In this document: positions 1 to 56,514 of the stretch, in pieces | How the letters are laid out: every line of letters starts with the position of its first letter | Numbering within the stretch: the first letter of the stretch is position 1 | Assembly: GCA_023258975.1 (NCBI GenBank) | Contig: JAHFRD010000019.1 | Coordinates: 1 to 56,514, forward strand | Reading direction: 5' to 3' | Length of the DNA: 56,514 nt | Source of the DNA: Hydrogenophilales bacterium | GTDB lineage: Bacteria; Pseudomonadota; Gammaproteobacteria; Burkholderiales; Thiobacillaceae | Notes under the pieces: model-generated | What the model saw: only the letters and a program-made list of their open reading frames with translations | Database searches by the model: none | Told to the model about the DNA's origin: nothing | Position numbers and translations under genes: made by a program

Positions 1-120
1 ACAACAGATCCAACTCATCCCATGCCGTGTTTACCCCGCAGCAATAAGATTGCTGTATGCGCAACGTTGTGCAGTGCCATTTATCTCGCAAAATCGAGCC
101 AAATATCGCGCGCCGCTCCA

Positions 121-308
121 GGATGCTGGCGAAAGTGCCTTCGATCACGCTCACCCATTGGGTGAGCCCGCTACGCACCCGCTGGCACGTCCGGGCGGGC
201 GTCTGGCTTTGTCGCTCCTCCTTGCGGGCCCCGGCCCGCTGCGTCGTCGCTTCGCGCCAGCCACCCGCCCGAACGCACCAGCAGGCGCGTTCAACTGCCG
301 TTTCTAGG
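121..308. repeat. MITE-like small element, left copy
   Basis: Bases 121-219 (99 bp) recur without a visible change at 56284-56382 in the same orientation. The left copy then runs on to a 22-bp end at 287-308 that ends in TTTCTAGG. The exact reverse complement of this 22-mer stands at 56238-56259, in front of the right copy. The simplest reading is one small element of about 230 bp with 22-bp terminal inverted repeats; this copy lacks its left end and the other lacks its right end. No convincing protein is encoded. Positions 1-120 show nothing I recognise. Confidence 0.6.
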
Positions 309-324
309 TTGAATGCAAGCGGAG

Positions 325-549
325 TTATTTCTGTCCGCCGGGCAGTCCTTGGCGTGGTGTTTTCGCTTCCTCCATTTCATAGGTCACCACACCCTGCCGC
401 AGTTTCGGCTCACTCTTGAACATCACCCCGGCGAGCGTCGGCTCGCTTGCATTGCTCGCTTTCTCGACCACCATCACGGTGCCGCCGGTGGCGGCAATGG
501 CGATCAACCCAATTGGCAGCAACGCTGCCCATCCACGTTGTTTTCTCAT
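325..549 (-). CDS. Small single-pass membrane or exported protein, unknown
   Basis: This is a 74-residue protein. Residues 1-6 are basic and residues 8-27 are a hydrophobic helix rich in Ala, Gly and Ile, followed by a hydrophilic tail that ends in a Gly/Gln/Lys segment. The ATG at 549 is preceded by a purine-rich GGAGGGAGAAGG ribosome-binding stretch, which is the main reason to accept it as real. It has no Cys, so it is not a lipoprotein, and no cleavage site is obvious. The gene stands alone between the terminal repeat and the ald end. I do not recognise a family. Codon use is GC-rich like its neighbours. Confidence 0.45.
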   Translation of the reverse strand: MRKQRGWAALLPIGLIAIAATGGTVMVVEKASNASEPTLAGVMFKSEPKLRQGVVTYEMEEAKTPRQGLPGGQK

Positions 550-683
550 GACGAACCCCTTCTCCCTCCATCCGTTCCTCTCCTCGGTAATCGGATTTAT
601 CCTTGGTGTTAACTAATTAGTACATCCTGATTTATTTATAGATCAGCCGCTCAGGTTCCGGAATCTGGTTGCTGTGGATCGTT

Positions 684-1796
684 TCACTGGATCAATGAGC
701 GCCAGTCCGTGACCGATTCGCCAATATCCTGGGCCAGCCCGGCGTGAGTGAGGCGGCCGGCGGCGAGGTTGAGGCCGGCGGCGAGGCCGGAGTCGTCTTC
801 CAGCGCGGCGCGGGGGTGGCCGGCGAGAAGGCGCATCAGGTAGGGCAGGGTGGCTTCGGCCAGGGCCAGGGTGGCGGTGCGCGCCACGGCGCCGGGCATG
901 TTGGCGACGCAGTAGTGGACGATGCCTTCTTCCACGTAGAAGGGGTCGGAATGCGTGGTTGCGCGCGAGGTTTCCGCCATGCCGCCCTGGTCGATGGCGA
1001 CATCCACCAGCGCGGCACCGCGCGGCATCGCGCGCAGCAGTTCACGGCTGATCAGGCGTGGCGCGCGGCGGCCGTGGATGTAGGCGGCGCCCACCACCAG
1101 ATCGGCGTCCATCAGGCATTCCGCGATGCTGTCTTCGTGCGAGTAGCGGGTTTTCAGGCGGCCGCCGTACTGGTCGTCGAAGACGCGCAGGCGTTCCGAG
1201 CCACGATCCAGCAGGGTCACATCCGCGCCCAGGCCGATGGCGAGCCGGGCGGCGTTGGCGCCCACCATGCCGCCACCCAGAATCACGACCCGCGCGGGCG
1301 GCACGCCGGGAACGCCGGAGAGCAACACGCCACGGCCGCCGTTCTTCATTTCCAGCGCCTGCATGCCGGCCTGGATGGCGAGCCGTCCCGCGATCCGCGA
1401 CATGGGCGCCAGTAAGGGAGTGCGGCCCTCACCATCCAGCACGGTTTCAAACGCGAGGGCGTTGACGCCCTTGTCCAGCAGGGCGCGCGCCAGAGCCGGT
1501 GCGGCAGCGAGATGCAGGTAGCAAAACAGCCATTGGCCGGGGCGCAGCCAGGCAACCTCGGCGGGCTGCGGCTCCTTGACCTTGAACACCAGGTCGGCTG
1601 CGTAGACCTCGGCGGCGCTGTCCACCACACGGGCACCCGCCGCGCGATAGGCTGCGTCGTCGAAGCCCACGGCGTTGCCCGCGTCGGCCTGGATACTTAC
1701 CGCATGGCCGCCGCGCACCAGTTCCGCCACACCGGCCGGCGTGGCCGCGACGCGAAATTCATGATCCTTGATTTCCTTGGGAATGCCGATGTGCAT
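684..1796 (-). CDS. ald: Alanine dehydrogenase
   Basis: The 370-residue product is the usual length for NAD-dependent L-alanine dehydrogenase, which interconverts alanine and pyruvate plus ammonia in the cytoplasm. It begins with the family signature MHIGIPKEIKDHEFRVA, has the substrate-binding FKVKEP and CYLHLA segments (Lys and His) near residues 73-96, and a Rossmann GGGMVG motif near residue 175. It lies 5 bases behind the copA stop, so it is the distal gene of the smpB-mnmH-copA-ald run and is probably translated by re-initiation. A longer in-frame reading upstream only shadows copA; the start at 1796 restores the family N-terminus. Confidence 0.93.
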   Translation of the reverse strand: MHIGIPKEIKDHEFRVAATPAGVAELVRGGHAVSIQADAGNAVGFDDAAYRAAGARVVDSAAEVYAADLVFKVKEPQPAEVAWLRPGQWLFCYLHLAAAPALARALLDKGVNALAFETVLDGEGRTPLLAPMSRIAGRLAIQAGMQALEMKNGGRGVLLSGVPGVPPARVVILGGGMVGANAARLAIGLGADVTLLDRGSERLRVFDDQYGGRLKTRYSHEDSIAECLMDADLVVGAAYIHGRRAPRLISRELLRAMPRGAALVDVAIDQGGMAETSRATTHSDPFYVEEGIVHYCVANMPGAVARTATLALAEATLPYLMRLLAGHPRAALEDDSGLAAGLNLAAGRLTHAGLAQDIGESVTDWRSLIQ

Positions 1797-1801
1797 GGGG
1801 G

Positions 1802-4339
1802 TCACGCGTTGCGGGTTGCGGGTTTCCAGCGCTTCAACAGCAGCGAATTGCTGACCACCGAGACAGAGGAGAGGGCCATCGCCGCGCCGGCGATGACCGG
1901 ATTGAGCATGCCGGCCGCCGCCAGCGGCAGGGCCAGCACGTTGTAGAAGAAGGCGAAAAACAGGTTCTGGCGGATCTTGCGCATGACCGCGCGGGAGAGC
2001 GCCACGGCGTCGGCGACACCGTTGAGGTCGGAACGCATCAGGGTGATGTCGGCGGCTTCCAGGGCGATGTCGGAGCCGGCGGCCATGCCGAAGCTGACAT
2101 CGGCGCTGGCCAGCGCCGGGGCGTCGTTGACGCCGTCGCCGGCCATGCCCACCACCTGGCCCGCAGCCTTCAGGGCGGCGACTGCGGCGGCCTTGTCCTG
2201 GGGTTTCACCCGCGCGCGCCATTCGCTCAGGCCGGCTTCATGGGCAATGGCCGCCGCCGCCGCTTCCTGGTCGCCGGTCAGCATGATGGCGCGGATGCCG
2301 AGTACCTTCAGCCGCGCCACGGCGGCTGCCGAGGAGGGGCGCAGGCGGTCGGCGAGGTGGAAGCGGGCGAGGAGGGTGGTGTCGTCGGCCAGGCAGATGG
2401 TTGTTGAGGGGGCGGCGTCAGGGGCGTAGCCCGGATGCGGCGCGGCGGGTGTGGGCATGGCCCATTCCTCAATGCCCAGGCGCAACCGTTTTCCTTCCAC
2501 CTCGCCACTCACCCCGGCGCCCGGTTCATTGCTGAATACCGCCACCGGCGCCAGTGCCAGCCCGCGTGCCTTGGCGGCTTCCAGCAGGGCCAGGGCGAGC
2601 GGGTGAGTGCTGCCTTGTTCCAGGGAGGCGGCGAGGCGCAACGCGGCATTTTCACCCGCAGCAAGCGTCTCAGTCCGGCTGGTAGCCGGCGCTACAGGGA
2701 AGATTTCGATGCCGACCAGGGCCAGTTTTCCTTCAGTCAGCGTGCCGGTCTTGTCCAGCGCCAGCACGGACAACTTTTCGGCGCGTTCCAGCGCTTCCGC
2801 CGACCTGACCAGGATGCCCAGTTGCGCACCGCGCCCCAGGCCGACCATGACCGCCGTGGGGGTGGCGAGGCCGAGGGCGCAGGGGCAGGCGATGACCAAT
2901 ACCGCCACGGCGGGGATCAGGCTTTGCGTGAAGTCGCCCGTGGCCAGCCACCAGCCCGCGAGGGTGGCCAGGGCAATGACGATGACGATGGGCACGAAGA
3001 CGCCGGAGATGCGGTCGGCGAGTTTCTGAATGGGCGCTTTCGAGCCTTGCGCGGCTTCGGTGAGGCGCACGATTTCCATCAACTGGGTATGCGCGCCGAC
3101 CCCTTCCGCGCGCAGCCGCAGCAGGCCGTCGAGATTCTGGGTGCCGGCATGGACACGGTCGCCCGCGCGTTTGGCCAGCGGCAGGCTCTCGCCGGTGAGC
3201 AGGCTTTCATCGACGCTGGAGGCACCGTCCAGCACCACGCCATCGACGGGAATGCGCTCGCCGGCACGCGCCAGGACGATGTCGCCGGCCTTGAGCAGGG
3301 CAGCCTCGATTTCCACGGCTTCATTTCCTTCGAGGCCGCCGCGCTCCACGCGCGCGGTGCGCGGTTGCAGGCCGATCAGTTGTTCGATGGCGCCCGAGGT
3401 GCGCGACTTGGCGCGCGCTTCCAGCAGTTTTCCCAGGCGCACCAGGGTGACCACGGCGGCGCTGGCCTCGAAATAGAGGGGGCCGTCGAAAAAAACCGTG
3501 AACACGCTGAAGAAGTACGCCGCGCTGGTGCCCAACGCAACCAGTACGTCCATGTTGGCGCCGCCGCCGCGCAGGCTGTGCCAGGCGCCGCTGTAGAAGC
3601 GTTTGCCGGCCCAGAACTGTACCGGCGTGGCGAGCAGCCATTGCAGCCAGGGTGGCATCCCCGCAAGGGAAACGCCGGATTCGTAAGCGCCAAGGCGCAA
3701 CGACTCCGCTGTCCACTCGACATGGTGGGCGCCGCCCGCCAGCATCGGGATCATCTGCGCCAGCAGGGGCAGGGTGAAGAGCGCGGAGATGACGAATACC
3801 CGCAGCTCGTGACTGTATTCGGCGGCCTTGCGCGCCTTCTCCTCGGCGCGGCTGGCTTCCGTGATCGGGCTGGCCGTGAAGCCGGCGCGCGCCACCGCCG
3901 CCAGCAGGCCGTCGGTGTCGATCAGGCCGGGCCGATAGGAGACTCGCGCCTTCTCGGTGGCCAGGTTGACGCGCGCCTCGACGCCGGGTTGGGCGTTCAG
4001 CACTTTCTCCAGGCGCGTGGAACAGGCGGCGCAGGTCATGCCGCCGATGGCCAGATCCAGCGTCTGGTTCGGGACGGAAAAACCGGTTTTCGCCACCTGG
4101 TCGAGAATGGCCTGGGGGGCGATGACGGCCGGGTCGAACGCCACCCGCGCCTTTTCCACCGCCAGGTTGACGTTGGCGGACACGCCTTCCAGTTTGTTGA
4201 GGTTTTTCTCCAGGCGTGTGGAGCAGGCCGCGCAAGTCATGCCGGCGATGGGGAGTTCGAGGGTGCGTGTAGCGCCGGCATCCTTGCCGGCGAGTTGAAA
4301 GGACGCCGGCAAGGATGCCGGCGCTACAGGGGCGTTCAT
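1802..4339 (-). CDS. copA: Copper-exporting P1B-type ATPase
   Basis: An 845-residue Cu(I) efflux ATPase of the inner membrane. Two N-terminal heavy-metal domains carry GMTCAAC (Cys36/39 and about 103/106). The TGES actuator motif, the membrane CPC motif (about residue 485), DKTGT phosphorylation site (about 528) and GDGVNDAP hinge are all present. The ATG at 4339 overlaps the mnmH stop (ATGA), indicating translational coupling. Two stretches look like repeat-derived inserts read in frame: residues about 5-24, encoded by a 24-bp perfect inverted repeat (4269-4292 and 4304-4327), and a short VAPATS segment near 2680-2700 encoded by the same repeat family. No CueR-type regulator is nearby. Confidence 0.95.
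4269..4327. repeat. Perfect 24-bp inverted repeat inside copA 5' end
   Basis: Two 24-bp arms (4269-4292 and 4304-4327), starting GTAGCGCCGG and ending CCGGCGCTAC, are separated by 11 bases. The dyad is read through in frame as residues about 5-24 of CopA, ahead of the first metal-binding domain. Related GTAGCGC/GGCGCTAC fragments occur at about 2683-2700, 6877-6899 and 7930-7940, so this is a dispersed palindromic repeat rather than copA-specific sequence. Confidence 0.75.
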
Positions 4340-5517
4340 GCCTTCTGTCCTACCCATCGCGCCAGTTCCAGCATGGCTTCCTCCGATGCCGAGGCCAGGG
4401 TCAGCGTTTCCGCCGCGCCGGCGCGGGCGAAGTTGCGCCCCAGCGAACGGGTGTAGGCCGGGTCGTAGTGTTCGATCAGCAATTCGGCAACCAGTTCGCT
4501 CCACTGTCCGGCATGGGCAAGCGCCTTCCAGTCTTCGATCCGGGCGCGGCCCTGGATTTCCACCAGACAGTCCAGCTTGCGGCCGAGCGCTTCCGGGTCG
4601 GCGAGGAAGTGGGCGTATTCCCCCTTCAGGATGTCCACGCGCACCGGGATGTCGGCGTTCAGGTTGAGGCAGACGCTTTCCCGCATCTGGCCGAGCAGCG
4701 TTTCGGGCGTCTGTAGATTGCCGATCTTTCTGCTCTCGGATTCCACGAACACCGGCCGCGCCGGGTCGAAGCGGCGCAGTTCGTCCCAGACCCGGCTTTC
4801 GAACCCCTTCTGTGACGGCTGCGGCTGGTTCGGGTAGGCGCCCAGCACCGAGCCCATGTGCGCGGCCAGGTCTTCCAGGTCGAGCACCTGGGCGCCGATC
4901 CGGCGCAGCGCGCGCAGGAAGCGGCTCTTGCCGACGCCCGTGGGGCCGCACACCACGCGGAAATCGAACAGCCCGGGCAGGCGTTCCAACTCGTCGATGA
5001 CATGGCGCCGATAGGCCTTGTAACCGCCTTCCAGTTGCGCGGCCCGCCAACCGATGGCGCGCAGCACGGTGGTCATGGCGCCGCTGCGGTTGCCGCCGCG
5101 CCAGCAATAGATCAGGGGCCGATAGCCTTTGGGCCTGGCGGCGAAGTGCGTTTCCAGATGCCGCGCGATGTTGCGCGAGACCAGGGCGGCGCCGGCCTTC
5201 TTGGCGTCGAAGGCGGAGGCTTGTTTGTGCAGGGTGCCGATGTGGATGCGTTCCGCGTCATCCAGCACCGGCAGGTTGAGGGCGCCGGGGACATGATCCT
5301 CGGCGTATTCGCCGGGGGAGCGGGCGTCGATGATCTCGTCGAAGGCGAACAGGCCGTCGATGCCGGCGACGCCTTCCTGGCGGCGAAGCACGCCCCCCTC
5401 CCCCGCCGGGGGAGGAGTCGGGGAGAGGGACTGAGGATCGGTTGCCGGACACGGCCGAACAGTCGCTGTTCCCTCTCCCCCGGCGGGGGAGGGGGGGATT
5501 TCGGCGCGGGTGCTCAT
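4336..5517 (-). CDS. mnmH: tRNA 2-selenouridine (geranyl-2-thiouridine) synthase
   Basis: MnmH/SelU replaces sulfur by selenium at wobble uridine 34 of certain tRNAs via an S-geranyl intermediate. The 393-residue product has a rhodanese domain with the catalytic Cys in [10 protein letters not shown] (about residue 137) and a P-loop GPTGVGKS (about 189), as expected. The ATG at 5517 overlaps the smpB stop. Residues about 8-45 are a Pro/Gly/Ser-rich segment absent from the family, encoded by two oppositely oriented CCCTCTCCCC-type dyads at about 5390-5495, after which normal homology starts. Either the repeat inserted in frame, or the true start lies further in; I see no good alternative start. 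No selD is in view. Confidence 0.88.
5388..5500. repeat. Paired GC-rich dyad repeats within mnmH 5' coding region
   Basis: Two palindromes of the type CCCTC(C)CCCCGCCGGGGGAGG flank about 50 bases of unrelated sequence. Both lie in the N-terminal codons of mnmH. A similar dyad, CTCTCCCTGCGAGGGAGAGG, lies in the hupH-like gene at about 17767-17790, and a degenerate one at about 27990-28020 in the V-ATPase operon. They resemble the intergenic repeats common in betaproteobacteria, but here two of the three sites are inside reading frames. Confidence 0.65.
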
Positions 5518-5957
5518 TTGTCGCGCAGGATGCGGGCTTTCTCGCGCTGCCATTCGCGATCCTTCTCGGTCGCGCGCTTGTCGTGCTGCTTCTTGCCCTT
5601 GGCCAGGCCGATTTCCAGTTTGATGCGGCCCTTGGTGTAGTGCAGGTTGATCGGCGCCAGGGTGTAGCCGGCCTGCTTCACCTTGCCGATCAGCTTTCTG
5701 ATCTCCTGCGCATGCAGCAGCAGTTTGCGCGAGCGAACCGGGTCCGGCTTGATGTGGGTGGATGCGGTGGGCAGCGGGCTGATGTGGCAGCCGATCAGCC
5801 AGACCTCCTCCTGTTTCACCACGACATACGCTTCCTTCAACTGCGCGCGGCCGGCGCGGATCGCCTTGACCTCCCAGCCTTCCAGCACGATGCCCGCCTC
5901 GTAGCGTTCTTCAATGAAGTACTCGTGGAAGACCTGTCTGTTGTCGATGATGCTCAT
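5514..5957 (-). CDS. smpB: SsrA-binding protein SmpB
   Basis: A 147-residue SmpB, full length for the family, which delivers tmRNA to stalled ribosomes for trans-translation. The N-terminal oligonucleotide-binding barrel starts [20 protein letters not shown] with the typical [19 protein letters not shown] stretch, and the basic C-terminal tail [17 protein letters not shown] is intact. It is divergent from ratA, an arrangement common in beta- and gammaproteobacteria, and its stop overlaps the mnmH start. The tmRNA gene itself is not in the window. Confidence 0.97.
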
Positions 5958-6023
5958 GGGGGGCGCTGGCGGGGATGGGGAGGGCGGCGAGGTTTCGTAC
6001 TATCCGTGCTATTTTACAGGGCC

Positions 6024-6052
6024 GTTAAATCCTCTGCCCCGCCAATGGTCAA
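6024..6052 (-). promoter_or_regulatory. Candidate sigma-70 promoter for smpB-mnmH-copA-ald
   Basis: Read on the minus strand there is TTGACC (6047-6052), a 17-base spacer, then TTTAAC (6024-6029), about 60 bases before the smpB ATG. The -35 box overlaps the ratA start codon region on the other strand. The -35 match is 5/6 and the -10 match 4/6, so this is a plausible but unproven promoter. Confidence 0.35.
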
Positions 6053-6482
6053 AGTCGTGAAATCTGTTCTGGTGCCCTACTCGGCGGCGGAAATGTTCGC
6101 ATTGGTCGATGGGGTGGAAGACTACCCCCAGTTCCTTCCCTGGTGTGGTGGCACCGAGTTGCTGCGGCGTGACGAAAACGTCACCGAGGCGACCATTCAC
6201 CTGCATTACCTGCATGTGAAACAGCATTTCACCACCGAGAACGCCAAGCGCATTCCCGAGGAAATGGGGATACGCCTGAAAAGCGGGCCATTCCGCAAAC
6301 TGGAAGGTTCCTGGCATTTCAAACGTCTGGCGGAAAGCGCCTGCAAGATCGAGTTTGAACTGCATTACGAATTTTCCAGCAACCTGCTGGAAAAGGTTCT
6401 GGGGCCGGTGTTCGGCATGGTTACCAACAGCCTGGTGGATGCCTTTGTGCACCGGGCGGAAAACGTCTACGGCGCGCGATGA
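6045..6482 (+). CDS. ratA: RatA-family START-domain protein
   Basis: A 145-residue single-domain protein of the SRPBCC/START superfamily (RatA/Coq10-like). It begins VKSVLVPYSAAEMFALVDGV and contains EDYPQFLPWC, both hallmarks of the family. E. coli RatA has been described as inhibiting 70S assembly, while Coq10 relatives bind ubiquinone; which role applies here is not decided by sequence. It is divergent from smpB. Its stop overlaps the ratB start (ATGA), giving translational coupling. The start at 6045 gives the normal family N-terminus; the much longer upstream reading is smpB antisense. Confidence 0.93.
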   Translation: MVKVVKSVLVPYSAAEMFALVDGVEDYPQFLPWCGGTELLRRDENVTEATIHLHYLHVKQHFTTENAKRIPEEMGIRLKSGPFRKLEGSWHFKRLAESACKIEFELHYEFSSNLLEKVLGPVFGMVTNSLVDAFVHRAENVYGAR

Positions 6483-6793
6483 CTCCTCAAATTCATGTCG
6501 AAGTGGTGTACGGCCGGCAATATCGCCAGAAAGTGGCGATGGTCACCCTCAATGAAGGCGCCACGCTGCGTGAAGCGGTGGAACGTTCCGGCCTGCTCGC
6601 CGAATTTCCCGAAATCGACCTGGAGAAAAACAAACTGGGTATCTGGAACAAACTGGCCAAGGCAGAGGCCGTGGTGCGCGACAAGGATCGCGTGGAAATC
6701 TACCAACCGCTGATCGCCGACCCCAAGGAAGTGCGCAAGCAGCGCGCGGCGGAAGGCAAGGCCATGAAAAAGGGTGGCGGCGAGGTGGCGTAG
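6479..6793 (+). CDS. ratB: RnfH/RatB-family ubiquitin-like protein
   Basis: A 104-residue beta-grasp protein of the UPF0125/RnfH family, typically encoded right after ratA. Recognisable parts are IHVEVVYGRQYRQKVAMVTL at the N-terminus, LGIWNKLAKAE in the middle and DRVEIYQPLIADPKEVRKQRA near the end. The tail is Lys/Gly-rich. Its function is not established. The ATG overlaps the ratA stop. A terminator hairpin follows about 90 bases downstream, closing a two-gene operon. Confidence 0.92.
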   Translation: MTPQIHVEVVYGRQYRQKVAMVTLNEGATLREAVERSGLLAEFPEIDLEKNKLGIWNKLAKAEAVVRDKDRVEIYQPLIADPKEVRKQRAAEGKAMKKGGGEVA

Positions 6794-6880
6794 GAGGCCC
6801 GCTCGCGGGTCGAACGGCCTCTCTCAGGAAATACATCGTAACCAATTGATTGGAATAGAACATTTTGCGCATGCTTGTAG

Positions 6881-6905
6881 CGCGGGCTTCCAGCCTGCGT
6901 TTTTA
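6881..6905 (+). terminator. Terminator of ratA-ratB
   Basis: CGCGGGC (6881-6887) and GCCTGCG (6893-6899) form a 7-bp stem with one G-U pair and a 5-base loop, followed by five T. The hairpin is itself a relative of the dispersed GTAGCGC repeat. The group II intron begins four bases later. Confidence 0.6.
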
Positions 6906-6908
6906 TTG

Positions 6909-7672
6909 GTGCGCCCGGCAGGGCGCATTCACTTGGAGGTGAAAGTCCTCTACTCGCCCGGCAAGGGGAAGAGCTAGCCGAACGGCAAGGGTGTCGCGGG
7001 CGACTGCGAATCTGGAGGAAGCTGAAGGCAAAGCGCTGGCCTGACGAACAGGGAGCGGATACGAGGCGGCGTAGCGGGGTGAGACGGCCAATATCGTCAA
7101 AGCCCGAAACTTGCACGGAACGCTACGACGAAGATCCGACAGGCATAAGCGGGAAGGTGCTCTCGCCGATCTTCGAGGCGGAATTCTCCGAGTCGAGCTA
7201 CGGCTTCCGACCGGGGAGGGACGCCCATCAAGCGGTCAAGGCGGCCAAGCAATATGTAGCCGAAGGCCGGCGGATTGTGGTGGACATGGACTTGGAGAAA
7301 TTCTTTGACCGCGTCAATCACGACCTGCTGATGGAGAAACTCTCACGAAAGGTTGGATCAGGCACAAGCTACGCTGCATTCTGTGGCGGCAGTGGAAACG
7401 TCCTTACACTTGCGCCAAGAATCTGATGAAGGCGGGACTGACGGAAGAACGTGCGTTTCGCCTGGCCTTCAACCAACGCGGGCCGTGGTGGAACAGTGGC
7501 GCGAGCCACATGAACCAAGCCTTCCCGAAGTCCTTCATTGATCGTTTAGGTCTGGTGTCGCTGCTCGATACGACGCGACGACTCCAGTGTGTCCAATGAA
7601 CTGCCGGATGCGGAACCGCACGTCCGGTGGTGTAAGAGGGCGACAGGGGGGTGACTCCGTTCCCTACTCGAT
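6909..7672 (+). mobile_element. Degenerate group II intron
   Basis: The 5' end GTGCGCCCGG with the following GGAGGTGAAAGTCCTCTAC segment, and the 3' end with the domain V-like CCGGATGCGGAACCGCACGT and terminal CTACTCGAT, are typical of bacterial group II introns. The whole element is only about 0.76 kb, against roughly 2 kb for an intact one, because the intron-encoded protein is internally deleted. It sits immediately behind a terminator hairpin and T-run, the favoured target of class C introns. The class assignment is inference from position, not from domain structure. Confidence 0.75.
7154..7599 (+). pseudogene. ltrA: Group II intron reverse transcriptase/maturase remnant
   Basis: The first part (7154-7350) encodes RT fingers motifs VLSPIFEAEFSESSYGFRPG and VVDMDLEKFFDRVNH. 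A junction and one-base frame change near 7350 then lead to the C-terminal maturase segment beginning WIRHKLRCILWRQWKRPYT and ending at the stop at 7597-7599. The catalytic YADD region and the palm and thumb between them are deleted, as is the N-terminus. The protein cannot be active, although the ribozyme ends remain and might respond to a maturase supplied from elsewhere. Confidence 0.8.
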
Positions 7673-7703
7673 CAACACGCATAACAGACTGATTTATAGG
7701 CAT

Positions 7704-7795
<92 letters not shown>

Positions 7796-7991
7796 GGAAG
7801 GCGGCGGAGAATACATGGGAGCGCAACACCTGGCAAGGCGCGCGAGCTTCAAGTCACACCCGAACGCCGAGTAGGTTCGTGGGCCGCTTTTCCTCCCTTA
7901 TCAAGCCGGCGTCTTTCAGTTCGCCAGTGGGACACCGGCGCTACAGCGATCTGAGACAGTGCCGACCACCCCGAAGCCCTGAGGAAGCCCG

Positions 7992-8245
7992 ATGCAGACG
8001 ACCTTCGCCGAACTGGAGTACGCCGCCAAGAAGAAGCTGATATGGCGAGGCCGGTATCTGGCGGTAATCGAACCGTTCTACCCTAGGGGTGAAGGACGAG
8101 ACCGGCCGATGATTGGACTGGAGCGGATGCTGTGGATGTGCATGGCGCAGAACTGCTTCGGTCTCTCGGACGAAGGCATCGAGGATGCCGTGGGCCGGCG
8201 CCGGCGCGTCGAGCCGTTGGGCGGGTTGGACGCTTACGGCCCAAG
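7992..8245 (+). pseudogene. IS5-type transposase N-terminal remnant
   Basis: The reading frame MQTTFAELEYAAKKKLIWRG continues through IEPFYPRGEGRDRP and a LERMLWMCMAQNCFGLSDEGIEDAV segment. This corresponds to the N-terminal DUF772-like domain of IS5-family transposases. Homology fades near 8200 and the catalytic DDE domain is missing. The frame runs directly into the 3' end of the hybrid kinase on the opposite strand. The stretch 7796-7991 between the tRNA and this remnant shows no gene; it holds a fragment of the dispersed GGCGCTAC repeat and probably the IS end. Confidence 0.7.
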
Positions 8246-10450
8246 CTACCCGATGGCCCGCAGAAAGGCTTCGACTTCGATTTTGGCTTGCGCGGCGAGT
8301 TTTCCGCAGGCGTTGGCGTCCGCCGTTTTGGCGGCGGTTTCCAGCGCGCGGGCGACGGCTTCGCCGCGGTTGGCGGAGAAGGTGGCGAGGACGCCTTTCA
8401 GGGTGTGGGCGGCGCGGGTGAGGCGGGGCCAATCGACGTCTTGCAGGGCGGTGTCGATTTCGTTCAGGTAGTTGGGGGCGTCGGCGACGAACATGTCGAT
8501 CAAGGTGGCGAGCAGTTCTTCGTCGTCGGCGATGCGCGAGAGGGCGTCGGCGCGGTCGTAGATCGGCGGGCCCGGTTCCTCCGGGATGGCCACGCCGGTG
8601 GCTTCGCCGGTTTGTGCGCCGAGCACGCGTTCGATTTCCTGGAACAGGACTTCGGGTTTGACCGGTTTCGAGACGTAGCCATCCATGCCGGCTTCCAGGC
8701 AGCGTTCACGGTCGCCCTGCATGGCGTTGGCGGTCATGGCGATGATGGCGATGTGCTCGCCCGGGCGGTCGCGTCCTCGTTCTTCCTCGCGAATGCGGCG
8801 GGTGGCTTCAAGGCCGTCCATCTCCGGCATCATCATGTCCATGATGATGAAGTCGTGGCCGCCCCGGCGCCAGGCTTCCAGGGCGAGGCGGCCGTCGTCG
8901 GCGACATGGACCGTATGGCCTTGTTTTTCCAGGAGTTTGACCGCGAGTTTCTGGTTCACCGGGTTGTCCTCGGCGAGCAGGATGGCGTATTTGCGGCGTT
9001 CTTCGCGCAGGCTGTGGCGGGTGACGAGAGGGTTGCCGGCATGCTGCCCGAGGGCGGCTTGCATGGCTTCCCTTAATTCGGTCAAGGCGATGGGTTTGGT
9101 GAGGTAGGCGTTGAGGCCCTGTTCCTTACAGCGGGCGGCATCGCCGCGTAGCCCGGCGGAGGTGAGCATGAGGAGGCTGGTGGCGGCGTGCCGGGGGTCG
9201 TCGCGTATTTCCCGCGCCACCGCGAAGCCGTCCATGCCGGGCATGCGCGCATCGAGCAGGATGAGTCGGTAGGGGTCACCCTGTATGTGTGCCCGCTCCA
9301 GCTTGAGCAGGGCGTCGGCGCCATCGCGCGCCAGGTCGAAGCGGACTTGCAGGCGTTTGAGCATGAGGCTCATGACGTGCAGGTTGGTGGGATGGTCATC
9401 CACCGCGAGCACTCGCGCTTCCTTGAGGCCGGCTTCCCGATGAGCGATTCCTTCCGGCGCCGCTGCGGCTTGCAGCCAGATGTGGAAGATGAAGCGGGAA
9501 CCCTGGCCAAGCGCGCTTTCCACGCGAATCCGGCCGCCCATCATTTCGACCAGTTGCTTGGTGATGGTGAGCCCCAGGCCGGTACCGCCATATTTACGCG
9601 TTACCTGCCCATCCGCCTGGGAGAAGGCGGAGAAGATGTCGGCCTGCTGTTCCGGCGCGATACCGATGCCGCTGTCGTGGACGCGAAATTCGAGGCAGAT
9701 GCCTTGCCGCCGCTCGGCTTGTGGGCAATCGAGCACCGCGATACCGACTTCACCCTGTTCGGTGAATTTGATGGCATTGCCGAGCAGGTTGATGAATATT
9801 TGTTTGAGCCGCGCCGGGTCGCCGATGACGAAGCGAGGGGTGGCTTCGCCGAGGTCGTAGCCGAGATCCAGCCCTTTGAGGACGGCGCGCGGGGCGAGTG
9901 ATTTGAGCGTTTCGCCGATCAGGTCGATGAGGTCGAAGGGCACTTCCTGGATGTCGAGCTTGCCGGCTTCGATCTTGGAGAAATCGAGGATGTCGTTGAT
10001 GACGATGAGCAGGTGATCGGCAGAGTTCTTCACCAGATTGAGGTATTCCCGCTGTTCACGGCTGAGGTCGGTTTCCAGGGCCAGGTCCGCCATGCCGATG
10101 ATGCCGTTCATGGGGGTGCGGATTTCATGGCTCATGTTGGCGAGAAACTCGCTTTTCAGGCGGTTGGCGGCTTCCGCCGCCTTGCGCGCCAGCGCCAGTT
10201 CGGCATGTTGGTTTTGCAGTTGCTGGTTGAGGTTGGCGAGTTCCCCTTTCTGGCGTTCGGTTTCGGCCAGGGTGTTGGTCAGTTCATTGGTGCGCGAGCG
10301 GATCATCACGTCCAGTTCGGAAGCCAGGCGGCGCAGGCTCTGGTTGCTTTGGTACAGCTCCAGGGATTTTTCTTCCAGGATGCGCTCGGCTTCCTTGCGG
10401 GCGGCGCGCTCGCGCTGGTAGCGGGGTTGCCAGACGGAATCGCCACTCAT
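8246..10450 (-). CDS. Soluble hybrid histidine kinase, BarA-like
   Basis: A 734-residue multi-step phosphorelay kinase. A coiled coil spans residues about 15-95. A HisKA domain carries the phospho-acceptor His108 in [16 protein letters not shown] HATPase domain (about 215-330) has GGTGLGLTI. Two receiver domains (about 348-470 and 490-615) each have the acidic pocket and Asp in [10 protein letters not shown] and [12 protein letters not shown]-terminal Hpt domain carries AAHTLKG (His near 685). There is no membrane segment, so input must come from a partner protein. The H-NOX gene ends four bases before this start, making heme/NO sensing the likely input. No separate output regulator is adjacent except the HD-GYP protein upstream. 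Confidence 0.92.
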
Positions 10451-10453
10451 GGG

Positions 10454-10996
10454 TCAGCCTTTGCGGGTGAGGATGAAGCGGGCTTGCGCGCCCGGCAGAT
10501 CGGCGACGGCTTCGCGCCGTACTTCGATGTCTTCGCCGAAATGCGCCACACAACCGTCGATGAGGCCGTGCGCGAGGTCGGCGAAGGGGTGTTCGGAGAA
10601 GTAGGTCAGGATCAGGGTGTTGTCGCCCCGTTCCACTTCGAAGGTGGGGGTTTCAGCGTCCGGGTAGAGTTTGCGGACATCGGCGTGAATCACGCTTTCG
10701 ATGCCGGAAAGGAACCGGAAGGCGCCGCTCGCGCCTTGAAAGAAACGTGGGTAGGCCAGCGCGAAGCGGCCGAACAGGTGTTTGCCGTAGGCGCGGATCA
10801 GATCGGGAATCGGCGTGGCGGTTTCCTTGGACAGGGCGGTCACGAGGGCGATGAATTCCTCGTGCGGATAGCTGCCCACCGAGGTGTAGGCGCCACCGGA
10901 AGCCACTTGCGAGCGGTCAATGAGGGTATCCACCATGTCCAGCGACCAGGTGGCTTCCACCATTTCCATGAATTCCGTGAAGATCATGCCCTTCAT
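10454..10996 (-). CDS. H-NOX (heme NO-binding) sensor protein
   Basis: A 180-residue single-domain HNOB protein, the usual size for bacterial H-NOX, which binds NO at a ferrous heme and regulates a partner kinase. The proximal heme ligand is His104 in SVIHADVRKLYP. The conserved propionate-binding YxSxR motif is altered: Tyr132 and Ser134 are kept but His136 stands in place of Arg (YFSEH). It lies between two hybrid kinase genes in a minus-strand operon that also has an HD-GYP regulator, matching the NO to c-di-GMP theme known from Shewanella and Vibrio. Heme occupancy is probable but ligand preference is open because of the Arg change. Confidence 0.88.
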   Translation of the reverse strand: MKGMIFTEFMEMVEATWSLDMVDTLIDRSQVASGGAYTSVGSYPHEEFIALVTALSKETATPIPDLIRAYGKHLFGRFALAYPRFFQGASGAFRFLSGIESVIHADVRKLYPDAETPTFEVERGDNTLILTYFSEHPFADLAHGLIDGCVAHFGEDIEVRREAVADLPGAQARFILTRKG

Positions 10997-11059
10997 ATCG
11001 AGTTTCCTTCGGGGTTCTCTGTGGCTTGGGCAAGGCGAAGCGTGCCCAATCCGGGAATG

Positions 11060-13816
11060 TCACGTTTCCATGATGACCCGGGTGATTTCCCGCTTCAGTT
11101 CGTCGAAGCGGATCGGTTTGGCGACATAGCCGTCGGCGCCGCCCGCCAGGATGCGTTCCATGTCGCCCTGCATGGCGTGGGCGGTGATGGCGATGATGGG
11201 GGTGCGCGGGCTGCCGTGGCCCGCGCCGGCCTCCAGTTCGTGAATGTGGGTGATGGCGCTCATGCCGTCCATGCCGGGCATCATCATGTCCATCAGAATC
11301 AGGTCGAAACGGCCGGGGGTGAAGGCCGCCACCGCTTGCTCGCCGTCTTCCGCGACGCGCACGCGGTGGCCGAGCTTCTCCAGCAGGGCGATGGCCAGTT
11401 TGCGGTTCACCGGGTTGTCCTCCGCGAGCAGGATGTTGAGGCCGGTGATGGAGATGGCTTCCTCCTCCGCGCCGGCTTCGGTGTCGCCCTCCGCGTGGTC
11501 CAGCGGGGTGTAGGGCAGCAGGATGTGGAAGCGGGTGCCGTGGCCGGGCTCGCTTTCCACCCAGATGCGCCCGCCCATGAGGCCGACCAGTTTGCTGGAG
11601 ATGGTGAGGCCGAGGCCGGTGCCGCCGTATTTGCGGGTGATCGAGCCATCCGCCTGGGTAAAGGCGTCGAAAATGGCGCCCAGTTTTTCCTGGGCGATGC
11701 CGATGCCGCTATCGGCCACACACAGGTGCAGACAATCCGGTTGATCGCGGTCCGCGCGCTCCACGCTCAGGCTGACCTCGCCCGCATGGGTGAACTTGAT
11801 CGCGTTGCCGAGCAGATTGAGCAGCACCTGGCGGATGCGCCCGGGGTCTGCGCTGAGGTGCCTGGGCAGCGCGTCGGCCATTATCAGGGTGAGGGACAGG
11901 CCCTTTTCCCTGGCCTGGACTTCGAGTCCGCGCAGGGTTTCTTCCAGCATCGGGCGCAGCGAGAACGGTTCGTGCGAGATGGTGAGCTTGCCGGCTTCGA
12001 TTTTCGAGAAGTCGAGAATGTCGTTGATGATGCCCAGGAGGTGGCCTGCGGAGGATTTGACCAATTCCAGATATTCACGCTGTTCCAGGCTGAGATCGGT
12101 ATCCAGGGCCAGTTCGGTCATGCCGATGACGCCGTTCATGGGGGTGCGGATTTCATGGCTCATGTTGGCCAGGAATTCGCTCTTCATGCGGTTGGCGTTC
12201 TCGGCCACGTCGCGCGCGTGGCGCATGGACGCCTCGGCCTGTTTGCGTGGCGTGATGTCGCGGTATTGCCAGAGGTGGCCGTAGTCGGCGCCGGCCACCC
12301 GAATCGGCACGAAGTCGCGTTCCAGCACGCGCCCGTCGGCGAGTTGCAGTTCTTCGCCGACCACGGCCTGTCGTGTAGCAAGGATGTCGCCGACGCGCGC
12401 CTGAAAAGCGTTCGCATCGGCAAATCGGGCTTTCATGGCTTCCATCGTCGGCGCGCAGACCTGGCCGATCAGGTTCTCCGGCGCGACCGGGAGTTCGAAC
12501 AAGCGGCACAACGCCCGGTTGATCAGGACGATGCGACGATCCTCGTCTTCCACCAGGATGCCGGCCTGAAGGTTTTCGATGAGGGCGGAGAGGCGCGAGG
12601 TGGTGCGCTTGAGATGGAGTTCGCCCTGCTTGCGTTCGGTGATGTCGCGCGCCACGGCGATCCGGTAGGGCATGCCGTAAAGCATGAAGCGGGAGAGGGT
12701 GAGATCGGCCGGGAAACTGCGCCCGTTCAGGCGCAGCGCCGTGGTTTCCGCCTGTACCTTGTCGGCGCCATCGGGCGGGGCGAGGTGCTCCCACTCCGGC
12801 AGCAGGCGCGTGGCGGACAGACCCACCAGTTCATGTTCCGCATAGCCGAACAGTGTGCAGGCGGCGGCGTTGGCGCTTTCCACCATGCCATCGGCATTGA
12901 CCGTGAGCAGGGCGTCGGAAATATTGCCGAATACCGCTTCCATGCGCTGGTTGGCGGCGGATAGGGACATTTCCTTGGTGTACAGCCACAACGAGGTCTC
13001 GTTGAGGGCATTCACCAGTTCCTCGATTTCGCTCGCGCCCCGGTAGGCGGGCATTTGTTCGCCCAGTTTGCTGGTGAGTTCGCCGGCGAAGCGGGCGGCC
13101 TCGCGCACCACACGGACGGGGCGGTGCAGCACGCCGATGAGCAGGACGACACTGAGCGAACCGGCAAACAGGGCGGCAAGAATGCCGTTGCGGACGATAT
13201 TGACGAGATCGCCTTTCAGGGCGCCGGTACCGACTTCGAGTTGCAGCGCGCCGTCATAGCCGTAGTCGGCGAGGGAGCGCCAAAGCACCAGGCGTTCCGC
13301 CTTCCAGGTGAAGGCGTGGCCGGCAAGGGGTTGCCCGTTCGCGTCCAGCCAGATAGGTTGCGGATTGGCCCCCGAGCCGCCCCCAGTGGGGGCCGGGCCA
13401 ATCTTGGGGCGGCCCGGCGATGGGCTGGAGAGCGTGACATTGTCGAACACCGCTTCCGGCGCCTTGCCCGGTGCGTGCAGCACCTGGGTGATGACCTGAT
13501 GGTTGCCGCCCACCACGCGCAAGGAGCGGATGTCGGGGTGGTGGGCGGAAAGCAGCAGCAGGCGTTCGACCGCGCTGTAGTCGTGGGTCAGGAGAAAACC
13601 GGCGCTGGATACCGCCAGGTTTTGCAACTGGGTATCCATGCCGCTCAACAACACGGCTTCTTCTTTCTCGGCCTGTTCCAGCGTGGTGTAGAGGGTGTGG
13701 CCGCCGATGGCGATGACCAGCATCAGGGCGGTGAATGCCGCCAGTTGCACCGTGAGCTGGCGCGGCAGCAGGCGTGTGAGGAAGCGGGTCGGGAAACTTG
13801 GGGGGGATACGCGCAT
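11060..13816 (-). CDS. Membrane hybrid histidine kinase with two PAS domains
   Basis: A 918-residue sensor kinase. A first membrane helix lies at about 24-46, a periplasmic domain follows to about 210, and a second helix lies at about 213-235, then a HAMP-like linker. Two PAS domains (about 290-410 and 415-530) lead to HisKA (His about 552 in [15 protein letters not shown]), HATPase with GGTGLGLTI, and one receiver (Asp about 842 in LILMDMMMPGMDG). It has no Hpt, so phosphate could pass to the Hpt of the neighbouring 734-residue kinase. The periplasmic domain has a Gly/Pro/Ser-rich stretch near residues 130-155, encoded by a GC-rich dyad that looks like an inserted repeat. The PhnD-like gene just upstream is a likely periplasmic ligand-binding partner. 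Confidence 0.9.
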   Translation of the reverse strand: MRVSPPSFPTRFLTRLLPRQLTVQLAAFTALMLVIAIGGHTLYTTLEQAEKEEAVLLSGMDTQLQNLAVSSAGFLLTHDYSAVERLLLLSAHHPDIRSLRVVGGNHQVITQVLHAPGKAPEAVFDNVTLSSPSPGRPKIGPAPTGGGSGANPQPIWLDANGQPLAGHAFTWKAERLVLWRSLADYGYDGALQLEVGTGALKGDLVNIVRNGILAALFAGSLSVVLLIGVLHRPVRVVREAARFAGELTSKLGEQMPAYRGASEIEELVNALNETSLWLYTKEMSLSAANQRMEAVFGNISDALLTVNADGMVESANAAACTLFGYAEHELVGLSATRLLPEWEHLAPPDGADKVQAETTALRLNGRSFPADLTLSRFMLYGMPYRIAVARDITERKQGELHLKRTTSRLSALIENLQAGILVEDEDRRIVLINRALCRLFELPVAPENLIGQVCAPTMEAMKARFADANAFQARVGDILATRQAVVGEELQLADGRVLERDFVPIRVAGADYGHLWQYRDITPRKQAEASMRHARDVAENANRMKSEFLANMSHEIRTPMNGVIGMTELALDTDLSLEQREYLELVKSSAGHLLGIINDILDFSKIEAGKLTISHEPFSLRPMLEETLRGLEVQAREKGLSLTLIMADALPRHLSADPGRIRQVLLNLLGNAIKFTHAGEVSLSVERADRDQPDCLHLCVADSGIGIAQEKLGAIFDAFTQADGSITRKYGGTGLGLTISSKLVGLMGGRIWVESEPGHGTRFHILLPYTPLDHAEGDTEAGAEEEAISITGLNILLAEDNPVNRKLAIALLEKLGHRVRVAEDGEQAVAAFTPGRFDLILMDMMMPGMDGMSAITHIHELEAGAGHGSPRTPIIAITAHAMQGDMERILAGGADGYVAKPIRFDELKREITRVIMET
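13345..13420. repeat. GC-rich dyad in the periplasmic domain of the 918-residue kinase
   Basis: ATTGGCCC and GGGCCAAT flank a CCCCCAGTGGGGG palindrome. The whole is read in frame as a Pro/Gly-rich loop between otherwise ordinary sequence. It parallels the dyads inside mnmH, copA and the hupH-like gene, but I see no second exact copy in the window. Confidence 0.4.
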
Positions 13817-13828
13817 CGGCCTGTGCTG

Positions 13829-14656
13829 TTAGTTGTCGCCGGTTTTCTCGATATGCGCGTAGTGCTCCAGCTTCAGTTTTTCCAGAGGCGCGTAGTCGCG
13901 CGCGTAGTTCGCGACCTGGGTTTGATCCAGTTCCACCGCCTCCAAAAGTTTGCGTCCGGCCGGGTCGTGATCGAGCTTGAGCAGCGCGGCGACCAGGCGT
14001 TCACGAACCTCGGCGGGTACGCGCGGGTGCGCGGCCAGGGGGTGCGACGCGACACCGGGAGTGGAGTAGATCGCAACGAGACGGGATTGCGCGCTGGCCG
14101 GTTCTTTCTCCAGCGTGGCCCCGACGCCGCCGCCGGCGGCAACCATGCCCAGCAACACATGGCGATAGACGTTCTGGTGGGTGCCGACATAAGACGGCGT
14201 GAACGTGATCTTTTCCTTTTCGGCAAGCAGCGCGCGCAGGTACAGCGAGGCGCCGAAGGCGTTGGGGGAGGGGAAGGCGAGTGTTTTGCCTTCGAGGTCG
14301 GCCAGACGCTTGACCGGGCCGTTGCGGTCCACCACCAGAATGCCGTTGAGCGGGGCGCCGCCGCGCAGCAGGGGAACATAGCCGCGCGCCTTCTTGGCCA
14401 TGACCGCGTGGTAGGGGTTGAGAAAAACGAAATCCGGCAAGCCCGCGAGAAAATCGCTCTCGAATTTGGGGATGCGATCCATCACCCGCAATTGCAGGCT
14501 GACGCCAGCTTCCTTCTCCAGATAGGCCAGCAGGGGTGCCCAGCGCAGGCCGATGTCCACCGGGGTGAATTGTGGCACTACCGACAGGATGTAGACCTGG
14601 CCGGCGAAGGCTGGCGTGAGCAGAAACGATAGAAGGCAGGCGAGCAGGCGGCGCAT
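13829..14656 (-). CDS. PhnD-like periplasmic substrate-binding protein
   Basis: A 275-residue protein with a signal peptide (RRLLACLLSFLLTPAFA, cleavage near residue 19) and the phosphate/phosphite/phosphonate-binding PhnD fold. Typical pieces are PDFVFLNPYHAVMA, LADLEGKTLAFPSPNAFGASL and VGTHQNVYRHVLLG. No ABC permease or ATPase is nearby; instead it sits 12 bases upstream of the membrane hybrid kinase. Orphan PhnD proteins next to sensor kinases usually serve as periplasmic ligand sensors rather than transport components. The ligand cannot be told from sequence. Confidence 0.85.
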   Translation of the reverse strand: MRRLLACLLSFLLTPAFAGQVYILSVVPQFTPVDIGLRWAPLLAYLEKEAGVSLQLRVMDRIPKFESDFLAGLPDFVFLNPYHAVMAKKARGYVPLLRGGAPLNGILVVDRNGPVKRLADLEGKTLAFPSPNAFGASLYLRALLAEKEKITFTPSYVGTHQNVYRHVLLGMVAAGGGVGATLEKEPASAQSRLVAIYSTPGVASHPLAAHPRVPAEVRERLVAALLKLDHDPAGRKLLEAVELDQTQVANYARDYAPLEKLKLEHYAHIEKTGDN

Positions 14657-14671
14657 GGGGCTTCTTCCTAA

Positions 14672-15727
14672 TCAGAGTTGCGCGAGGACCGGGCCTTCGT
14701 CCTGGAAGCGGGCGCGAACGGCCAGCACCTCTTCCAGGCTCGCGACGAAGGCGGCGACGCAGGCCGGGTCGAAGTGGCTGTCGGCGCCTTCCTCAAGGAA
14801 CCGCACCGCGTGTTCGATCTCCCAGGCTTTCTTGTAGGGTCGTTCGGTGGTGAGCGCGTCGAACACATCAGCTACCGCAACGATGCGGCCATACAGGGGA
14901 ATATCTTCCCCCACGAGGCCGCGCGGGTAGCCGCTTCCGTCGAACTTTTCATGATGTGTCCAGGCGATCAGGGCGGCGGTGTCGAGCAGGCTGGAGGCGC
15001 TGCCGCGCAACAACTCGTAACCTTTCTCGGCGTGGGTTTTCATGATTTCAAATTCCGCAGGGTCGAGGCGGCCGGGCTTCAGCAGGATTTCATCGCGAAT
15101 GGCGATCTTGCCCACATCGTGCATCGGCGCGGCGCGCAGGATGAGATCCTGTTCCGCGCGCGGCAAACCGATCCGTCGCGCGATCAATTGGGAGTAGTTG
15201 GACATGCGCTGGATGTGGGCGCCGGTCTCCGGATCGCGGAACTCCGCCGCGCGTGACAGGCGCGTGATCATTTCGCGTTCCCGGTCAAGGATTTCCTCCG
15301 TGGCCTTGGCCACTTCCTCCGCCAGCCAGGCGGCGCGATCCGCGAGCGACTTCTGGCTGCGCCGCAGGGCCAGCATGTTGCGCAGGCGGGCGCGGAACTC
15401 GGCGTTGTCTATGGGCTTGGTGAGAAAGTCGTTGGCCCCGGTTTCCAGGGCGGCGTAGCGGGTTTCCTTCTCATGGTCGGCGGTAATCATGAGCACCGGG
15501 ATGTCGGCATTGGCCGGGATTTCCCGGAAACGGCGGATGAATTCCATGCCGTCGGGCGGCGGCATCATGAAATCGACGATCAACAGATCCGGCGTGTTGT
15601 TCAGGCACCAGTCCAGCCCCGCGCCGGAATCCTGGAAAGTCATGGGCTGGTAGTCGCCCGCCCGTTTGACCAGGCTTTCCATCAACTTGAGATTGACCGG
15701 GTTGTCGTCGACGATGATGACCTGCAT
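14672..15727 (-). CDS. Response regulator with HD-GYP phosphodiesterase domain
   Basis: A 351-residue two-domain regulator. The receiver (1-125) has the phospho-acceptor Asp near residue 52 in LLIVDFMMPPPDG and the conserved Thr and Lys. After a helical linker, the HD-GYP domain (about 155-345) keeps HDVGK (about 203) and HHEKFDGSGYPRG (about 259), so it should hydrolyse c-di-GMP, unlike the degenerate HnoD of Shewanella. It is the first gene of the minus-strand signalling operon and is probably phosphorylated by one of the two downstream hybrid kinases. Confidence 0.9.
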   Translation of the reverse strand: MQVIIVDDNPVNLKLMESLVKRAGDYQPMTFQDSGAGLDWCLNNTPDLLIVDFMMPPPDGMEFIRRFREIPANADIPVLMITADHEKETRYAALETGANDFLTKPIDNAEFRARLRNMLALRRSQKSLADRAAWLAEEVAKATEEILDREREMITRLSRAAEFRDPETGAHIQRMSNYSQLIARRIGLPRAEQDLILRAAPMHDVGKIAIRDEILLKPGRLDPAEFEIMKTHAEKGYELLRGSASSLLDTAALIAWTHHEKFDGSGYPRGLVGEDIPLYGRIVAVADVFDALTTERPYKKAWEIEHAVRFLEEGADSHFDPACVAAFVASLEEVLAVRARFQDEGPVLAQL

Positions 15728-15786
15728 GACCGTTCCTTGCGCATGGACTCCTGCCGCGCATAACGGCAGGAATCCAGGGAACTTTA

Positions 15787-15807
15787 GCCATCCCGCGCCG
15801 GGATGGC
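15787..15807 (-). terminator. Hairpin terminator behind degQ
   Basis: A 9-bp stem GCCATCCCG/CGGGATGGC with a 3-base loop lies just past the degQ stop on the minus strand, followed by TAAAGTT rather than a clean T-run. A second hairpin (CTGCCG/CGGCAG) lies about 30 bases on. The factor-independent strength is uncertain. Confidence 0.4.
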
Positions 15808-15815
15808 GGCCGCGT

Positions 15816-16979
15816 TTATTCGCGCGCCGGTTTGGCCATCACCGGACGCTTTTCCACCAACGCCCGTGCCTGCATCACGCTCTGTTCGCGCAGCAGGCGC
15901 AGTTGCGCGATTTTTCCCGGTGGCAGTGCGGCAATCAGGTTGAGCAGCGAGACGGAGTCCTTGACCTGGTTGCCGTTGATCGCTACCAGCACATCGCCGG
16001 GGCGGATGCCGGCGCGGTCGGCGGGGCCACCGCGCAGAACGCCGGCGATGAGCGCCCCATCGGTGGATTTGAGGCCAAAGGATTCGGCGATCTCGGGGCT
16101 GATTTCCTGGACTTCGATGCCTACCCAGCCGCGGGTCACCGCGCCGTGCGTGATGATCTGGTCCATCACCTGGCGCACGATGGAAACCGGAATGGCGAAG
16201 CCGATCCCCAGGCTGCCGCCACTGCGCGAAAAAATCGCGGTGTTGACGCCCGCCAGGTTGCCGGCGCCGTCGATCAGCGCGCCCCCGGAGTTGCCCGGAT
16301 TGATGGCGGCATCGGTCTGGATGTAGTTCTCGAAGGTGTTGATGCCCAGATGGCTGCGGCCCAGGGCGGAGACGATGCCCATAGTCACGGTCTGGCCGAC
16401 CCCGAAAGGATTGCCGATTGCCAGCACCACGTCGCCGACACGCAGGCTGTCCAGTTTCGCGAAGGTGATGGCCGGCAACCGGGTGTGTTGTACCTTGAGC
16501 ACGGCGACATCGGTTTCCGGGTCGGTGCCCACCACCTTGGCCGGCAGGGTTTTGCCATCGGGCAGGGCGACCTGGATTTCGTCGGCGGCCTCGACCACGT
16601 GATGATTGGTGAGAATGTAGCCATCCGCGCTGACGATCACCCCGGAACCCAGGTTGGAGACTCTCCGCGGCCGGTTGTCGTTGCTGAAGCGGTCACCGAA
16701 AAAACGGCGGAAAACCGGGTCGTCCATCAACGGGTTGCGCTGCGCGCGGACTTCCTTGCTGGTGAAAATGTTGACCACGGACGGGCGCGATTTGCTGGCG
16801 GCGTCGGCGAAAGTGGAAATCGGCCGCGCCGCGCCGCCATTCGCGACCTCTTGTATGGTGACACCTTCACCCGCGCTGGGCAGCAGGCCCGGAATCAGAC
16901 GATCCAGCGCCAGCAGGGCGGCGAGCACGAGTACCAGGGCGGTGACGATCTGCGCGAACAATAGCCAGGGTTTTTGCAT
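15816..16979 (-). CDS. degQ: Periplasmic serine protease DegQ/DegS-type
   Basis: A 387-residue HtrA-family protease. The N-terminus has one membrane helix (about 8-30), so it is a membrane-anchored DegS-like or a signal-bearing form. The catalytic triad is visible as His in LTNHHVV (about 125), Asp in ETDVAVLKV (about 158) and Ser in NPGNSGGAL (about 231). A single PDZ domain follows (about 285-375), ending in a basic tail. One PDZ and the anchor argue for a DegS-type sensor protease; many betaproteobacterial entries of this size are simply named DegQ. Its 5' end faces the hydrogenase operon across 250 bases. Confidence 0.9.
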   Translation of the reverse strand: MQKPWLLFAQIVTALVLVLAALLALDRLIPGLLPSAGEGVTIQEVANGGAARPISTFADAASKSRPSVVNIFTSKEVRAQRNPLMDDPVFRRFFGDRFSNDNRPRRVSNLGSGVIVSADGYILTNHHVVEAADEIQVALPDGKTLPAKVVGTDPETDVAVLKVQHTRLPAITFAKLDSLRVGDVVLAIGNPFGVGQTVTMGIVSALGRSHLGINTFENYIQTDAAINPGNSGGALIDGAGNLAGVNTAIFSRSGGSLGIGFAIPVSIVRQVMDQIITHGAVTRGWVGIEVQEISPEIAESFGLKSTDGALIAGVLRGGPADRAGIRPGDVLVAINGNQVKDSVSLLNLIAALPPGKIAQLRLLREQSVMQARALVEKRPVMAKPARE

Positions 16980-17231
16980 GGATTCTTGTCATCAAGGAAA
17001 TGCGGGACCGAGGCAATTCTAGCGCAACGTTCCCACCCGAATCCCGTGTGGCCGACACCTGCTCCGGCCTTTGCTCGGTGATCGTTCCGGCGTACCCCGA
17101 AGGAAAATCACCGCGTCCGGGCAACGCTTGTAGTCGGCCCTCAAGCTGAACCGCCACCGAAATATTCACGCGGATTTGAGTCGATTTCCCGGTTGTATTC
17201 GCCGCATGTGCGAACTAAGCTGACGCCCATC
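16980..17231. other. Divergent intergenic region, degQ / hydrogenase operon
   Basis: These 252 bases hold the control regions of degQ and the hydrogenase operon. I see no open reading frame with a credible ribosome-binding site. One GG-N10-GC pairing near 17013 resembles a sigma-54 core only weakly, and TTGAGT near 17176 has no good partner, so no promoter is called. Confidence 0.3.
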
Positions 17232-17717
17232 ATGCGAACCCTGATCCTGGGCATAGGCAATACCCTCCTGACCGACGAAGGTGTCGGCATCCATGTACTA
17301 CAGGCGCTGGAATCGGCGCTTGACGCGGAATATCCCCCCTTCACCGATATAACCCTGCTCGACGGCGGCACGCTGTCGTTCACGCTGGCCGGCCCGATCG
17401 AGGATGCCGAGGCGCTGATCGTGGTCGATGCGGCCAACATCCAGGGCGAGCCGGGCGACTGGAAGTTGCTGGAGGGCGAGGCGATGGATGCTTTTCTGCT
17501 GGGTAATCGCAAATCCACCGTGCATGAAGTCGGGCTGACCGACCTGCGCGCCATCGCCATCCTGGCCGGCCACTGGCCGGGCACACGGGCGATGCTGGCG
17601 ATCCAGCCGCAAGTGGTCGACTGGGGCGAGCATCCCACCCCCGCCGTCGCCGCCGCCATTTCTCCTGTTTGCGCCGCCATCCTGCAACTGTTGCGGAAGT
17701 GGAACCATGCCGCTTGA
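17232..17717 (+). CDS. hyaD: [NiFe]-hydrogenase maturation endopeptidase
   Basis: A 161-residue HyaD/HupD/HynD-type protease that removes the C-terminal peptide of the large subunit after Ni insertion. The start MRTLILGIGNTLLTDEGVG contains the metal-binding Glu. An Asp in the DGGTLSF region and a His in TVHEVGL provide the remaining nickel ligands. The expected target here is the 15-residue tail behind the terminal CxxC-AVH of the large subunit. The gene opens the hydrogenase operon and its stop overlaps the next start. A start at 17193 is possible but adds 13 residues outside the family. Confidence 0.92.
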   Translation: MRTLILGIGNTLLTDEGVGIHVLQALESALDAEYPPFTDITLLDGGTLSFTLAGPIEDAEALIVVDAANIQGEPGDWKLLEGEAMDAFLLGNRKSTVHEVGLTDLRAIAILAGHWPGTRAMLAIQPQVVDWGEHPTPAVAAAISPVCAAILQLLRKWNHAA

Positions 17718-18186
17718 TGCCATCCCCATTGTTGTTCTAGACGCGAAAGCGGCTCACGACGCTCCTCTCTCCCTGCGAGGGAGAGGGGCTGGGGGTATCG
17801 CCTCCGGCCTGCGCGCCGGTGAACTGTCCGGCAACGCGCCGGCCCTGTTGCGGGAAATCGCCGAAATGACGCGGCGCCTGGTGGCCGATGGCGAATCCTC
17901 CGCCATCGACCTACAGGCGTTGCCGCTGACTCCGGCGGACTTGATATGGCTGCGCGGGCAACTGGGCGAGGGCGAAATCGCCGTCACCCTGAACGCGGAT
18001 GGCGAATCCAGTCTGAACGAGACCGCCTGCCCCGGCGTGTGGTGGGTGACGCACCGCAACCAGCAAGGCGCGGTCGCCTCCGAGTTCATCGAAGTGGCCT
18101 TGGTGCCCGAGGTGGTGAAAGCCCACCCGGAAGATGTCGTAATGGGATTAGAACATCTTGAATTACTGATTTCTGATCTAAGCTGA
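17707..18186 (+). CDS. HupH/HyaF-like hydrogenase maturation protein
   Basis: A 159-residue protein whose C-terminal two thirds match the HupH/HyaF C-terminal domain: LGEGEIAVTLNADGESS, then ETACPGVWWVTH and EFIEVALVPEVVKAHPED. HupH-type proteins take part in small-subunit maturation. It is shorter than HupH (about 280), with a single domain. Residues about 18-31 are encoded by a CTCTCCCTGCGAGGGAGAGG dyad and look like a repeat insertion. It overlaps hyaD by 11 bases and precedes the small-subunit gene, as expected for a dedicated maturation factor. Confidence 0.75.
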   Translation: MPLDAIPIVVLDAKAAHDAPLSLRGRGAGGIASGLRAGELSGNAPALLREIAEMTRRLVADGESSAIDLQALPLTPADLIWLRGQLGEGEIAVTLNADGESSLNETACPGVWWVTHRNQQGAVASEFIEVALVPEVVKAHPEDVVMGLEHLELLISDLS

Positions 18187-18249
18187 AACCACCGTTCCGA
18201 TTCAACCCGTTGTTGTTTGAGTGTGTCTCGAGCCAGGAGGCGAAGCATC

Positions 18250-19341
18250 ATGCAAGGTTCATTGATCGAAACCCTCGCGCGGCAAGGCGTCACCCGCCGC
18301 ACATTCATGAAGTACTGCGCCACGCTGGCGTCCATGATGGCGTTGCCGCCCTCTGCGGGTCGCGCCATGGCGGAAGCGATGGCATCCGCCCCGGCGGCAA
18401 GCAAGCGGCCGTCGGTGATCTGGTTGCCCTTCCAGGAATGCACGGGCTGCACAGAGTCCATTACCCGCTCGCACTCGCCCACGCTGGAAGGCCTGATTTT
18501 CGATGTGATCTCCCTGGATTATCAGGAAACGCTGATGGCGGCCGCCGGCCACCAGGCCGAAGAGGCGTTGCATGCCGCCATGAAGGCCAATGAAGGCAAA
18601 TACCTGTTGATCGTCGACGGCTCGATTCCTCTCGGTCTCGATGGCGCCTATTCCTGTATCGCCGGCAAATCCAACCTGGAGTCGCTCAAGGAAGTGGCGA
18701 AGGGCGCGGCGGCCATCGTCGCGATGGGTTCCTGCGCGGCGTTCGGTGGTCTGCCCAAGGCCAACCCGAACCCGACCGGCGCGGTATCCGTGGCTGATGT
18801 CATCAAGGACAAGCCCATCGTCAACATTCCGGGCTGTCCGCCCATCCCGACGGTCATGACCGGGGTGCTGGCGCACTTCCTCACCTTCGGCAGCCTGCCG
18901 GAACTCGACAAACTCGGCCGTCCGAAAGCGTTCTACGGTGAAACCATCCATGACCGGTGCTATCGCCGCCCGTTCTACGACCAGGGCAAGTTCGCCAAGA
19001 CCTTCGACGACGAAGGCGCGCGCAAAGGCTGGTGTCTGTTCGAACTCGGCTGCAAGGGGCCGGTGACTTACAACGCCTGCGCCACCGTGAAATGGAATGG
19101 CGGCACCTCCTGGCCGGTGGAATCCGGGCATGGTTGCCTGGGCTGCTCGGAACCCGATTTCTGGGATGGAGGCGGCTTCTACAAGGCGCTGTCGATGCCG
19201 GCGAACCCGCTGAAAATGGCGGCCAAGGCGGCGGCGGTGGGCGCGGTGGCGGGCGTGGCGGTGAGCTTCTTCAACCGCGGCAAGAAGAGCGCGGCCAAAT
19301 CGGCTCATGAGACGACCACGCTGGCCGATCTGGAGAAATGA
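18250..19341 (+). CDS. hynS: [NiFe]-hydrogenase small subunit, Isp (group 1e) type
   Basis: A 363-residue FeS subunit carrying three clusters that relay electrons from the NiFe site. A Tat signal (TRRTFMKYC, residues 15-23) directs the folded dimer to the periplasmic face. The proximal cluster Cys64/67 lie in CTGCTES, then GSCAAFGG (about 161) and PGCPP. HDRCYRR starts the distal cluster and NACATVKWN to GHGCLGCSEPDFW supplies the medial one. The two extra Cys that mark O2-tolerant enzymes (CTCCSE and CACFGG) are Gly/Thr and Ala here, so standard O2-sensitive clusters are expected. A GGAGG site lies 9 bases before the start. A hydrophobic C-terminal stretch may touch Isp1. Confidence 0.95.
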   Translation: MQGSLIETLARQGVTRRTFMKYCATLASMMALPPSAGRAMAEAMASAPAASKRPSVIWLPFQECTGCTESITRSHSPTLEGLIFDVISLDYQETLMAAAGHQAEEALHAAMKANEGKYLLIVDGSIPLGLDGAYSCIAGKSNLESLKEVAKGAAAIVAMGSCAAFGGLPKANPNPTGAVSVADVIKDKPIVNIPGCPPIPTVMTGVLAHFLTFGSLPELDKLGRPKAFYGETIHDRCYRRPFYDQGKFAKTFDDEGARKGWCLFELGCKGPVTYNACATVKWNGGTSWPVESGHGCLGCSEPDFWDGGGFYKALSMPANPLKMAAKAAAVGAVAGVAVSFFNRGKKSAAKSAHETTTLADLEK

Positions 19342-20003
19342 TCATGAATGAAATTCAACTTCTGACCTGGGTGCGTGGTTCGGGCCTGGATATCGCCGTG
19401 AGCATTTTTTTGATGGGGGTGATCTGGCGCCTGTTCGAGATTTATTCCCTCGGCCGCAAGAAGGATCTTTCCGCGTCGCGCTGTGTCGCCGGCGCTTCCG
19501 GCTGGCACACCATTTTCCGCCGCTCACTGCCGCCGCAAGGCATGGTGAAGAAATCTCCCGTCAGCTACATCGGCGGCTACACCTTCCATATCGGACTGGC
19601 CATCGTGGTGTTCCTGTTCGCGCCTCACATCCTCCTGATCCGAAACCTCACGGGCCTGTCCTGGCCGGGGCTGCCTTCCCAGTTCGTGGATCTGGCGGCC
19701 GTGGTGACGATGGCGGCGATGGTGGTGGTGCTGGCCGATCGCATCAACAAACCCGTGAAACGCTATCTCTCCACCTTTGGCGACTGGTTCACCTGGACGG
19801 TGACCTTCCTGCCCGTGTTGACCGGCTGGCTGGCGGTGCGGCACCTGCTGCTGCCCTACACCACGATGCTGGCCGTGCATATTCTGTGCGTGGAGGTTCT
19901 GCTGGTGGTACTGCCTTTCACCAAACTGTTCCATGCCTTCACGCTGTTCGGATCGCGCTGGTTCAACGGGCAAGTCAACGGTCATAAAGGAGTTGCGGTA
20001 TGA
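19338..20003 (+). CDS. isp1: Isp1, membrane cytochrome b of the hydrogenase
   Basis: A 221-residue NarI/DsrM-like membrane protein with five to six hydrophobic segments and several His (for example in GYTFHIG, VRHLLLPY, AVHILCVE and KLFHAF) suited to b-heme ligation. In Thiocapsa, Allochromatium and Aquifex the Isp1 and Isp2 pair links the periplasmic hydrogenase to quinone or to a cytoplasmic thiol/disulfide partner. The ATG at 19338 overlaps the hynS stop; ATG at 19344 is an alternative. Gene order hynS-isp1-isp2-hynL identifies the hydrogenase type. Confidence 0.9.
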   Translation: MIMNEIQLLTWVRGSGLDIAVSIFLMGVIWRLFEIYSLGRKKDLSASRCVAGASGWHTIFRRSLPPQGMVKKSPVSYIGGYTFHIGLAIVVFLFAPHILLIRNLTGLSWPGLPSQFVDLAAVVTMAAMVVVLADRINKPVKRYLSTFGDWFTWTVTFLPVLTGWLAVRHLLLPYTTMLAVHILCVEVLLVVLPFTKLFHAFTLFGSRWFNGQVNGHKGVAV

Positions 20004-21277
20004 GCGCCTCTCTCGAAAAGGGCGTGCGCGTCCTCAAGGAAGTCATCGACGCGCCCATCGCCAGTTACTTCAACAGCTGCGTGCATTGCGGCCTGTGCGC
20101 GGAGGCCTGCCTGTTTTATACGGAAACCGGCGACCCCAAATACACCCCCATCCACAAACTGGAACCGATGCGCCGCCTGTATGAACAGGAATTCACCTTG
20201 CTCGGCCGGCTGAAGAAAATGGTGGGCCTGTCCAGGCCCGTCACCGACGCCGAACTGGGCGAGTGGCAGGAACTGGTCTACAACTCCTGCACCCTGTGCG
20301 GCCGTTGCTCGGTGGTCTGCCCGGTCGGCAACGACATCGTCTACATGGTGCGTAAATTCCGCGAAGGTATGTCGGCTTCCGGCCATGCGCCCGAGGGCAT
20401 CAAGGGCGCGGTCAATCGCACGGTCAGCATTGGCAGCCCGATGGGTGTGAAACTGCCCGCCGTGCAGGCGCAGATGCGCCACGTGGAAGCGGACTACGGC
20501 CTGCCCATCCCGCTGGATGCCGAAGGCGCGGAATACATGGTCATGCTGTCCTCGATGGAGATCATCAATTTCCCGGAATATCTGGGCGCCATCGCCAAGA
20601 TCATGAACCAGGCCGGCAAGACCTGGACGTTGTGCTCCACCGCGTTCGAGGCGACCAACGCCGGCATGCAGATCGGCAATTCGGATCTGGCGCGAGTGAT
20701 CGTTTCCCGCATCGTCGAAGGTGCGGAAAGACTCAAGGTCAAGACCGTGATCAGCCCGGAATGTGGCCACGCCTACACGGCTCTGCGTTGGGAAGGTGCC
20801 AATCTGATCGGGCGTCCATTCACCTTCCAAGTCAAGCACATCATCGAGGTGCTGGGCGAGTTCCAGGAACAGGGGTTGCTCAAGACCGAGGGTTTCGAGA
20901 CCGACCGCCTGACCTTCCATGACCCCTGCCAACTGGCGCGTCGCGGCGGCGTCATCGAGCCGCAACGCAAGCTGATGAAGATGGTCGCGAAGGATTTCGT
21001 CGAAATGCCCGATGCCGGTTTCATGAACTGGTGTTGTGGCGGCGGAGGTGGCGCCTCGGCCATCGAGGAAGGCGAGGAACTGCGTCTGGAAGCCTTCAAG
21101 ATGAAAAAATCCCAACTGGACGCCGTCAAGCCGGATCGCCTGGTCACCGCCTGCGCCAACTGCCGCATCGTTCTGGAAGAGGGCCTGGAGCACTACCAGA
21201 TGGATATTCCCGTGGTCGGCCTGACCGAGCTCATTGCCGAACATGTCGCCGAACATATTTCGGAAAAAGGAGCTTGA
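20000..21277 (+). CDS. isp2: Isp2, HdrD/DsrK-like iron-sulfur protein
   Basis: A 425-residue cytoplasmic FeS protein. Two CxxCxxCxxxC motifs (Cys27/30/33/37 and about 97-107) bind [4Fe-4S] clusters. Two CCG-type domains follow, one with SPECGHAY and HDPCQLARRG, ending in NWCCGGGGGAS, and a final ACANCRIVLEEG. This is the heterodisulfide-reductase subunit D/DsrK architecture. It should receive electrons from Isp1 hemes; the acceptor disulfide or other substrate is not known. The ATG overlaps the isp1 stop. Confidence 0.92.
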   Translation: MSASLEKGVRVLKEVIDAPIASYFNSCVHCGLCAEACLFYTETGDPKYTPIHKLEPMRRLYEQEFTLLGRLKKMVGLSRPVTDAELGEWQELVYNSCTLCGRCSVVCPVGNDIVYMVRKFREGMSASGHAPEGIKGAVNRTVSIGSPMGVKLPAVQAQMRHVEADYGLPIPLDAEGAEYMVMLSSMEIINFPEYLGAIAKIMNQAGKTWTLCSTAFEATNAGMQIGNSDLARVIVSRIVEGAERLKVKTVISPECGHAYTALRWEGANLIGRPFTFQVKHIIEVLGEFQEQGLLKTEGFETDRLTFHDPCQLARRGGVIEPQRKLMKMVAKDFVEMPDAGFMNWCCGGGGGASAIEEGEELRLEAFKMKKSQLDAVKPDRLVTACANCRIVLEEGLEHYQMDIPVVGLTELIAEHVAEHISEKGA

Positions 21278-21281
21278 TGCC

Positions 21282-21725
21282 ATGCCCACCAATGACAAGG
21301 AGTTCAAGGCAAAACTGGGCGCACTGCCCATTGCCCACCAGCGCCATGTCGCCGCGCTTTTCGTGCGGCGGGTATTTCCGCTCTCCAACGATGTGCGACT
21401 GAAAGCGGCCATCGAACTGGCCCAGCGCAAGGATGTGTCCGATGCGGAACTGGCCGGCGCCTACCAGGCCGCCAACACCGCGCGGGTGGAGAGCTTCACC
21501 CAGTGTGGCAAGGAAACCGACTGGGGCGCGCAGGCCGGGCACTTTGTCGCCAAGGCCGCCGTGGCCTGCGTCAGGCCCGCAGCAGAGGGGGACACCCTGG
21601 CATGGGATGCCGCCATGCAAGCGCGCATGGCGCGCACCTGCGAGACGGTCGCCACCGGCGAGGGCACTGAAAATCCTGAAGCCGAGGAGCAATACCGCCT
21701 CCTCAGAGACTTTTTGAATAGTTGA
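21282..21725 (+). CDS. Unknown protein in the hydrogenase operon
   Basis: A 147-residue hydrophilic, mainly helical protein with no signal or membrane segment. Features are FKAKLGALPIAHQRHVAALF near the start, QAANTARVESFTQCGKETDW in the middle and a Glu-rich end. Three Cys are scattered (in FTQCGKE, VACVRP and RTCETV) without a motif. It begins 4 bases after isp2 (AAAAAGGAG ribosome-binding site) and ends 12 bases before hynL, so it is translated between two core subunits. I do not recognise a family; position suggests a chaperone or structural partner of the Isp complex. Confidence 0.75.
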   Translation: MPTNDKEFKAKLGALPIAHQRHVAALFVRRVFPLSNDVRLKAAIELAQRKDVSDAELAGAYQAANTARVESFTQCGKETDWGAQAGHFVAKAAVACVRPAAEGDTLAWDAAMQARMARTCETVATGEGTENPEAEEQYRLLRDFLNS

Positions 21726-21737
21726 GGAAACCAGACC

Positions 21738-23543
21738 ATGACCACCGCTCAAAGAGTCGTTGTCGATCCCATCACCCGTATCGAGGGCCACTTGCGCATC
21801 GAAGCGGAAACCGATGCCAGCGGCAAGATCACCAGCGCCTACTCCGCCGGCACCATGGTGCGCGGTATCGAAATCATTCTGCGCGGGCGTGATCCGCGCG
21901 ACGCCTGGGCTTTTGCCCAGCGCATCTGTGGTGTCTGCACGCTGGTGCACGGCATCGCCTCGGTGCGATCGGTGGAAGACGCCCTGCATCGCTCCATCCC
22001 CACCTACAGCATTCCGCAAAACGCAGAGTTGATCCGCAACCTGATGATCGCCGCGCAGTATGTGCATGACCACGTCATGCACTTCTATCATCTGCACGCG
22101 CTCGACTGGGTGGACGTCGTTTCCGCGCTGAAGGCCGATCCCGCAGCCACCTCCGTGCTGGCGCAAAAGATTTCCAGCTATCCCAAGTCCTCGCCCGGTT
22201 ACTTCGCCGATGTGCAAAAAAAAGTGAAGACCTTCGTCGAACAGGGCCAGCTGGGCATCTTTTCCAATGCCTACTGGGGCCACCCCGCCTACAAACTGCC
22301 GCCGGAGGCCAACCTGATGGCGGTGGCGCACTACCTGGAAGCGCTGACCTGGCAACGCGACGTGGTCAAACTGCACACCATCTTCGGTGGCAAGAACCCA
22401 CACCCCAACTTCGTGGTGGGGGGCGTGCCTTCCGCCATTTCCGTGCAAGTGGATCAATCCGGCAAGGGCAAGGGGCCGCACTATCGCGGTGGCCAGGATG
22501 CCACGGCGGTCAACATGGTCGGCCTGCAGATCGTGCAGAACGTCATCAAGCAGATGCGTGATTTCGTCGATCAGGTCTATATCCCGGACTTGCTCGCCAT
22601 CGCCTCCTTCTACAAGGAATGGGGCGGCATCGGCGATACCGGCGGCAATTTCCTGTCGTTCGGCGACATGCCCTCGAAGAGCTTCTGGGACACCGATTCC
22701 TACCTCATCCCGCGCGGTGTCATCCTCAATCACGACATCTCCACCATCCATCCCATCGACCTGGACAAGGACGACGAGATCCAGGAGTTCATCAGCCACT
22801 CCTGGTACAAGTACGGTGGCGGAGACGCCGAGGGCCTGCACCCGTTCAAGGGCGAAACCGAGCTCAACTACACCGGCCCGAAACCGCCCTACGAACAACT
22901 GGAAGTGGAGAAGAAATACTCCTGGCTCAAGTCGCCGCGCTGGAAGGGCAAGGCTATGGAGGTCGGCCCGCTCGCCCGCGTGCTGCTGATGTATGCCGAC
23001 AAGAAATCCGCCAGCCACGCGCAGGCCAAGGAATTGGTCGACTACACGCTGAAGACCCTGGATGTGCCGGTCGCCGCGCTGTTCTCCACGCTAGGCCGCA
23101 CCGCCGCGCGCGGGCTGGAATCGAAAGTCCTCGCGGATGCCATGCAAGGCATGTTCGACAGTCTTATCGCCAACATCAAGGCGGGCGATGTGCGCACGTT
23201 CAATGACCAGTACTGGGATCCCTCCACCTGGCCGAAGCACATGCACGGTGTCGGCCTGATGGAAGCGCCACGTGGCGGCCTCTCGCACTGGATCAACATC
23301 GACGACGGCAAGATCAGCAATTACCAGGCCGTGGTGCCCAGCACCTGGAACGCCGGCCCGCGCGACGCGCAAGGCCAGCCCGGCGCCTACGAGTCCGCGT
23401 TGCAGCACAACCATGTCATGCACGACCCCAAGCAGCCGATCGAGATTCTGCGCACCATCCACAGTTTCGACCCCTGCATCGCCTGCGCCGTGCATGTGAC
23501 CGATCCGGATGGCGAGGAGTTGGTACAGGTGAAAGTGAAGTGA
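21738..23543 (+). CDS. hynL: [NiFe]-hydrogenase large subunit
   Basis: The 601-residue catalytic subunit that splits or forms H2 at a Ni-Fe(CN)2CO centre. The L1 motif RICGVC has Cys64 and Cys67; the L2 motif DPCIACAVH has Cys580 and Cys583. The 15-residue extension VTDPDGEELVQVKVK after His586 is the maturation peptide expected to be cut by HyaD. It begins VDPITRIEGHLRIE, as in all group 1 enzymes. It is transported with HynS by the Tat signal of the latter. No hyp maturation genes are in the window. Confidence 0.97.
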   Translation: MTTAQRVVVDPITRIEGHLRIEAETDASGKITSAYSAGTMVRGIEIILRGRDPRDAWAFAQRICGVCTLVHGIASVRSVEDALHRSIPTYSIPQNAELIRNLMIAAQYVHDHVMHFYHLHALDWVDVVSALKADPAATSVLAQKISSYPKSSPGYFADVQKKVKTFVEQGQLGIFSNAYWGHPAYKLPPEANLMAVAHYLEALTWQRDVVKLHTIFGGKNPHPNFVVGGVPSAISVQVDQSGKGKGPHYRGGQDATAVNMVGLQIVQNVIKQMRDFVDQVYIPDLLAIASFYKEWGGIGDTGGNFLSFGDMPSKSFWDTDSYLIPRGVILNHDISTIHPIDLDKDDEIQEFISHSWYKYGGGDAEGLHPFKGETELNYTGPKPPYEQLEVEKKYSWLKSPRWKGKAMEVGPLARVLLMYADKKSASHAQAKELVDYTLKTLDVPVAALFSTLGRTAARGLESKVLADAMQGMFDSLIANIKAGDVRTFNDQYWDPSTWPKHMHGVGLMEAPRGGLSHWINIDDGKISNYQAVVPSTWNAGPRDAQGQPGAYESALQHNHVMHDPKQPIEILRTIHSFDPCIACAVHVTDPDGEELVQVKVK

Positions 23544-23544
23544 C

Positions 23545-23572
23545 GCCCCTTCCTTCCCCGGAAGGGGATCTG
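23545..23572 (+). other. Hairpin between hynL and the small Cys protein
   Basis: CCCCTTCC and GGAAGGGG form an 8-bp stem with a 6-base loop directly behind the hynL stop. There is no T-run, and an AGGAGG ribosome-binding site follows, so it is more likely an mRNA-stabilising or attenuating element than a terminator. Confidence 0.45.
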
Positions 23573-23586
23573 CAAGGAGGTGTGAA

Positions 23587-23847
23587 ATGACAACCGAACG
23601 CAAAGAAGTTGAACGCAAGGTTTACGGTTGGGGCGGGTGGAAGATGCCCATCCTCCACTTGAATGACCCCGAGTATTGCGAATATGGGTGCCCGATATGC
23701 ACTCGCGCGAGAAATGGCATTCCCTGGGCGGTCGCCGTGCAGAAAGCCGAAATGGCGCTGACGCTCGGTGGTTGCCCCTGGGGTAGGGCGCGGCGTCGCA
23801 AATACGGGGTTGGCCCCAACCAACCGATAGCGAAACTGATCCACTGA
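23587..23847 (+). CDS. Small four-cysteine protein, unknown
   Basis: An 86-residue protein with a strong AGGAGG site 8 bases before ATG. After a Trp/Gly-rich start (YGWGGWKMPILHL) comes CEYGCPICTRA with Cys31, 35 and 38, and a second cluster GGCPWGRARRRKYGV with Cys63. The four Cys could hold one FeS cluster or a metal. The CxxxCxxC spacing resembles the radical-SAM motif but the protein is far too small for that fold. It lies between hynL and the V-ATPase operon, 43 bases behind hynL, so it could be an accessory FeS protein of the hydrogenase. No family recognised. Confidence 0.65.
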   Translation: MTTERKEVERKVYGWGGWKMPILHLNDPEYCEYGCPICTRARNGIPWAVAVQKAEMALTLGGCPWGRARRRKYGVGPNQPIAKLIH

Positions 23848-23865
23848 TGGGCCGAGAAGCCAAAC

Positions 23866-24183
23866 ATGGAAGACCCACTCAAACGACTTCTGGAAGCCGA
23901 GGCCCGCGCGCAGAGCATCATCGACGCGGCCAGCACCGAACGGCAGCGCATTCTCGACGAAGCACTGGCTGCGGCGCGCGAGGCCGAGGCGCGTTTTGAA
24001 GCCGGGCGCGTGGATTTGCGCGCCCCTTTCCTGACGGAGGCGCGCGGTCGCGCCGATCAGGCGGTGGCCGAACTGTCCCGAAAATACGAGGAGCGCCAGC
24101 GCAACTTGCGCGATATGGCCTCCCGCCATGAACAGGAGGCGGTCGACGCCGCGCTGAATCTGTTGCTCGACCCGGCCGCTTGA
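23866..24183 (+). CDS. V/A-type ATPase subunit G/H-like stalk protein
   Basis: A 105-residue, almost entirely helical and highly charged protein with heptad character (LLEAEARAQSIIDAASTERQRI and on). This is the expected form of the peripheral-stalk subunit that pairs with subunit E. It is the first gene of the ATPase operon, as subunit G is in Thermus. Identity rests on position and coiled-coil character more than on sequence motifs. Confidence 0.75.
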   Translation: MEDPLKRLLEAEARAQSIIDAASTERQRILDEALAAAREAEARFEAGRVDLRAPFLTEARGRADQAVAELSRKYEERQRNLRDMASRHEQEAVDAALNLLLDPAA

Positions 24184-24208
24184 GCGCATTGCTCGACTGG
24201 ATAATGTC

Positions 24209-25237
24209 GTGTCCGCCTATCTGAGTACCCGCGTCAGCCTTTTTTCCGGCCACCTTTGGCGGGCGGAAGATTTCACGGCGCTGTTGCGCGCGCCCACCGC
24301 CGAAATCCCGCAAACCCTGGTGGATGGCGGCTTGGTGCAGCTTGCCGGCCTGATTCCCGGCAACGACCTCCACTCACTGGAACAAAGCATCATCGCCCAG
24401 TTGCTGGATGAAACGCTGGTGTTGCTGCGTCCGCTGACCGGCTCCGCGCGCGCATTCCTGCTGTACTGGACCGAGCGTTTCGAAGTGACCAATCTGAAGA
24501 CCCTGCTGCGCGGCAAGATGACCGACGAACGCCCGGCCGCGTTGCTCAACAGGCTGACCCCGATGGGCGCTTTCGGGCACCTGGATGTGCGGGAGCTGGC
24601 CCACGCCGAGGATGTGGCGGAATTGCTGCGCCGCCTCGAATCCGGGCATTACGCGGGGATCGTGCGCCAGGCCCGGCAGGCTTTCGAGGACAGCCATGAT
24701 CCTTTCCTGCTCGATGCCGCGCTCGACCGCGGTTACTACGAAGGCCTGGCGCATCGCGCCCGGCAACTGGAAAAGGAAATCGGGCCGGCGCTGCGGCAAT
24801 TGATGGAGCCGCTGATCGACCGCATCAATCTGGTCTGGCTGTTGCGTTACCGCTTCAACTACAAACTGCCGCCCGCCCAGGTGTATTACCTGCTGGTCGC
24901 CGCCCACTCCGGCCTGTCCAGCTCCAGACTCAAGGAACTGGCGGCCCTTTCCAGTCTGGCGGACGTGCTGGCCGCCTTGCCGGAAGGCTTGCGCGCCAGC
25001 CTCGGCGGGGCCGCCACGATTCCCGACGTTTTCGCGCGTATGGAACACTCCGCCGCCAAGTCGGCGGAGAAGGTGCTGCGCTCCAACGCACCCGCAATCG
25101 CGCGCGCCTTCGCCTACCTGATCCTGCGTGAACGCGATCTGAGGGGCGTGCGCGCCATCTTGCGCGGCCGCAATCTGGGTCTGCCGGAGGCGATGATCGA
25201 GCACACGGTCGGGCCGCTTGCCCGAGAGGGCATCTGA
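24209..25237 (+). CDS. atpC: V-type ATPase subunit C (d-like)
   Basis: A 342-residue protein of the AC39/subunit C family, which couples the central rotor to the membrane ring. Recognisable segments are YLSTRVSLFSG at the start, FEVTNLKTLLRGK, and DRINLVWLLRYRFNYKLPP in the middle. Translation appears to start at GTG (24209), since no ATG in frame lies before it. Its stop overlaps the start of subunit I. Confidence 0.85.
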   Translation: MSAYLSTRVSLFSGHLWRAEDFTALLRAPTAEIPQTLVDGGLVQLAGLIPGNDLHSLEQSIIAQLLDETLVLLRPLTGSARAFLLYWTERFEVTNLKTLLRGKMTDERPAALLNRLTPMGAFGHLDVRELAHAEDVAELLRRLESGHYAGIVRQARQAFEDSHDPFLLDAALDRGYYEGLAHRARQLEKEIGPALRQLMEPLIDRINLVWLLRYRFNYKLPPAQVYYLLVAAHSGLSSSRLKELAALSSLADVLAALPEGLRASLGGAATIPDVFARMEHSAAKSAEKVLRSNAPAIARAFAYLILRERDLRGVRAILRGRNLGLPEAMIEHTVGPLAREGI

Positions 25238-27129
25238 TGTTCCGCGCCCGGCCCATGTCGCGTGTGACCCTCTACTGCCTGACCAGCGAGGCGCAGGATG
25301 TGGCCTTGCTGCTGGCGCGGCATGGGCTTTTCGGCCTGGCTGCGGACAAGGAGGTGTCGTTTCCGGAATCTCCGGGGGACGAGTATCGCGAGATTTACCT
25401 GGAGGCCGATGCCCGCCTGGCAAAGATCGGCGAACTTTGCGGCCATCTGGACATTCCCCCGCTTCCGCCGGATGCCATCGCGCCGAATCTTCGGGAACTG
25501 AAAGGCATCAACCATCGGTTGCGGGATATGTGGCAGAAGTGTTCGGCCTGCGCGGATCAGGGGCAGAAAATCGAGGAAGACATCCGGCGTCTGGCCGCCT
25601 TGCGGGATACGTTCGGGCGACTGAAAACCCTGGATGTGGATGTGTCCAGACTGCTCAAGGCCGATAGCCTGCTCGATAGCCGAATCGGTCAGGTTCCCAA
25701 GGCCAATGTGAAACGCCTCAAGGAAGCCCTTCAGCTTGCCGGTTACATGCTCACGGTGTTCGATCAGACGGGTGAACAGGCCTTTGTCGTGGTTGCCGGC
25801 CCACGTTCGGGTGGTGAACTCGGGGGTGTCCTTTCCCAGGCGGGTTGGCGTGAACTGGTGGTCCCTCCGGAGTTGCGGACCAATCCTGAAATTGCCGGCC
25901 GATACCTGGAGCGGGAGGCCGAACGCCTGCAAGACGAGGAGAGCCATTACTGCGATGTGAAGGCGCAAAGCGTGGGCGCGCAGGGCGATTGGCTGGGACA
26001 GGCCCGCCTTCTGCTGGCGCTTGCCAGGCCCCTGGCGGAAACCGCGTTGGGTGGCCTGCGCGGCAGCGGCCAACTCGTCTCCTTCTCGGGCTGGGTGCCA
26101 AGGGATGAAGTGCCGCGCCTCGGGCAGGCTCTGGAGGAACGTTTTACCAGCCGCTATCTGATTTCAAGCCGGGAACCCGATTCCAGCGAGCGCGGGCACA
26201 TTCCCTCCTTCCTGAAATATCCCGCCTGGCTGCGCCCTTTCGTGCCTTTGGTGAAAAGCTACGGCATTCCGCGCTACGGCGAGTTCGATCCCGCCTTGCT
26301 GTTCGCGTTGACCTATCTGCTCCTGTTCGGCGCCATGTTCGGCGATGTCGGGCACGGTGGCGTGATCCTGGCGCTGGCCGCGCTGTTCCATCGCAAACTT
26401 GGTCGCGCGGCCTGGCTGGGCATCGCGGCCGGCGCGGTGTCGATGGGCTTCGGCCTGCTCTACGGCAGCATTTTCGGCTACGAAAACCTGCTCACCCCCC
26501 TATGGCTTTCGCCCTTGCATGACCCGATTCGCATCCTCACGGTCGCCATCCTGTTCGGCGTCGGTTTCATCGTCTTTACCCTGTTGGCCAACATCTGGAA
26601 CCAGTTCGCGGCCGGGCAGGTGTCGGAAGCCCTGTTCGATTCCACCGGCCTGGCCGGCCTGGGGTTCTACCTTGGCGCGGCCGCCGGCCTGGCCGCCCAG
26701 GCCGGGATGCCGGCGCTCGCCGGTCTGAGCGCGCCGGCCTGGAGCCTGGCCCTGATCGGCATTTCCACGGTGGCCGTGTTCAAGTGGGTGAAAACGCGCG
26801 CCGGCCTGGGTGAGCGCGCCCTGGTGACCGCCATCGAAACACTGGAAACCGGAATCAACCTGTTCGCCAACACGCTGTCCTTCATGCGGGTGGCGGCTTT
26901 CAGCCTCAATCATGTAGCCCTGGCGCTGGCGGTGTTCACCATCGCCAACGGTCTGGGCACGGCGGGCCACTGGCTCACCATTTTTCTGGGCAATGTCATC
27001 ATCATCGTGCTGGAAGGCGGCATCGTCGCGATTCAGGCGTTGCGCCTGATGTATTACGAAGGGTTCTCCCGTTTCTTCAGCGGCGACGGCACCGAATTTG
27101 CTCCGCTGAAGCTGGTGGGTGTGCGGTAA
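25237..27129 (+). CDS. atpI: V-type ATPase subunit I (a-like, ion channel stator)
   Basis: A 630-residue protein with a cytoplasmic N-terminal half (about 1-340, partly coiled coil) and a membrane half with seven to eight helices. The membrane half begins at EFDPALLFALTYLLLFGAMFGDVGHG, a diagnostic motif. The essential Arg of the half-channel lies in NTLSFMRVAAFSLNHVALA. It forms the ion path with the K-ring. ATG at 25237 overlaps the subunit C stop; the ATG at 25255 is another possible start. Confidence 0.93.
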   Translation: MFRARPMSRVTLYCLTSEAQDVALLLARHGLFGLAADKEVSFPESPGDEYREIYLEADARLAKIGELCGHLDIPPLPPDAIAPNLRELKGINHRLRDMWQKCSACADQGQKIEEDIRRLAALRDTFGRLKTLDVDVSRLLKADSLLDSRIGQVPKANVKRLKEALQLAGYMLTVFDQTGEQAFVVVAGPRSGGELGGVLSQAGWRELVVPPELRTNPEIAGRYLEREAERLQDEESHYCDVKAQSVGAQGDWLGQARLLLALARPLAETALGGLRGSGQLVSFSGWVPRDEVPRLGQALEERFTSRYLISSREPDSSERGHIPSFLKYPAWLRPFVPLVKSYGIPRYGEFDPALLFALTYLLLFGAMFGDVGHGGVILALAALFHRKLGRAAWLGIAAGAVSMGFGLLYGSIFGYENLLTPLWLSPLHDPIRILTVAILFGVGFIVFTLLANIWNQFAAGQVSEALFDSTGLAGLGFYLGAAAGLAAQAGMPALAGLSAPAWSLALIGISTVAVFKWVKTRAGLGERALVTAIETLETGINLFANTLSFMRVAAFSLNHVALALAVFTIANGLGTAGHWLTIFLGNVIIIVLEGGIVAIQALRLMYYEGFSRFFSGDGTEFAPLKLVGVR

Positions 27130-27163
27130 CTGTTTGATTGATCTGATTCTCCAGGAGAGAAAA

Positions 27164-27604
27164 ATGAGCTGGCTGATCGCATTGATGGGGTTTTCCGTGG
27201 CCGCGACGATAGGTGTGGGCGTGTGGCTGGAACTGGCGCCGCGCAGTCCGCCTTCGCCGCGCTGGTTGAAGGGGGGCGTACTGGCGAATTTTCTGGTCTT
27301 CGGTCTGACCCTGGCGGCCATGCTGATGGTGGGTGTTCAGGAGGTCATGGCGGCGGAACCGATAGCCGGCGCCGCGATGGAAATTTCCCTGGGCAAGGGG
27401 CTGGCACTGATTGGTATCGGCCTGCCCACCGCCCTGGCCGCCATCGGCGCCGGCCTTGCCCTGGGGCCGGTCGGTTCCGCCGCGCTGGCGGTGATCGCCG
27501 AGAAGCCGGAAATGTTCGGCCGCACCCTGATCTACATGGGCCTGGCCGAAGGTGTGGCGATCTACGGCTTGGTCATGTCGATTCTGATGCTTGGAAAAAT
27601 CTAG
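27164..27604 (+). CDS. atpK: V-type ATPase rotor-ring subunit K
   Basis: A 146-residue proteolipid with four predicted helices. The second pair carries the ring signature LIGIGLPTALAAIGAGLALGP and the ion-binding Glu in MGLAEGVAIYGLV (about residue 130). The first pair (residues about 3-22 and 37-62) has no matching membrane carboxylate. The Glu is followed by Gly, and no Gln stands in the partner helix, which speaks for H+ rather than Na+; this is inference from the Ilyobacter and Enterococcus site residues. A CAGGAGAG site precedes the ATG at 27164. Confidence 0.9.
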   Translation: MSWLIALMGFSVAATIGVGVWLELAPRSPPSPRWLKGGVLANFLVFGLTLAAMLMVGVQEVMAAEPIAGAAMEISLGKGLALIGIGLPTALAAIGAGLALGPVGSAALAVIAEKPEMFGRTLIYMGLAEGVAIYGLVMSILMLGKI

Positions 27605-27613
27605 GGGTAAGCC

Positions 27614-27958
27614 GTGAGGCGCGAGACGGACACTCCTTCCACGGGCGCGCGTCTGGTGGTGCTCGGCAGCGCCGGCCTGGCCGAGGGGTTCAGCCTGATC
27701 GGCGCCGAGGTGTACCCCGATGCCGACCCCGCCCGCGTCGAGGAAGTTCTCGCGCAACTGGTGAAGGATGGCGACGAGGCCCTGGTGCTGCTGGAGTCGA
27801 ACCTGGCCCATGCCGGAGGGGTCTGGCTCAACCGCCTGCGCAACGAGGGGGGGCGCGTCGTGGTGACCGAACTGCCCCCCTTGTCGGCGCCGCAGAACTA
27901 CGCCCCCGCCGTCGATGATGTGGTGCGCGCGGTGCTGGGGCCGGATGCCCTGAAATGA
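27614..27958 (+). CDS. atpF: V-type ATPase subunit F
   Basis: A 114-residue Rossmann-like central-stalk subunit. Characteristic are GFSLIGAEVYPDADP near residue 27 and LVKDGDEALVLLESNLA. The C-terminal tail includes the segment that contacts the rotor. Translation starts at GTG (27614), nine bases after the subunit K stop. Alternative names in databases include NtpG for this position. Confidence 0.85.
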   Translation: MRRETDTPSTGARLVVLGSAGLAEGFSLIGAEVYPDADPARVEEVLAQLVKDGDEALVLLESNLAHAGGVWLNRLRNEGGRVVVTELPPLSAPQNYAPAVDDVVRAVLGPDALK

Positions 27959-28034
27959 TCGGGCCGCGAGAGGCCGCGCTGATCGGTTCCCTCTCCCGCC
28001 GTGGAAGAGGAGCGAATATCCCCCGGAGAAGAAC
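27959..28034. repeat. Degenerate GC-rich dyad between atpF and atpE
   Basis: CCCTCTCCCGCC and a partial partner GGAAGAGG followed by CCCCCGGAG lie between the two genes. They resemble the dyads in mnmH and the hupH-like gene. This is the widest gap in the first half of the ATPase operon (76 bases), so the repeat probably inserted here. Confidence 0.45.
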
Positions 28035-28685
28035 ATGGACGCAAATGCGCAAGTAACCCAATTGGAACAAGCCCTGATTCGCCAGGCGGAGAGCCTGGCG
28101 CGGGAACAGCGCGAACGCGCCGAGTCGGGCAAGGCGCGCATCCTGAAAGAGGTTTCCGACAAGATTCGCCTGGCCGAGGAACATGAAGTGATGGCCGCCA
28201 AGGTGGAAGCGGAGAAACATGTGCGGCGTCAGGCGCAGGCGGCGGAAACCCGTCTCGCCGCCGAACTGGATCGCCTGCGCTGGGCGCTGACCGAAGCCAC
28301 CTTGTCGGGCGTGCAACTCGCGTTCCAGGAACTGGTGGAGGATGACGCGCGTTATCTGGCGGTACTGGAGCAGTGGCTCGCCACCGCCGCCCAGGCTTTG
28401 CCGCCCGGCGACCTGGTGGTCGAGGCGCGGCCGGCGGATCAGCCTCGCCTGACTCCGGATTGGGCGCAAATCGCCGAGCGCGCCGCGCCCGGCCGCAAGG
28501 TCGAATTGAACGCGCACGGCCAGATCAGTGAAGGCGGCATCCTGGTGCGTCTGGTCGATAACCGCGCGCGCCTCGACCAGACCTTCGAGGCCCGGCAGTC
28601 GCGGCAAGCCGAGGAGCTGGCTCGTGTGGCGATGGAACGCCTGTTCGCCAGCGCGCCGGATCTGGGGACGCTGGTTCATGGCTGA
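28035..28685 (+). CDS. atpE: V-type ATPase subunit E
   Basis: A 216-residue peripheral-stalk subunit. The first 110 residues are a long charged helix (QALIRQAESLAREQRERAES and on) that pairs with subunit G; the rest is the globular domain with GGILVRLVDNRARLDQTFEAR close to the end, typical of E subunits. It precedes the catalytic subunit gene by 32 bases. Confidence 0.88.
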   Translation: MDANAQVTQLEQALIRQAESLAREQRERAESGKARILKEVSDKIRLAEEHEVMAAKVEAEKHVRRQAQAAETRLAAELDRLRWALTEATLSGVQLAFQELVEDDARYLAVLEQWLATAAQALPPGDLVVEARPADQPRLTPDWAQIAERAAPGRKVELNAHGQISEGGILVRLVDNRARLDQTFEARQSRQAEELARVAMERLFASAPDLGTLVHG

Positions 28686-28717
28686 CCCGAACATCACAAG
28701 TCATTACCGAGATTGAA

Positions 28718-30496
28718 ATGGGCAAAATCCTCGAAATCAACGGCCCCCTGGTCAAACTGCAATTGCCGGAAACCGTGATCGGCGAGCAAGTCCGGGTGGG
28801 GCGGATCGGATTGGTGGGCGAAGTGATCCGCCGTGATGGCGAATCCGCGCTGGCGCAGCTTTATGAAGACACGGCGGGCCTGCGGCCCGGCGAAGTGGCG
28901 GAAGGGCTGGGTTGGCCCCTCTCGGTAGAACTAGGCCCCGGCCTGCTCAATGCCATTTTCGACGGCGTGCAGCGGCCCCTTCACGCGGTCAGGGAAAAGA
29001 GCGGCGACCGCATCGCCCGGGGGGTCGCCGTTCCCGCCCTGCCTCGCGACCAACGCTGGCATTTCGTGCCCGACCCGCACCGCCGCAACGCCACCCATGT
29101 CGATGGCGGCGATGTGCTGGGTACGGTTCAGGAAACCGAATCCATCCTGCATCGCATCCTTACCCCGCCCCTGCTGCATGGCGAATTGCTGGAATTGGCG
29201 CCGGAAGGCGATTACACGGTGGAAGAGGTGATCGGCCGGGTGAAACAGCCCGACGGACACATCAAGAAACTCCGCATGTTCCACCGCTGGCCCGTGCGCA
29301 CCCCGCGCCCGTTCAAACGGCGCGATCACGCGGTGAAACCGTTGCTCACCGGGCAACGCATCCTGGATACCTTCTACCCTCTGCTGAAAGGCGGCAAGGC
29401 GGCCATCCCCGGCCCCTTCGGTGCCGGCAAGACCATGTTGCAGCAGCAGATCGCGCGCTGGTGCAATGCCGAGATCGTGATCTACGTCGGCTGCGGCGAG
29501 CGCGGCAACGAACTCACCGACGTATTGGAGTTCATGCCCGAGCTGAAAGACCCGCATACCGGCCGCCCCCTGATGGAACGCACCCTGCTGGTCGCCAATA
29601 CCTCCAACATGCCGGTGGTGGCGCGTGAGGCCTCGATCTACGTGGGCATCACCCTGGCCGAATACTTTCGCGACCAGGGCTACGACGTGGTCATGGTGGC
29701 CGACTCCACCAGCCGCTGGGCCGAAGCGCTGCGCGAAGTGGCCGGCCGCCTCGGCCAGATGCCGGTGGAGGAGGGCTACCCCGCCTACCTCGGCTCGCGC
29801 CTCGCCGCCTTCTACGAGCGCGCGGGACGGGTGGAAACCCTGTCCGGCGACCACGGCTCCGTCACCCTGATCGGCGCCGTCTCGCCCCCCGGCGGCGATT
29901 TTTCCGAGCCGGTCACCAGCCACACCAAGGAAATCATCCAGACTTTCTGGGCCTTGTCCAAGGAATTGGCCGACGCCCGTCATTACCCGGCGGTGGACTG
30001 GCTGGAAAGCTTCTCCGGGTATGTTCCATCGGCCGCCAAATGGTGGGCGGAAAACGTCGATCCGGGCTGGGAAGCCGCGCGCGCCGAGGCCCTCGACCTG
30101 CTCGCCGCCTCCGAGGAGCTACAGCGCATCGTCAATCTGGTGGGCGTCGAGGCGTTGTCGAGCGAGCAACGTTGGACTCTGGAAGCCTCCGGCCTGATCA
30201 AGGAAGGCCTGTTGCAGCAATCGGCCAGCGATGAGATCGACAGCTTCGCCTCGCCGGAAAAACAATTCGCCCTGCTGGCCGCGTTGCTGGAAATTTATCG
30301 TCAAGGAATGAAACTGGTGAAACTGGGCGCGCCGGCCAGAAGGCTGATCCGGATGCCGCTACTGGCCCAGGCGCGACGCTGGAAGAGCCAGCACAAATCG
30401 GACGACCTCGATGCGCTGAAGGAAAAGATCGCCCGGATTCCGGCTGAGTTTGAATTGATTGCGCAGGATTACGAGTCAATGGAAGCCAACAAATAG
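28718..30496 (+). CDS. atpA: V-type ATPase catalytic subunit A
   Basis: The 592-residue catalytic subunit. The Walker A motif GPFGAGKT is at about 232-239 and the catalytic GER loop (CGERGNE) and Walker B region DVVMVADSTSRWAEALREVAGRLGQMP follow. The long non-homologous insert typical of subunit A (about 115-190) separates it from F-type beta. With subunit B it forms the A3B3 head. The toxin-antitoxin pair begins 7 bases downstream, separating it from atpB. Confidence 0.97.
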   Translation: MGKILEINGPLVKLQLPETVIGEQVRVGRIGLVGEVIRRDGESALAQLYEDTAGLRPGEVAEGLGWPLSVELGPGLLNAIFDGVQRPLHAVREKSGDRIARGVAVPALPRDQRWHFVPDPHRRNATHVDGGDVLGTVQETESILHRILTPPLLHGELLELAPEGDYTVEEVIGRVKQPDGHIKKLRMFHRWPVRTPRPFKRRDHAVKPLLTGQRILDTFYPLLKGGKAAIPGPFGAGKTMLQQQIARWCNAEIVIYVGCGERGNELTDVLEFMPELKDPHTGRPLMERTLLVANTSNMPVVAREASIYVGITLAEYFRDQGYDVVMVADSTSRWAEALREVAGRLGQMPVEEGYPAYLGSRLAAFYERAGRVETLSGDHGSVTLIGAVSPPGGDFSEPVTSHTKEIIQTFWALSKELADARHYPAVDWLESFSGYVPSAAKWWAENVDPGWEAARAEALDLLAASEELQRIVNLVGVEALSSEQRWTLEASGLIKEGLLQQSASDEIDSFASPEKQFALLAALLEIYRQGMKLVKLGAPARRLIRMPLLAQARRWKSQHKSDDLDALKEKIARIPAEFELIAQDYESMEANK

Positions 30497-30503
30497 GTGC
30501 CCC

Positions 30504-30764
30504 ATGAGCAGCGTGTTGACAGTTCGAGTGACGGACGAAATGAAATATCAGATGGATTCCCTGGCCGGTGTCACTGGCCGCACCCGATCCTGGATCGCGG
30601 CCGAAGCCATCAAGCAATATCTGGAAACCGAAAGCTGGCAGATCGGCGAAATCAAGAAGGCGCTGGTGGAAGCCGACGCGGGAGAATTCGTCAGCGAAGA
30701 AGAAATGGAACAGGTGTTCAACAAGTTGGCTCCTGAAAACAGAGGCGGCTCGAATGCGGATTGA
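30504..30764 (+). CDS. Ribbon-helix-helix antitoxin, ParD/RelB-type
   Basis: An 86-residue CopG-type DNA-binding protein: VLTVRVTDEMKYQMDSLA supplies the beta strand and first helix, and TGRTRSWIAAEAIKQYLE the second helix. The Glu-rich C-terminal half would wrap the toxin. Such antitoxins bind their own promoter, so an additional internal control of downstream atpB is possible. It begins 7 bases after the atpA stop and overlaps the toxin start. Confidence 0.85.
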   Translation: MSSVLTVRVTDEMKYQMDSLAGVTGRTRSWIAAEAIKQYLETESWQIGEIKKALVEADAGEFVSEEEMEQVFNKLAPENRGGSNAD

Positions 30765-31038
30765 CCGGCTGCCCCAGGCGCGACGCATTCTCGAAGAGGA
30801 AGCGGACTATCTGGCCAGCAGAAATCCCGACGCCGCGCATGACATGCTCCAGACGATACGTTCATCGGTAAAGGTGCTGGCAGGGCAACCCGGTAGCGGG
30901 CGTCCCGGACGCGTGCCCGGCACGCGCGAACTGGTCATCCAGGGCCATTCCTATTTGATCCCGTACCGGGTGCGGGGCGACGTGCTGGAAGTACTGCGGG
31001 TATTCCACACTGTTCGCAAACCACCCGAGAAATGGTGA
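30754..31038 (+). CDS. ParE/RelE-superfamily toxin
   Basis: A 94-residue protein with the ParE pattern: ARRILEEEADYLASRNPDAA, then GQPGSGRPGRVPGTRELVIQGHSYLIPYRV and a final VLRVFHTVRKPPEKW. ParE toxins poison gyrase, while RelE relatives cut mRNA; this one looks ParE-like. It overlaps the antitoxin by 11 bases and stops 4 bases before atpB. Frame and motifs are intact, so the pair may be active. Confidence 0.85.
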   Translation: MRIDRLPQARRILEEEADYLASRNPDAAHDMLQTIRSSVKVLAGQPGSGRPGRVPGTRELVIQGHSYLIPYRVRGDVLEVLRVFHTVRKPPEKW

Positions 31039-31042
31039 AGTC

Positions 31043-32425
31043 ATGAAAAACATTGAATTCCGCACTGCTACCTCCGCTCATGGCGGTCTCGTCGTCATGG
31101 GCGGGGTACCCGGGGTCGCGGCCGGGTCTCGGGTCTCGTTGCGCGACCACGCCGGCAATCTGCGCAGTGGCCTGGTGATTCGCACCGCTGACGACGCCGT
31201 GTTGGTGGAAGTGTTCGAGGGCACCGATTCGCTCGACCTGGAGCGCACCTGGGTGCGTTTCCTGGACGAGCCTTACAAACTTCCGGTTTCGCGTGACATC
31301 CTCGGGCGAGTGTTCAACAGCGTCGGCCTGCCGCGTGACGGACGCCCGCCGATCATCTCCGGAGATCGCCGCGACGTGAACGGCGAGCCGCTCAATCCGG
31401 CCGCGCGCGCCTACCCGCGCGAGTTCATCCAGACCGGCATTTCCGCCATCGACGGTATGAATTCCCTCACCCGCGGCCAGAAGTTGCCCATCTTCTCGGG
31501 TGGCGGCCTGCCGCACAACCGCGTGGCGGCGCAGATCGTGCGTCAGGCCAAGCTGCTGGGCGAGGAGTCCTCGGAATTCGTGGTGGTGTTCGCGGCCTTC
31601 GGCGCTTCTCACGCCGATGCCCGTTTCTTCCAGGAAAGCTTTGAGGAAAGTGGGGTGCTGAACAAGGTGGTGATGTTCCTCAATCTGGCCGACGAGCCGG
31701 TGATCGAGCGTCTGCTCACCCCACGCGCGGCGCTCACCGCCGCCGAATACCTGGCCTTCGAGCTGGATTACCACGTTCTGGTGGTGATGACCGACATGAC
31801 CGCCTACGCCGAGGCGCTGCGCGAAGTGGCGGTGTTGCGCGGCGACGTACCGGCGCGCAAGGGCTATCCCGGCTACCTCTATTCCGACCTCGCGGAAATC
31901 TACGAACGGGCCGGGCGGATCAAGAACCGGCGCGGTTCCATCACCATGATTCCCGTGCTGTCCATGCCTTCCGATGACATCACCCACCCGATTCCCGACC
32001 TCACCGGCTATATCACCGAAGGCCAGATTGTGCTCGGGCGGGAGTTGTCCAACCAGGGCGTGTATCCGCCGGTGACCGTGCTGCCGTCCCTGTCGCGCCT
32101 GATGAAGGATGGCGTCGGCAAGAACTTCACGCGCGAGGATCATCCCCATGTCGCCAGCCAGTTGTTCGCCAGCTATGCCAAGGCGTTGGAAGTGCGTGGC
32201 CTCGCCGCGATCATCGGCGCCGAGGAATTGAGCGATGGCGACCGCCGCACGCTGGAGTTCGCCGAGGCCTTCGAGCGCCGTTTCATCGGCCAGGGCGAGG
32301 ACGAGGATCGCAGCATCCATGAAACGCTCAATCTCGCCTGGGATTTGCTCTCCATGTTGCCGGCGGAAACCCTGATCCGGGTTTCCGAGGAGGAACTGGT
32401 GAAATATCACAAGGGAACCGCGTAA
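31043..32425 (+). CDS. atpB: V-type ATPase regulatory subunit B
   Basis: A 460-residue non-catalytic subunit. It lacks the Walker A Lys, as expected (IFSGGGLPHNRVAAQI at the P-loop position), and keeps the typical LNLADEPVIERLLTPRAALTAAEYLAFE and SMPSDDITHPIPDLTGYITEGQI. It forms the alternating A3B3 head with subunit A. It starts 4 bases behind the ParE-like toxin, so its translation is coupled to that gene rather than to atpA. Confidence 0.96.
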   Translation: MKNIEFRTATSAHGGLVVMGGVPGVAAGSRVSLRDHAGNLRSGLVIRTADDAVLVEVFEGTDSLDLERTWVRFLDEPYKLPVSRDILGRVFNSVGLPRDGRPPIISGDRRDVNGEPLNPAARAYPREFIQTGISAIDGMNSLTRGQKLPIFSGGGLPHNRVAAQIVRQAKLLGEESSEFVVVFAAFGASHADARFFQESFEESGVLNKVVMFLNLADEPVIERLLTPRAALTAAEYLAFELDYHVLVVMTDMTAYAEALREVAVLRGDVPARKGYPGYLYSDLAEIYERAGRIKNRRGSITMIPVLSMPSDDITHPIPDLTGYITEGQIVLGRELSNQGVYPPVTVLPSLSRLMKDGVGKNFTREDHPHVASQLFASYAKALEVRGLAAIIGAEELSDGDRRTLEFAEAFERRFIGQGEDEDRSIHETLNLAWDLLSMLPAETLIRVSEEELVKYHKGTA

Positions 32426-32457
32426 TGAATCGTAGGCTGCGGCCCATGAGTTGAATC

Positions 32458-33078
32458 ATGCAAAAACGCCTTTCCGTCCCTCCCACAAAAAGTGCCCTGT
32501 TGCAGGTCGGCCGCCAAGCCCGTTTTCTCGAACAGGGCCGGCAGATGCTGGAGAAGAAGCGCGATCTGCTGACTCGGCTGGTCTACGAGCGTCTGGCCCA
32601 GTATCGGGAACTGCGCGCTCAGACCGTGATTGAACTGGCCGATGCCTACCGCTGGCTGGGCATCGTGCAGATGCGTATGGGCGGACAGATGCTGCGCCAA
32701 TCCTCGGTCGGGCTGAAGCTCGCCGTGGCGCTGAAGGTGGTGTCCCGCTCCAGCGTGGGCGTGGAATATCCCAGCGTGTCCGCCGAACCGCTGCCACTGC
32801 AACCGGTGGGCCTGATGTGGACCGATGTCAGCTTCGACGAGGCACGTCTGCGCCTGCGCGGCCTGACCATCACCCTGGCGCGCCTGGGCGAGGCGGAGAA
32901 CGCGCTCTGGCGCCTGCTTGCCGCCAGCCGCAAGACGCAGAAGCGGGTCAACGCCTTGAAATACAACATCATTCCCCGCTACCAGGCGACCGTGCATCAC
33001 ATCCGCGCCGCCCTGGAAGAAGACGAGCGCAATACGCTGTTCCAGATCAAGGTGCTGCGGGCAAGGGCCGGCGTATAG
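32458..33078 (+). CDS. atpD: V-type ATPase central-shaft subunit D
   Basis: A 206-residue two-helix coiled-coil rotor shaft. The N-terminal helix has LSVPPTKSALLQVGRQARFLEQGRQMLEKKRDLL in part, and the C-terminal helix has KTQKRVNALKYNIIPRY, the hallmark of subunit D. It closes the operon. The 104 bases behind it contain only a short GCCGA/TCGGC hairpin and the next ribosome-binding site. Confidence 0.93.
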   Translation: MQKRLSVPPTKSALLQVGRQARFLEQGRQMLEKKRDLLTRLVYERLAQYRELRAQTVIELADAYRWLGIVQMRMGGQMLRQSSVGLKLAVALKVVSRSSVGVEYPSVSAEPLPLQPVGLMWTDVSFDEARLRLRGLTITLARLGEAENALWRLLAASRKTQKRVNALKYNIIPRYQATVHHIRAALEEDERNTLFQIKVLRARAGV

Positions 33079-33182
33079 CAGCCTGCCGGGTCGGCCGCCT
33101 CAACCGCCCCAACCGCCGTTTCCAATTTCCAGGTTCAAGGTTTCCCAGCTTCCGCCGATACACGTCGGCAAAGGAGGAAGGG

Positions 33183-34205
33183 ATGCCACGACCACGCGCA
33201 ATGCTGTTGCTCTTGATCCTCGGACTGGCCGTCTGGGGAGGCCGGGCGTTGTTCTCCAGGGACGTGGTGAACAGCGCGCCGGCCAAGCCCTACACCCCAC
33301 CCGCCACCGACCAACCCATCTCACCCATTCCGCCGCGCCTGCAACTGGATTCACGCAAGGTGGCGCTGGGCCGGCGGCTGTTTCATGACCCGCGCCTGTC
33401 ACATGACGACACGATTTCCTGCGCCTCCTGCCACGCCCTGGCCAAGGCGGGCGCCGACGCGCGCCCGCTCGCGCTGGGCATCGCCGGCCGCCGCAATACG
33501 GTGAACACCCCCACGGTATTGAATAGCGGCTTCAATTTCCGCCAGTTCTGGGATGGCCGCGCCGCGAGCCTGGAGGAACAGGCGGAAGGGCCGATCCACA
33601 ACCCCGTGGAAATGGCTTCCAACTGGCGCGAAGTGATCGCCAAACTGCAACGCGACGCCGACTACCCGCGCGAGTTCGCGGCGATCTGGCCGGATGCCGG
33701 GGCGACCCCGATCACGGCCGCGCGCATTCAGGCCGCGCTAGCCGAATTCGAGCGCGGCCTGATTACCCCGGATGCGCCTTTCGACCGCTACCTGCGCGGC
33801 GACGAGTTGGCGTTGAGCGTACAGGCGCGCCAGGGGTGGGAACTGTTCCGCAATCTGGGCTGCATCGCCTGCCATCAGGGGGTGAACGTGGGCGGCAATA
33901 TGTACGCCAACCTGGGGGTCATGGGCGATTACTTTGCCGATCGCGGCAAGCCGGTGGTTAAAAGTGATCTGGGCCGCTACAACGTCACCGGGCGCGAAGA
34001 AGATCGCCATATGTTCAAGGTGCCCAGTCTGCGCAATGTCGAACGCACCGCGCCGTATTTCCATGACGGCTCCATCGCGACCTTGGAAGAGGCCGTGGAC
34101 ACGATGGCGCGCTACCAGTTGGGTGTGCGCCTGAAGGAAGAACAGCGCAACGCGTTGCTGGCGTTTCTGCGCGGCCTGAACGGCACCCTGCCGGAGGAGC
34201 CATGA
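33183..34205 (+). CDS. Di-heme cytochrome c peroxidase family protein
   Basis: A 340-residue periplasmic enzyme. An N-terminal hydrophobic anchor or signal (about 7-23) precedes two heme c sites, CASCH at 80-84 and CIACH near 225, and the family segments LGRRLFHDPRLSHDDTISC, NTPTVLNSGFNFRQFWDGRA and TAPYFHDGSIATLEEAV. It reduces H2O2 with electrons from cytochrome c, or acts like MauG relatives. A GGAGGAAGG site precedes the start. It overlaps the next start by 4 bases (ATGA), linking it to a c-di-GMP enzyme. Confidence 0.92.
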   Translation: MPRPRAMLLLLILGLAVWGGRALFSRDVVNSAPAKPYTPPATDQPISPIPPRLQLDSRKVALGRRLFHDPRLSHDDTISCASCHALAKAGADARPLALGIAGRRNTVNTPTVLNSGFNFRQFWDGRAASLEEQAEGPIHNPVEMASNWREVIAKLQRDADYPREFAAIWPDAGATPITAARIQAALAEFERGLITPDAPFDRYLRGDELALSVQARQGWELFRNLGCIACHQGVNVGGNMYANLGVMGDYFADRGKPVVKSDLGRYNVTGREEDRHMFKVPSLRNVERTAPYFHDGSIATLEEAVDTMARYQLGVRLKEEQRNALLAFLRGLNGTLPEEP

Positions 34206-36751
34206 AGATGGGCAGGCTCAAACTTGGCCTGATCCTGAGCGTACTCGGCGTCATCGTGCTGGCCGGCCTGATGTTGCCTGCGGTGATGGGCGGGGTGGAA
34301 CGCCTGGAAGCGCTGCGCGCCCGCATGGAGCGTCTGCAATTGTCGCAGAGCCGTTTCCGGGAACTGGTCATCGGCCTGCGTCACGGCGTTACCAATAATT
34401 ACGACGAGGCCAATGACTGGATGGCTCGCATTCTTCTGGAACGCGCCGGTCTGGCGGCCGAGGTGGCGCGAGACATCGACCTGCACCGGATCTGGATGCC
34501 CTACTACCAGTCGGTGCGGGATCAGGAAGCGCTGTGGAATGATTTCAAGCGGCGCAATGCCCTGGTGCGCAATTCCCTGCGCTATTTCCAGAGCGATGCG
34601 CTCCAGTACGCCCGGTCGTTGCCCGATCTGGCCTCTGGAGACGTTCTGCGTCAGGAGTTGCTGGCGCTCAACAATGTCCTGTTCATGCAGGCGCTGGGTG
34701 AAAGTCGCGAGGTGGGAACCGGGGTGGATGTCGATATCCATGTGGCGCTGGCGCGAATGCGGGTTCTGGCTGCGGATCTGCCCGTTCCCTCGCGCAAGGA
34801 GTTTGAACGCCTCGCCCGCCATGCCGAGATCATCGGCAGGAACGGCCCGGCGCTGGCAACCGATGTGCGCGGTCTGATTCATGCTTCCGGGCGGATTGTC
34901 CTGATGCGCATGGCGGAAGCCAACCATGCCAGTCTGAGCGCCGAACTCGCCAAGGCGGGACGCTATCGCGCCGGCCTGCTGTCCGGGGTGGTGCTGTTGT
35001 TGCTGGCGCTGGCCCTGCTGGCCATGCGCTACCTGGACAGCCTGCGCCAGAGCGCCAAAGAACATCGCCTGGCCGGCACCGTGTTCGAGAGCAGCCAGCA
35101 AGGCATCATCGTCACCGACGCGGCGGGGAACATCGTGCGGGTCAATCCCGCGTATTGCCGCATGACCGGCTATCAGGAACAGGAACTGCTTGGCGAGAAC
35201 CCGCGCCTGTTGAAATCCGGTGCGCAGGGAGAGGAGTTTTACCGATCCATGTGGGCCAGTCTGAAAGAGAACGGGTGTTGGCAGGGGGAATTGAAGAACC
35301 GGCGCAAGAACGGGGAACTCTATGTGCAGTGGATCAACATTGATGAAGTCAGCGGCGAACAGGGTGAGAAATTGTTCGTGGGCATCGCCTCGGACATCTC
35401 GGAACTGGTGAATACCCGCGAGCGGCTTGCCACCCTGGCCTATTTCGACACCCTTACCGGGCTGCCCAACCGGGTACTGTTTCAGGATCGCCTGGCGCAT
35501 TCCATCAGCCAGAGCCGGCGGGAACAGGAAAAACTGGCCCTGATCCTGGTCGATCTGGACAACTTCAAGACCGTCAACGACACCCTGGGCCATGCCGCCG
35601 GCGACGAGATGCTCAAGGAAGTGGCCAGGCGCCTGCAGTCCTGTGTGCGTGATTCCGACTCGGTCGCGCGTCTGGGCGGTGACGAGTTCGCCCTGATCCT
35701 GATGGATGCCAAAGGGCCGGAAGAGATGGCGCGGATCGCGGGTGGAATCCTCCTGGCGCTGGCCACGCCCTATAAGGTCTCGGGGTTCGATGTGGCCGGC
35801 GGCGCCAGCCTGGGCGTCACCTTCTACCCCGACGACGGGCAAACCCTGGAAGAGTTACTCAAGCACGCCGATGTGGCCATGTATCGCGCCAAGGAGCGTG
35901 GCCGCAACAACTACCAGTTCTTTACCGCCGACATGGCTTCCGGCGTGGACGAGGCCATGCGTATCGAATCCGCGTTGCGCCATGCCCTGGAGGCCGGAGA
36001 ACTCTCCATGCACTATCAACCACAACTCAGCGCGGCTGGCCGCGTGCTGGGCGCCGAGGCGTTGATGCGCTGGGATTCGGCGGAACTGGGGCGGGTGCCG
36101 CCCATGCGCTTCATTCCGGTGGCCGAAAAGAGCGGCCTGATCGCGGCACTCGGCGATTTCGCCTTGCGCGAGTCCAGCCGCCAGTGCGCGGCCTGGCGCC
36201 AGTCGCTCGACCCCGGCTTCCGCATCGCGGTCAACCTGTCCGCCGCCCAGTTCCGCAACGAAGCCCTGGTCGAAAAAGTGGCCGACGCCCTGCGCGAGTT
36301 CAACCTGCCCGGCTCCGCCCTGGAACTGGAAATCACCGAAACGGTGGTGATGGAAGATGTGGCGCATGGCCAGGCCGTGCTGAAAAGCCTGAAACAGCGG
36401 GGTTGCCGCCTCGCCATCGACGACTTCGGCACCGGCTATTCCTCGCTGGCCTACCTCAAGCGGTTTCCGGTGGATGTGCTCAAGATCGACAAATCCTTCA
36501 TCGACGGGCTGGGTGCGGATGCCGACGACACCGCCGTCGCGCGGGCCATCATCGGCCTGGCGCAAAGCCTGCGGCTGGAAGTGGTGGCGGAAGGCGTGGA
36601 GACCCGGGAACAACTCGATTGCCTGATCGATCTGGCCGGCGCAGAGGGCTTTCTCGCCCAGGGCTACTACTTCGCAAAGCCCCTGCCGGCCCCGGAGTTC
36701 GAACGGCAAGCGGGGGCGGGGGGATTTTCCAGAGGGAGTATCGAAGGGTAG
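34202..36751 (+). CDS. DAHL-PAS-GGDEF-EAL membrane protein
   Basis: An 849-residue c-di-GMP enzyme. Membrane helices at about 8-28 and 258-280 bound a periplasmic all-helical domain with LRHGVTNNYDEAN near residue 58, resembling DAHL sensor domains. A PAS domain (about 290-400) is followed by GGDEF (motif at about 492-496, intact) and EAL (EAL at about 619-621, with DDFGTGYSSLAYL and KIDKSFI). Both activities may be present. Its coupling to the periplasmic peroxidase gene suggests sensing of redox or peroxide conditions; that is inference. Confidence 0.92.
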   Translation: MKMGRLKLGLILSVLGVIVLAGLMLPAVMGGVERLEALRARMERLQLSQSRFRELVIGLRHGVTNNYDEANDWMARILLERAGLAAEVARDIDLHRIWMPYYQSVRDQEALWNDFKRRNALVRNSLRYFQSDALQYARSLPDLASGDVLRQELLALNNVLFMQALGESREVGTGVDVDIHVALARMRVLAADLPVPSRKEFERLARHAEIIGRNGPALATDVRGLIHASGRIVLMRMAEANHASLSAELAKAGRYRAGLLSGVVLLLLALALLAMRYLDSLRQSAKEHRLAGTVFESSQQGIIVTDAAGNIVRVNPAYCRMTGYQEQELLGENPRLLKSGAQGEEFYRSMWASLKENGCWQGELKNRRKNGELYVQWINIDEVSGEQGEKLFVGIASDISELVNTRERLATLAYFDTLTGLPNRVLFQDRLAHSISQSRREQEKLALILVDLDNFKTVNDTLGHAAGDEMLKEVARRLQSCVRDSDSVARLGGDEFALILMDAKGPEEMARIAGGILLALATPYKVSGFDVAGGASLGVTFYPDDGQTLEELLKHADVAMYRAKERGRNNYQFFTADMASGVDEAMRIESALRHALEAGELSMHYQPQLSAAGRVLGAEALMRWDSAELGRVPPMRFIPVAEKSGLIAALGDFALRESSRQCAAWRQSLDPGFRIAVNLSAAQFRNEALVEKVADALREFNLPGSALELEITETVVMEDVAHGQAVLKSLKQRGCRLAIDDFGTGYSSLAYLKRFPVDVLKIDKSFIDGLGADADDTAVARAIIGLAQSLRLEVVAEGVETREQLDCLIDLAGAEGFLAQGYYFAKPLPAPEFERQAGAGGFSRGSIEG

Positions 36752-36762
36752 GGCGCGCGGGC

Positions 36763-37422
36763 TTATCCGCGCAGGCTGATGACCGGCCAGCCCCGTGCCT
36801 CGGCGTGCGCGCGCAAGGTCGCATCCGGGTCCACCGCCACCGGGTGATGCACCCGCGCCAGCAGCGGCAGATCGTTGAGCGAGTCGCTGTAGAACCAGCT
36901 TTCCGTCACATCCGCCCAGGTCTTGCCCTGTTCCGCCAGCCATTGTTCCAGGCGCGCAACCTTGCCCTCGCGGAACGAGGGGGTGCCGGCAACGCGGCCG
37001 CTGAATTCGCCATTCACCTGCTCCGGCTCCGTGGCGATCAAATGCGGCACGCCGAGATGGCGGGTGATGGGCGCGGTCACGAAACTGTTCGTGGCGGTGA
37101 CGATCATGCGAATATCGCCGGCGTGGTGGCGCAGCAGTTCCGCCGTGCCTGCGGCGATCATGGGAATGATCCTGGCCGCCATGAACTCGCGGTGCCAGGC
37201 ATCCAGTTGCGAGCGCGGATGGCGCGCCAACGGTTTCAACTGGAAATCGAGAAATTCGTGGATATCCAGCGTTCCGGCCTTGTACTGGTCGTAAAACTCC
37301 TGATTGCGCGCCTCGTACACCTCGCGGTCGAGCACGTTCTGATCCATCAGGAACTGAGCCCATTCAAAATCGGAGTCGCCGGCAAGCAGGGTATTGTCGA
37401 GGTCGAAGAGAGCAAGGCGCAT
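36763..37422 (-). CDS. HAD-IB family phosphatase, SerB-like
   Basis: A 219-residue cytoplasmic phosphatase. The catalytic Asp pair is in LALFDLDNTLLAGDSD (Asp8 and Asp10), motif II is VTATNSFV, the Lys lies in FREGKVARLEQW, and motif IV is YSDSLNDLPLL. The cap between about 25 and 90 is the C1 type of HAD-IB enzymes. Substrate is probably phosphoserine or histidinol phosphate or similar; databases call such proteins HAD-IB family hydrolase. It converges with the upstream EAL gene (11 bases apart). Confidence 0.9.
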   Translation of the reverse strand: MRLALFDLDNTLLAGDSDFEWAQFLMDQNVLDREVYEARNQEFYDQYKAGTLDIHEFLDFQLKPLARHPRSQLDAWHREFMAARIIPMIAAGTAELLRHHAGDIRMIVTATNSFVTAPITRHLGVPHLIATEPEQVNGEFSGRVAGTPSFREGKVARLEQWLAEQGKTWADVTESWFYSDSLNDLPLLARVHHPVAVDPDATLRAHAEARGWPVISLRG

Positions 37423-37476
37423 GGTCGATAAGCGTTTTCTAATAAAATGGCCGGCAAGTATATCGGAGCGAATCCA

Positions 37477-38139
37477 ATGAACCTGATCTCCAGCAACATC
37501 CCTGCCCATTGGCAATGGCTGCTCTGGCTGATCGGCGCGCTGATCGGCGGACTGGTCGCCTGGCGCGCGCGCTGGAGCATGATGGCGAACCAGCGCAACC
37601 TCAACGTCTTCCTCGGCGCGACCCTGGTCGTGCTGGCGCTGTGGCTGATCCAGACCGGCATCAAACCCGGCCTGAACTTCCATCTGTTGGGCGCCACCGT
37701 GCTGACCCTGATGTTCCGCCCCCTGTTCGCCCTGTTCGGCCTTGCTCTGGTGCTTGCCGCCATCACGCTCTGGCATGGCCAATACGCCGCGTTCGCTCCC
37801 AACCTGCTGATTATGGGCGTGGTGCCGGTGGCGGTGAGTTGGGCGATTTTCCGTTTTGTCGATCGCCGCCTGCCCAATCATCTGTTCATCTATGTTTTCC
37901 TCAACGCATTTTTCGGCGCCGCCCTGGCGATCTTTGCCGTCGGCTGTGTTTCCACCGGTTTCGTCGCGCTCTCCGGCGTCTACCCCCTGCATTACCTGCT
38001 GGATGAATACCTGCCCTACTACCTGCTCATGGCCTGGAGCGAGGCCTTCCTCACCGGCATGCTCGTGACGCTGATGGTGGTCTACAAACCCGAGTGGGTC
38101 GCCACCTTCGACGACAAGCGCTACCTCGAAGGGAAATAG
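37477..38139 (+). CDS. ECF transporter CbiM-like permease
   Basis: A 220-residue integral membrane protein with six to seven helices. It contains FHLLGATVLTLMFRPLFALFG, LPNHLFIYVFLNAFFGAALA and the tail LMVVYKPEWVATFDDKRYL, all recognised from the energy-coupling factor permease family related to CbiM. No EcfT or ATPase gene is adjacent, so either it relies on components encoded elsewhere or it works alone. The start at 37477 has GGAG 8 bases ahead; an in-frame ATG at 37447 would add ten residues. Confidence 0.8.
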   Translation: MNLISSNIPAHWQWLLWLIGALIGGLVAWRARWSMMANQRNLNVFLGATLVVLALWLIQTGIKPGLNFHLLGATVLTLMFRPLFALFGLALVLAAITLWHGQYAAFAPNLLIMGVVPVAVSWAIFRFVDRRLPNHLFIYVFLNAFFGAALAIFAVGCVSTGFVALSGVYPLHYLLDEYLPYYLLMAWSEAFLTGMLVTLMVVYKPEWVATFDDKRYLEGK

Positions 38140-38210
38140 CGCCGGCAGCGTCTGGCGCAGAATGCGCCCCTGGCCATTTTCAGCCGCCCCCTTCACGACC
38201 TGGATCCCCC

Positions 38211-39974
38211 ATGCAAATTGAAAGCCGTAGCGCCGAAAGTTTCATCCTCGGCAAGGATGCCTCGCTGGAATCCTCCATTGAGTCCATGCAGGCCAAACTG
38301 GCGGCATTGGGTTTTCATATCGAGGAGCGCTCCTGGCTGAACCCGGTTGCCAACGCCTGGTCGGTGCATATCCGCGACCGCGATTGCCCATTGCTGTTCA
38401 CCAACGGCAAGGGCGCCTCCGAGAAAGCCGCGCGCGCCAGCGCCCTGGGTGAGTTCTTCGAGCGTCTCGGCTGTAATTACTTCTGGTCGCATTACTACCT
38501 GGGCGCCACGTTGGCACAGCGCGCGTATGTCCACTACCCGCAGGAAAAGTGGTTTCCCCTGGCCGCTGGCGATGCCTGGCCGGAAGGCTTGCTGGACGCG
38601 GAGTTGCGCGCTTTCTACAACCCGGATGGCGCGGTGCCCGCCGGCGCGCTGGTGGATCGCAACTCCGGCAACGCGGTGCGCGGCATCTGCGCGTTGCCCT
38701 ACCAGCGCCAGCGCGACGGGGCCACCCTGTGGTTTCCGGTCAACCTGATCGGCAACCTGTATGTCAGCAACGGCATGTCGGCCGGCAATACGGCCGCCGA
38801 AGCACGGGTGCAGGCGCTGTCGGAAATCTTCGAGCGCCACGTCAAATTCCGCATCATCGGCGAAGGTTTGTGCCTGCCCGACGTGCCGGATGCGGTGATT
38901 GCCCGCTACCCGAAAATCGAAGCCGGCATCCGCGATCTGCGCGCCGCCGGCTTCGGCATTCTGGTCAAGGACGCCTCGCTCGGCGGGCGCTATCCGGTGA
39001 TGAACGTGACCCTGTTGAATCCGCGCGACCAGGGCTGCTTCTCCAGTTTCGGCGCGCATCCGCGCTTTGAAATCGCGCTGGAACGCGCCCTCACAGAGTT
39101 GCTGCAAGGCCGCGCGCTGGATGCCCTGGACGATTTTCCGGAACCGGGTTTCGATCTCGATGAAATTGCCGACGCGCAGAACCTGGAGATTCATTTCGTC
39201 GATTCCAGCGGCATCATCAGTTGGGAATTCCTGCGCGCGACGCCGGATTACGGCTTCGCCGACTGGGATTTCAGAGGCGGCACCGACCAGGAATTCGCCC
39301 GACTATGCGCGGCCATCCACGACGATGGACGCGAAATTTATATCGCCGACTTTCCACATCTGGGCATCTACGCCTGCCGCATCCTGGTGCCGGGCATGTC
39401 CGAGATCTATCCGCTCGACGACCTGGAATGGAACAACAACAGTGTCGGCAACCCATTGCACCAGGCCATCCTGCATCTGCCGCAACTCGAAGACGCGCAG
39501 ATTCGCGCGCTGCTCGATACCCTGAACGATCTCGGCCTCGACGATCAGCGTCCGGTCGCCGCGCTGATCGGCCTGGCCGCCGATGCCGGATCGCTTTGGC
39601 GGGATCTGCGCGTGGGCGAACTGAAGGCGCTGCTCGCCCTCGCCCTCCGCGACGCCAATGCCGCCCGCGAGGGCTGCCAGTGGGTGCGCCATTTCGAGCA
39701 ACTCGACCCCGCGCGCCGGCGGGTGTATCGCTGCATCGAAACCCTGCTGGAAATGTCGGACGGCGATGGCCGAATTCCGGATGACTATGGCGACAGCCTG
39801 ATGAGCCTGTACGGCGCCGATACCCTGAAAACCGCGCGGGCCATGCTGCGCGGCGAGCAACGCTACTTCGGCCTGCAAGCACCCGGCCTGGATCTGGCCG
39901 GGTGCGACATGCACCAGCGCCTGCTGGCGGCCTATCGCAAGCTGGATTTCAACGAGGAGATGGGTTCAAGGTAA
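38211..39974 (+). CDS. ycaO: YcaO, RimO-associated ribosomal protein S12 factor
   Basis: A 587-residue protein, nearly identical in length to E. coli YcaO (586). The YcaO ATP-binding domain includes GKGASEKAARASALGEFFERLG near 64-85 and AEARVQALSEIFERHVKF near 195-212, and a helical C-terminal TPR-like half follows. E. coli YcaO is needed for efficient beta-methylthiolation of S12 by RimO. There is no precursor peptide or dehydrogenase next to it, so a natural-product role is unlikely. Confidence 0.93.
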   Translation: MQIESRSAESFILGKDASLESSIESMQAKLAALGFHIEERSWLNPVANAWSVHIRDRDCPLLFTNGKGASEKAARASALGEFFERLGCNYFWSHYYLGATLAQRAYVHYPQEKWFPLAAGDAWPEGLLDAELRAFYNPDGAVPAGALVDRNSGNAVRGICALPYQRQRDGATLWFPVNLIGNLYVSNGMSAGNTAAEARVQALSEIFERHVKFRIIGEGLCLPDVPDAVIARYPKIEAGIRDLRAAGFGILVKDASLGGRYPVMNVTLLNPRDQGCFSSFGAHPRFEIALERALTELLQGRALDALDDFPEPGFDLDEIADAQNLEIHFVDSSGIISWEFLRATPDYGFADWDFRGGTDQEFARLCAAIHDDGREIYIADFPHLGIYACRILVPGMSEIYPLDDLEWNNNSVGNPLHQAILHLPQLEDAQIRALLDTLNDLGLDDQRPVAALIGLAADAGSLWRDLRVGELKALLALALRDANAAREGCQWVRHFEQLDPARRRVYRCIETLLEMSDGDGRIPDDYGDSLMSLYGADTLKTARAMLRGEQRYFGLQAPGLDLAGCDMHQRLLAAYRKLDFNEEMGSR

Positions 39975-40001
39975 TGTTTCATGCCCAGGGAGGGGCCGCC
40001 A

Positions 40002-40019
40002 GAACCGCGCGCGCGGTTC
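40002..40019. terminator. Hairpin between convergent ycaO and GGDEF gene
   Basis: The perfect palindrome GAACCGCGCGCGCGGTTC lies between the two stops (39974 and 40023). It could serve both directions, but neither side has a T-run. Confidence 0.3.
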
Positions 40020-40022
40020 CGG

Positions 40023-42239
40023 TCACGCGCTGTCGATGCACCGGGTCGAGGTGTATCCAATCGGGCAGCAACAAAACCGATATTGATTCCGCCCGGCTTC
40101 TTTCGCCGCATACATGGCCATGTCCGCTTTCTTCATCAACTCTCTGGCGTCTTCCGTTCCATCGACGGGAAGCATGGCGATACCGATGCTGGTGGTGATG
40201 TGCAATCGTTGATCCGCCACCACGATGGGCTGGGCCAGGGAATCGAGGATCTTTCCGGCGACCAGTTCGGCGTCCCGAGGGTGGTGGATTTCCGTGAGGA
40301 TGACGATGAATTCGTCTCCTCCCTGGCGTGACACCGTGTCCACGGTACGCACACACGCGCACAGGCGGGCGGCCACCACTTTCAGCAGTTCGTCGCCGAT
40401 GTCATGCCCCAACTGGTCGTTGATCGACTTGAAGTGATCCAGATCCAGAAACAGGACGGCCAGGGAACGCCGGAAACGCTTCGCCTGGGTCAGTGCCTGA
40501 TTGAAGCGGTCGATCAACAAGCGGCGGTTGGGAAGGTCGGTGAGCGTGTCGTAATAGGCAAGGCGGTGTATCTGCTCCTGGTCACGTTTGCGATCGGAAA
40601 TATCCTCGATTTGAGCGATGAAGTTCAGCGGCGTGCCCAGGTTATCCCGCAGCAGCGAGACGGTGAGCTGGGTCCAGACCGTATGGCCATCGGCATGCCG
40701 ATAGCGCGTTTCCATCCGGCAGGAATCGACCTCTTCCACCAATACCCGCCGCAGGTTGGCGGACGCGGACTCCAGGTCTTCGGGAAGGGTGAAATCCTGG
40801 AAGGACATCTTTTCAAGCACGTCCTTTTCATGGCCGAGAATGCGGCAAAGCGCGTGATTCGCCAGGAGGATCCGCCCCTCCAGCGACGTAATGGACATGC
40901 CGATGGGGGCATGTTCCAGGGTGTCGCGGAAGCGCTTCTCGCTTTCACGCAAGGCGATTTCGGCCTGCCTGCGTTCGCTGATGTCGCGCGTGACGCCCAA
41001 CAGGGAAATGACGTCGCCCTGGGAGTCGATCAGTGGCACGGCTTTGGTTTCCAACCAGCGATGCACGCCTTTGAGGCTGCATATCTCGAATTCCAGGTGG
41101 CCGGGCCTGCCCTCGAACACCTGTTTTATCAACGTCTTGAAGCGGTGCCGGTATTCAGGCATCACGATGTCGGCCACCGTTTTGCCGATGACCTGTTCCG
41201 GGGAATCCGCGTCAAGCATGTCCAGCCCGGCGCGATTCATTTGTAGCAAGGTGCCGTCGTCGGCCAGCATCTTCACGCACTCCGGCTCGTTCTCGATGAT
41301 CGTGCGCAGCCGCAGCTCGCTTTCGATGAGTTGCCGCTCCACCCGGCTGCGTTCCAGGGCCGATTCGGCCCAGCGCGACAGGAGTTGCACAAACTCCCTG
41401 TCGCCCTCGTCGAACCGCCGGCGATAAGGTTGCGGAGAGCTGAAATTGACCGTGCCGTATATCGCGCCATCCACCCGGAGCGGGGCGCCGATATAGGCTT
41501 CCAATTGGAAGGTCTGGTAGCAGGGATGTCCCATGTGCCGGGATTTCCCCATGTCCTCGATCGCCAGAACGTCGTCTTTTTCGATCGTCATGCTGCAATA
41601 GGTCAAACCGAACGGAAACGTCTGTCCATCCCCCAAGGTATTCGGGGGCGAGACCTGGGACACGATGTGGTACGTGTCCCCCTCGATGTGGCTGACGATG
41701 CCGAACTCCAACCCCAGATGCGCTGCGCCAAGCGCGAGCGCCTGCTTGAATTGTTCTGCCAGCGGGAGATGCGACAACGCCGCGATCTCGCTCAACCGGC
41801 GCAAGTTGGCGCGTTGGCGGAGTTCGATCTCCTCCATCCGTTTCCGCGCAGTGATGTCGCGGCCGATGATGACCAGGCCACGCCGCTCACCGTTGGCATG
41901 GAACAGGGGAACCTTGGTGACTTCAAAGGCATGCGTCTCCCCGGTGTCCGGATCGGAGATGTATTCCAGCGTGTCGTAGCGGGCGCGCTGCGCCCAGGCC
42001 GCCTCGTCATCGCGATGGCAGGTATCGAAGGCATCGGCCAGGGCGGGGTACATCCGCCCCAATTCCCGATCGGTCCTGCCCTCCCAGGGCTGGCCCGCGA
42101 GATGAAAAAGCCGCAGGCCAGCCGCGTTCACGACGCGCCACCGTCCCGCGCCATCCTTGAAAAAGATGGCATCGGGCAGCGCCTCGATCAGCGTTCCGAG
42201 AAGTTCGGCCGGCTCGTCTGTGGTCGGGAAGGAAGGCAT
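40023..42239 (-). CDS. PAS-GAF-PAS-PAS-GGDEF diguanylate cyclase
   Basis: A 738-residue cytoplasmic protein. PAS 1 (about 12-135), GAF (about 150-300), PAS 2 (about 305-430) and PAS 3 (about 435-555) precede a GGDEF domain with intact RQGGDEF near residue 640 and DLDHFKSINDQLGHDIGDELL. It should make c-di-GMP. No inhibitory RxxD five residues before the motif is obvious. The last 15 residues (CCCPIGYTSTRCIDSA) hold four Cys beyond the domain end and may be read-through sequence. It stands alone, convergent with ycaO. Confidence 0.9.
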   Translation of the reverse strand: MPSFPTTDEPAELLGTLIEALPDAIFFKDGAGRWRVVNAAGLRLFHLAGQPWEGRTDRELGRMYPALADAFDTCHRDDEAAWAQRARYDTLEYISDPDTGETHAFEVTKVPLFHANGERRGLVIIGRDITARKRMEEIELRQRANLRRLSEIAALSHLPLAEQFKQALALGAAHLGLEFGIVSHIEGDTYHIVSQVSPPNTLGDGQTFPFGLTYCSMTIEKDDVLAIEDMGKSRHMGHPCYQTFQLEAYIGAPLRVDGAIYGTVNFSSPQPYRRRFDEGDREFVQLLSRWAESALERSRVERQLIESELRLRTIIENEPECVKMLADDGTLLQMNRAGLDMLDADSPEQVIGKTVADIVMPEYRHRFKTLIKQVFEGRPGHLEFEICSLKGVHRWLETKAVPLIDSQGDVISLLGVTRDISERRQAEIALRESEKRFRDTLEHAPIGMSITSLEGRILLANHALCRILGHEKDVLEKMSFQDFTLPEDLESASANLRRVLVEEVDSCRMETRYRHADGHTVWTQLTVSLLRDNLGTPLNFIAQIEDISDRKRDQEQIHRLAYYDTLTDLPNRRLLIDRFNQALTQAKRFRRSLAVLFLDLDHFKSINDQLGHDIGDELLKVVAARLCACVRTVDTVSRQGGDEFIVILTEIHHPRDAELVAGKILDSLAQPIVVADQRLHITTSIGIAMLPVDGTEDARELMKKADMAMYAAKEAGRNQYRFCCCPIGYTSTRCIDSA

Positions 42240-42350
42240 GCCCGCATTCTACCGGCGAGGCGAAGCTTGGGAAGTTCCCCGGGAAAGCCCCCCGATGGTG
42301 CCAACCTCGGCCTTCCGGACAGCGTAATTACTTCGGCGATGCCGCGATGC

Positions 42351-42860
42351 CTATACACCGCCGCCTCGATACACCGTGGCGTAATAGATCTTTTCCAGTT
42401 CCAGCTTGTGCTTGGTCTCTTCGCCGGCCAGGTATTGGAACAGGTCACGAATCGGGCCGTCTGGCGTGGTCTGGGCCAGCTCGCCGTAGTGCAGCATCGC
42501 GGCGTGCTCGCGCCCCATTGCGTAACGCAACACCTCCTGGTCGTCCGGCTGCTCACCCAGATTCGGCAAATGCAGGCAGTCGGAAAACCGGCTGTCGCTT
42601 GCCGGGCGCTCGATTTCAGACTGGATCTGCTCGGCAATGTCGCCGCGCCGGGCCAGGGCGCCGAACAGGTCGGAGTGGGCCTGCTCTTCCGCCGCGAGAT
42701 CCTCGACCAGGTAGCGGATGCGCTTGCTCACCTTGGGAATCAGCGCGCTGTAGAAGTCGCGCGCGCCGGCTTCGAAAGAGGCCGCCACTTCCAGGATTTC
42801 ACGCACGGTGGCCTTGCCGCGCAGGCGTTCGAGTCCGTGCGTGGTGTCTGTTTGTGTCAT
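42351..42860 (-). CDS. Ferritin-like diiron protein at the end of the MBX-like operon
   Basis: A 169-residue rubrerythrin-type four-helix bundle without a rubredoxin domain. Diiron ligands are suggested by FEAGARDFY (Glu near 30), AAEEQAHSDLF, and EETKHKLELE near the end. Such proteins store iron or remove peroxide; a rubredoxin partner is not encoded here. Its ATG overlaps the stop of the FeS-flavoprotein gene (ATGA), so it is co-translated with the respiratory complex and could protect its FeS clusters or accept electrons from it. Confidence 0.82.
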   Translation of the reverse strand: MTQTDTTHGLERLRGKATVREILEVAASFEAGARDFYSALIPKVSKRIRYLVEDLAAEEQAHSDLFGALARRGDIAEQIQSEIERPASDSRFSDCLHLPNLGEQPDDQEVLRYAMGREHAAMLHYGELAQTTPDGPIRDLFQYLAGEETKHKLELEKIYYATVYRGGGV

Positions 42861-44689
42861 TTTCTTTTCTCCATGACGGCCATCGCCGCGTGCATGCCGG
42901 CGGCGGCGCGGTGGCCGTCGGCCACGGCGGTCACCACATCCGGGCCGCGCACCATGTCGCCCGCCGCCCACAGCCAGGGTTCGCTGGTGCGACCCGTCGC
43001 GTCGATTTTCAGGCGGCCGCGATTCCATTCCAGAGACTCGGTCAGCACCTCTCCAAGTAGCGAGGTGTCCGCAAACTGGCCGATGGCTTCGATCACCGTG
43101 TCGCAGGCGTGGATGGTTTCGCCCGCCGGGTCGTACTTGGGCGCGAAACGGTGATCCTCGTCGAAGATGGAGAGCACTTTCCATGTCTTGAGACCGATCA
43201 ACTTGCCGTTGGCGTTGATCTCGCAGCCCTGTGGGCCGCAGTTGTCGTGGATGATGACGCCTTCCTCCAGCGCTTCCTTGATCTCGTCCGGGTCGGCCAT
43301 GAAGTGCTGTTGATCTTCCAGCGCGGTCACCACCACATCGACCTGGCCGAACTGCTGTTTTTGCAGTCGCGCCAGCGAGCGGGCGATATCCATAGCGACA
43401 TTGCCGCCACCGATCACCACCGCGCAGTGGGGCAGATCGAACGGTTCTCCGGCGGTGATCTTGTTCAGCAGATCCACGGCCCGGAAGACCTTTTCGTGCT
43501 CCGAATGAGGAATGCGGGTCTGACGCCCCTGTTGCAGGCCGAGGGCGATCAGGACGGCGTCGTGCGTGTTGCGTAGTTCTTCCAGGCTGATGTCCCGGCC
43601 GATCTTCACATTGCAGCGGATATCGACGCCGACGGAGCGGATCACGTCGATGTCGCGGTCGATGCGGTCGTAAGGCAGACGGTATTCCGGGATGCCCCAT
43701 CGGGTCATGCCGCCGGGCTGGTCGAGCGCCTCGAACACCGTGACGGCATGGCCCAGCCTGGCCAGGTCGAAGGCGGCGGTCAGCCCGGCCGGGCCGGCGC
43801 CGACGATGGCGACGCCACGGCCGCTGGCGGTCGCCGCCTTGCCGGCTGCCGCAATCTGTTTGACACGCTCGTGCGGCACCGCATCCACGGCGTAGCGCTT
43901 GAGCCAGCGTATGGCGATCGGTTCGCCACGTTTGCCGATGGAGCAGGCCGTCTCGCAGCGGCGGGTGCAGACGCGCCCACAAACGTGGGCAAAGGGGTTG
44001 GTTTCATAGATCAGGCGCACCGCTTCCTCGATCTGGCCCCGCCAGATGGCACGGATGTATTCGGGCGCGTGCATGTGGGTGGGGCAGGCGTCGTGGCACA
44101 TGCCGCACTGCACGCAGCGCGAGGCTTCCAGCATGGCCTGCTGGTCGTCGTAGCCGCGCACGATCTCGGCGAAGTTGCCGATGCGCGCTTCGGCGTCCAG
44201 CTCGCGCATCTCCTGGCGGTCGAGATCGACCAGGTCGGCATCAGCCGTCTTGGCCCAGCCCAGGCCGAAAGGCTTGCCATGCATGCCGCTCGAATCCGGC
44301 AGCACGAAGTAGCTGGATATTTGTTCCTCGGTACAGGTGTGCACGTATTCGCGCGACAGGGCGAGTGATCCGGTGGGGCAGATGTCTACGCACAGACCGC
44401 ACCAGCAACAGCGGCCGTAGTCGATGGCCGGGCGTTCATCACGCACGCCCCCGGCCGGGTCATTCAGCAGGCCGGGGATGCGCGCCATGCTGATGGCGGC
44501 GTTGTCGCAGACCTTCTGGCAAGTGCCGCAGCCGACGCATTTTTCCCAGTCGTTGACGTGGAAGCCGCGATAGTTGGCCGAGGCCGCGCGCGGTTCGAGG
44601 GGTTCGGTGACCGGCGGGCGGCCGAAGAAAGACCAGCTTTTCAGCGGATTGAGCAGGCTGCCGCGATCTTTGTGGTCGATGTCGCTCAT
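42857..44689 (-). CDS. Ferredoxin-like subunit fused to GltD/NfnB-type flavoprotein
   Basis: A 610-residue fusion. Residues 1-110 resemble NuoI/MbxN with two [4Fe-4S] sites, Cys51/54/57/61 and Cys94/97/100/104. A GltD N-terminal domain follows with CVQCGMCHDAC and CGRVCTRRCETAC. Then come the FAD site GAGPAGLTAA (about 297) and the NAD(P) site IGGGNVAMD (about 432) of the glutamate synthase small subunit family. In archaeal MBX the N subunit carries only the clusters. Here it would link pyridine nucleotide, via FAD and up to four clusters, to the J/L module. Arg in the second dinucleotide motif region favours NADPH (inference). Overlaps both neighbours. Confidence 0.88.
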   Translation of the reverse strand: MSDIDHKDRGSLLNPLKSWSFFGRPPVTEPLEPRAASANYRGFHVNDWEKCVGCGTCQKVCDNAAISMARIPGLLNDPAGGVRDERPAIDYGRCCWCGLCVDICPTGSLALSREYVHTCTEEQISSYFVLPDSSGMHGKPFGLGWAKTADADLVDLDRQEMRELDAEARIGNFAEIVRGYDDQQAMLEASRCVQCGMCHDACPTHMHAPEYIRAIWRGQIEEAVRLIYETNPFAHVCGRVCTRRCETACSIGKRGEPIAIRWLKRYAVDAVPHERVKQIAAAGKAATASGRGVAIVGAGPAGLTAAFDLARLGHAVTVFEALDQPGGMTRWGIPEYRLPYDRIDRDIDVIRSVGVDIRCNVKIGRDISLEELRNTHDAVLIALGLQQGRQTRIPHSEHEKVFRAVDLLNKITAGEPFDLPHCAVVIGGGNVAMDIARSLARLQKQQFGQVDVVVTALEDQQHFMADPDEIKEALEEGVIIHDNCGPQGCEINANGKLIGLKTWKVLSIFDEDHRFAPKYDPAGETIHACDTVIEAIGQFADTSLLGEVLTESLEWNRGRLKIDATGRTSEPWLWAAGDMVRGPDVVTAVADGHRAAAGMHAAMAVMEKRK

Positions 44690-45831
44690 CAGCGGTCAAC
44701 CTCCGGGGGACAGGCGTCGAGGGAGAACATGATCTGCGCCACATCCTCGATGCGCGCGCCGGTGGCCAGATGTTCGAGCACCTGCACCGCGTGCATGGCC
44801 GATGGGCCGCGCACGTGGACGCGATAGGGTTTGTCGCCGCCGTTCGAGACGACGTAATAGGCCAGCTCGCCTTTCGACGACTCGACGCGGGTATAGACAT
44901 CGCCGGCCGGCAGGTTCCAGGCCAGCGGATTGGGGATGGGCGCGCGGATCGGGCCACCGATGCCGGTCAAGCGCGCGACCACCTGGCGCAGGATGCGCAG
45001 GCTTTCCTTCAACTCGCCGCGCCGCACCAGCGCGCGCGCCCAGGCATCGCCGGCCGTTTCGACGGGAATGTCGAATTCGATCTGGTCGTATACGAGGTAG
45101 GGATCGTCGCGGCGCACGTCTAGGGCCAGGCCGGTGGCGCGCAGGTTGGGGCCGGTGACCGCCCATTCCAGCGCCTGTTCCCGGGTCAAGGCGCCGATGC
45201 CGGTGGCGCGGTGGACGAAGACCTTGTTGGTGAACAGCAGGTTGTCGTAATCGGGCAGGCGCGATTCCAGGTATTCGAGGGTCTTGCTCACGCGTTCGAG
45301 GTAGCCTGGCGGCAGGTCGCGGCGCACGCCGCCGGGTATGTTGTAAATGTGATAGACGCGCCCGCCGGTAAGCTCCTCGAACAGGTCGAGAATCAGGTCG
45401 CGATCGCTGATGCCCCAGAACATCGGCGTGTACATGCCGGTGGTGGCCGCGTGGCCGCCGAAGAAGAACAGGTGGGCGGCGATGCGAGACAGTTCCAGTT
45501 GCAGGACGCGTATCCATTGCGCGCGCGGCGGCACCTCGATACCACCGAGTTCCTCGATGGCGAGCGAGTAGCAGACTTCCATCGGCACCGGGTCGGGCAC
45601 GCAGATGCGCGGCACCAGTGCGATGTTCTGAATCCACAGGCGGCCTTCCATGAGTTTTTCGAAACCACGATGCAGATAGCCGCCATCGGCGCGCGCGGAA
45701 GTGACCTCGTCGCCATGCACGCGCACCTTGAGCGCATAGTTGCCCTCGATGCCCGGGTGGTTGGGGCCGAAGAACAGCTCGAACTCGTTGCTCGGCGGTT
45801 GGCTGGCGGATGGGTAGTTTTCCGGTCTCAT
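44689..45831 (-). CDS. NuoD/MbxL-like catalytic subunit with altered NiFe ligands
   Basis: A 380-residue member of the complex I 49-kDa/group 4 hydrogenase large-subunit family. It starts with FGPNHPGIEGNYALKVRVHGD and has DGGYLHRGFEKLMEG. The L1 motif, RxCGxC in hydrogenases, is RICVPD here: Cys77 is kept and Asp80 replaces the second Cys. The L2 motif near the end, DPCxxC in hydrogenases, is DACPPE: Cys374 kept, Glu377 instead of Cys. NiFe binding is therefore improbable. As I recall, archaeal MBX/MBS large subunits also keep only part of the Cys ligands. One base is shared with the next gene. Confidence 0.88.
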   Translation of the reverse strand: MRPENYPSASQPPSNEFELFFGPNHPGIEGNYALKVRVHGDEVTSARADGGYLHRGFEKLMEGRLWIQNIALVPRICVPDPVPMEVCYSLAIEELGGIEVPPRAQWIRVLQLELSRIAAHLFFFGGHAATTGMYTPMFWGISDRDLILDLFEELTGGRVYHIYNIPGGVRRDLPPGYLERVSKTLEYLESRLPDYDNLLFTNKVFVHRATGIGALTREQALEWAVTGPNLRATGLALDVRRDDPYLVYDQIEFDIPVETAGDAWARALVRRGELKESLRILRQVVARLTGIGGPIRAPIPNPLAWNLPAGDVYTRVESSKGELAYYVVSNGGDKPYRVHVRGPSAMHAVQVLEHLATGARIEDVAQIMFSLDACPPEVDR

Positions 45832-46409
45832 GGCTTGCCGCCGTTATTCCTGATGTCCTCGGGGCGGGTGGTGATGCCGCCGCCCTTGGCTTCGATGTCG
45901 GCCAGCCAGTCGGGGCGGTATTCCTGCCACTCGAACTGGTTCATGACCCAGGCCTCGCCATCGAATTCCTTGCGCATCGGCGGTGGCCCATCCCACTCGG
46001 TGAGGATGAATTTGCCCATGTCCGGGCTGCCCTCGAAATAGAGGCCGAACATCTCGTGGATGTCGCGCTCAAAAAACGCCGCCGGGTGGTACAGGTCATA
46101 CACCGACAGATAGACGCCTGGATCGCGTGGAATGCGGATGTGCGCCATGACCAGCACGTTCAGCTCATAAGACCAGAGGTGGTAGACCAGCTCGAATTCA
46201 CCCTGCCCCGGCCAGTCGACGCAACTGATCGCCGACAGGTGCGCATAGCCCGCGCGTCCCTTGAGTAGCGCCAGCAACGCCGGTAGGGTTTCCGCCGACA
46301 GATCGACACGCAGGCGGCGCGGGGCCGCCCATTGGGTGCGCAAGCCGGCGATTTCCTGCAACAGGAATTCGAGTTTGCCGGCCTTGTTGCCGGATTTGGC
46401 CAGTTTCAT
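45828..46409 (-). CDS. nuoC: NuoC/MbxK-like 30-kDa subunit
   Basis: A 193-residue subunit of the peripheral arm. HIRIPRDPGVYLSVYDLYHPAAFFERDIHEMFGLYFEGSPD in part is the complex I 30-kDa signature, with ERDIHEMFG exact. It is not fused to NuoD, as in the group 4 and MBX systems. It overlaps nuoB and nuoD by four bases each. Confidence 0.92.
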   Translation of the reverse strand: MKLAKSGNKAGKLEFLLQEIAGLRTQWAAPRRLRVDLSAETLPALLALLKGRAGYAHLSAISCVDWPGQGEFELVYHLWSYELNVLVMAHIRIPRDPGVYLSVYDLYHPAAFFERDIHEMFGLYFEGSPDMGKFILTEWDGPPPMRKEFDGEAWVMNQFEWQEYRPDWLADIEAKGGGITTRPEDIRNNGGKP

Positions 46410-47143
46410 GACTTGCCGCCTTTGCTCACGTCGCCGAGTCCCAGTCGCATCTCGAAGGGCAACAGCGGCGTCTGGTGGCGTTCCAGCAGGGCCGTGTGCT
46501 CACCCAGGGTTTCCGGGCCGAACTGGCCGTAGTGGCGGGCTTCGCCGATGACATCGGTGGGTGTCTGCCAGTGCTCGCCGAACAGGCGCTGCTGATTGCC
46601 GAGATAGTGGTCGTAGCGTTGGTAGTAGTCGCGCCAGTTGTCGGAACGGCCGGCGCGGATGTTTTCCATCAGCTCGCGCAGGCCGCTGATTACGGCTTCG
46701 GGGCGCGGCATGCAGCCGGCGATATACATGTCCACCGGCATGTAGTCGCTCAACTTCTTGGCGGTGGCATAGCTTTGCCAGTACATGCCGCCATTGACGG
46801 TGCAGGAGCAGATGCCGATCACATATTTGGGCGAGTTCATCTGTTCGTAGGTGAGGATGATGCGCTTCAGGGTCTTGGTCGAGACGTAGCCGGTGACTAG
46901 CAGGATGTCCGCCTGGCGCGGCGTCACCATCGGCTGGATGCCGAGGCGCTCCATGTCGAAGCGTGAGGTCATCGCCGGCGGCAGTTCGATGGCGCCACAG
47001 CCGGTGCAGTAGTGCAGCATGAACAGGGAGCGCGAACGGCAGAAGGCCAGCAGTTCGTCGAAGACGTTGGCCAGCAGGTTGCCGCCGCCCGAGGGCTCTT
47101 CCGCCGGGGGCGCCACGACGGGGATGGATTGCAAGGTGCTCAT
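46406..47143 (-). CDS. nuoB: NuoB/MbxJ-like subunit (proximal FeS cluster)
   Basis: A 245-residue FeS subunit. Cluster N2 ligands are in HYCTGCGAIE, GICSCTVNGG and GCMPRPE. The first motif is CxxC, as in hydrogenases and MBX, rather than the tandem CC of respiratory complex I, which places this complex on the group 4/MBX side. The C-terminal 70 residues extend beyond the usual NuoB length. The following gene is nuoC, overlapping by four bases; the preceding nuoH ends about 30 bases away. Confidence 0.93.
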   Translation of the reverse strand: MSTLQSIPVVAPPAEEPSGGGNLLANVFDELLAFCRSRSLFMLHYCTGCGAIELPPAMTSRFDMERLGIQPMVTPRQADILLVTGYVSTKTLKRIILTYEQMNSPKYVIGICSCTVNGGMYWQSYATAKKLSDYMPVDMYIAGCMPRPEAVISGLRELMENIRAGRSDNWRDYYQRYDHYLGNQQRLFGEHWQTPTDVIGEARHYGQFGPETLGEHTALLERHQTPLLPFEMRLGLGDVSKGGKS

Positions 47144-47173
47144 GTCATCGTGCTCCTGTGTTTGTCCCGCCGT

Positions 47174-48073
47174 TCAGCGCATCACCAGCCACACGCCGAT
47201 CAGCCCCAGGAGCATCGGCCAGCGCCAGACGACGGCCAGCACGTCCTCGGTGCGGTAGCGGGGAAAGACGAAAGCCATGCTCATGGGAATGGCGACGACT
47301 GCGAACAGTTTGGCGATGAAGAACAGCCAGTTCTCGCCGCCTCCCAGGAAAAGCGAGACATAGATGGCGCTGGCGGTGAACAACTGGAAGCACTGCATGA
47401 CGAACAGGCCGCCGAGATGCTTGCCGCCCATTTCCACCATCGGCCCGGTGGCGATCTCGGCCGGTGCGACGTAGATCTCGAACGGCTGCTTGCCGAGCAT
47501 GGCGTACAGCGTGAACAGCCCGGCGATGGCCAATAGCGGCATTTGCGTGACTCCCCATGACGCGATGCCGCCGGCCTGCTGCGCGGCGATGACCTCCACC
47601 AGGTTGTTGCTGCCATAGAGCCAGGAGGCGCCGAAGATGATGACGACGAAGGGCACGTCGTAGGCCAGCATGGCGGTCAGCGCGCGGGCAATGCCGATCG
47701 AGCCGTTCGGGTTGGCGCACTGGCCGACGCCCAACGCCAGGCCCAGCGAGGGAATCATGGTCACATAAGCGAGGGTGAGCATCCCCGCCTTGTCGGCGAT
47801 GCCGTTCATGCCGGGCACCGGCAGCATGGTTTCGGCGGCGATGTAGCCGCCCACCGCCATGACGATGCCGATGTCGTGCAGGAGGCCGTGCGAGCTCTGC
47901 GTTTCCTTGGCGTAGAGCTTGACGATGTCATACAACGGTTGCAGCAGCGGCGGGCCGACGCGGCGCTGAATCTTCGCCGCGATCTTGCGCATCATCAGCA
48001 CCATGAACAGGCCGACGGTGAAGGCCAACAGCGGCATCACGGTGAGTTCGAGCAGGAGTTCCATCATCTTCAT
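47174..48073 (-). CDS. nuoH: NuoH/MbxM-like membrane anchor subunit
   Basis: A 299-residue membrane protein with eight helices that connects the peripheral arm to the antiporter-like subunits. RRVGPPLLQPLYDIVKLYAKE near 34-54, IGIARALTAMLAYDVPF and PFEIYVAPAEIATGPMVEMGGKHLG are the NuoH/HyfC signature parts with the acidic residues of the E-channel. The ATG at 48073 overlaps the upstream stop, giving MKMMELL; the internal ATGs would only trim two or three residues. Confidence 0.92.
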   Translation of the reverse strand: MKMMELLLELTVMPLLAFTVGLFMVLMMRKIAAKIQRRVGPPLLQPLYDIVKLYAKETQSSHGLLHDIGIVMAVGGYIAAETMLPVPGMNGIADKAGMLTLAYVTMIPSLGLALGVGQCANPNGSIGIARALTAMLAYDVPFVVIIFGASWLYGSNNLVEVIAAQQAGGIASWGVTQMPLLAIAGLFTLYAMLGKQPFEIYVAPAEIATGPMVEMGGKHLGGLFVMQCFQLFTASAIYVSLFLGGGENWLFFIAKLFAVVAIPMSMAFVFPRYRTEDVLAVVWRWPMLLGLIGVWLVMR

Positions 48074-49929
48074 TTCCAGATCATCCAGCTCAGGCCCAGC
48101 ACGGCCGCGACCAGCAATGTCAGCGCCGGCACTGTCTGGCGATACCAGACCTGCATGAGCGACGCAGCCAGATCGGTCGCGGCGGCCACGGCGGATTCCA
48201 GCCGAGTGAAGCTGCTTCGGTAGAACGGGCCGATGCGGTGCATCAGCCCGGCGTAGAAATGGTCGCTGTAGTGGTAGCGCACGTCGGCGGAGAGAAAGTG
48301 GCCGCCGGCATAGTTGTCGAGCTGGTGCACGCGCTTGGAGCGGCCACCGGCGCCATAGAACAGCAAGGCGCCGATGCCGAAGCCGGCGAACAGCACACCG
48401 ACGATCCACAGCATGTCGAGATTGCCGCGTGGCGATTCGATGCCGCCCAGGGTATACGCCAGCACCGGCAGGCCGAGCGCCGCTTGCGCTTCGGCCACCC
48501 AGGACAGCGCCAGCCCGGGCGCGGCGCCGGTGACGAAGGCGAGGATCACCAGCGCCAGCATGGGCAGGGTCATGCTCCAGGGCGCCTCGCGTATCTGTTC
48601 GTGCTCCGCGCGCAGCTGGCCGAGGAAGGTGTTGTGGATCAGTTTGTAGACGCTGAGGATGGTGCCCAGTGTGCCGATCACGGTCATCAGGAACAGGAGC
48701 GGGCGGCCATCCAGCATGAGCGAGCGATACACCAGCCATTTCGAGACGAAGCCGTTCATCGGCGGCAGGCCGGCCAGGCCGATGATGCCCAGCAACATCA
48801 CCAGGAAGGTCAGCGGCATGCGCGTCACCAAGCCGCCCAGCGAATTGAGGTCGGCCGTGCCGGTGCGGTGCATCACCGCGAACACCGCGAGCACCAGCGC
48901 CGCCTGATAGGTGGCGTAATTGAACACGTGCAGCAGGCCGCCGGCGCTGCCGGTGGCGTCGCCGATGACGATGCCGAGCAGCATGTAGCCGCCCTGGCCG
49001 ATGCCGTGCCAGGCCAGCAGATAGCGGGCATCGTTCTGCTTCAGCGCGGTGAAGGTGGGCAGCACGATGGTCAGCGCCGCGACCCACGCCAGCAGGTCGC
49101 GGGCGGTGAACAGCCCTTCGATGAAGGCCAGGTCGGCCACGCGTGTCAGCGTCATCAGCTTCACCAGCAGAAGCGCCAGCGCGAACAGGCCCATGCGCGC
49201 CGAGATCGCGCCCAGGAAAGCGGTGCCCGCGCCCGCCGCCTCGGCATAGGCCGGCGCCTGCCAGAGATGGAAGGGCAGGAGGCCCATCTTGATCGAGAAA
49301 CCCATGCCGAACAGCGCCAGCAGCAGGGCCAATTTCGTGTTGTCCAGGGTCGGCATGATGCCGGTCAGCGCCGCCAGGTCGAGCGTGCCGGTCCAGGCCA
49401 GGGTCAACGCCAGACCGCCCAGCACCGCCATCGCGCCGCTCATGGCATAGGGCACGTAGCGCAGGGCGGCGCGCAAGGCTTTCTCGCCGCCCTGCGCCAT
49501 CAGCAGGAAACCGGCCCAACTGGTGAGTTCCCAGCCGATGAAGAAGGCAATCAGATCCTGGCTGCTCAACAGCAAGAGCATGGCCAGCACGTTGCCGGCC
49601 AGGGCGCCGTGCAGCCAGCGCGGGCTGTGGCCCCCGGCGGCATGGCGTTCCCCCCACTCGCCCCCCATATACACGGTCGAGGCAAGCGCCACGCCGAGGG
49701 TGATGAGCGCGAAGAAGCGGCCGAAGGCGTCCAGTCGCCAGCCCACCGATCGGCCGAAAATCTCCAGGTTCATGCCGGCGGCCAGGGGCAGGTCACACCC
49801 TGCCAGCAGGATGATCTGGCCGGTGAGCACCATGCCCGCCAGCCAGGCGTATCCGCGCCAGCGGCCGAACAGGAGGGCGGCCGGCGGCATCAGGGCAGAG
49901 AGCGCCAACAAAATATCAAGAGCGTTCAT
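48070..49929 (-). CDS. Second antiporter-like subunit (NuoL/MbxH'-type)
   Basis: A 619-residue proton_antipo_M protein with about 14-16 helices. The conserved Glu is in SQDLIAFFIGWELTSWAGFLL and a Lys in GFSIKMGLLPFHLW. In the second symmetry half a typical Lys is replaced by Arg (ISARMGLFAL), and LKQNDARYLLAWHGIGQ stands at the broken helix. The C-terminal extension of about 100 residues ends in a last membrane helix. It follows MnhD directly. Archaeal MBX likewise carries a second H-type subunit (H') at this place. Confidence 0.88.
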   Translation of the reverse strand: MNALDILLALSALMPPAALLFGRWRGYAWLAGMVLTGQIILLAGCDLPLAAGMNLEIFGRSVGWRLDAFGRFFALITLGVALASTVYMGGEWGERHAAGGHSPRWLHGALAGNVLAMLLLLSSQDLIAFFIGWELTSWAGFLLMAQGGEKALRAALRYVPYAMSGAMAVLGGLALTLAWTGTLDLAALTGIMPTLDNTKLALLLALFGMGFSIKMGLLPFHLWQAPAYAEAAGAGTAFLGAISARMGLFALALLLVKLMTLTRVADLAFIEGLFTARDLLAWVAALTIVLPTFTALKQNDARYLLAWHGIGQGGYMLLGIVIGDATGSAGGLLHVFNYATYQAALVLAVFAVMHRTGTADLNSLGGLVTRMPLTFLVMLLGIIGLAGLPPMNGFVSKWLVYRSLMLDGRPLLFLMTVIGTLGTILSVYKLIHNTFLGQLRAEHEQIREAPWSMTLPMLALVILAFVTGAAPGLALSWVAEAQAALGLPVLAYTLGGIESPRGNLDMLWIVGVLFAGFGIGALLFYGAGGRSKRVHQLDNYAGGHFLSADVRYHYSDHFYAGLMHRIGPFYRSSFTRLESAVAAATDLAASLMQVWYRQTVPALTLLVAAVLGLSWMIWK

Positions 49930-51419
49930 TTCGTGGCTTCCGAGGTGGCCGTGGCGGGCAGAACCCGCGCCACATAGGCGGCAGAGTCGTTCATCTGCAG
50001 CGCCATGCGCGCCAGCGGCGCGGTCAGCCAGGGCGCGGCCAGGGCGACGGCGAGCAGGAGCGCGGCAAAGGCGCCGCTTCCCGCCAGGGTGGAGGCCGGC
50101 AGCGTCATGTCCAACGCCATGTTTTGCGGCTTCTCCGAATGCGCGGCGTCACGGCCATGCAGCATGCCGATGACGCGGAACAGATAGACGGCTTCGACCA
50201 CCGTGGTCACCAGCACGACCAGGCCGGCCAGCAGGTAGAGGTTATCCGGCTGTGCCGCCAGGCCGGACAGCAACAGGTATTTGGCCCAGAAACCGGGCAG
50301 GGGCGGCACGCCGATCAGGGACAGGGCAAACAGCGCGAAGAGGGCCGCGCCGAAAGGCGAACGCCGCGCCGCGCCGGCGAGTCTGGCGAGACCGCCGCCC
50401 CAGCGCTCGGCCAGCAAGAACAGCGCCGGCTTGACCAGCAGATGGTGCAGGGCGATGGCCAGGCCGGCCGCCAACCCGAGTGAGCCGGGAATGGAGAAGG
50501 CGATGAAGGCGGCGCCGAGTTGGCCGATGGACGACCAGGCCAGCATGCGTTTGATGTCGCGCGCCCGGAAAGCGGCGAACTCGCCCGTGAGCATGCCCAG
50601 CATGCCGAGGATCAGCAGCGCCCCGCGCGCCTCGGGTAGCGGGAAGACCAGCACCAACAGGCGCGCCAGGACAAGCAGGGCGAGTTTGGAAACCAGACCC
50701 GCGAGCAGCGCCGACACGCGCGCCTCCGCCGTGGCATAGATCTCGGGCGCCCAGGTGTTGACCAGGAACAGTTCCGCCTTGACGCCCAGGCCCAGCAATA
50801 TCAGGAAGAAAGCCGCCAGCCCGAACGGGTCATGCAGGGTTTGCGGCGCCAGATCGGCGAGATGCGCCAGGTTGAGCGTGCCGGCGCGGAAGTAGATGAG
50901 GGTGATGCCGAGCAGCGCCAGCAGGGAGCCGAGGCTGCCGAGGATCAGGTAGCGGAAGGTGGCGACCCGTGCCGCCGCCGTGCCGCCACCCGCCGCGAGG
51001 CCATAGCCGGCCACGGCCGCAAGTTCGTAGAAGACATAGACGTTGAACAGATCGCCCGACACCGCCAGGCCGCCGCAGGCGGCGGCGAGAACCAGGGTCA
51101 GCGACTGCTTGCGGTCGAGGTTTTCACTCGTGTCGCCACGCCACGGCCACAACAGCAGGGTGACCAGCGCCACCGCCAGCACGAACAGGGCGGCGACACT
51201 GTCGACATAAAACACGACCCCGAGGGGCGGACGGAAATCACCCAGCGCCAACGAAACGGGTTCGATGAGCGTGATCCGCCACAAATACACCCCCAGCGCG
51301 GCCACAAGCAGCAGTGCCAGCGGCCCGAGCAGCCGTCGTATCGCGCCCGGCAGCAACGGTGGGAGAAAGGCCGCGAGCAGGGGGAGGGCGACCACCAAAG
51401 CGAGGAGGGAGTGGCTCAT
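49926..51419 (-). CDS. mnhD: MnhD/MbxH-type antiporter subunit
   Basis: A 497-residue Mrp subunit D-family protein with 13-14 helices. The functional Glu is in LFNVYVFYELAAVAGY and Lys residues in GLGVKAELFLVNTWAPEIY, LAGLVSKLALLVLARL and IALHHLLVKPALFL. DIKRMLAWSSIGQLG is the family hallmark. It should form one H+ or Na+ path. The ATG at 51419 overlaps the MnhC stop; longer upstream frames shadow that gene. Confidence 0.92.
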   Translation of the reverse strand: MSHSLLALVVALPLLAAFLPPLLPGAIRRLLGPLALLLVAALGVYLWRITLIEPVSLALGDFRPPLGVVFYVDSVAALFVLAVALVTLLLWPWRGDTSENLDRKQSLTLVLAAACGGLAVSGDLFNVYVFYELAAVAGYGLAAGGGTAAARVATFRYLILGSLGSLLALLGITLIYFRAGTLNLAHLADLAPQTLHDPFGLAAFFLILLGLGVKAELFLVNTWAPEIYATAEARVSALLAGLVSKLALLVLARLLVLVFPLPEARGALLILGMLGMLTGEFAAFRARDIKRMLAWSSIGQLGAAFIAFSIPGSLGLAAGLAIALHHLLVKPALFLLAERWGGGLARLAGAARRSPFGAALFALFALSLIGVPPLPGFWAKYLLLSGLAAQPDNLYLLAGLVVLVTTVVEAVYLFRVIGMLHGRDAAHSEKPQNMALDMTLPASTLAGSGAFAALLLAVALAAPWLTAPLARMALQMNDSAAYVARVLPATATSEATK

Positions 51420-51916
51420 GCCGGCGTTCCCGGAGTGTCGGCGCGGCGCGCGCCCGCAGAAATTGGTGGCAAGGGGCGGCCACCGGCCGGCGCGTGCTGG
51501 CAGCGGGCCGGCTGGGTGCCCGCCGCGCTGTCGATGTCGGTTTCCATACGCGCGCGCAGGGCATTCATGTCCAGTGTGCCGTAGGCGCCATAAGCGCGGA
51601 TGGCCAGGCTGAGGGCGAGCGCCTGCACGCCGACGCCGATGACGATGGCGGTCAGCACCAGGGCCTGGGGAATCGGGTCGACCATGCTTGGCGTCAGGGA
51701 AGCCGCATCCCGGCCGGATTCGATGATCGGCGCGATGGCTCCCCACGCGCTCTGGCGGAAGCCCACGAGCACCAGCAACAGGTTGGCGCCGGCCTCGGCC
51801 AGCGCCAGCGCCAGCACGACGCGGAACAGATTGCGCGACAGCACCAGTCCGCCGATGCCTAGGGCGACAAGGCCGAGGGCGCCGATCAACAGGGTGAGAA
51901 GGGCGAATTCACTCAT
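51416..51916 (-). CDS. mnhC: MnhC/MbxG-type subunit (NuoK-like)
   Basis: A 166-residue protein with three helices (about 3-27, 31-55 and 82-108). The second helix keeps the Glu in ALALAEAGANLLLV, and DPIPQALVLTAIVIGVGVQALALSL is the Mrp C/NuoK signature. A hydrophilic C-terminal tail of about 55 residues, Pro/Gly/Arg-rich, is longer than usual. Four-base overlaps on both sides. Confidence 0.9.
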   Translation of the reverse strand: MSEFALLTLLIGALGLVALGIGGLVLSRNLFRVVLALALAEAGANLLLVLVGFRQSAWGAIAPIIESGRDAASLTPSMVDPIPQALVLTAIVIGVGVQALALSLAIRAYGAYGTLDMNALRARMETDIDSAAGTQPARCQHAPAGGRPLPPISAGARRADTPGTPA

Positions 51917-52611
51917 GCGTCCGCCTCATCTTCGCTCAGGCGCAGCAGCAGGCTGGCAAGCTCCGCCCCGACCTTGAGGCCGACGGCGAGGTAGAGGACG
52001 GGCAGGGTGCCGGCCGAGAGTAGCGCGCCCAACTGTCCGGGCCCCAACAGGGGCGCAAGAAAGGCGCGGTCGAAGGCCAGCGCCCCCAGGCCGGTGAGGA
52101 TGAAGACGCCGCCCGCGAGACCCTCGACCCGGGCCATCGCCTTGTGCGAGAGCGTCTCCGTGGGCCGCGCCAGCACCGGCAGCACGAAGGCGGCCGCGAG
52201 CACCACCCCGCCCTGAAAACCGCCGCCGGGGGTCAGGTGACCATGCACGATGATGTAGAAACCGACCAGCAGCAACAGGGGAAAGAGGAAATCGACGCCC
52301 GCCCGCAGGATGAAGCCACCCGGTTCGCGCGGCGCGCCGGCGCCAAGAGTCCGATGCGCGCTTCCCAGCACCAGGCCGACGGCCGTGGCGGCAGCGAACA
52401 GGATGGATAGCTCGCCCAGGGTGTCGATGCCGCGATAAGCCAGTACCACGGCGGTGACGATATTGGCCGCGCCCACCGTGGTCGCGGCTTCATCGAGCAA
52501 TGCCTGGCCGGCCAGCATCGGCGGCGCGCCGAGCGGCTGGCTGGTAAACAGCACGAACAGCAGGAAGGCGAAACCGGCGGCGAACAGCAGGGTGCCGTAG
52601 CGGGTCAGCAT
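51913..52611 (-). CDS. mnhB: MnhB-type subunit, fused MbhE+MbhF form
   Basis: A 232-residue membrane protein. The first 85 residues (one helix at 6-22, a loop with ETTVGAANIVTAVVLAYRGIDTLGE-like sequence, a helix) match MbhE. The rest is the MrpB domain with FPLLLLVGFYIIVHGHLTPGGGFQGGVVLA. The two are separate genes in P. furiosus MBH, so this is the fused form also found in MrpA C-termini. The start at 52611 (MLTRYGTLLFA) gives this arrangement; a longer upstream frame overlaps the MbhD gene. Confidence 0.85.
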   Translation of the reverse strand: MLTRYGTLLFAAGFAFLLFVLFTSQPLGAPPMLAGQALLDEAATTVGAANIVTAVVLAYRGIDTLGELSILFAAATAVGLVLGSAHRTLGAGAPREPGGFILRAGVDFLFPLLLLVGFYIIVHGHLTPGGGFQGGVVLAAAFVLPVLARPTETLSHKAMARVEGLAGGVFILTGLGALAFDRAFLAPLLGPGQLGALLSAGTLPVLYLAVGLKVGAELASLLLRLSEDEADA

Positions 52612-52895
52612 GCCGGGCCTCCCGCGTGCTCGCTTTCTTCCTGAGCCTCGATGCGCCACAAGCCGAGACGCCTGGCCGCCAGGGCCAGCAACAGGCCACC
52701 CAGGCCAGCGCCGATGGCCGCTTCGGTCAGCGCCACATCGGGTGCCCGCAACATCACGAAGAACACCGATACCCCCAGGGATACCAGCGCAGTGGCCACG
52801 GCGGCGCCCAGCAGATTTTTCAGGAACAGCGCGGCGCACGCCGCGACCAGCACCAGCACCACCATGATGACGATTACAAGGTCAGCCCAGGCCAT
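52605..52895 (-). CDS. MbhD/MbxD-type subunit (DUF4040)
   Basis: A 96-residue protein with three helices. DVALTEAAIGAGLGGLLLALA, with its Glu, is the signature of the MbhD/MrpA C-terminal domain; LKNLLGAAVATALVSLGVSVFF precedes it. ATG at 52895 (MAWADLVIVIM) follows the MnhG stop by one base. The C-terminal end overlaps the mnhB start by seven bases. Confidence 0.85.
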   Translation of the reverse strand: MAWADLVIVIMVVLVLVAACAALFLKNLLGAAVATALVSLGVSVFFVMLRAPDVALTEAAIGAGLGGLLLALAARRLGLWRIEAQEESEHAGGPAC

Positions 52896-52896
52896 G

Positions 52897-53199
52897 TCAG
52901 TGTTCGCCTTTGTCAGGTGCTTGCCACGGCCGCACACCGGCCCGATACAGGGCGCGGGCGATCACCGAGGAACCGACCGGGTTGGTCAGGAGCAGGAGGG
53001 CGCCGATGGCGGCGAGTTTGGGCCACCAGCCAGGTTGCAACAGGGCGACACCCGACAAGGTGGCCAGCACGCCCAGCGTCACCGCCTTGGTGCCTGCCTG
53101 GATGCGGTTGTAGACATCCGGCATGCGCCAGAGGCCGAGCGCGCCGAGCAGGCAGAACAGGGCACCGACCAGAACCAGGAGACTGCCGATGATGCTCAT
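52897..53199 (-). CDS. mnhG: MnhG/MbxC-type subunit
   Basis: A 100-residue Mrp G subunit with three helices: a start IIGSLLVLVGALFCLLGALG, then LWRMPDVYNRIQAGTKAVTLGV, the family hallmark, and a third helix with LLLLTNPVGSSVIARA. Its function in the complex is structural and in ion translocation. Four-base overlap with mnhF. Confidence 0.92.
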   Translation of the reverse strand: MSIIGSLLVLVGALFCLLGALGLWRMPDVYNRIQAGTKAVTLGVLATLSGVALLQPGWWPKLAAIGALLLLTNPVGSSVIARALYRAGVRPWQAPDKGEH

Positions 53200-53468
53200 G
53201 CCCGCTTCCCCGTTTCGATGGCGCGCGCCAGCGCGACGACGCCGACAAAAGCCAGCACGCCATAAACCAGCGCCACATCCAGATAGAGCGCGTTCTCCAG
53301 AAAGACCGCCAGGGCCACCAGCAGGGCGGTGGCGATCACCGTCAGGATATCGGCGGCCACCAGCCGGTCGGGCGTCGCGGGTCCGCGCGCGAAACGCAGC
53401 AAACCCAGCAGGATCGCGGCGGCGAACACGAGCAGCGCGGCCATCTGGATGAACAGGGCCGGCGTCAT
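53196..53468 (-). CDS. mnhF: MnhF/MbxB-type subunit
   Basis: A 90-residue Mrp F subunit with three helices. RFARGPATPDRLVAADILT is diagnostic, with the Asp of the PDR motif. Four-base overlaps with mnhE and mnhG show tight coupling. Confidence 0.92.
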   Translation of the reverse strand: MTPALFIQMAALLVFAAAILLGLLRFARGPATPDRLVAADILTVIATALLVALAVFLENALYLDVALVYGVLAFVGVVALARAIETGKRA

Positions 53469-54124
53469 CGCGCGATCAACCGCAAGTAACGCTCGAAATC
53501 GGCGGCGATGGCGGCGGTGGCGGCATCCATGTCTACGCCCGGCGGGCAGTCTATCCAGTGGATGGTCAGCAGGTCATCCTCGACATCCACGGTCAGCGTG
53601 CCCGGTGTCAGGGTGATGCTGTTGGCAAGGAGCAGGCGACCCAGCGCGGAGGTCAGGCCGGTGCGTACCCGCACCACGCCCGGCCGTATCGGCAGGTCGG
53701 GCGACAACACGCGCCGCGCCACGTCGATATTCGAACGTACCAGCGCGATGCCGAACACACCGAGATAGGCCAACAGGGCGCCGGGCAAAATGAATGACCA
53801 GCGCAGCCCCGCGAAAATGCCGCTCCTGGCGAAGGCCAGCGCCCCCACCACAACGGTCACCAGAGCGCCGGTGATGAGTTCCTGGGCATCCAGCGTACCG
53901 GTCAGCAACAGCCAGAGCACGGCCGCGAGCAAGAGCACGGTCAGGCCGGTCACCGTCGTCGGCGGCTGAGTGAAGCCGCTTTCTTCGCCAGCCGGCCTGG
54001 TGTCGCCGTCTTGCGGAGAAATGCCCGCCAGGCGCTCGGCAAGCGTGATGAGGTGTTGTCGGAAGCGGTCACCCACCTTGCCCAACCAGGGCAGGCAACT
54101 CCGTGGTGCGCTGTTCAAGTGCAT
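53465..54124 (-). CDS. mnhE: MnhE/MbxA-type subunit, first gene of the MBX-like operon
   Basis: The C-terminal 165 residues are an Mrp E subunit: two to three helices, then VLSPDLPIRPGVVRVRTGLTSALGRLLLANSITLTPGTLTVDVEDDLLTIHWID in part, which is the family signature. The N-terminus is uncertain. ATG at 54124 gives 219 residues with a hydrophilic 55-residue leader and no clear Shine-Dalgarno sequence. Open reading extends further upstream to 54268 but crosses the sigma-54-type promoter, so I prefer 54124 or a still later start. Confidence 0.85.
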   Translation of the reverse strand: MHLNSAPRSCLPWLGKVGDRFRQHLITLAERLAGISPQDGDTRPAGEESGFTQPPTTVTGLTVLLLAAVLWLLLTGTLDAQELITGALVTVVVGALAFARSGIFAGLRWSFILPGALLAYLGVFGIALVRSNIDVARRVLSPDLPIRPGVVRVRTGLTSALGRLLLANSITLTPGTLTVDVEDDLLTIHWIDCPPGVDMDAATAAIAADFERYLRLIAR

Positions 54125-54181
54125 GTTTGATGTCCAGACGTCATTGTTTGCCAGAGGAAGTCTCTTGGAGTTGGTGTCGAT

Positions 54182-54199
54182 CAGCATTAACCATGCCAA
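54182..54199 (-). promoter_or_regulatory. Candidate sigma-54 promoter of the MBX-like operon
   Basis: On the minus strand TTGGCATGGTTAATGCTG has the invariant GG (54196-54197) and GC (54184-54185) separated by exactly 10 bases. The -24 element TTGGCATG is close to TTGGCACG; the -12 element ATGCT is weaker than TTGCA. Transcription would start near 54172, about 48 bases before the chosen mnhE start. No enhancer-binding protein gene is adjacent. Confidence 0.5.
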
Positions 54200-54395
54200 T
54201 TTATATCGACATGATTTCATTTGTGTCCTCGTCGCTTCGGGAGATCGCGCGCCCGAAATGGTGCACACGGCGCATCATTTTCGCCCCCATCATGTTCGTC
54301 ACCGGTGAGGACGCGGTCAGGAGCGCGGCTCCACTACCAGTCTGTGCAAGCTTCAACTCCGCCCTCCGGGTTCGGCGCTCTTCAGGGAGTTACTC

Positions 54396-54431
54396 GGGAA
54401 AATCAACCGCTGCCAAGCGGAGTGGCAGCGG
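54396..54431 (-). terminator. Rho-independent terminator of modA
   Basis: On the minus strand the 9-bp stem CCGCTGCCA/TGGCAGCGG with a 7-base loop is followed by TTGATTTTCCC. It lies 20 bases behind the modA stop. Confidence 0.7.
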
Positions 54432-54450
54432 CGATTCCGTATTTTTCGGG

Positions 54451-55380
<930 letters not shown>

Positions 55381-55431
55381 GGTGGCCTGTTTTACACCTC
55401 ATGTCACCCATTTGTCACCCGGACTTCCGGC

Positions 55432-55550
55432 ATGCCGACCATCCGCAAACGAGGCGATTACCAATGGCAGGCGATCATCAAGCGCAAGGGTTGACGCCTC
55501 AATCGAAAATCTTCAACTACCGCAAGGACGCAGAAGAGTGGGCGCGTGAC
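55432..55550 (+). pseudogene. Tyrosine integrase N-terminal fragment
   Basis: MPTIRKRGDYQWQAIIKRKG, then after a one-base frameshift near 55492 LTPQSKIFNYRKDAEEWARD, is the N-terminal DNA-binding segment of phage or island integrases. It breaks off at the IS1182-type sequence. Its location 50 bases from the tRNA-Ser fragment marks the edge of an old integrated element. Confidence 0.7.
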
Positions 55551-56236
55551 CACACTGGCGCGGCTGGAGGCATTTGTGCCCAGGACGACGGCGGTGGTCT
55601 TCCAACCCAAAGCAGGGGACGACGACCGCTATCGGCATATCAGCGGGGTGCCGCAGCGGTTCCGCTATGCGACGCTCAAGCGTCCCGGCAGCGAACAGGA
55701 ATTACTGGCCCCCGTGGTCGAAGCCAGCGCCGAACTGCGCACCCCCGAGACTGTCCTCACCGCCGATGCCGGCTACCACTCCGAAGCCAACCTCAAGCAA
55801 CTGGCCGAGGCCAAAGTCCCGGCCTTCATCCCGGACAACGGCTATCGCCAGCGGGACGAACGCTATGCCGGCCAGGAAGCGCACAAGGCCAAGCCCGACC
55901 CGCTGCACGACAAGCGGCCCCAGGCGAAGAAGAAGAGCGGCTGGTTCCAGGTGGGGGACTTCAAGATCGACCCCGAGAAAAAGACCTGTATCTGCCCGGC
56001 CGGCAAATCGCTCTACGGTAGCGGCGCGAACTGCAACATCCAGGGCCGGCTCGCCATCAAGTACGAGGGCGCGAAACGGGATTGCGGCCCCTGCGCGCTG
56101 CGCGCCCAATGCCTGCGCAAGCCCGACAAGACGCCCGCCCGCCAGGTGGCGTACTTCTTCGGCAAGGCCGATGGCCAGGTGAGCCACTGCGAGCAGATGC
56201 GGCACCGCATCGACAGCGACCAGGGCAAACGCATGA
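55546..56236 (+). pseudogene. IS1182-family transposase remnant
   Basis: The frame covers RYRHISGVPQRFRYATLK, LTADAGYHSEANLKQLAE, PDNGYRQRDERYA, CPAGKSLYGSG, RDCGPCALRAQCLRKPDK and MRHRIDSDQGKRMI: the second half of an IS1182 transposase including the Cys-rich loop. The N-terminal half with the first catalytic Asp is missing. At 56237 it is cut within the segment that normally continues to ATVEPVFGN, and the frame ends a few codons inside the small terminal element. Inactive. Confidence 0.8.
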
Positions 56237-56237
56237 T

Positions 56238-56514
56238 CCTAGAAACGGCAGTTGAACGCTGATTCGCCCTCGTGAGGCCGCGTGGATGCTGGCGAAAGTG
56301 CCTTCGATCACGCTCACCCATTGGGTGAGCCCGCTACGCACCCGCTGGCACGTCCGGGCGGGCGTCTGGCTTTGTCGCTCCTGATGAAACTACTAAGTAA
56401 TCACGCATAACGGATATGGAATTTATTGCCAAAGCCGGCCAGGAGGGAGCTAACCTCATCGACCAAGACGTCCTTGGACCAGGATTTGAAGGCACGCCAA
56501 TGATATTTGGCGTG
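56238..56514. repeat. MITE-like small element, right copy, and trailing sequence
   Basis: The 22-bp terminal repeat CCTAGAAACGGCAGTTGAAC (first 20 bases) starts at 56238; 24 bases later begins the 99-bp block shared with 121-219 (here 56284-56382). The shared block ends at CGCTCCT, after which a lower-GC sequence begins (GATGAAACTACTAAGTAATC). The right half of the element is missing. It inserted into, or recombined with, the IS1182 transposase gene. Nothing recognisable follows up to 56514. Confidence 0.55.

Follow-up and report, generated by a model that had tools for sequence, protein, structure and literature searches.

The window (the whole stretch of 56,514 nucleotides analysed here) carries on its minus strand, at positions 42351-54124, an operon of 14 genes that is, judged from the encoded proteins, of the MBS/MBX type, and we consider it to encode a membrane-bound, ion-translocating, reversible NAD(H):sulfane-sulfur oxidoreductase of that family (probability about 55%). 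The anatomy of the operon, the cluster ligands and the loss of the quinone-binding residues can be read from the aligned sequences; the sulfane-sulfur substrate is suggested by analogy, from the homology to MBS and from the distribution of the gene block. The source is a probable mesophilic sulfur-oxidizing bacterium.

Gene content and organization

Read from 54124 to 42351, the gene order is A-B-C-D-EF-G-H-H'-M-J-K-L, followed by a NuoI(MbsN)-GltD fusion and a ferritin-like protein; all 14 minus-strand genes named in the earlier note were present, and every gene was assigned by Pfam domain search. The operon begins with MbsA, an MnhE-like subunit (53465..54124, 219 aa, with in-frame longer starts up to 54268; Pfam MNHE, 2e-37), MbsB, MnhF-like (53196..53468, 90 aa; MrpF_PhaF, 8e-16), MbsC, MnhG-like (52897..53199, 100 aa; PhaG_MnhG_YufB, 1.5e-24), the MbhD subunit MbsD (52605..52895, 96 aa; MbhD, 9e-18), MbsE+F, in which an MbhE domain is fused to an MnhB-like domain (51913..52611, 232 aa; MnhB, 3e-24, and MbhE, 4e-6), and MbsG, the MnhC (NuoK-like) subunit (51416..51916, 166 aa; Oxidored_q2, 4e-20). 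Then come the two antiporter-type ion channels MbsH (49926..51419, 497 aa) and MbsH' (48070..49929, 619 aa), both with Proton_antipo_M, the NuoH-like membrane anchor MbsM (47174..48073, 299 aa; NADHdh), the NuoB-like MbsJ with the proximal cluster (46406..47143, 245 aa; Oxidored_q6), the NuoC-like MbsK (45828..46409, 193 aa; Complex1_30kDa) and the NuoD-like MbsL (44689..45831, 380 aa; Complex1_49kDa). The last two genes encode the MbsN(NuoI)-GltD/NfnL fusion (42857..44689, 610 aa; Fer4, Fer4_20 and Pyr_redox_2) and a rubrerythrin/ferritin-like diiron protein (42351..42860, 169 aa; Rubrerythrin, 2e-11).

At 11 of the 13 junctions the genes overlap, and the remaining two are gaps of 1 and 30 bases. 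The operon is flanked by a modA-like gene on one side and a PAS-GGDEF protein gene on the other; a terminator-like hairpin lies directly downstream of modA, ahead of the operon, which is weak evidence as 15 such sites were found against 8.2 expected. We infer that the 14 genes are co-transcribed. The GC content in 4-kb steps ranged from 0.61 to 0.68, with the peak over part of the operon, and gave no clear signal of recent foreign origin.

Relationship to MBS, complex I and hydrogenases

The top PDB match was Pyrococcus furiosus MBS (6u8y) for all six core subunits searched (J, K, L, M, H and H'): MbsL matched 6u8y_L with 395 bits (274 for the best complex I chain, 120 for MBH), MbsJ matched 6u8y_J with 216 bits (115 for the best complex I-type chain), MbsM matched 6u8y_M with 168 bits (68 for the next), MbsK matched 6u8y_K with 79 bits (46 for the next), and MbsH and MbsH' matched 6u8y_H and 6u8y_X with 208 and 170 bits, respectively. 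The NuoI part of the fusion protein also matches 6u8y_N. The Mrp-like module and the two antiporter-type pumps are present in conserved gene order, the reference being what we take to be the archaeal MBS/MBX subunit order. Glu134 and Lys214 of the H' subunit do not vary in any of the 57 type A sequences or in the 10 of type B, a second, divergent version that occurs in relatives and of which 10 complexes were examined.

In the NuoD tree, constructed without MBH, Fpo or T. maritima rows, 24 MBS-type and 15 complex I rows lay on opposite sides of a branch with 100/100 support; the type A grouping was supported with 72/87, and the P. furiosus row is long-branched, so that its joining with others may be false (a warning given by the program). 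A position inside complex I had been named in the earlier note as an outcome that would speak against its proposal, and in this tree, the one built, NuoD did not take it. The MBX/MBS-like identity proposed there is thus upheld by the subunit order, by the MbsN/NuoI domain with which the flavoprotein starts, by the 6u8y matches of six subunits and by the NuoD tree.

None of the 23 type A and B rows has the quinone-binding His and Tyr (His38/Tyr87 in the Tt Nqo4 numbering), and neither does PfMbsL, whereas all 15 complex I rows, which come from 15 carrier genomes, have both; the two residues were also absent from a larger NuoD/MbsL set, with 70 sequences of type A and 10 of type B. The counterparts of MbsL Cys85 and Cys385 are kept in type A, including the window, whereas type B keeps Cys85 only. 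Complex I shares homologous B, C, D, H and I subunits and antiporter-type subunits with the operon, which would suit a divergent quinone-reducing complex I with GltD in place of NuoEFG. Nevertheless, this reading is very improbable: both quinone residues are gone in all MBS-type rows examined, the NuoD tree places the operon elsewhere, and an ordinary complex I NuoD was found in 15 of 15 carrier genomes searched. A complex I variant was rejected on the first two grounds; in addition, the operon has the Mrp-like module, and NuoE, F, G, A and J were not found among its 14 genes. In the source genome the ordinary complex I NuoD is on contig C24, apart from the operon. A [NiFe] hydrogenase-type complex (MBH/Ech/Hyf) was rejected on the PDB ranking of NuoD (395 bits for MbsL, compared with 120 for MbhL and 111 for FHL subunit 5), and the CxxC pair that forms the Ni-binding Cys of hydrogenase large subunits was not found in the NuoD of the window. 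As a caution, a Hyf-like cluster of 'Ca. Symbiobacter' and more than 300 bacteria was likened to Mbx and judged not to be sulfur-reducing (PMC4053972); it consists of six Hyf-like genes, a different set from the 14-gene operon.

The ligand cysteines of MbsJ (C49, C114 and C144) do not vary among the 90 sequences compared, which are that of the window, 79 of type A and 10 of type B. C46 corresponds to Cys25 of MbsJ, which does not ligate the cluster; this position is Cys in all 79 type A sequences and Gly in all 10 of type B. Because of this Gly, and because the first cysteine of the CxxC of MbsJ is not a cluster ligand according to the Pyrococcus structure paper (PMC7684303), the first Cys of the NuoB CxxC appears to be dispensable. 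The CxxC form of NuoB that had been pointed out previously is present in the window (C46/C49), but its first half does not appear to be needed. The three invariant cysteines together with the Gly of type B would fit a three-Cys, site-differentiated catalytic cluster.

In the fusion protein, 6u8y_N matches residues 8-127 and an Nfn chain matches residues 157-603, and the Cys ligands for four [4Fe-4S] clusters are retained (as judged by conservation across aligned homologues), together with FAD and pyridine-nucleotide domains. Its score with PRK13984 (NuoI-GltD fusion) was 785 bits, under the family cut-off of 946; among 14 control genomes, only T. maritima had a protein over the cut-off. The YRR motif, which by a published rule distinguishes the use of NADP(H) from that of NAD(H) (PMC7596348), is absent at the NADP site of the window's fusion and among the 17 sequences listed, and is present in the GltD of the same genome. 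Because of the missing motif, we predict NAD(H) as the substrate of the pyridine-nucleotide module, and NADP(H) specificity is disfavoured.

Distribution of the block and its hosts

The block was met again in 15 loci, complete or as far as the contig extends, and is therefore not a chance arrangement. In a set of 80 named loci, many of them on short contigs, near-full-length genes were found for J (79), K (79), L (70), M (64), H' (57), H (56), the fusion (58) and the ferritin-like protein (57); among the matches listed, several Beggiatoa/Thiomargarita-type loci had only J-K or J-K-L. The carriers are spread across the proteobacteria (purple sulfur bacteria, relatives of Beggiatoa and Thiomargarita, and clam and tubeworm symbionts), and include 72 of 147 genomes of the order of Lamprocystis and five of 398 genomes of a Pseudomonadota sample, the window's own included. 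The system is thus widespread in sulfur proteobacteria and not peculiar to the source genome.

A dsrA above the cut-off was present in five of five block carriers, compared with 52 of the 398 Pseudomonadota genomes overall; of 50 type A host genomes hand-picked from the 80, 41 had one. Seven of these 50, all of them MAGs, had no dsrA match at 1e-60, and incompleteness may explain some of these cases. Within the window's own family, dsrA did not discriminate (10 of the 12 carriers had a match at 1e-60, and so did 23 of the 25 genomes without the block), and the association is uninformative there, since almost all members of the family have dsrA. Of the 50 type A hosts, 43 had RuBisCO, compared with 112 of the 398 genomes. 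The four type B carriers of the 398-genome sample had no RuBisCO match at 1e-50, so that supplying NADH for the Calvin cycle cannot be the general role; in the dsr stretches read from these four, DsrABL was present and neither DsrEFH nor DsrC was found, and the direction of sulfur flow in them is unclear. The source genome has an rdsr-like operon on contig C5 with DsrEFH, DsrC, DsrM, DsrK and DsrL, and also a DsrP-like gene (the names were given on the basis of sequence and gene order, and searches scored dsrA and the DsrL frame). In a neighbour survey, in which 1272 ORFs from the 80 named loci were clustered, no sulfur gene recurring beside the operon was found; no cluster was common to more than 10 loci except clusters 0-3, judged by position to be antisense ORFs, and clusters 4-6 occurred in nine or ten loci each, nearly all of Thiodiazotropha and its kin.

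Since the block occurs in dsr-bearing bacteria, sulfur chemistry is favoured among the NAD(P)H, ferredoxin or sulfur couplings that had been left side by side in the earlier note; NAD(H) is the predicted nucleotide, and NADP(H) is less likely in the absence of the YRR motif.

Known relatives, proposed reaction and alternatives

MBS is regarded as intermediate in kind, standing between hydrogenases and complex I; the descriptions that we found concern heat-loving anaerobes. Pyrococcus furiosus MBS shares with the operon the subunit set and order, as well as the three-Cys proximal cluster, Cys85/Cys385 of MbsL and the absence of the quinone residues; its donor is ferredoxin. The operon of the window differs in the fusion of MbsN to an NAD(H) flavoprotein and in its additional diiron protein; its host is a probable mesophilic sulfur oxidizer, and the divergent type B also exists in relatives. 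In T. maritima, an anaerobic hyperthermophilic fermenter, MBX is a bacterial, S0-induced, 13-subunit homologue of MBS, for which the forward direction with ferredoxin was proposed (PMC9431562); no mention of a ferritin-like gene, or of sulfur oxidizers as carriers, was found in the available part of that account. The fusion family is also known from T. maritima. The fusion gene presumably adjoins the mbx genes in T. maritima. No published description of the operon in sulfur-oxidizing proteobacteria was found among the titles, abstracts and passages listed in a search that covered mainly the open-access literature and few subscription papers. DsrL is likewise a GltD/Nfn-type FeS flavoprotein of sulfur bacteria, and DsrL-1 prefers NAD(H) (PMC7596348), but DsrL is a partner of DsrAB that lacks the N-terminal NuoI fusion; the DsrL-like gene of the source genome is a separate one, encoded with dsrAB on contig C5, unlike the fusion gene.

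In the proposed oxidoreductase, electrons would pass from NAD(H) to FAD and the two [4Fe-4S] clusters of the GltD part, then to the two [4Fe-4S] clusters of the fused MbsN part and the site-differentiated proximal [4Fe-4S] cluster of J, and finally to polysulfide, persulfide or another S-S substrate in the J/L/M chamber, where the redox change would drive, or be driven by, ion movement via H, H' and the Mrp-like module. In these hosts the preferred direction may be the reverse one, in which the ion gradient would push electrons of sulfide or persulfide onto NAD+; we favour it because the energy yield from NADH to polysulfide is small by our own estimate. With standard potentials this reaction yields about 12 kJ per two electrons, whereas two protons against 150 mV require about 29 kJ (by simple arithmetic); for the Pyrococcus reaction, about 41 kJ, its authors matched two pumped protons. 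Every direction proposed for MBS/MBX in the literature that we found is the forward (reducing) one with ferredoxin. Only tentatively do we suggest a widespread shortcut, in which the complex is run backwards by the ion gradient, bypasses the quinone pool and supplies cheaper NADH than reverse complex I in chemosynthetic symbionts and in purple and giant sulfur bacteria.

A somewhat unlikely alternative is forward sulfur respiration, in which NADH from stored carbon would serve, under anoxic conditions, to turn sulfur, either stored or external, into sulfide, with little energy conserved. The homology to MBS, the presence of Parabeggiatoa and Thiomargarita among the carriers, the respiration of stored sulfur with polyhydroxyalkanoate, acetate or H2 reported for Beggiatoaceae (PMC4959497) and the 4.36-fold increase of mbxA with S0 in T. 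maritima (PMC9431562) are in its favour, but the yield just estimated falls short of two protons, and a preference for NAD(H) over NADP(H) suits the acceptance of electrons better than their donation (an argument of PMC7596348). It is unlikely that the true substrate is a sulfane-sulfur protein or a low-molecular disulfide (such as DsrC trisulfide or a glutathione-type persulfide) instead of polysulfide. The rdsr-like operon includes a DsrC-like gene, but also DsrM-, DsrK- and DsrP-like genes of the DsrMKJOP complex, by which DsrC is normally served. Organic or inorganic S-S is allowed by the MBS authors, but the chamber opening of MBS was described for hydrophobic substrates (PMC7684303). More doubtful still is a ferredoxin:NAD(P) oxidoreductase with Rnf-like ion pumping, for which the J/L pocket would be incidental; the GltD part is Nfn-like and Mbx was formerly described as a ferredoxin:NADP oxidoreductase (PMC4596419), but the MbsN domain, at which ferredoxin would deliver in MBS, is here covalently linked to an NAD module of its own, all rows examined keep the three ligand Cys and the quinone-residue loss of MBS, and the carriers are largely dsr-bearing.

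A conserved NAD-linked MBS in many sulfur-oxidizing proteobacteria, animal symbionts among them, would give the usual scheme of sulfur oxidation a further site of energy coupling. If the reverse direction holds, it would help to explain how these autotrophs afford NADH; if the forward one, the complex is a candidate enzyme for stored-sulfur respiration, such as the anoxic reduction reported for Beggiatoa. The carriers are milder organisms for the study of MBS-type complexes, and those of type B, which naturally lack the spare cysteine, would be ready-made variants for the site-differentiated cluster mechanism.

As for the ferritin-like protein, E30, E59xxH62, E118 and E148xxH151 are invariant in 57 type A and eight type B sequences, one gapped row excepted. 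The top fold match of its predicted structure (mean pLDDT 83.5), and the sole one at 0.001 or below, was 1vjx, a ferritin-like diiron protein of T. maritima (E 7e-4), which makes the fold class, as distinct from the function, likely. Speculatively, this conserved diiron protein might protect or re-iron an oxidant-sensitive proximal cluster.

Operon layout and family placement

The operon (54124 to 42351, minus strand) consisted of 14 genes, all named by Pfam, in the order MnhE, MnhF, MnhG, MbhD, MbhE+MnhB, MnhC, two antiporter-type subunits (H and H'), NuoH (M), NuoB (J), NuoC (K), NuoD (L), an iron-sulfur flavoprotein, and a rubrerythrin-like protein. The limits (42351-54124) and 14 subunit identities in the earlier note agreed exactly with this; the gene overlap it described was found at 11 of the 13 junctions, and not at the other two. 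A modA-like solute-binding protein gene (54451-55251) lies upstream, and a PAS-GGDEF protein gene (40023-42239) downstream. A ten-pair hairpin with a T-rich tail (54406-54432, minus strand), just downstream of modA and ahead of the operon, is a possible terminator splitting the two as separate units.

Among PDB sequences, the MBS of Pyrococcus furiosus (6u8y) ranked first for six subunits: L scored 395 bits (274 with the top complex I chain and 120 with MBH), J 216 bits (115 and 100, respectively), M 168 bits (next, 68), K 79 bits (next, 46), H 208 bits (next, 134), and H' 170 bits (next, 134). The earlier note had proposed a NuoD tree as a check on its MBX/MBS-like reading; in the maximum likelihood tree of 39 NuoD-type sequences (MBH, Fpo, and Thermotoga maritima rows not included; P. 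furiosus row long-branched), a 100/100 branch separated 13 type A rows (complexes of the window's kind, the window among them), 10 type B rows (divergent sister complexes in relatives), and P. furiosus MbsL from 15 complex I rows. The antiporter-type Glu134 and Lys214 of H' were invariant (57 type A, 10 type B). Comparison at the sequence level established the anatomy, cluster ligands (see below), and relatives of the complex.

Electron input and proximal cluster

The flavoprotein (610 aa) matched MbsN of 6u8y over residues 8-127 and an Nfn chain over residues 157-603 (PDB sequences); therefore, the ferredoxin-receiving subunit of MBS is joined here to its own pyridine-nucleotide module. Seventeen cysteines were invariant across 58 type A and 8 type B sequences, and 16 of them would be enough for four [4Fe-4S] clusters. 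The YRR motif, described in PMC7596348 as the binder of the NADP(H) 2'-phosphate, was absent from the fusion in all 17 sequences inspected (window, nine type A, seven type B), which had TAL or a similar xAL at that position; the separate GltD of the own genome has AYRRDE there. Since the fusion lacks YRR, NAD(H) is predicted as its nucleotide by this published rule. The nearest NCBI family was PRK13984 (785 bits, under its cut-off of 946). Among 14 control genomes, only T. maritima had a protein above that cut-off, so the fusion type is present there; its gene presumably adjoins the mbx genes.

The fusion genes of three type B loci from the window's genus or family (L024, L025, L026) were natural chimaeras, with residues 401-550 82-92% identical to the window and residues 1-300 only 25-64% identical; a fourth type B locus (L023) showed 54-68% identity across residues 401-550. 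Recombination appears to have moved the NAD module between the two types, an argument for one input module common to both.

According to the structural report (PMC7684303), the proximal cluster of MBS is held by three cysteines only (C28, C93, and C123 of MbsJ), the quinone His and Tyr of complex I are missing, and catalysis is ascribed to the proximal cluster itself. J of the window has C46, C49, C114, and C144. The three ligand equivalents (49, 114, 144) were Cys in 79/79 type A and 10/10 type B homologues. Position 46, which corresponds to the non-ligand C25, was Cys in 79/79 type A and Gly in 10/10 type B, so that type B manages with no spare Cys. The His/Tyr pair for quinone was missing from 23/23 type A and B rows, as in a larger set (70 type A, 10 type B), and kept in 15/15 complex I rows. 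As judged from sequence, the window complex has in common with Pyrococcus MBS the three-Cys pattern and the loss of the quinone His/Tyr. The equivalent of MbsL C85 was retained in all type A and type B rows; that of C385 was retained in type A and was Tyr in type B.

In the ferritin-like protein, E30, E59xxH62, E118, and E148xxH151 did not vary among 57 type A and 8 type B sequences, one gapped row excepted, which we take to be the usual diiron pattern. The best fold match of its model (mean pLDDT, 83.5) was a T. maritima ferritin-like diiron protein (E 7e-4). Ferricyanide is described as causing ~98% activity loss in Pyrococcus MBS, with recovery upon reduction with ferrous iron (PMC7684303). 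We speculate that the ferritin-like protein might shield the labile proximal cluster or supply it with iron.

Distribution across genomes

Genome contigs (one genome per species, 84,980 species) were searched with the J alignment. The best 80 of at least 536 candidate loci included Parasulfuritortus, Lamprocystis, Thiohalocapsa, Thiodiazotropha, Sedimenticola, Thiolapillus, tubeworm endosymbionts, Parabeggiatoa, Thiomargarita, a Gallionellaceae MAG (L034), many Gammaproteobacteria MAGs without genus, and a few MAGs labelled Hyphomicrobiales, Lysobacterales, Alcanivoracaceae, Alphaproteobacteria, or Dichelobacter. The named genera are known as sulfur oxidizers. J was found in 5/398 genomes of the phylum sample (own genome counted) and in 72/147 of the order of Lamprocystis, where, typed by score alone, 42 were type A-like (one also type B) and 30 type B-like only. 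Among 23 genomes of the window's genus, type A occurred in three, type B in seven, and both in none at 1e-40. Beggiatoa/Thiomargarita-type loci (including L098, L099, L103, and L106) had a split operon, with J-K or J-K-L apart from the membrane-arm genes; the distance from K to L was ~1.6-1.9 kb in L098 and L103, and that from M to J was 4.7 kb in L099.

MBS/MBX as such is already known in bacteria, from Thermotoga, Thermoanaerobacter/Caldanaerobacter, and a deep-branching thermophile (PMC9431562, PMC4596419, PMC10356935). Within a partly covered literature, we found no description of it in sulfur-oxidizing proteobacteria; the terms MBX/MBS were absent from the main text of a 2025 genome-wide complex I survey (PMC12361115).

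Sulfur metabolism and direction of the reaction

dsrA was over cut-off in 5/5 J carriers versus 52/398 genomes of the phylum sample (3e-5 under an assumption of independent genomes, which does not hold). Among 50 type A hosts hand-picked from the best 80 loci, dsrA was over cut-off in 41 (43 at 1e-60, leaving seven without a match), and RuBisCO was matched in 43 and unmatched in seven, versus 112/398 in the phylum sample. The hosts that lack these matches count against the proposed role, as do the results that follow. Almost all genomes of the window's own family have dsrA (10/12 carriers, 23/25 non-carriers), which does not discriminate carriers there. The four carriers of type B in the phylum sample gave no RuBisCO match. 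In these four host genomes (loci L121-L125), dsrAB was followed directly by a dsrL-like gene, with no dsrEFH or dsrC in the stretches inspected; one of the four (G093) had two dsrAB-dsrL-like loci. No sulfur gene recurred among the neighbour genes of the 80 loci.

In the own genome, contig C5 (dsrA over cut-off; DsrL, the GltD-like match) carries an operon that we read, from its sequence and gene order, as dsrABEFHCMKL with P- and N-like genes after it. Under the rules given in PMC7596348, both the DsrEFH-like genes and the lack of YRR in DsrL indicate the oxidative type. Complex I NuoD was located on C24, and large subunits of RuBisCO on C15 and C9. Our preferred reading of the organism is an autotrophic sulfur oxidizer. 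On C6 (67530-68783), another dsrA over cut-off was 78% identical to the C5 copy; neither the dsrB of the own genome nor the other dsr queries had a match in the 20 kb inspected. Two dsrA copies were also present in several relatives from the genus.

From homology and distribution, we infer sulfane sulfur (sulfide/persulfide/polysulfide chemistry) as the substrate. The main rival to the direction proposed below is a forward role, in which the complex would carry out the reduction of stored sulfur that has been reported for Beggiatoa (PMC4959497). Electron transfer from NADH to polysulfide is estimated to yield ~12 kJ per 2e at standard potentials (4 kJ at -280 mV), and from ferredoxin 42 kJ per 2e; for MBS, the values given are 41 kJ and two protons (PMC7684303). 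Two protons against 150 mV were calculated to cost 29 kJ versus the ~12 kJ from NADH, so that, if the stoichiometry is kept, the complex should by this energy estimate run in reverse. In a respiring sulfur oxidizer, electrons would pass from sulfide or persulfide to NAD+ with the ion gradient as the power source.

The window also encodes V/A-type ATPase subunits I, A, B, and D (25237-33078, plus strand; ~9 kb from the operon) in a proteobacterium. On the same strand, a [NiFe] hydrogenase small subunit, a short ORF, a CCG-domain (HdrD-like) FeS protein, and a large subunit follow in series (18217-23543), an arrangement that we take to resemble an Isp-type uptake hydrogenase.
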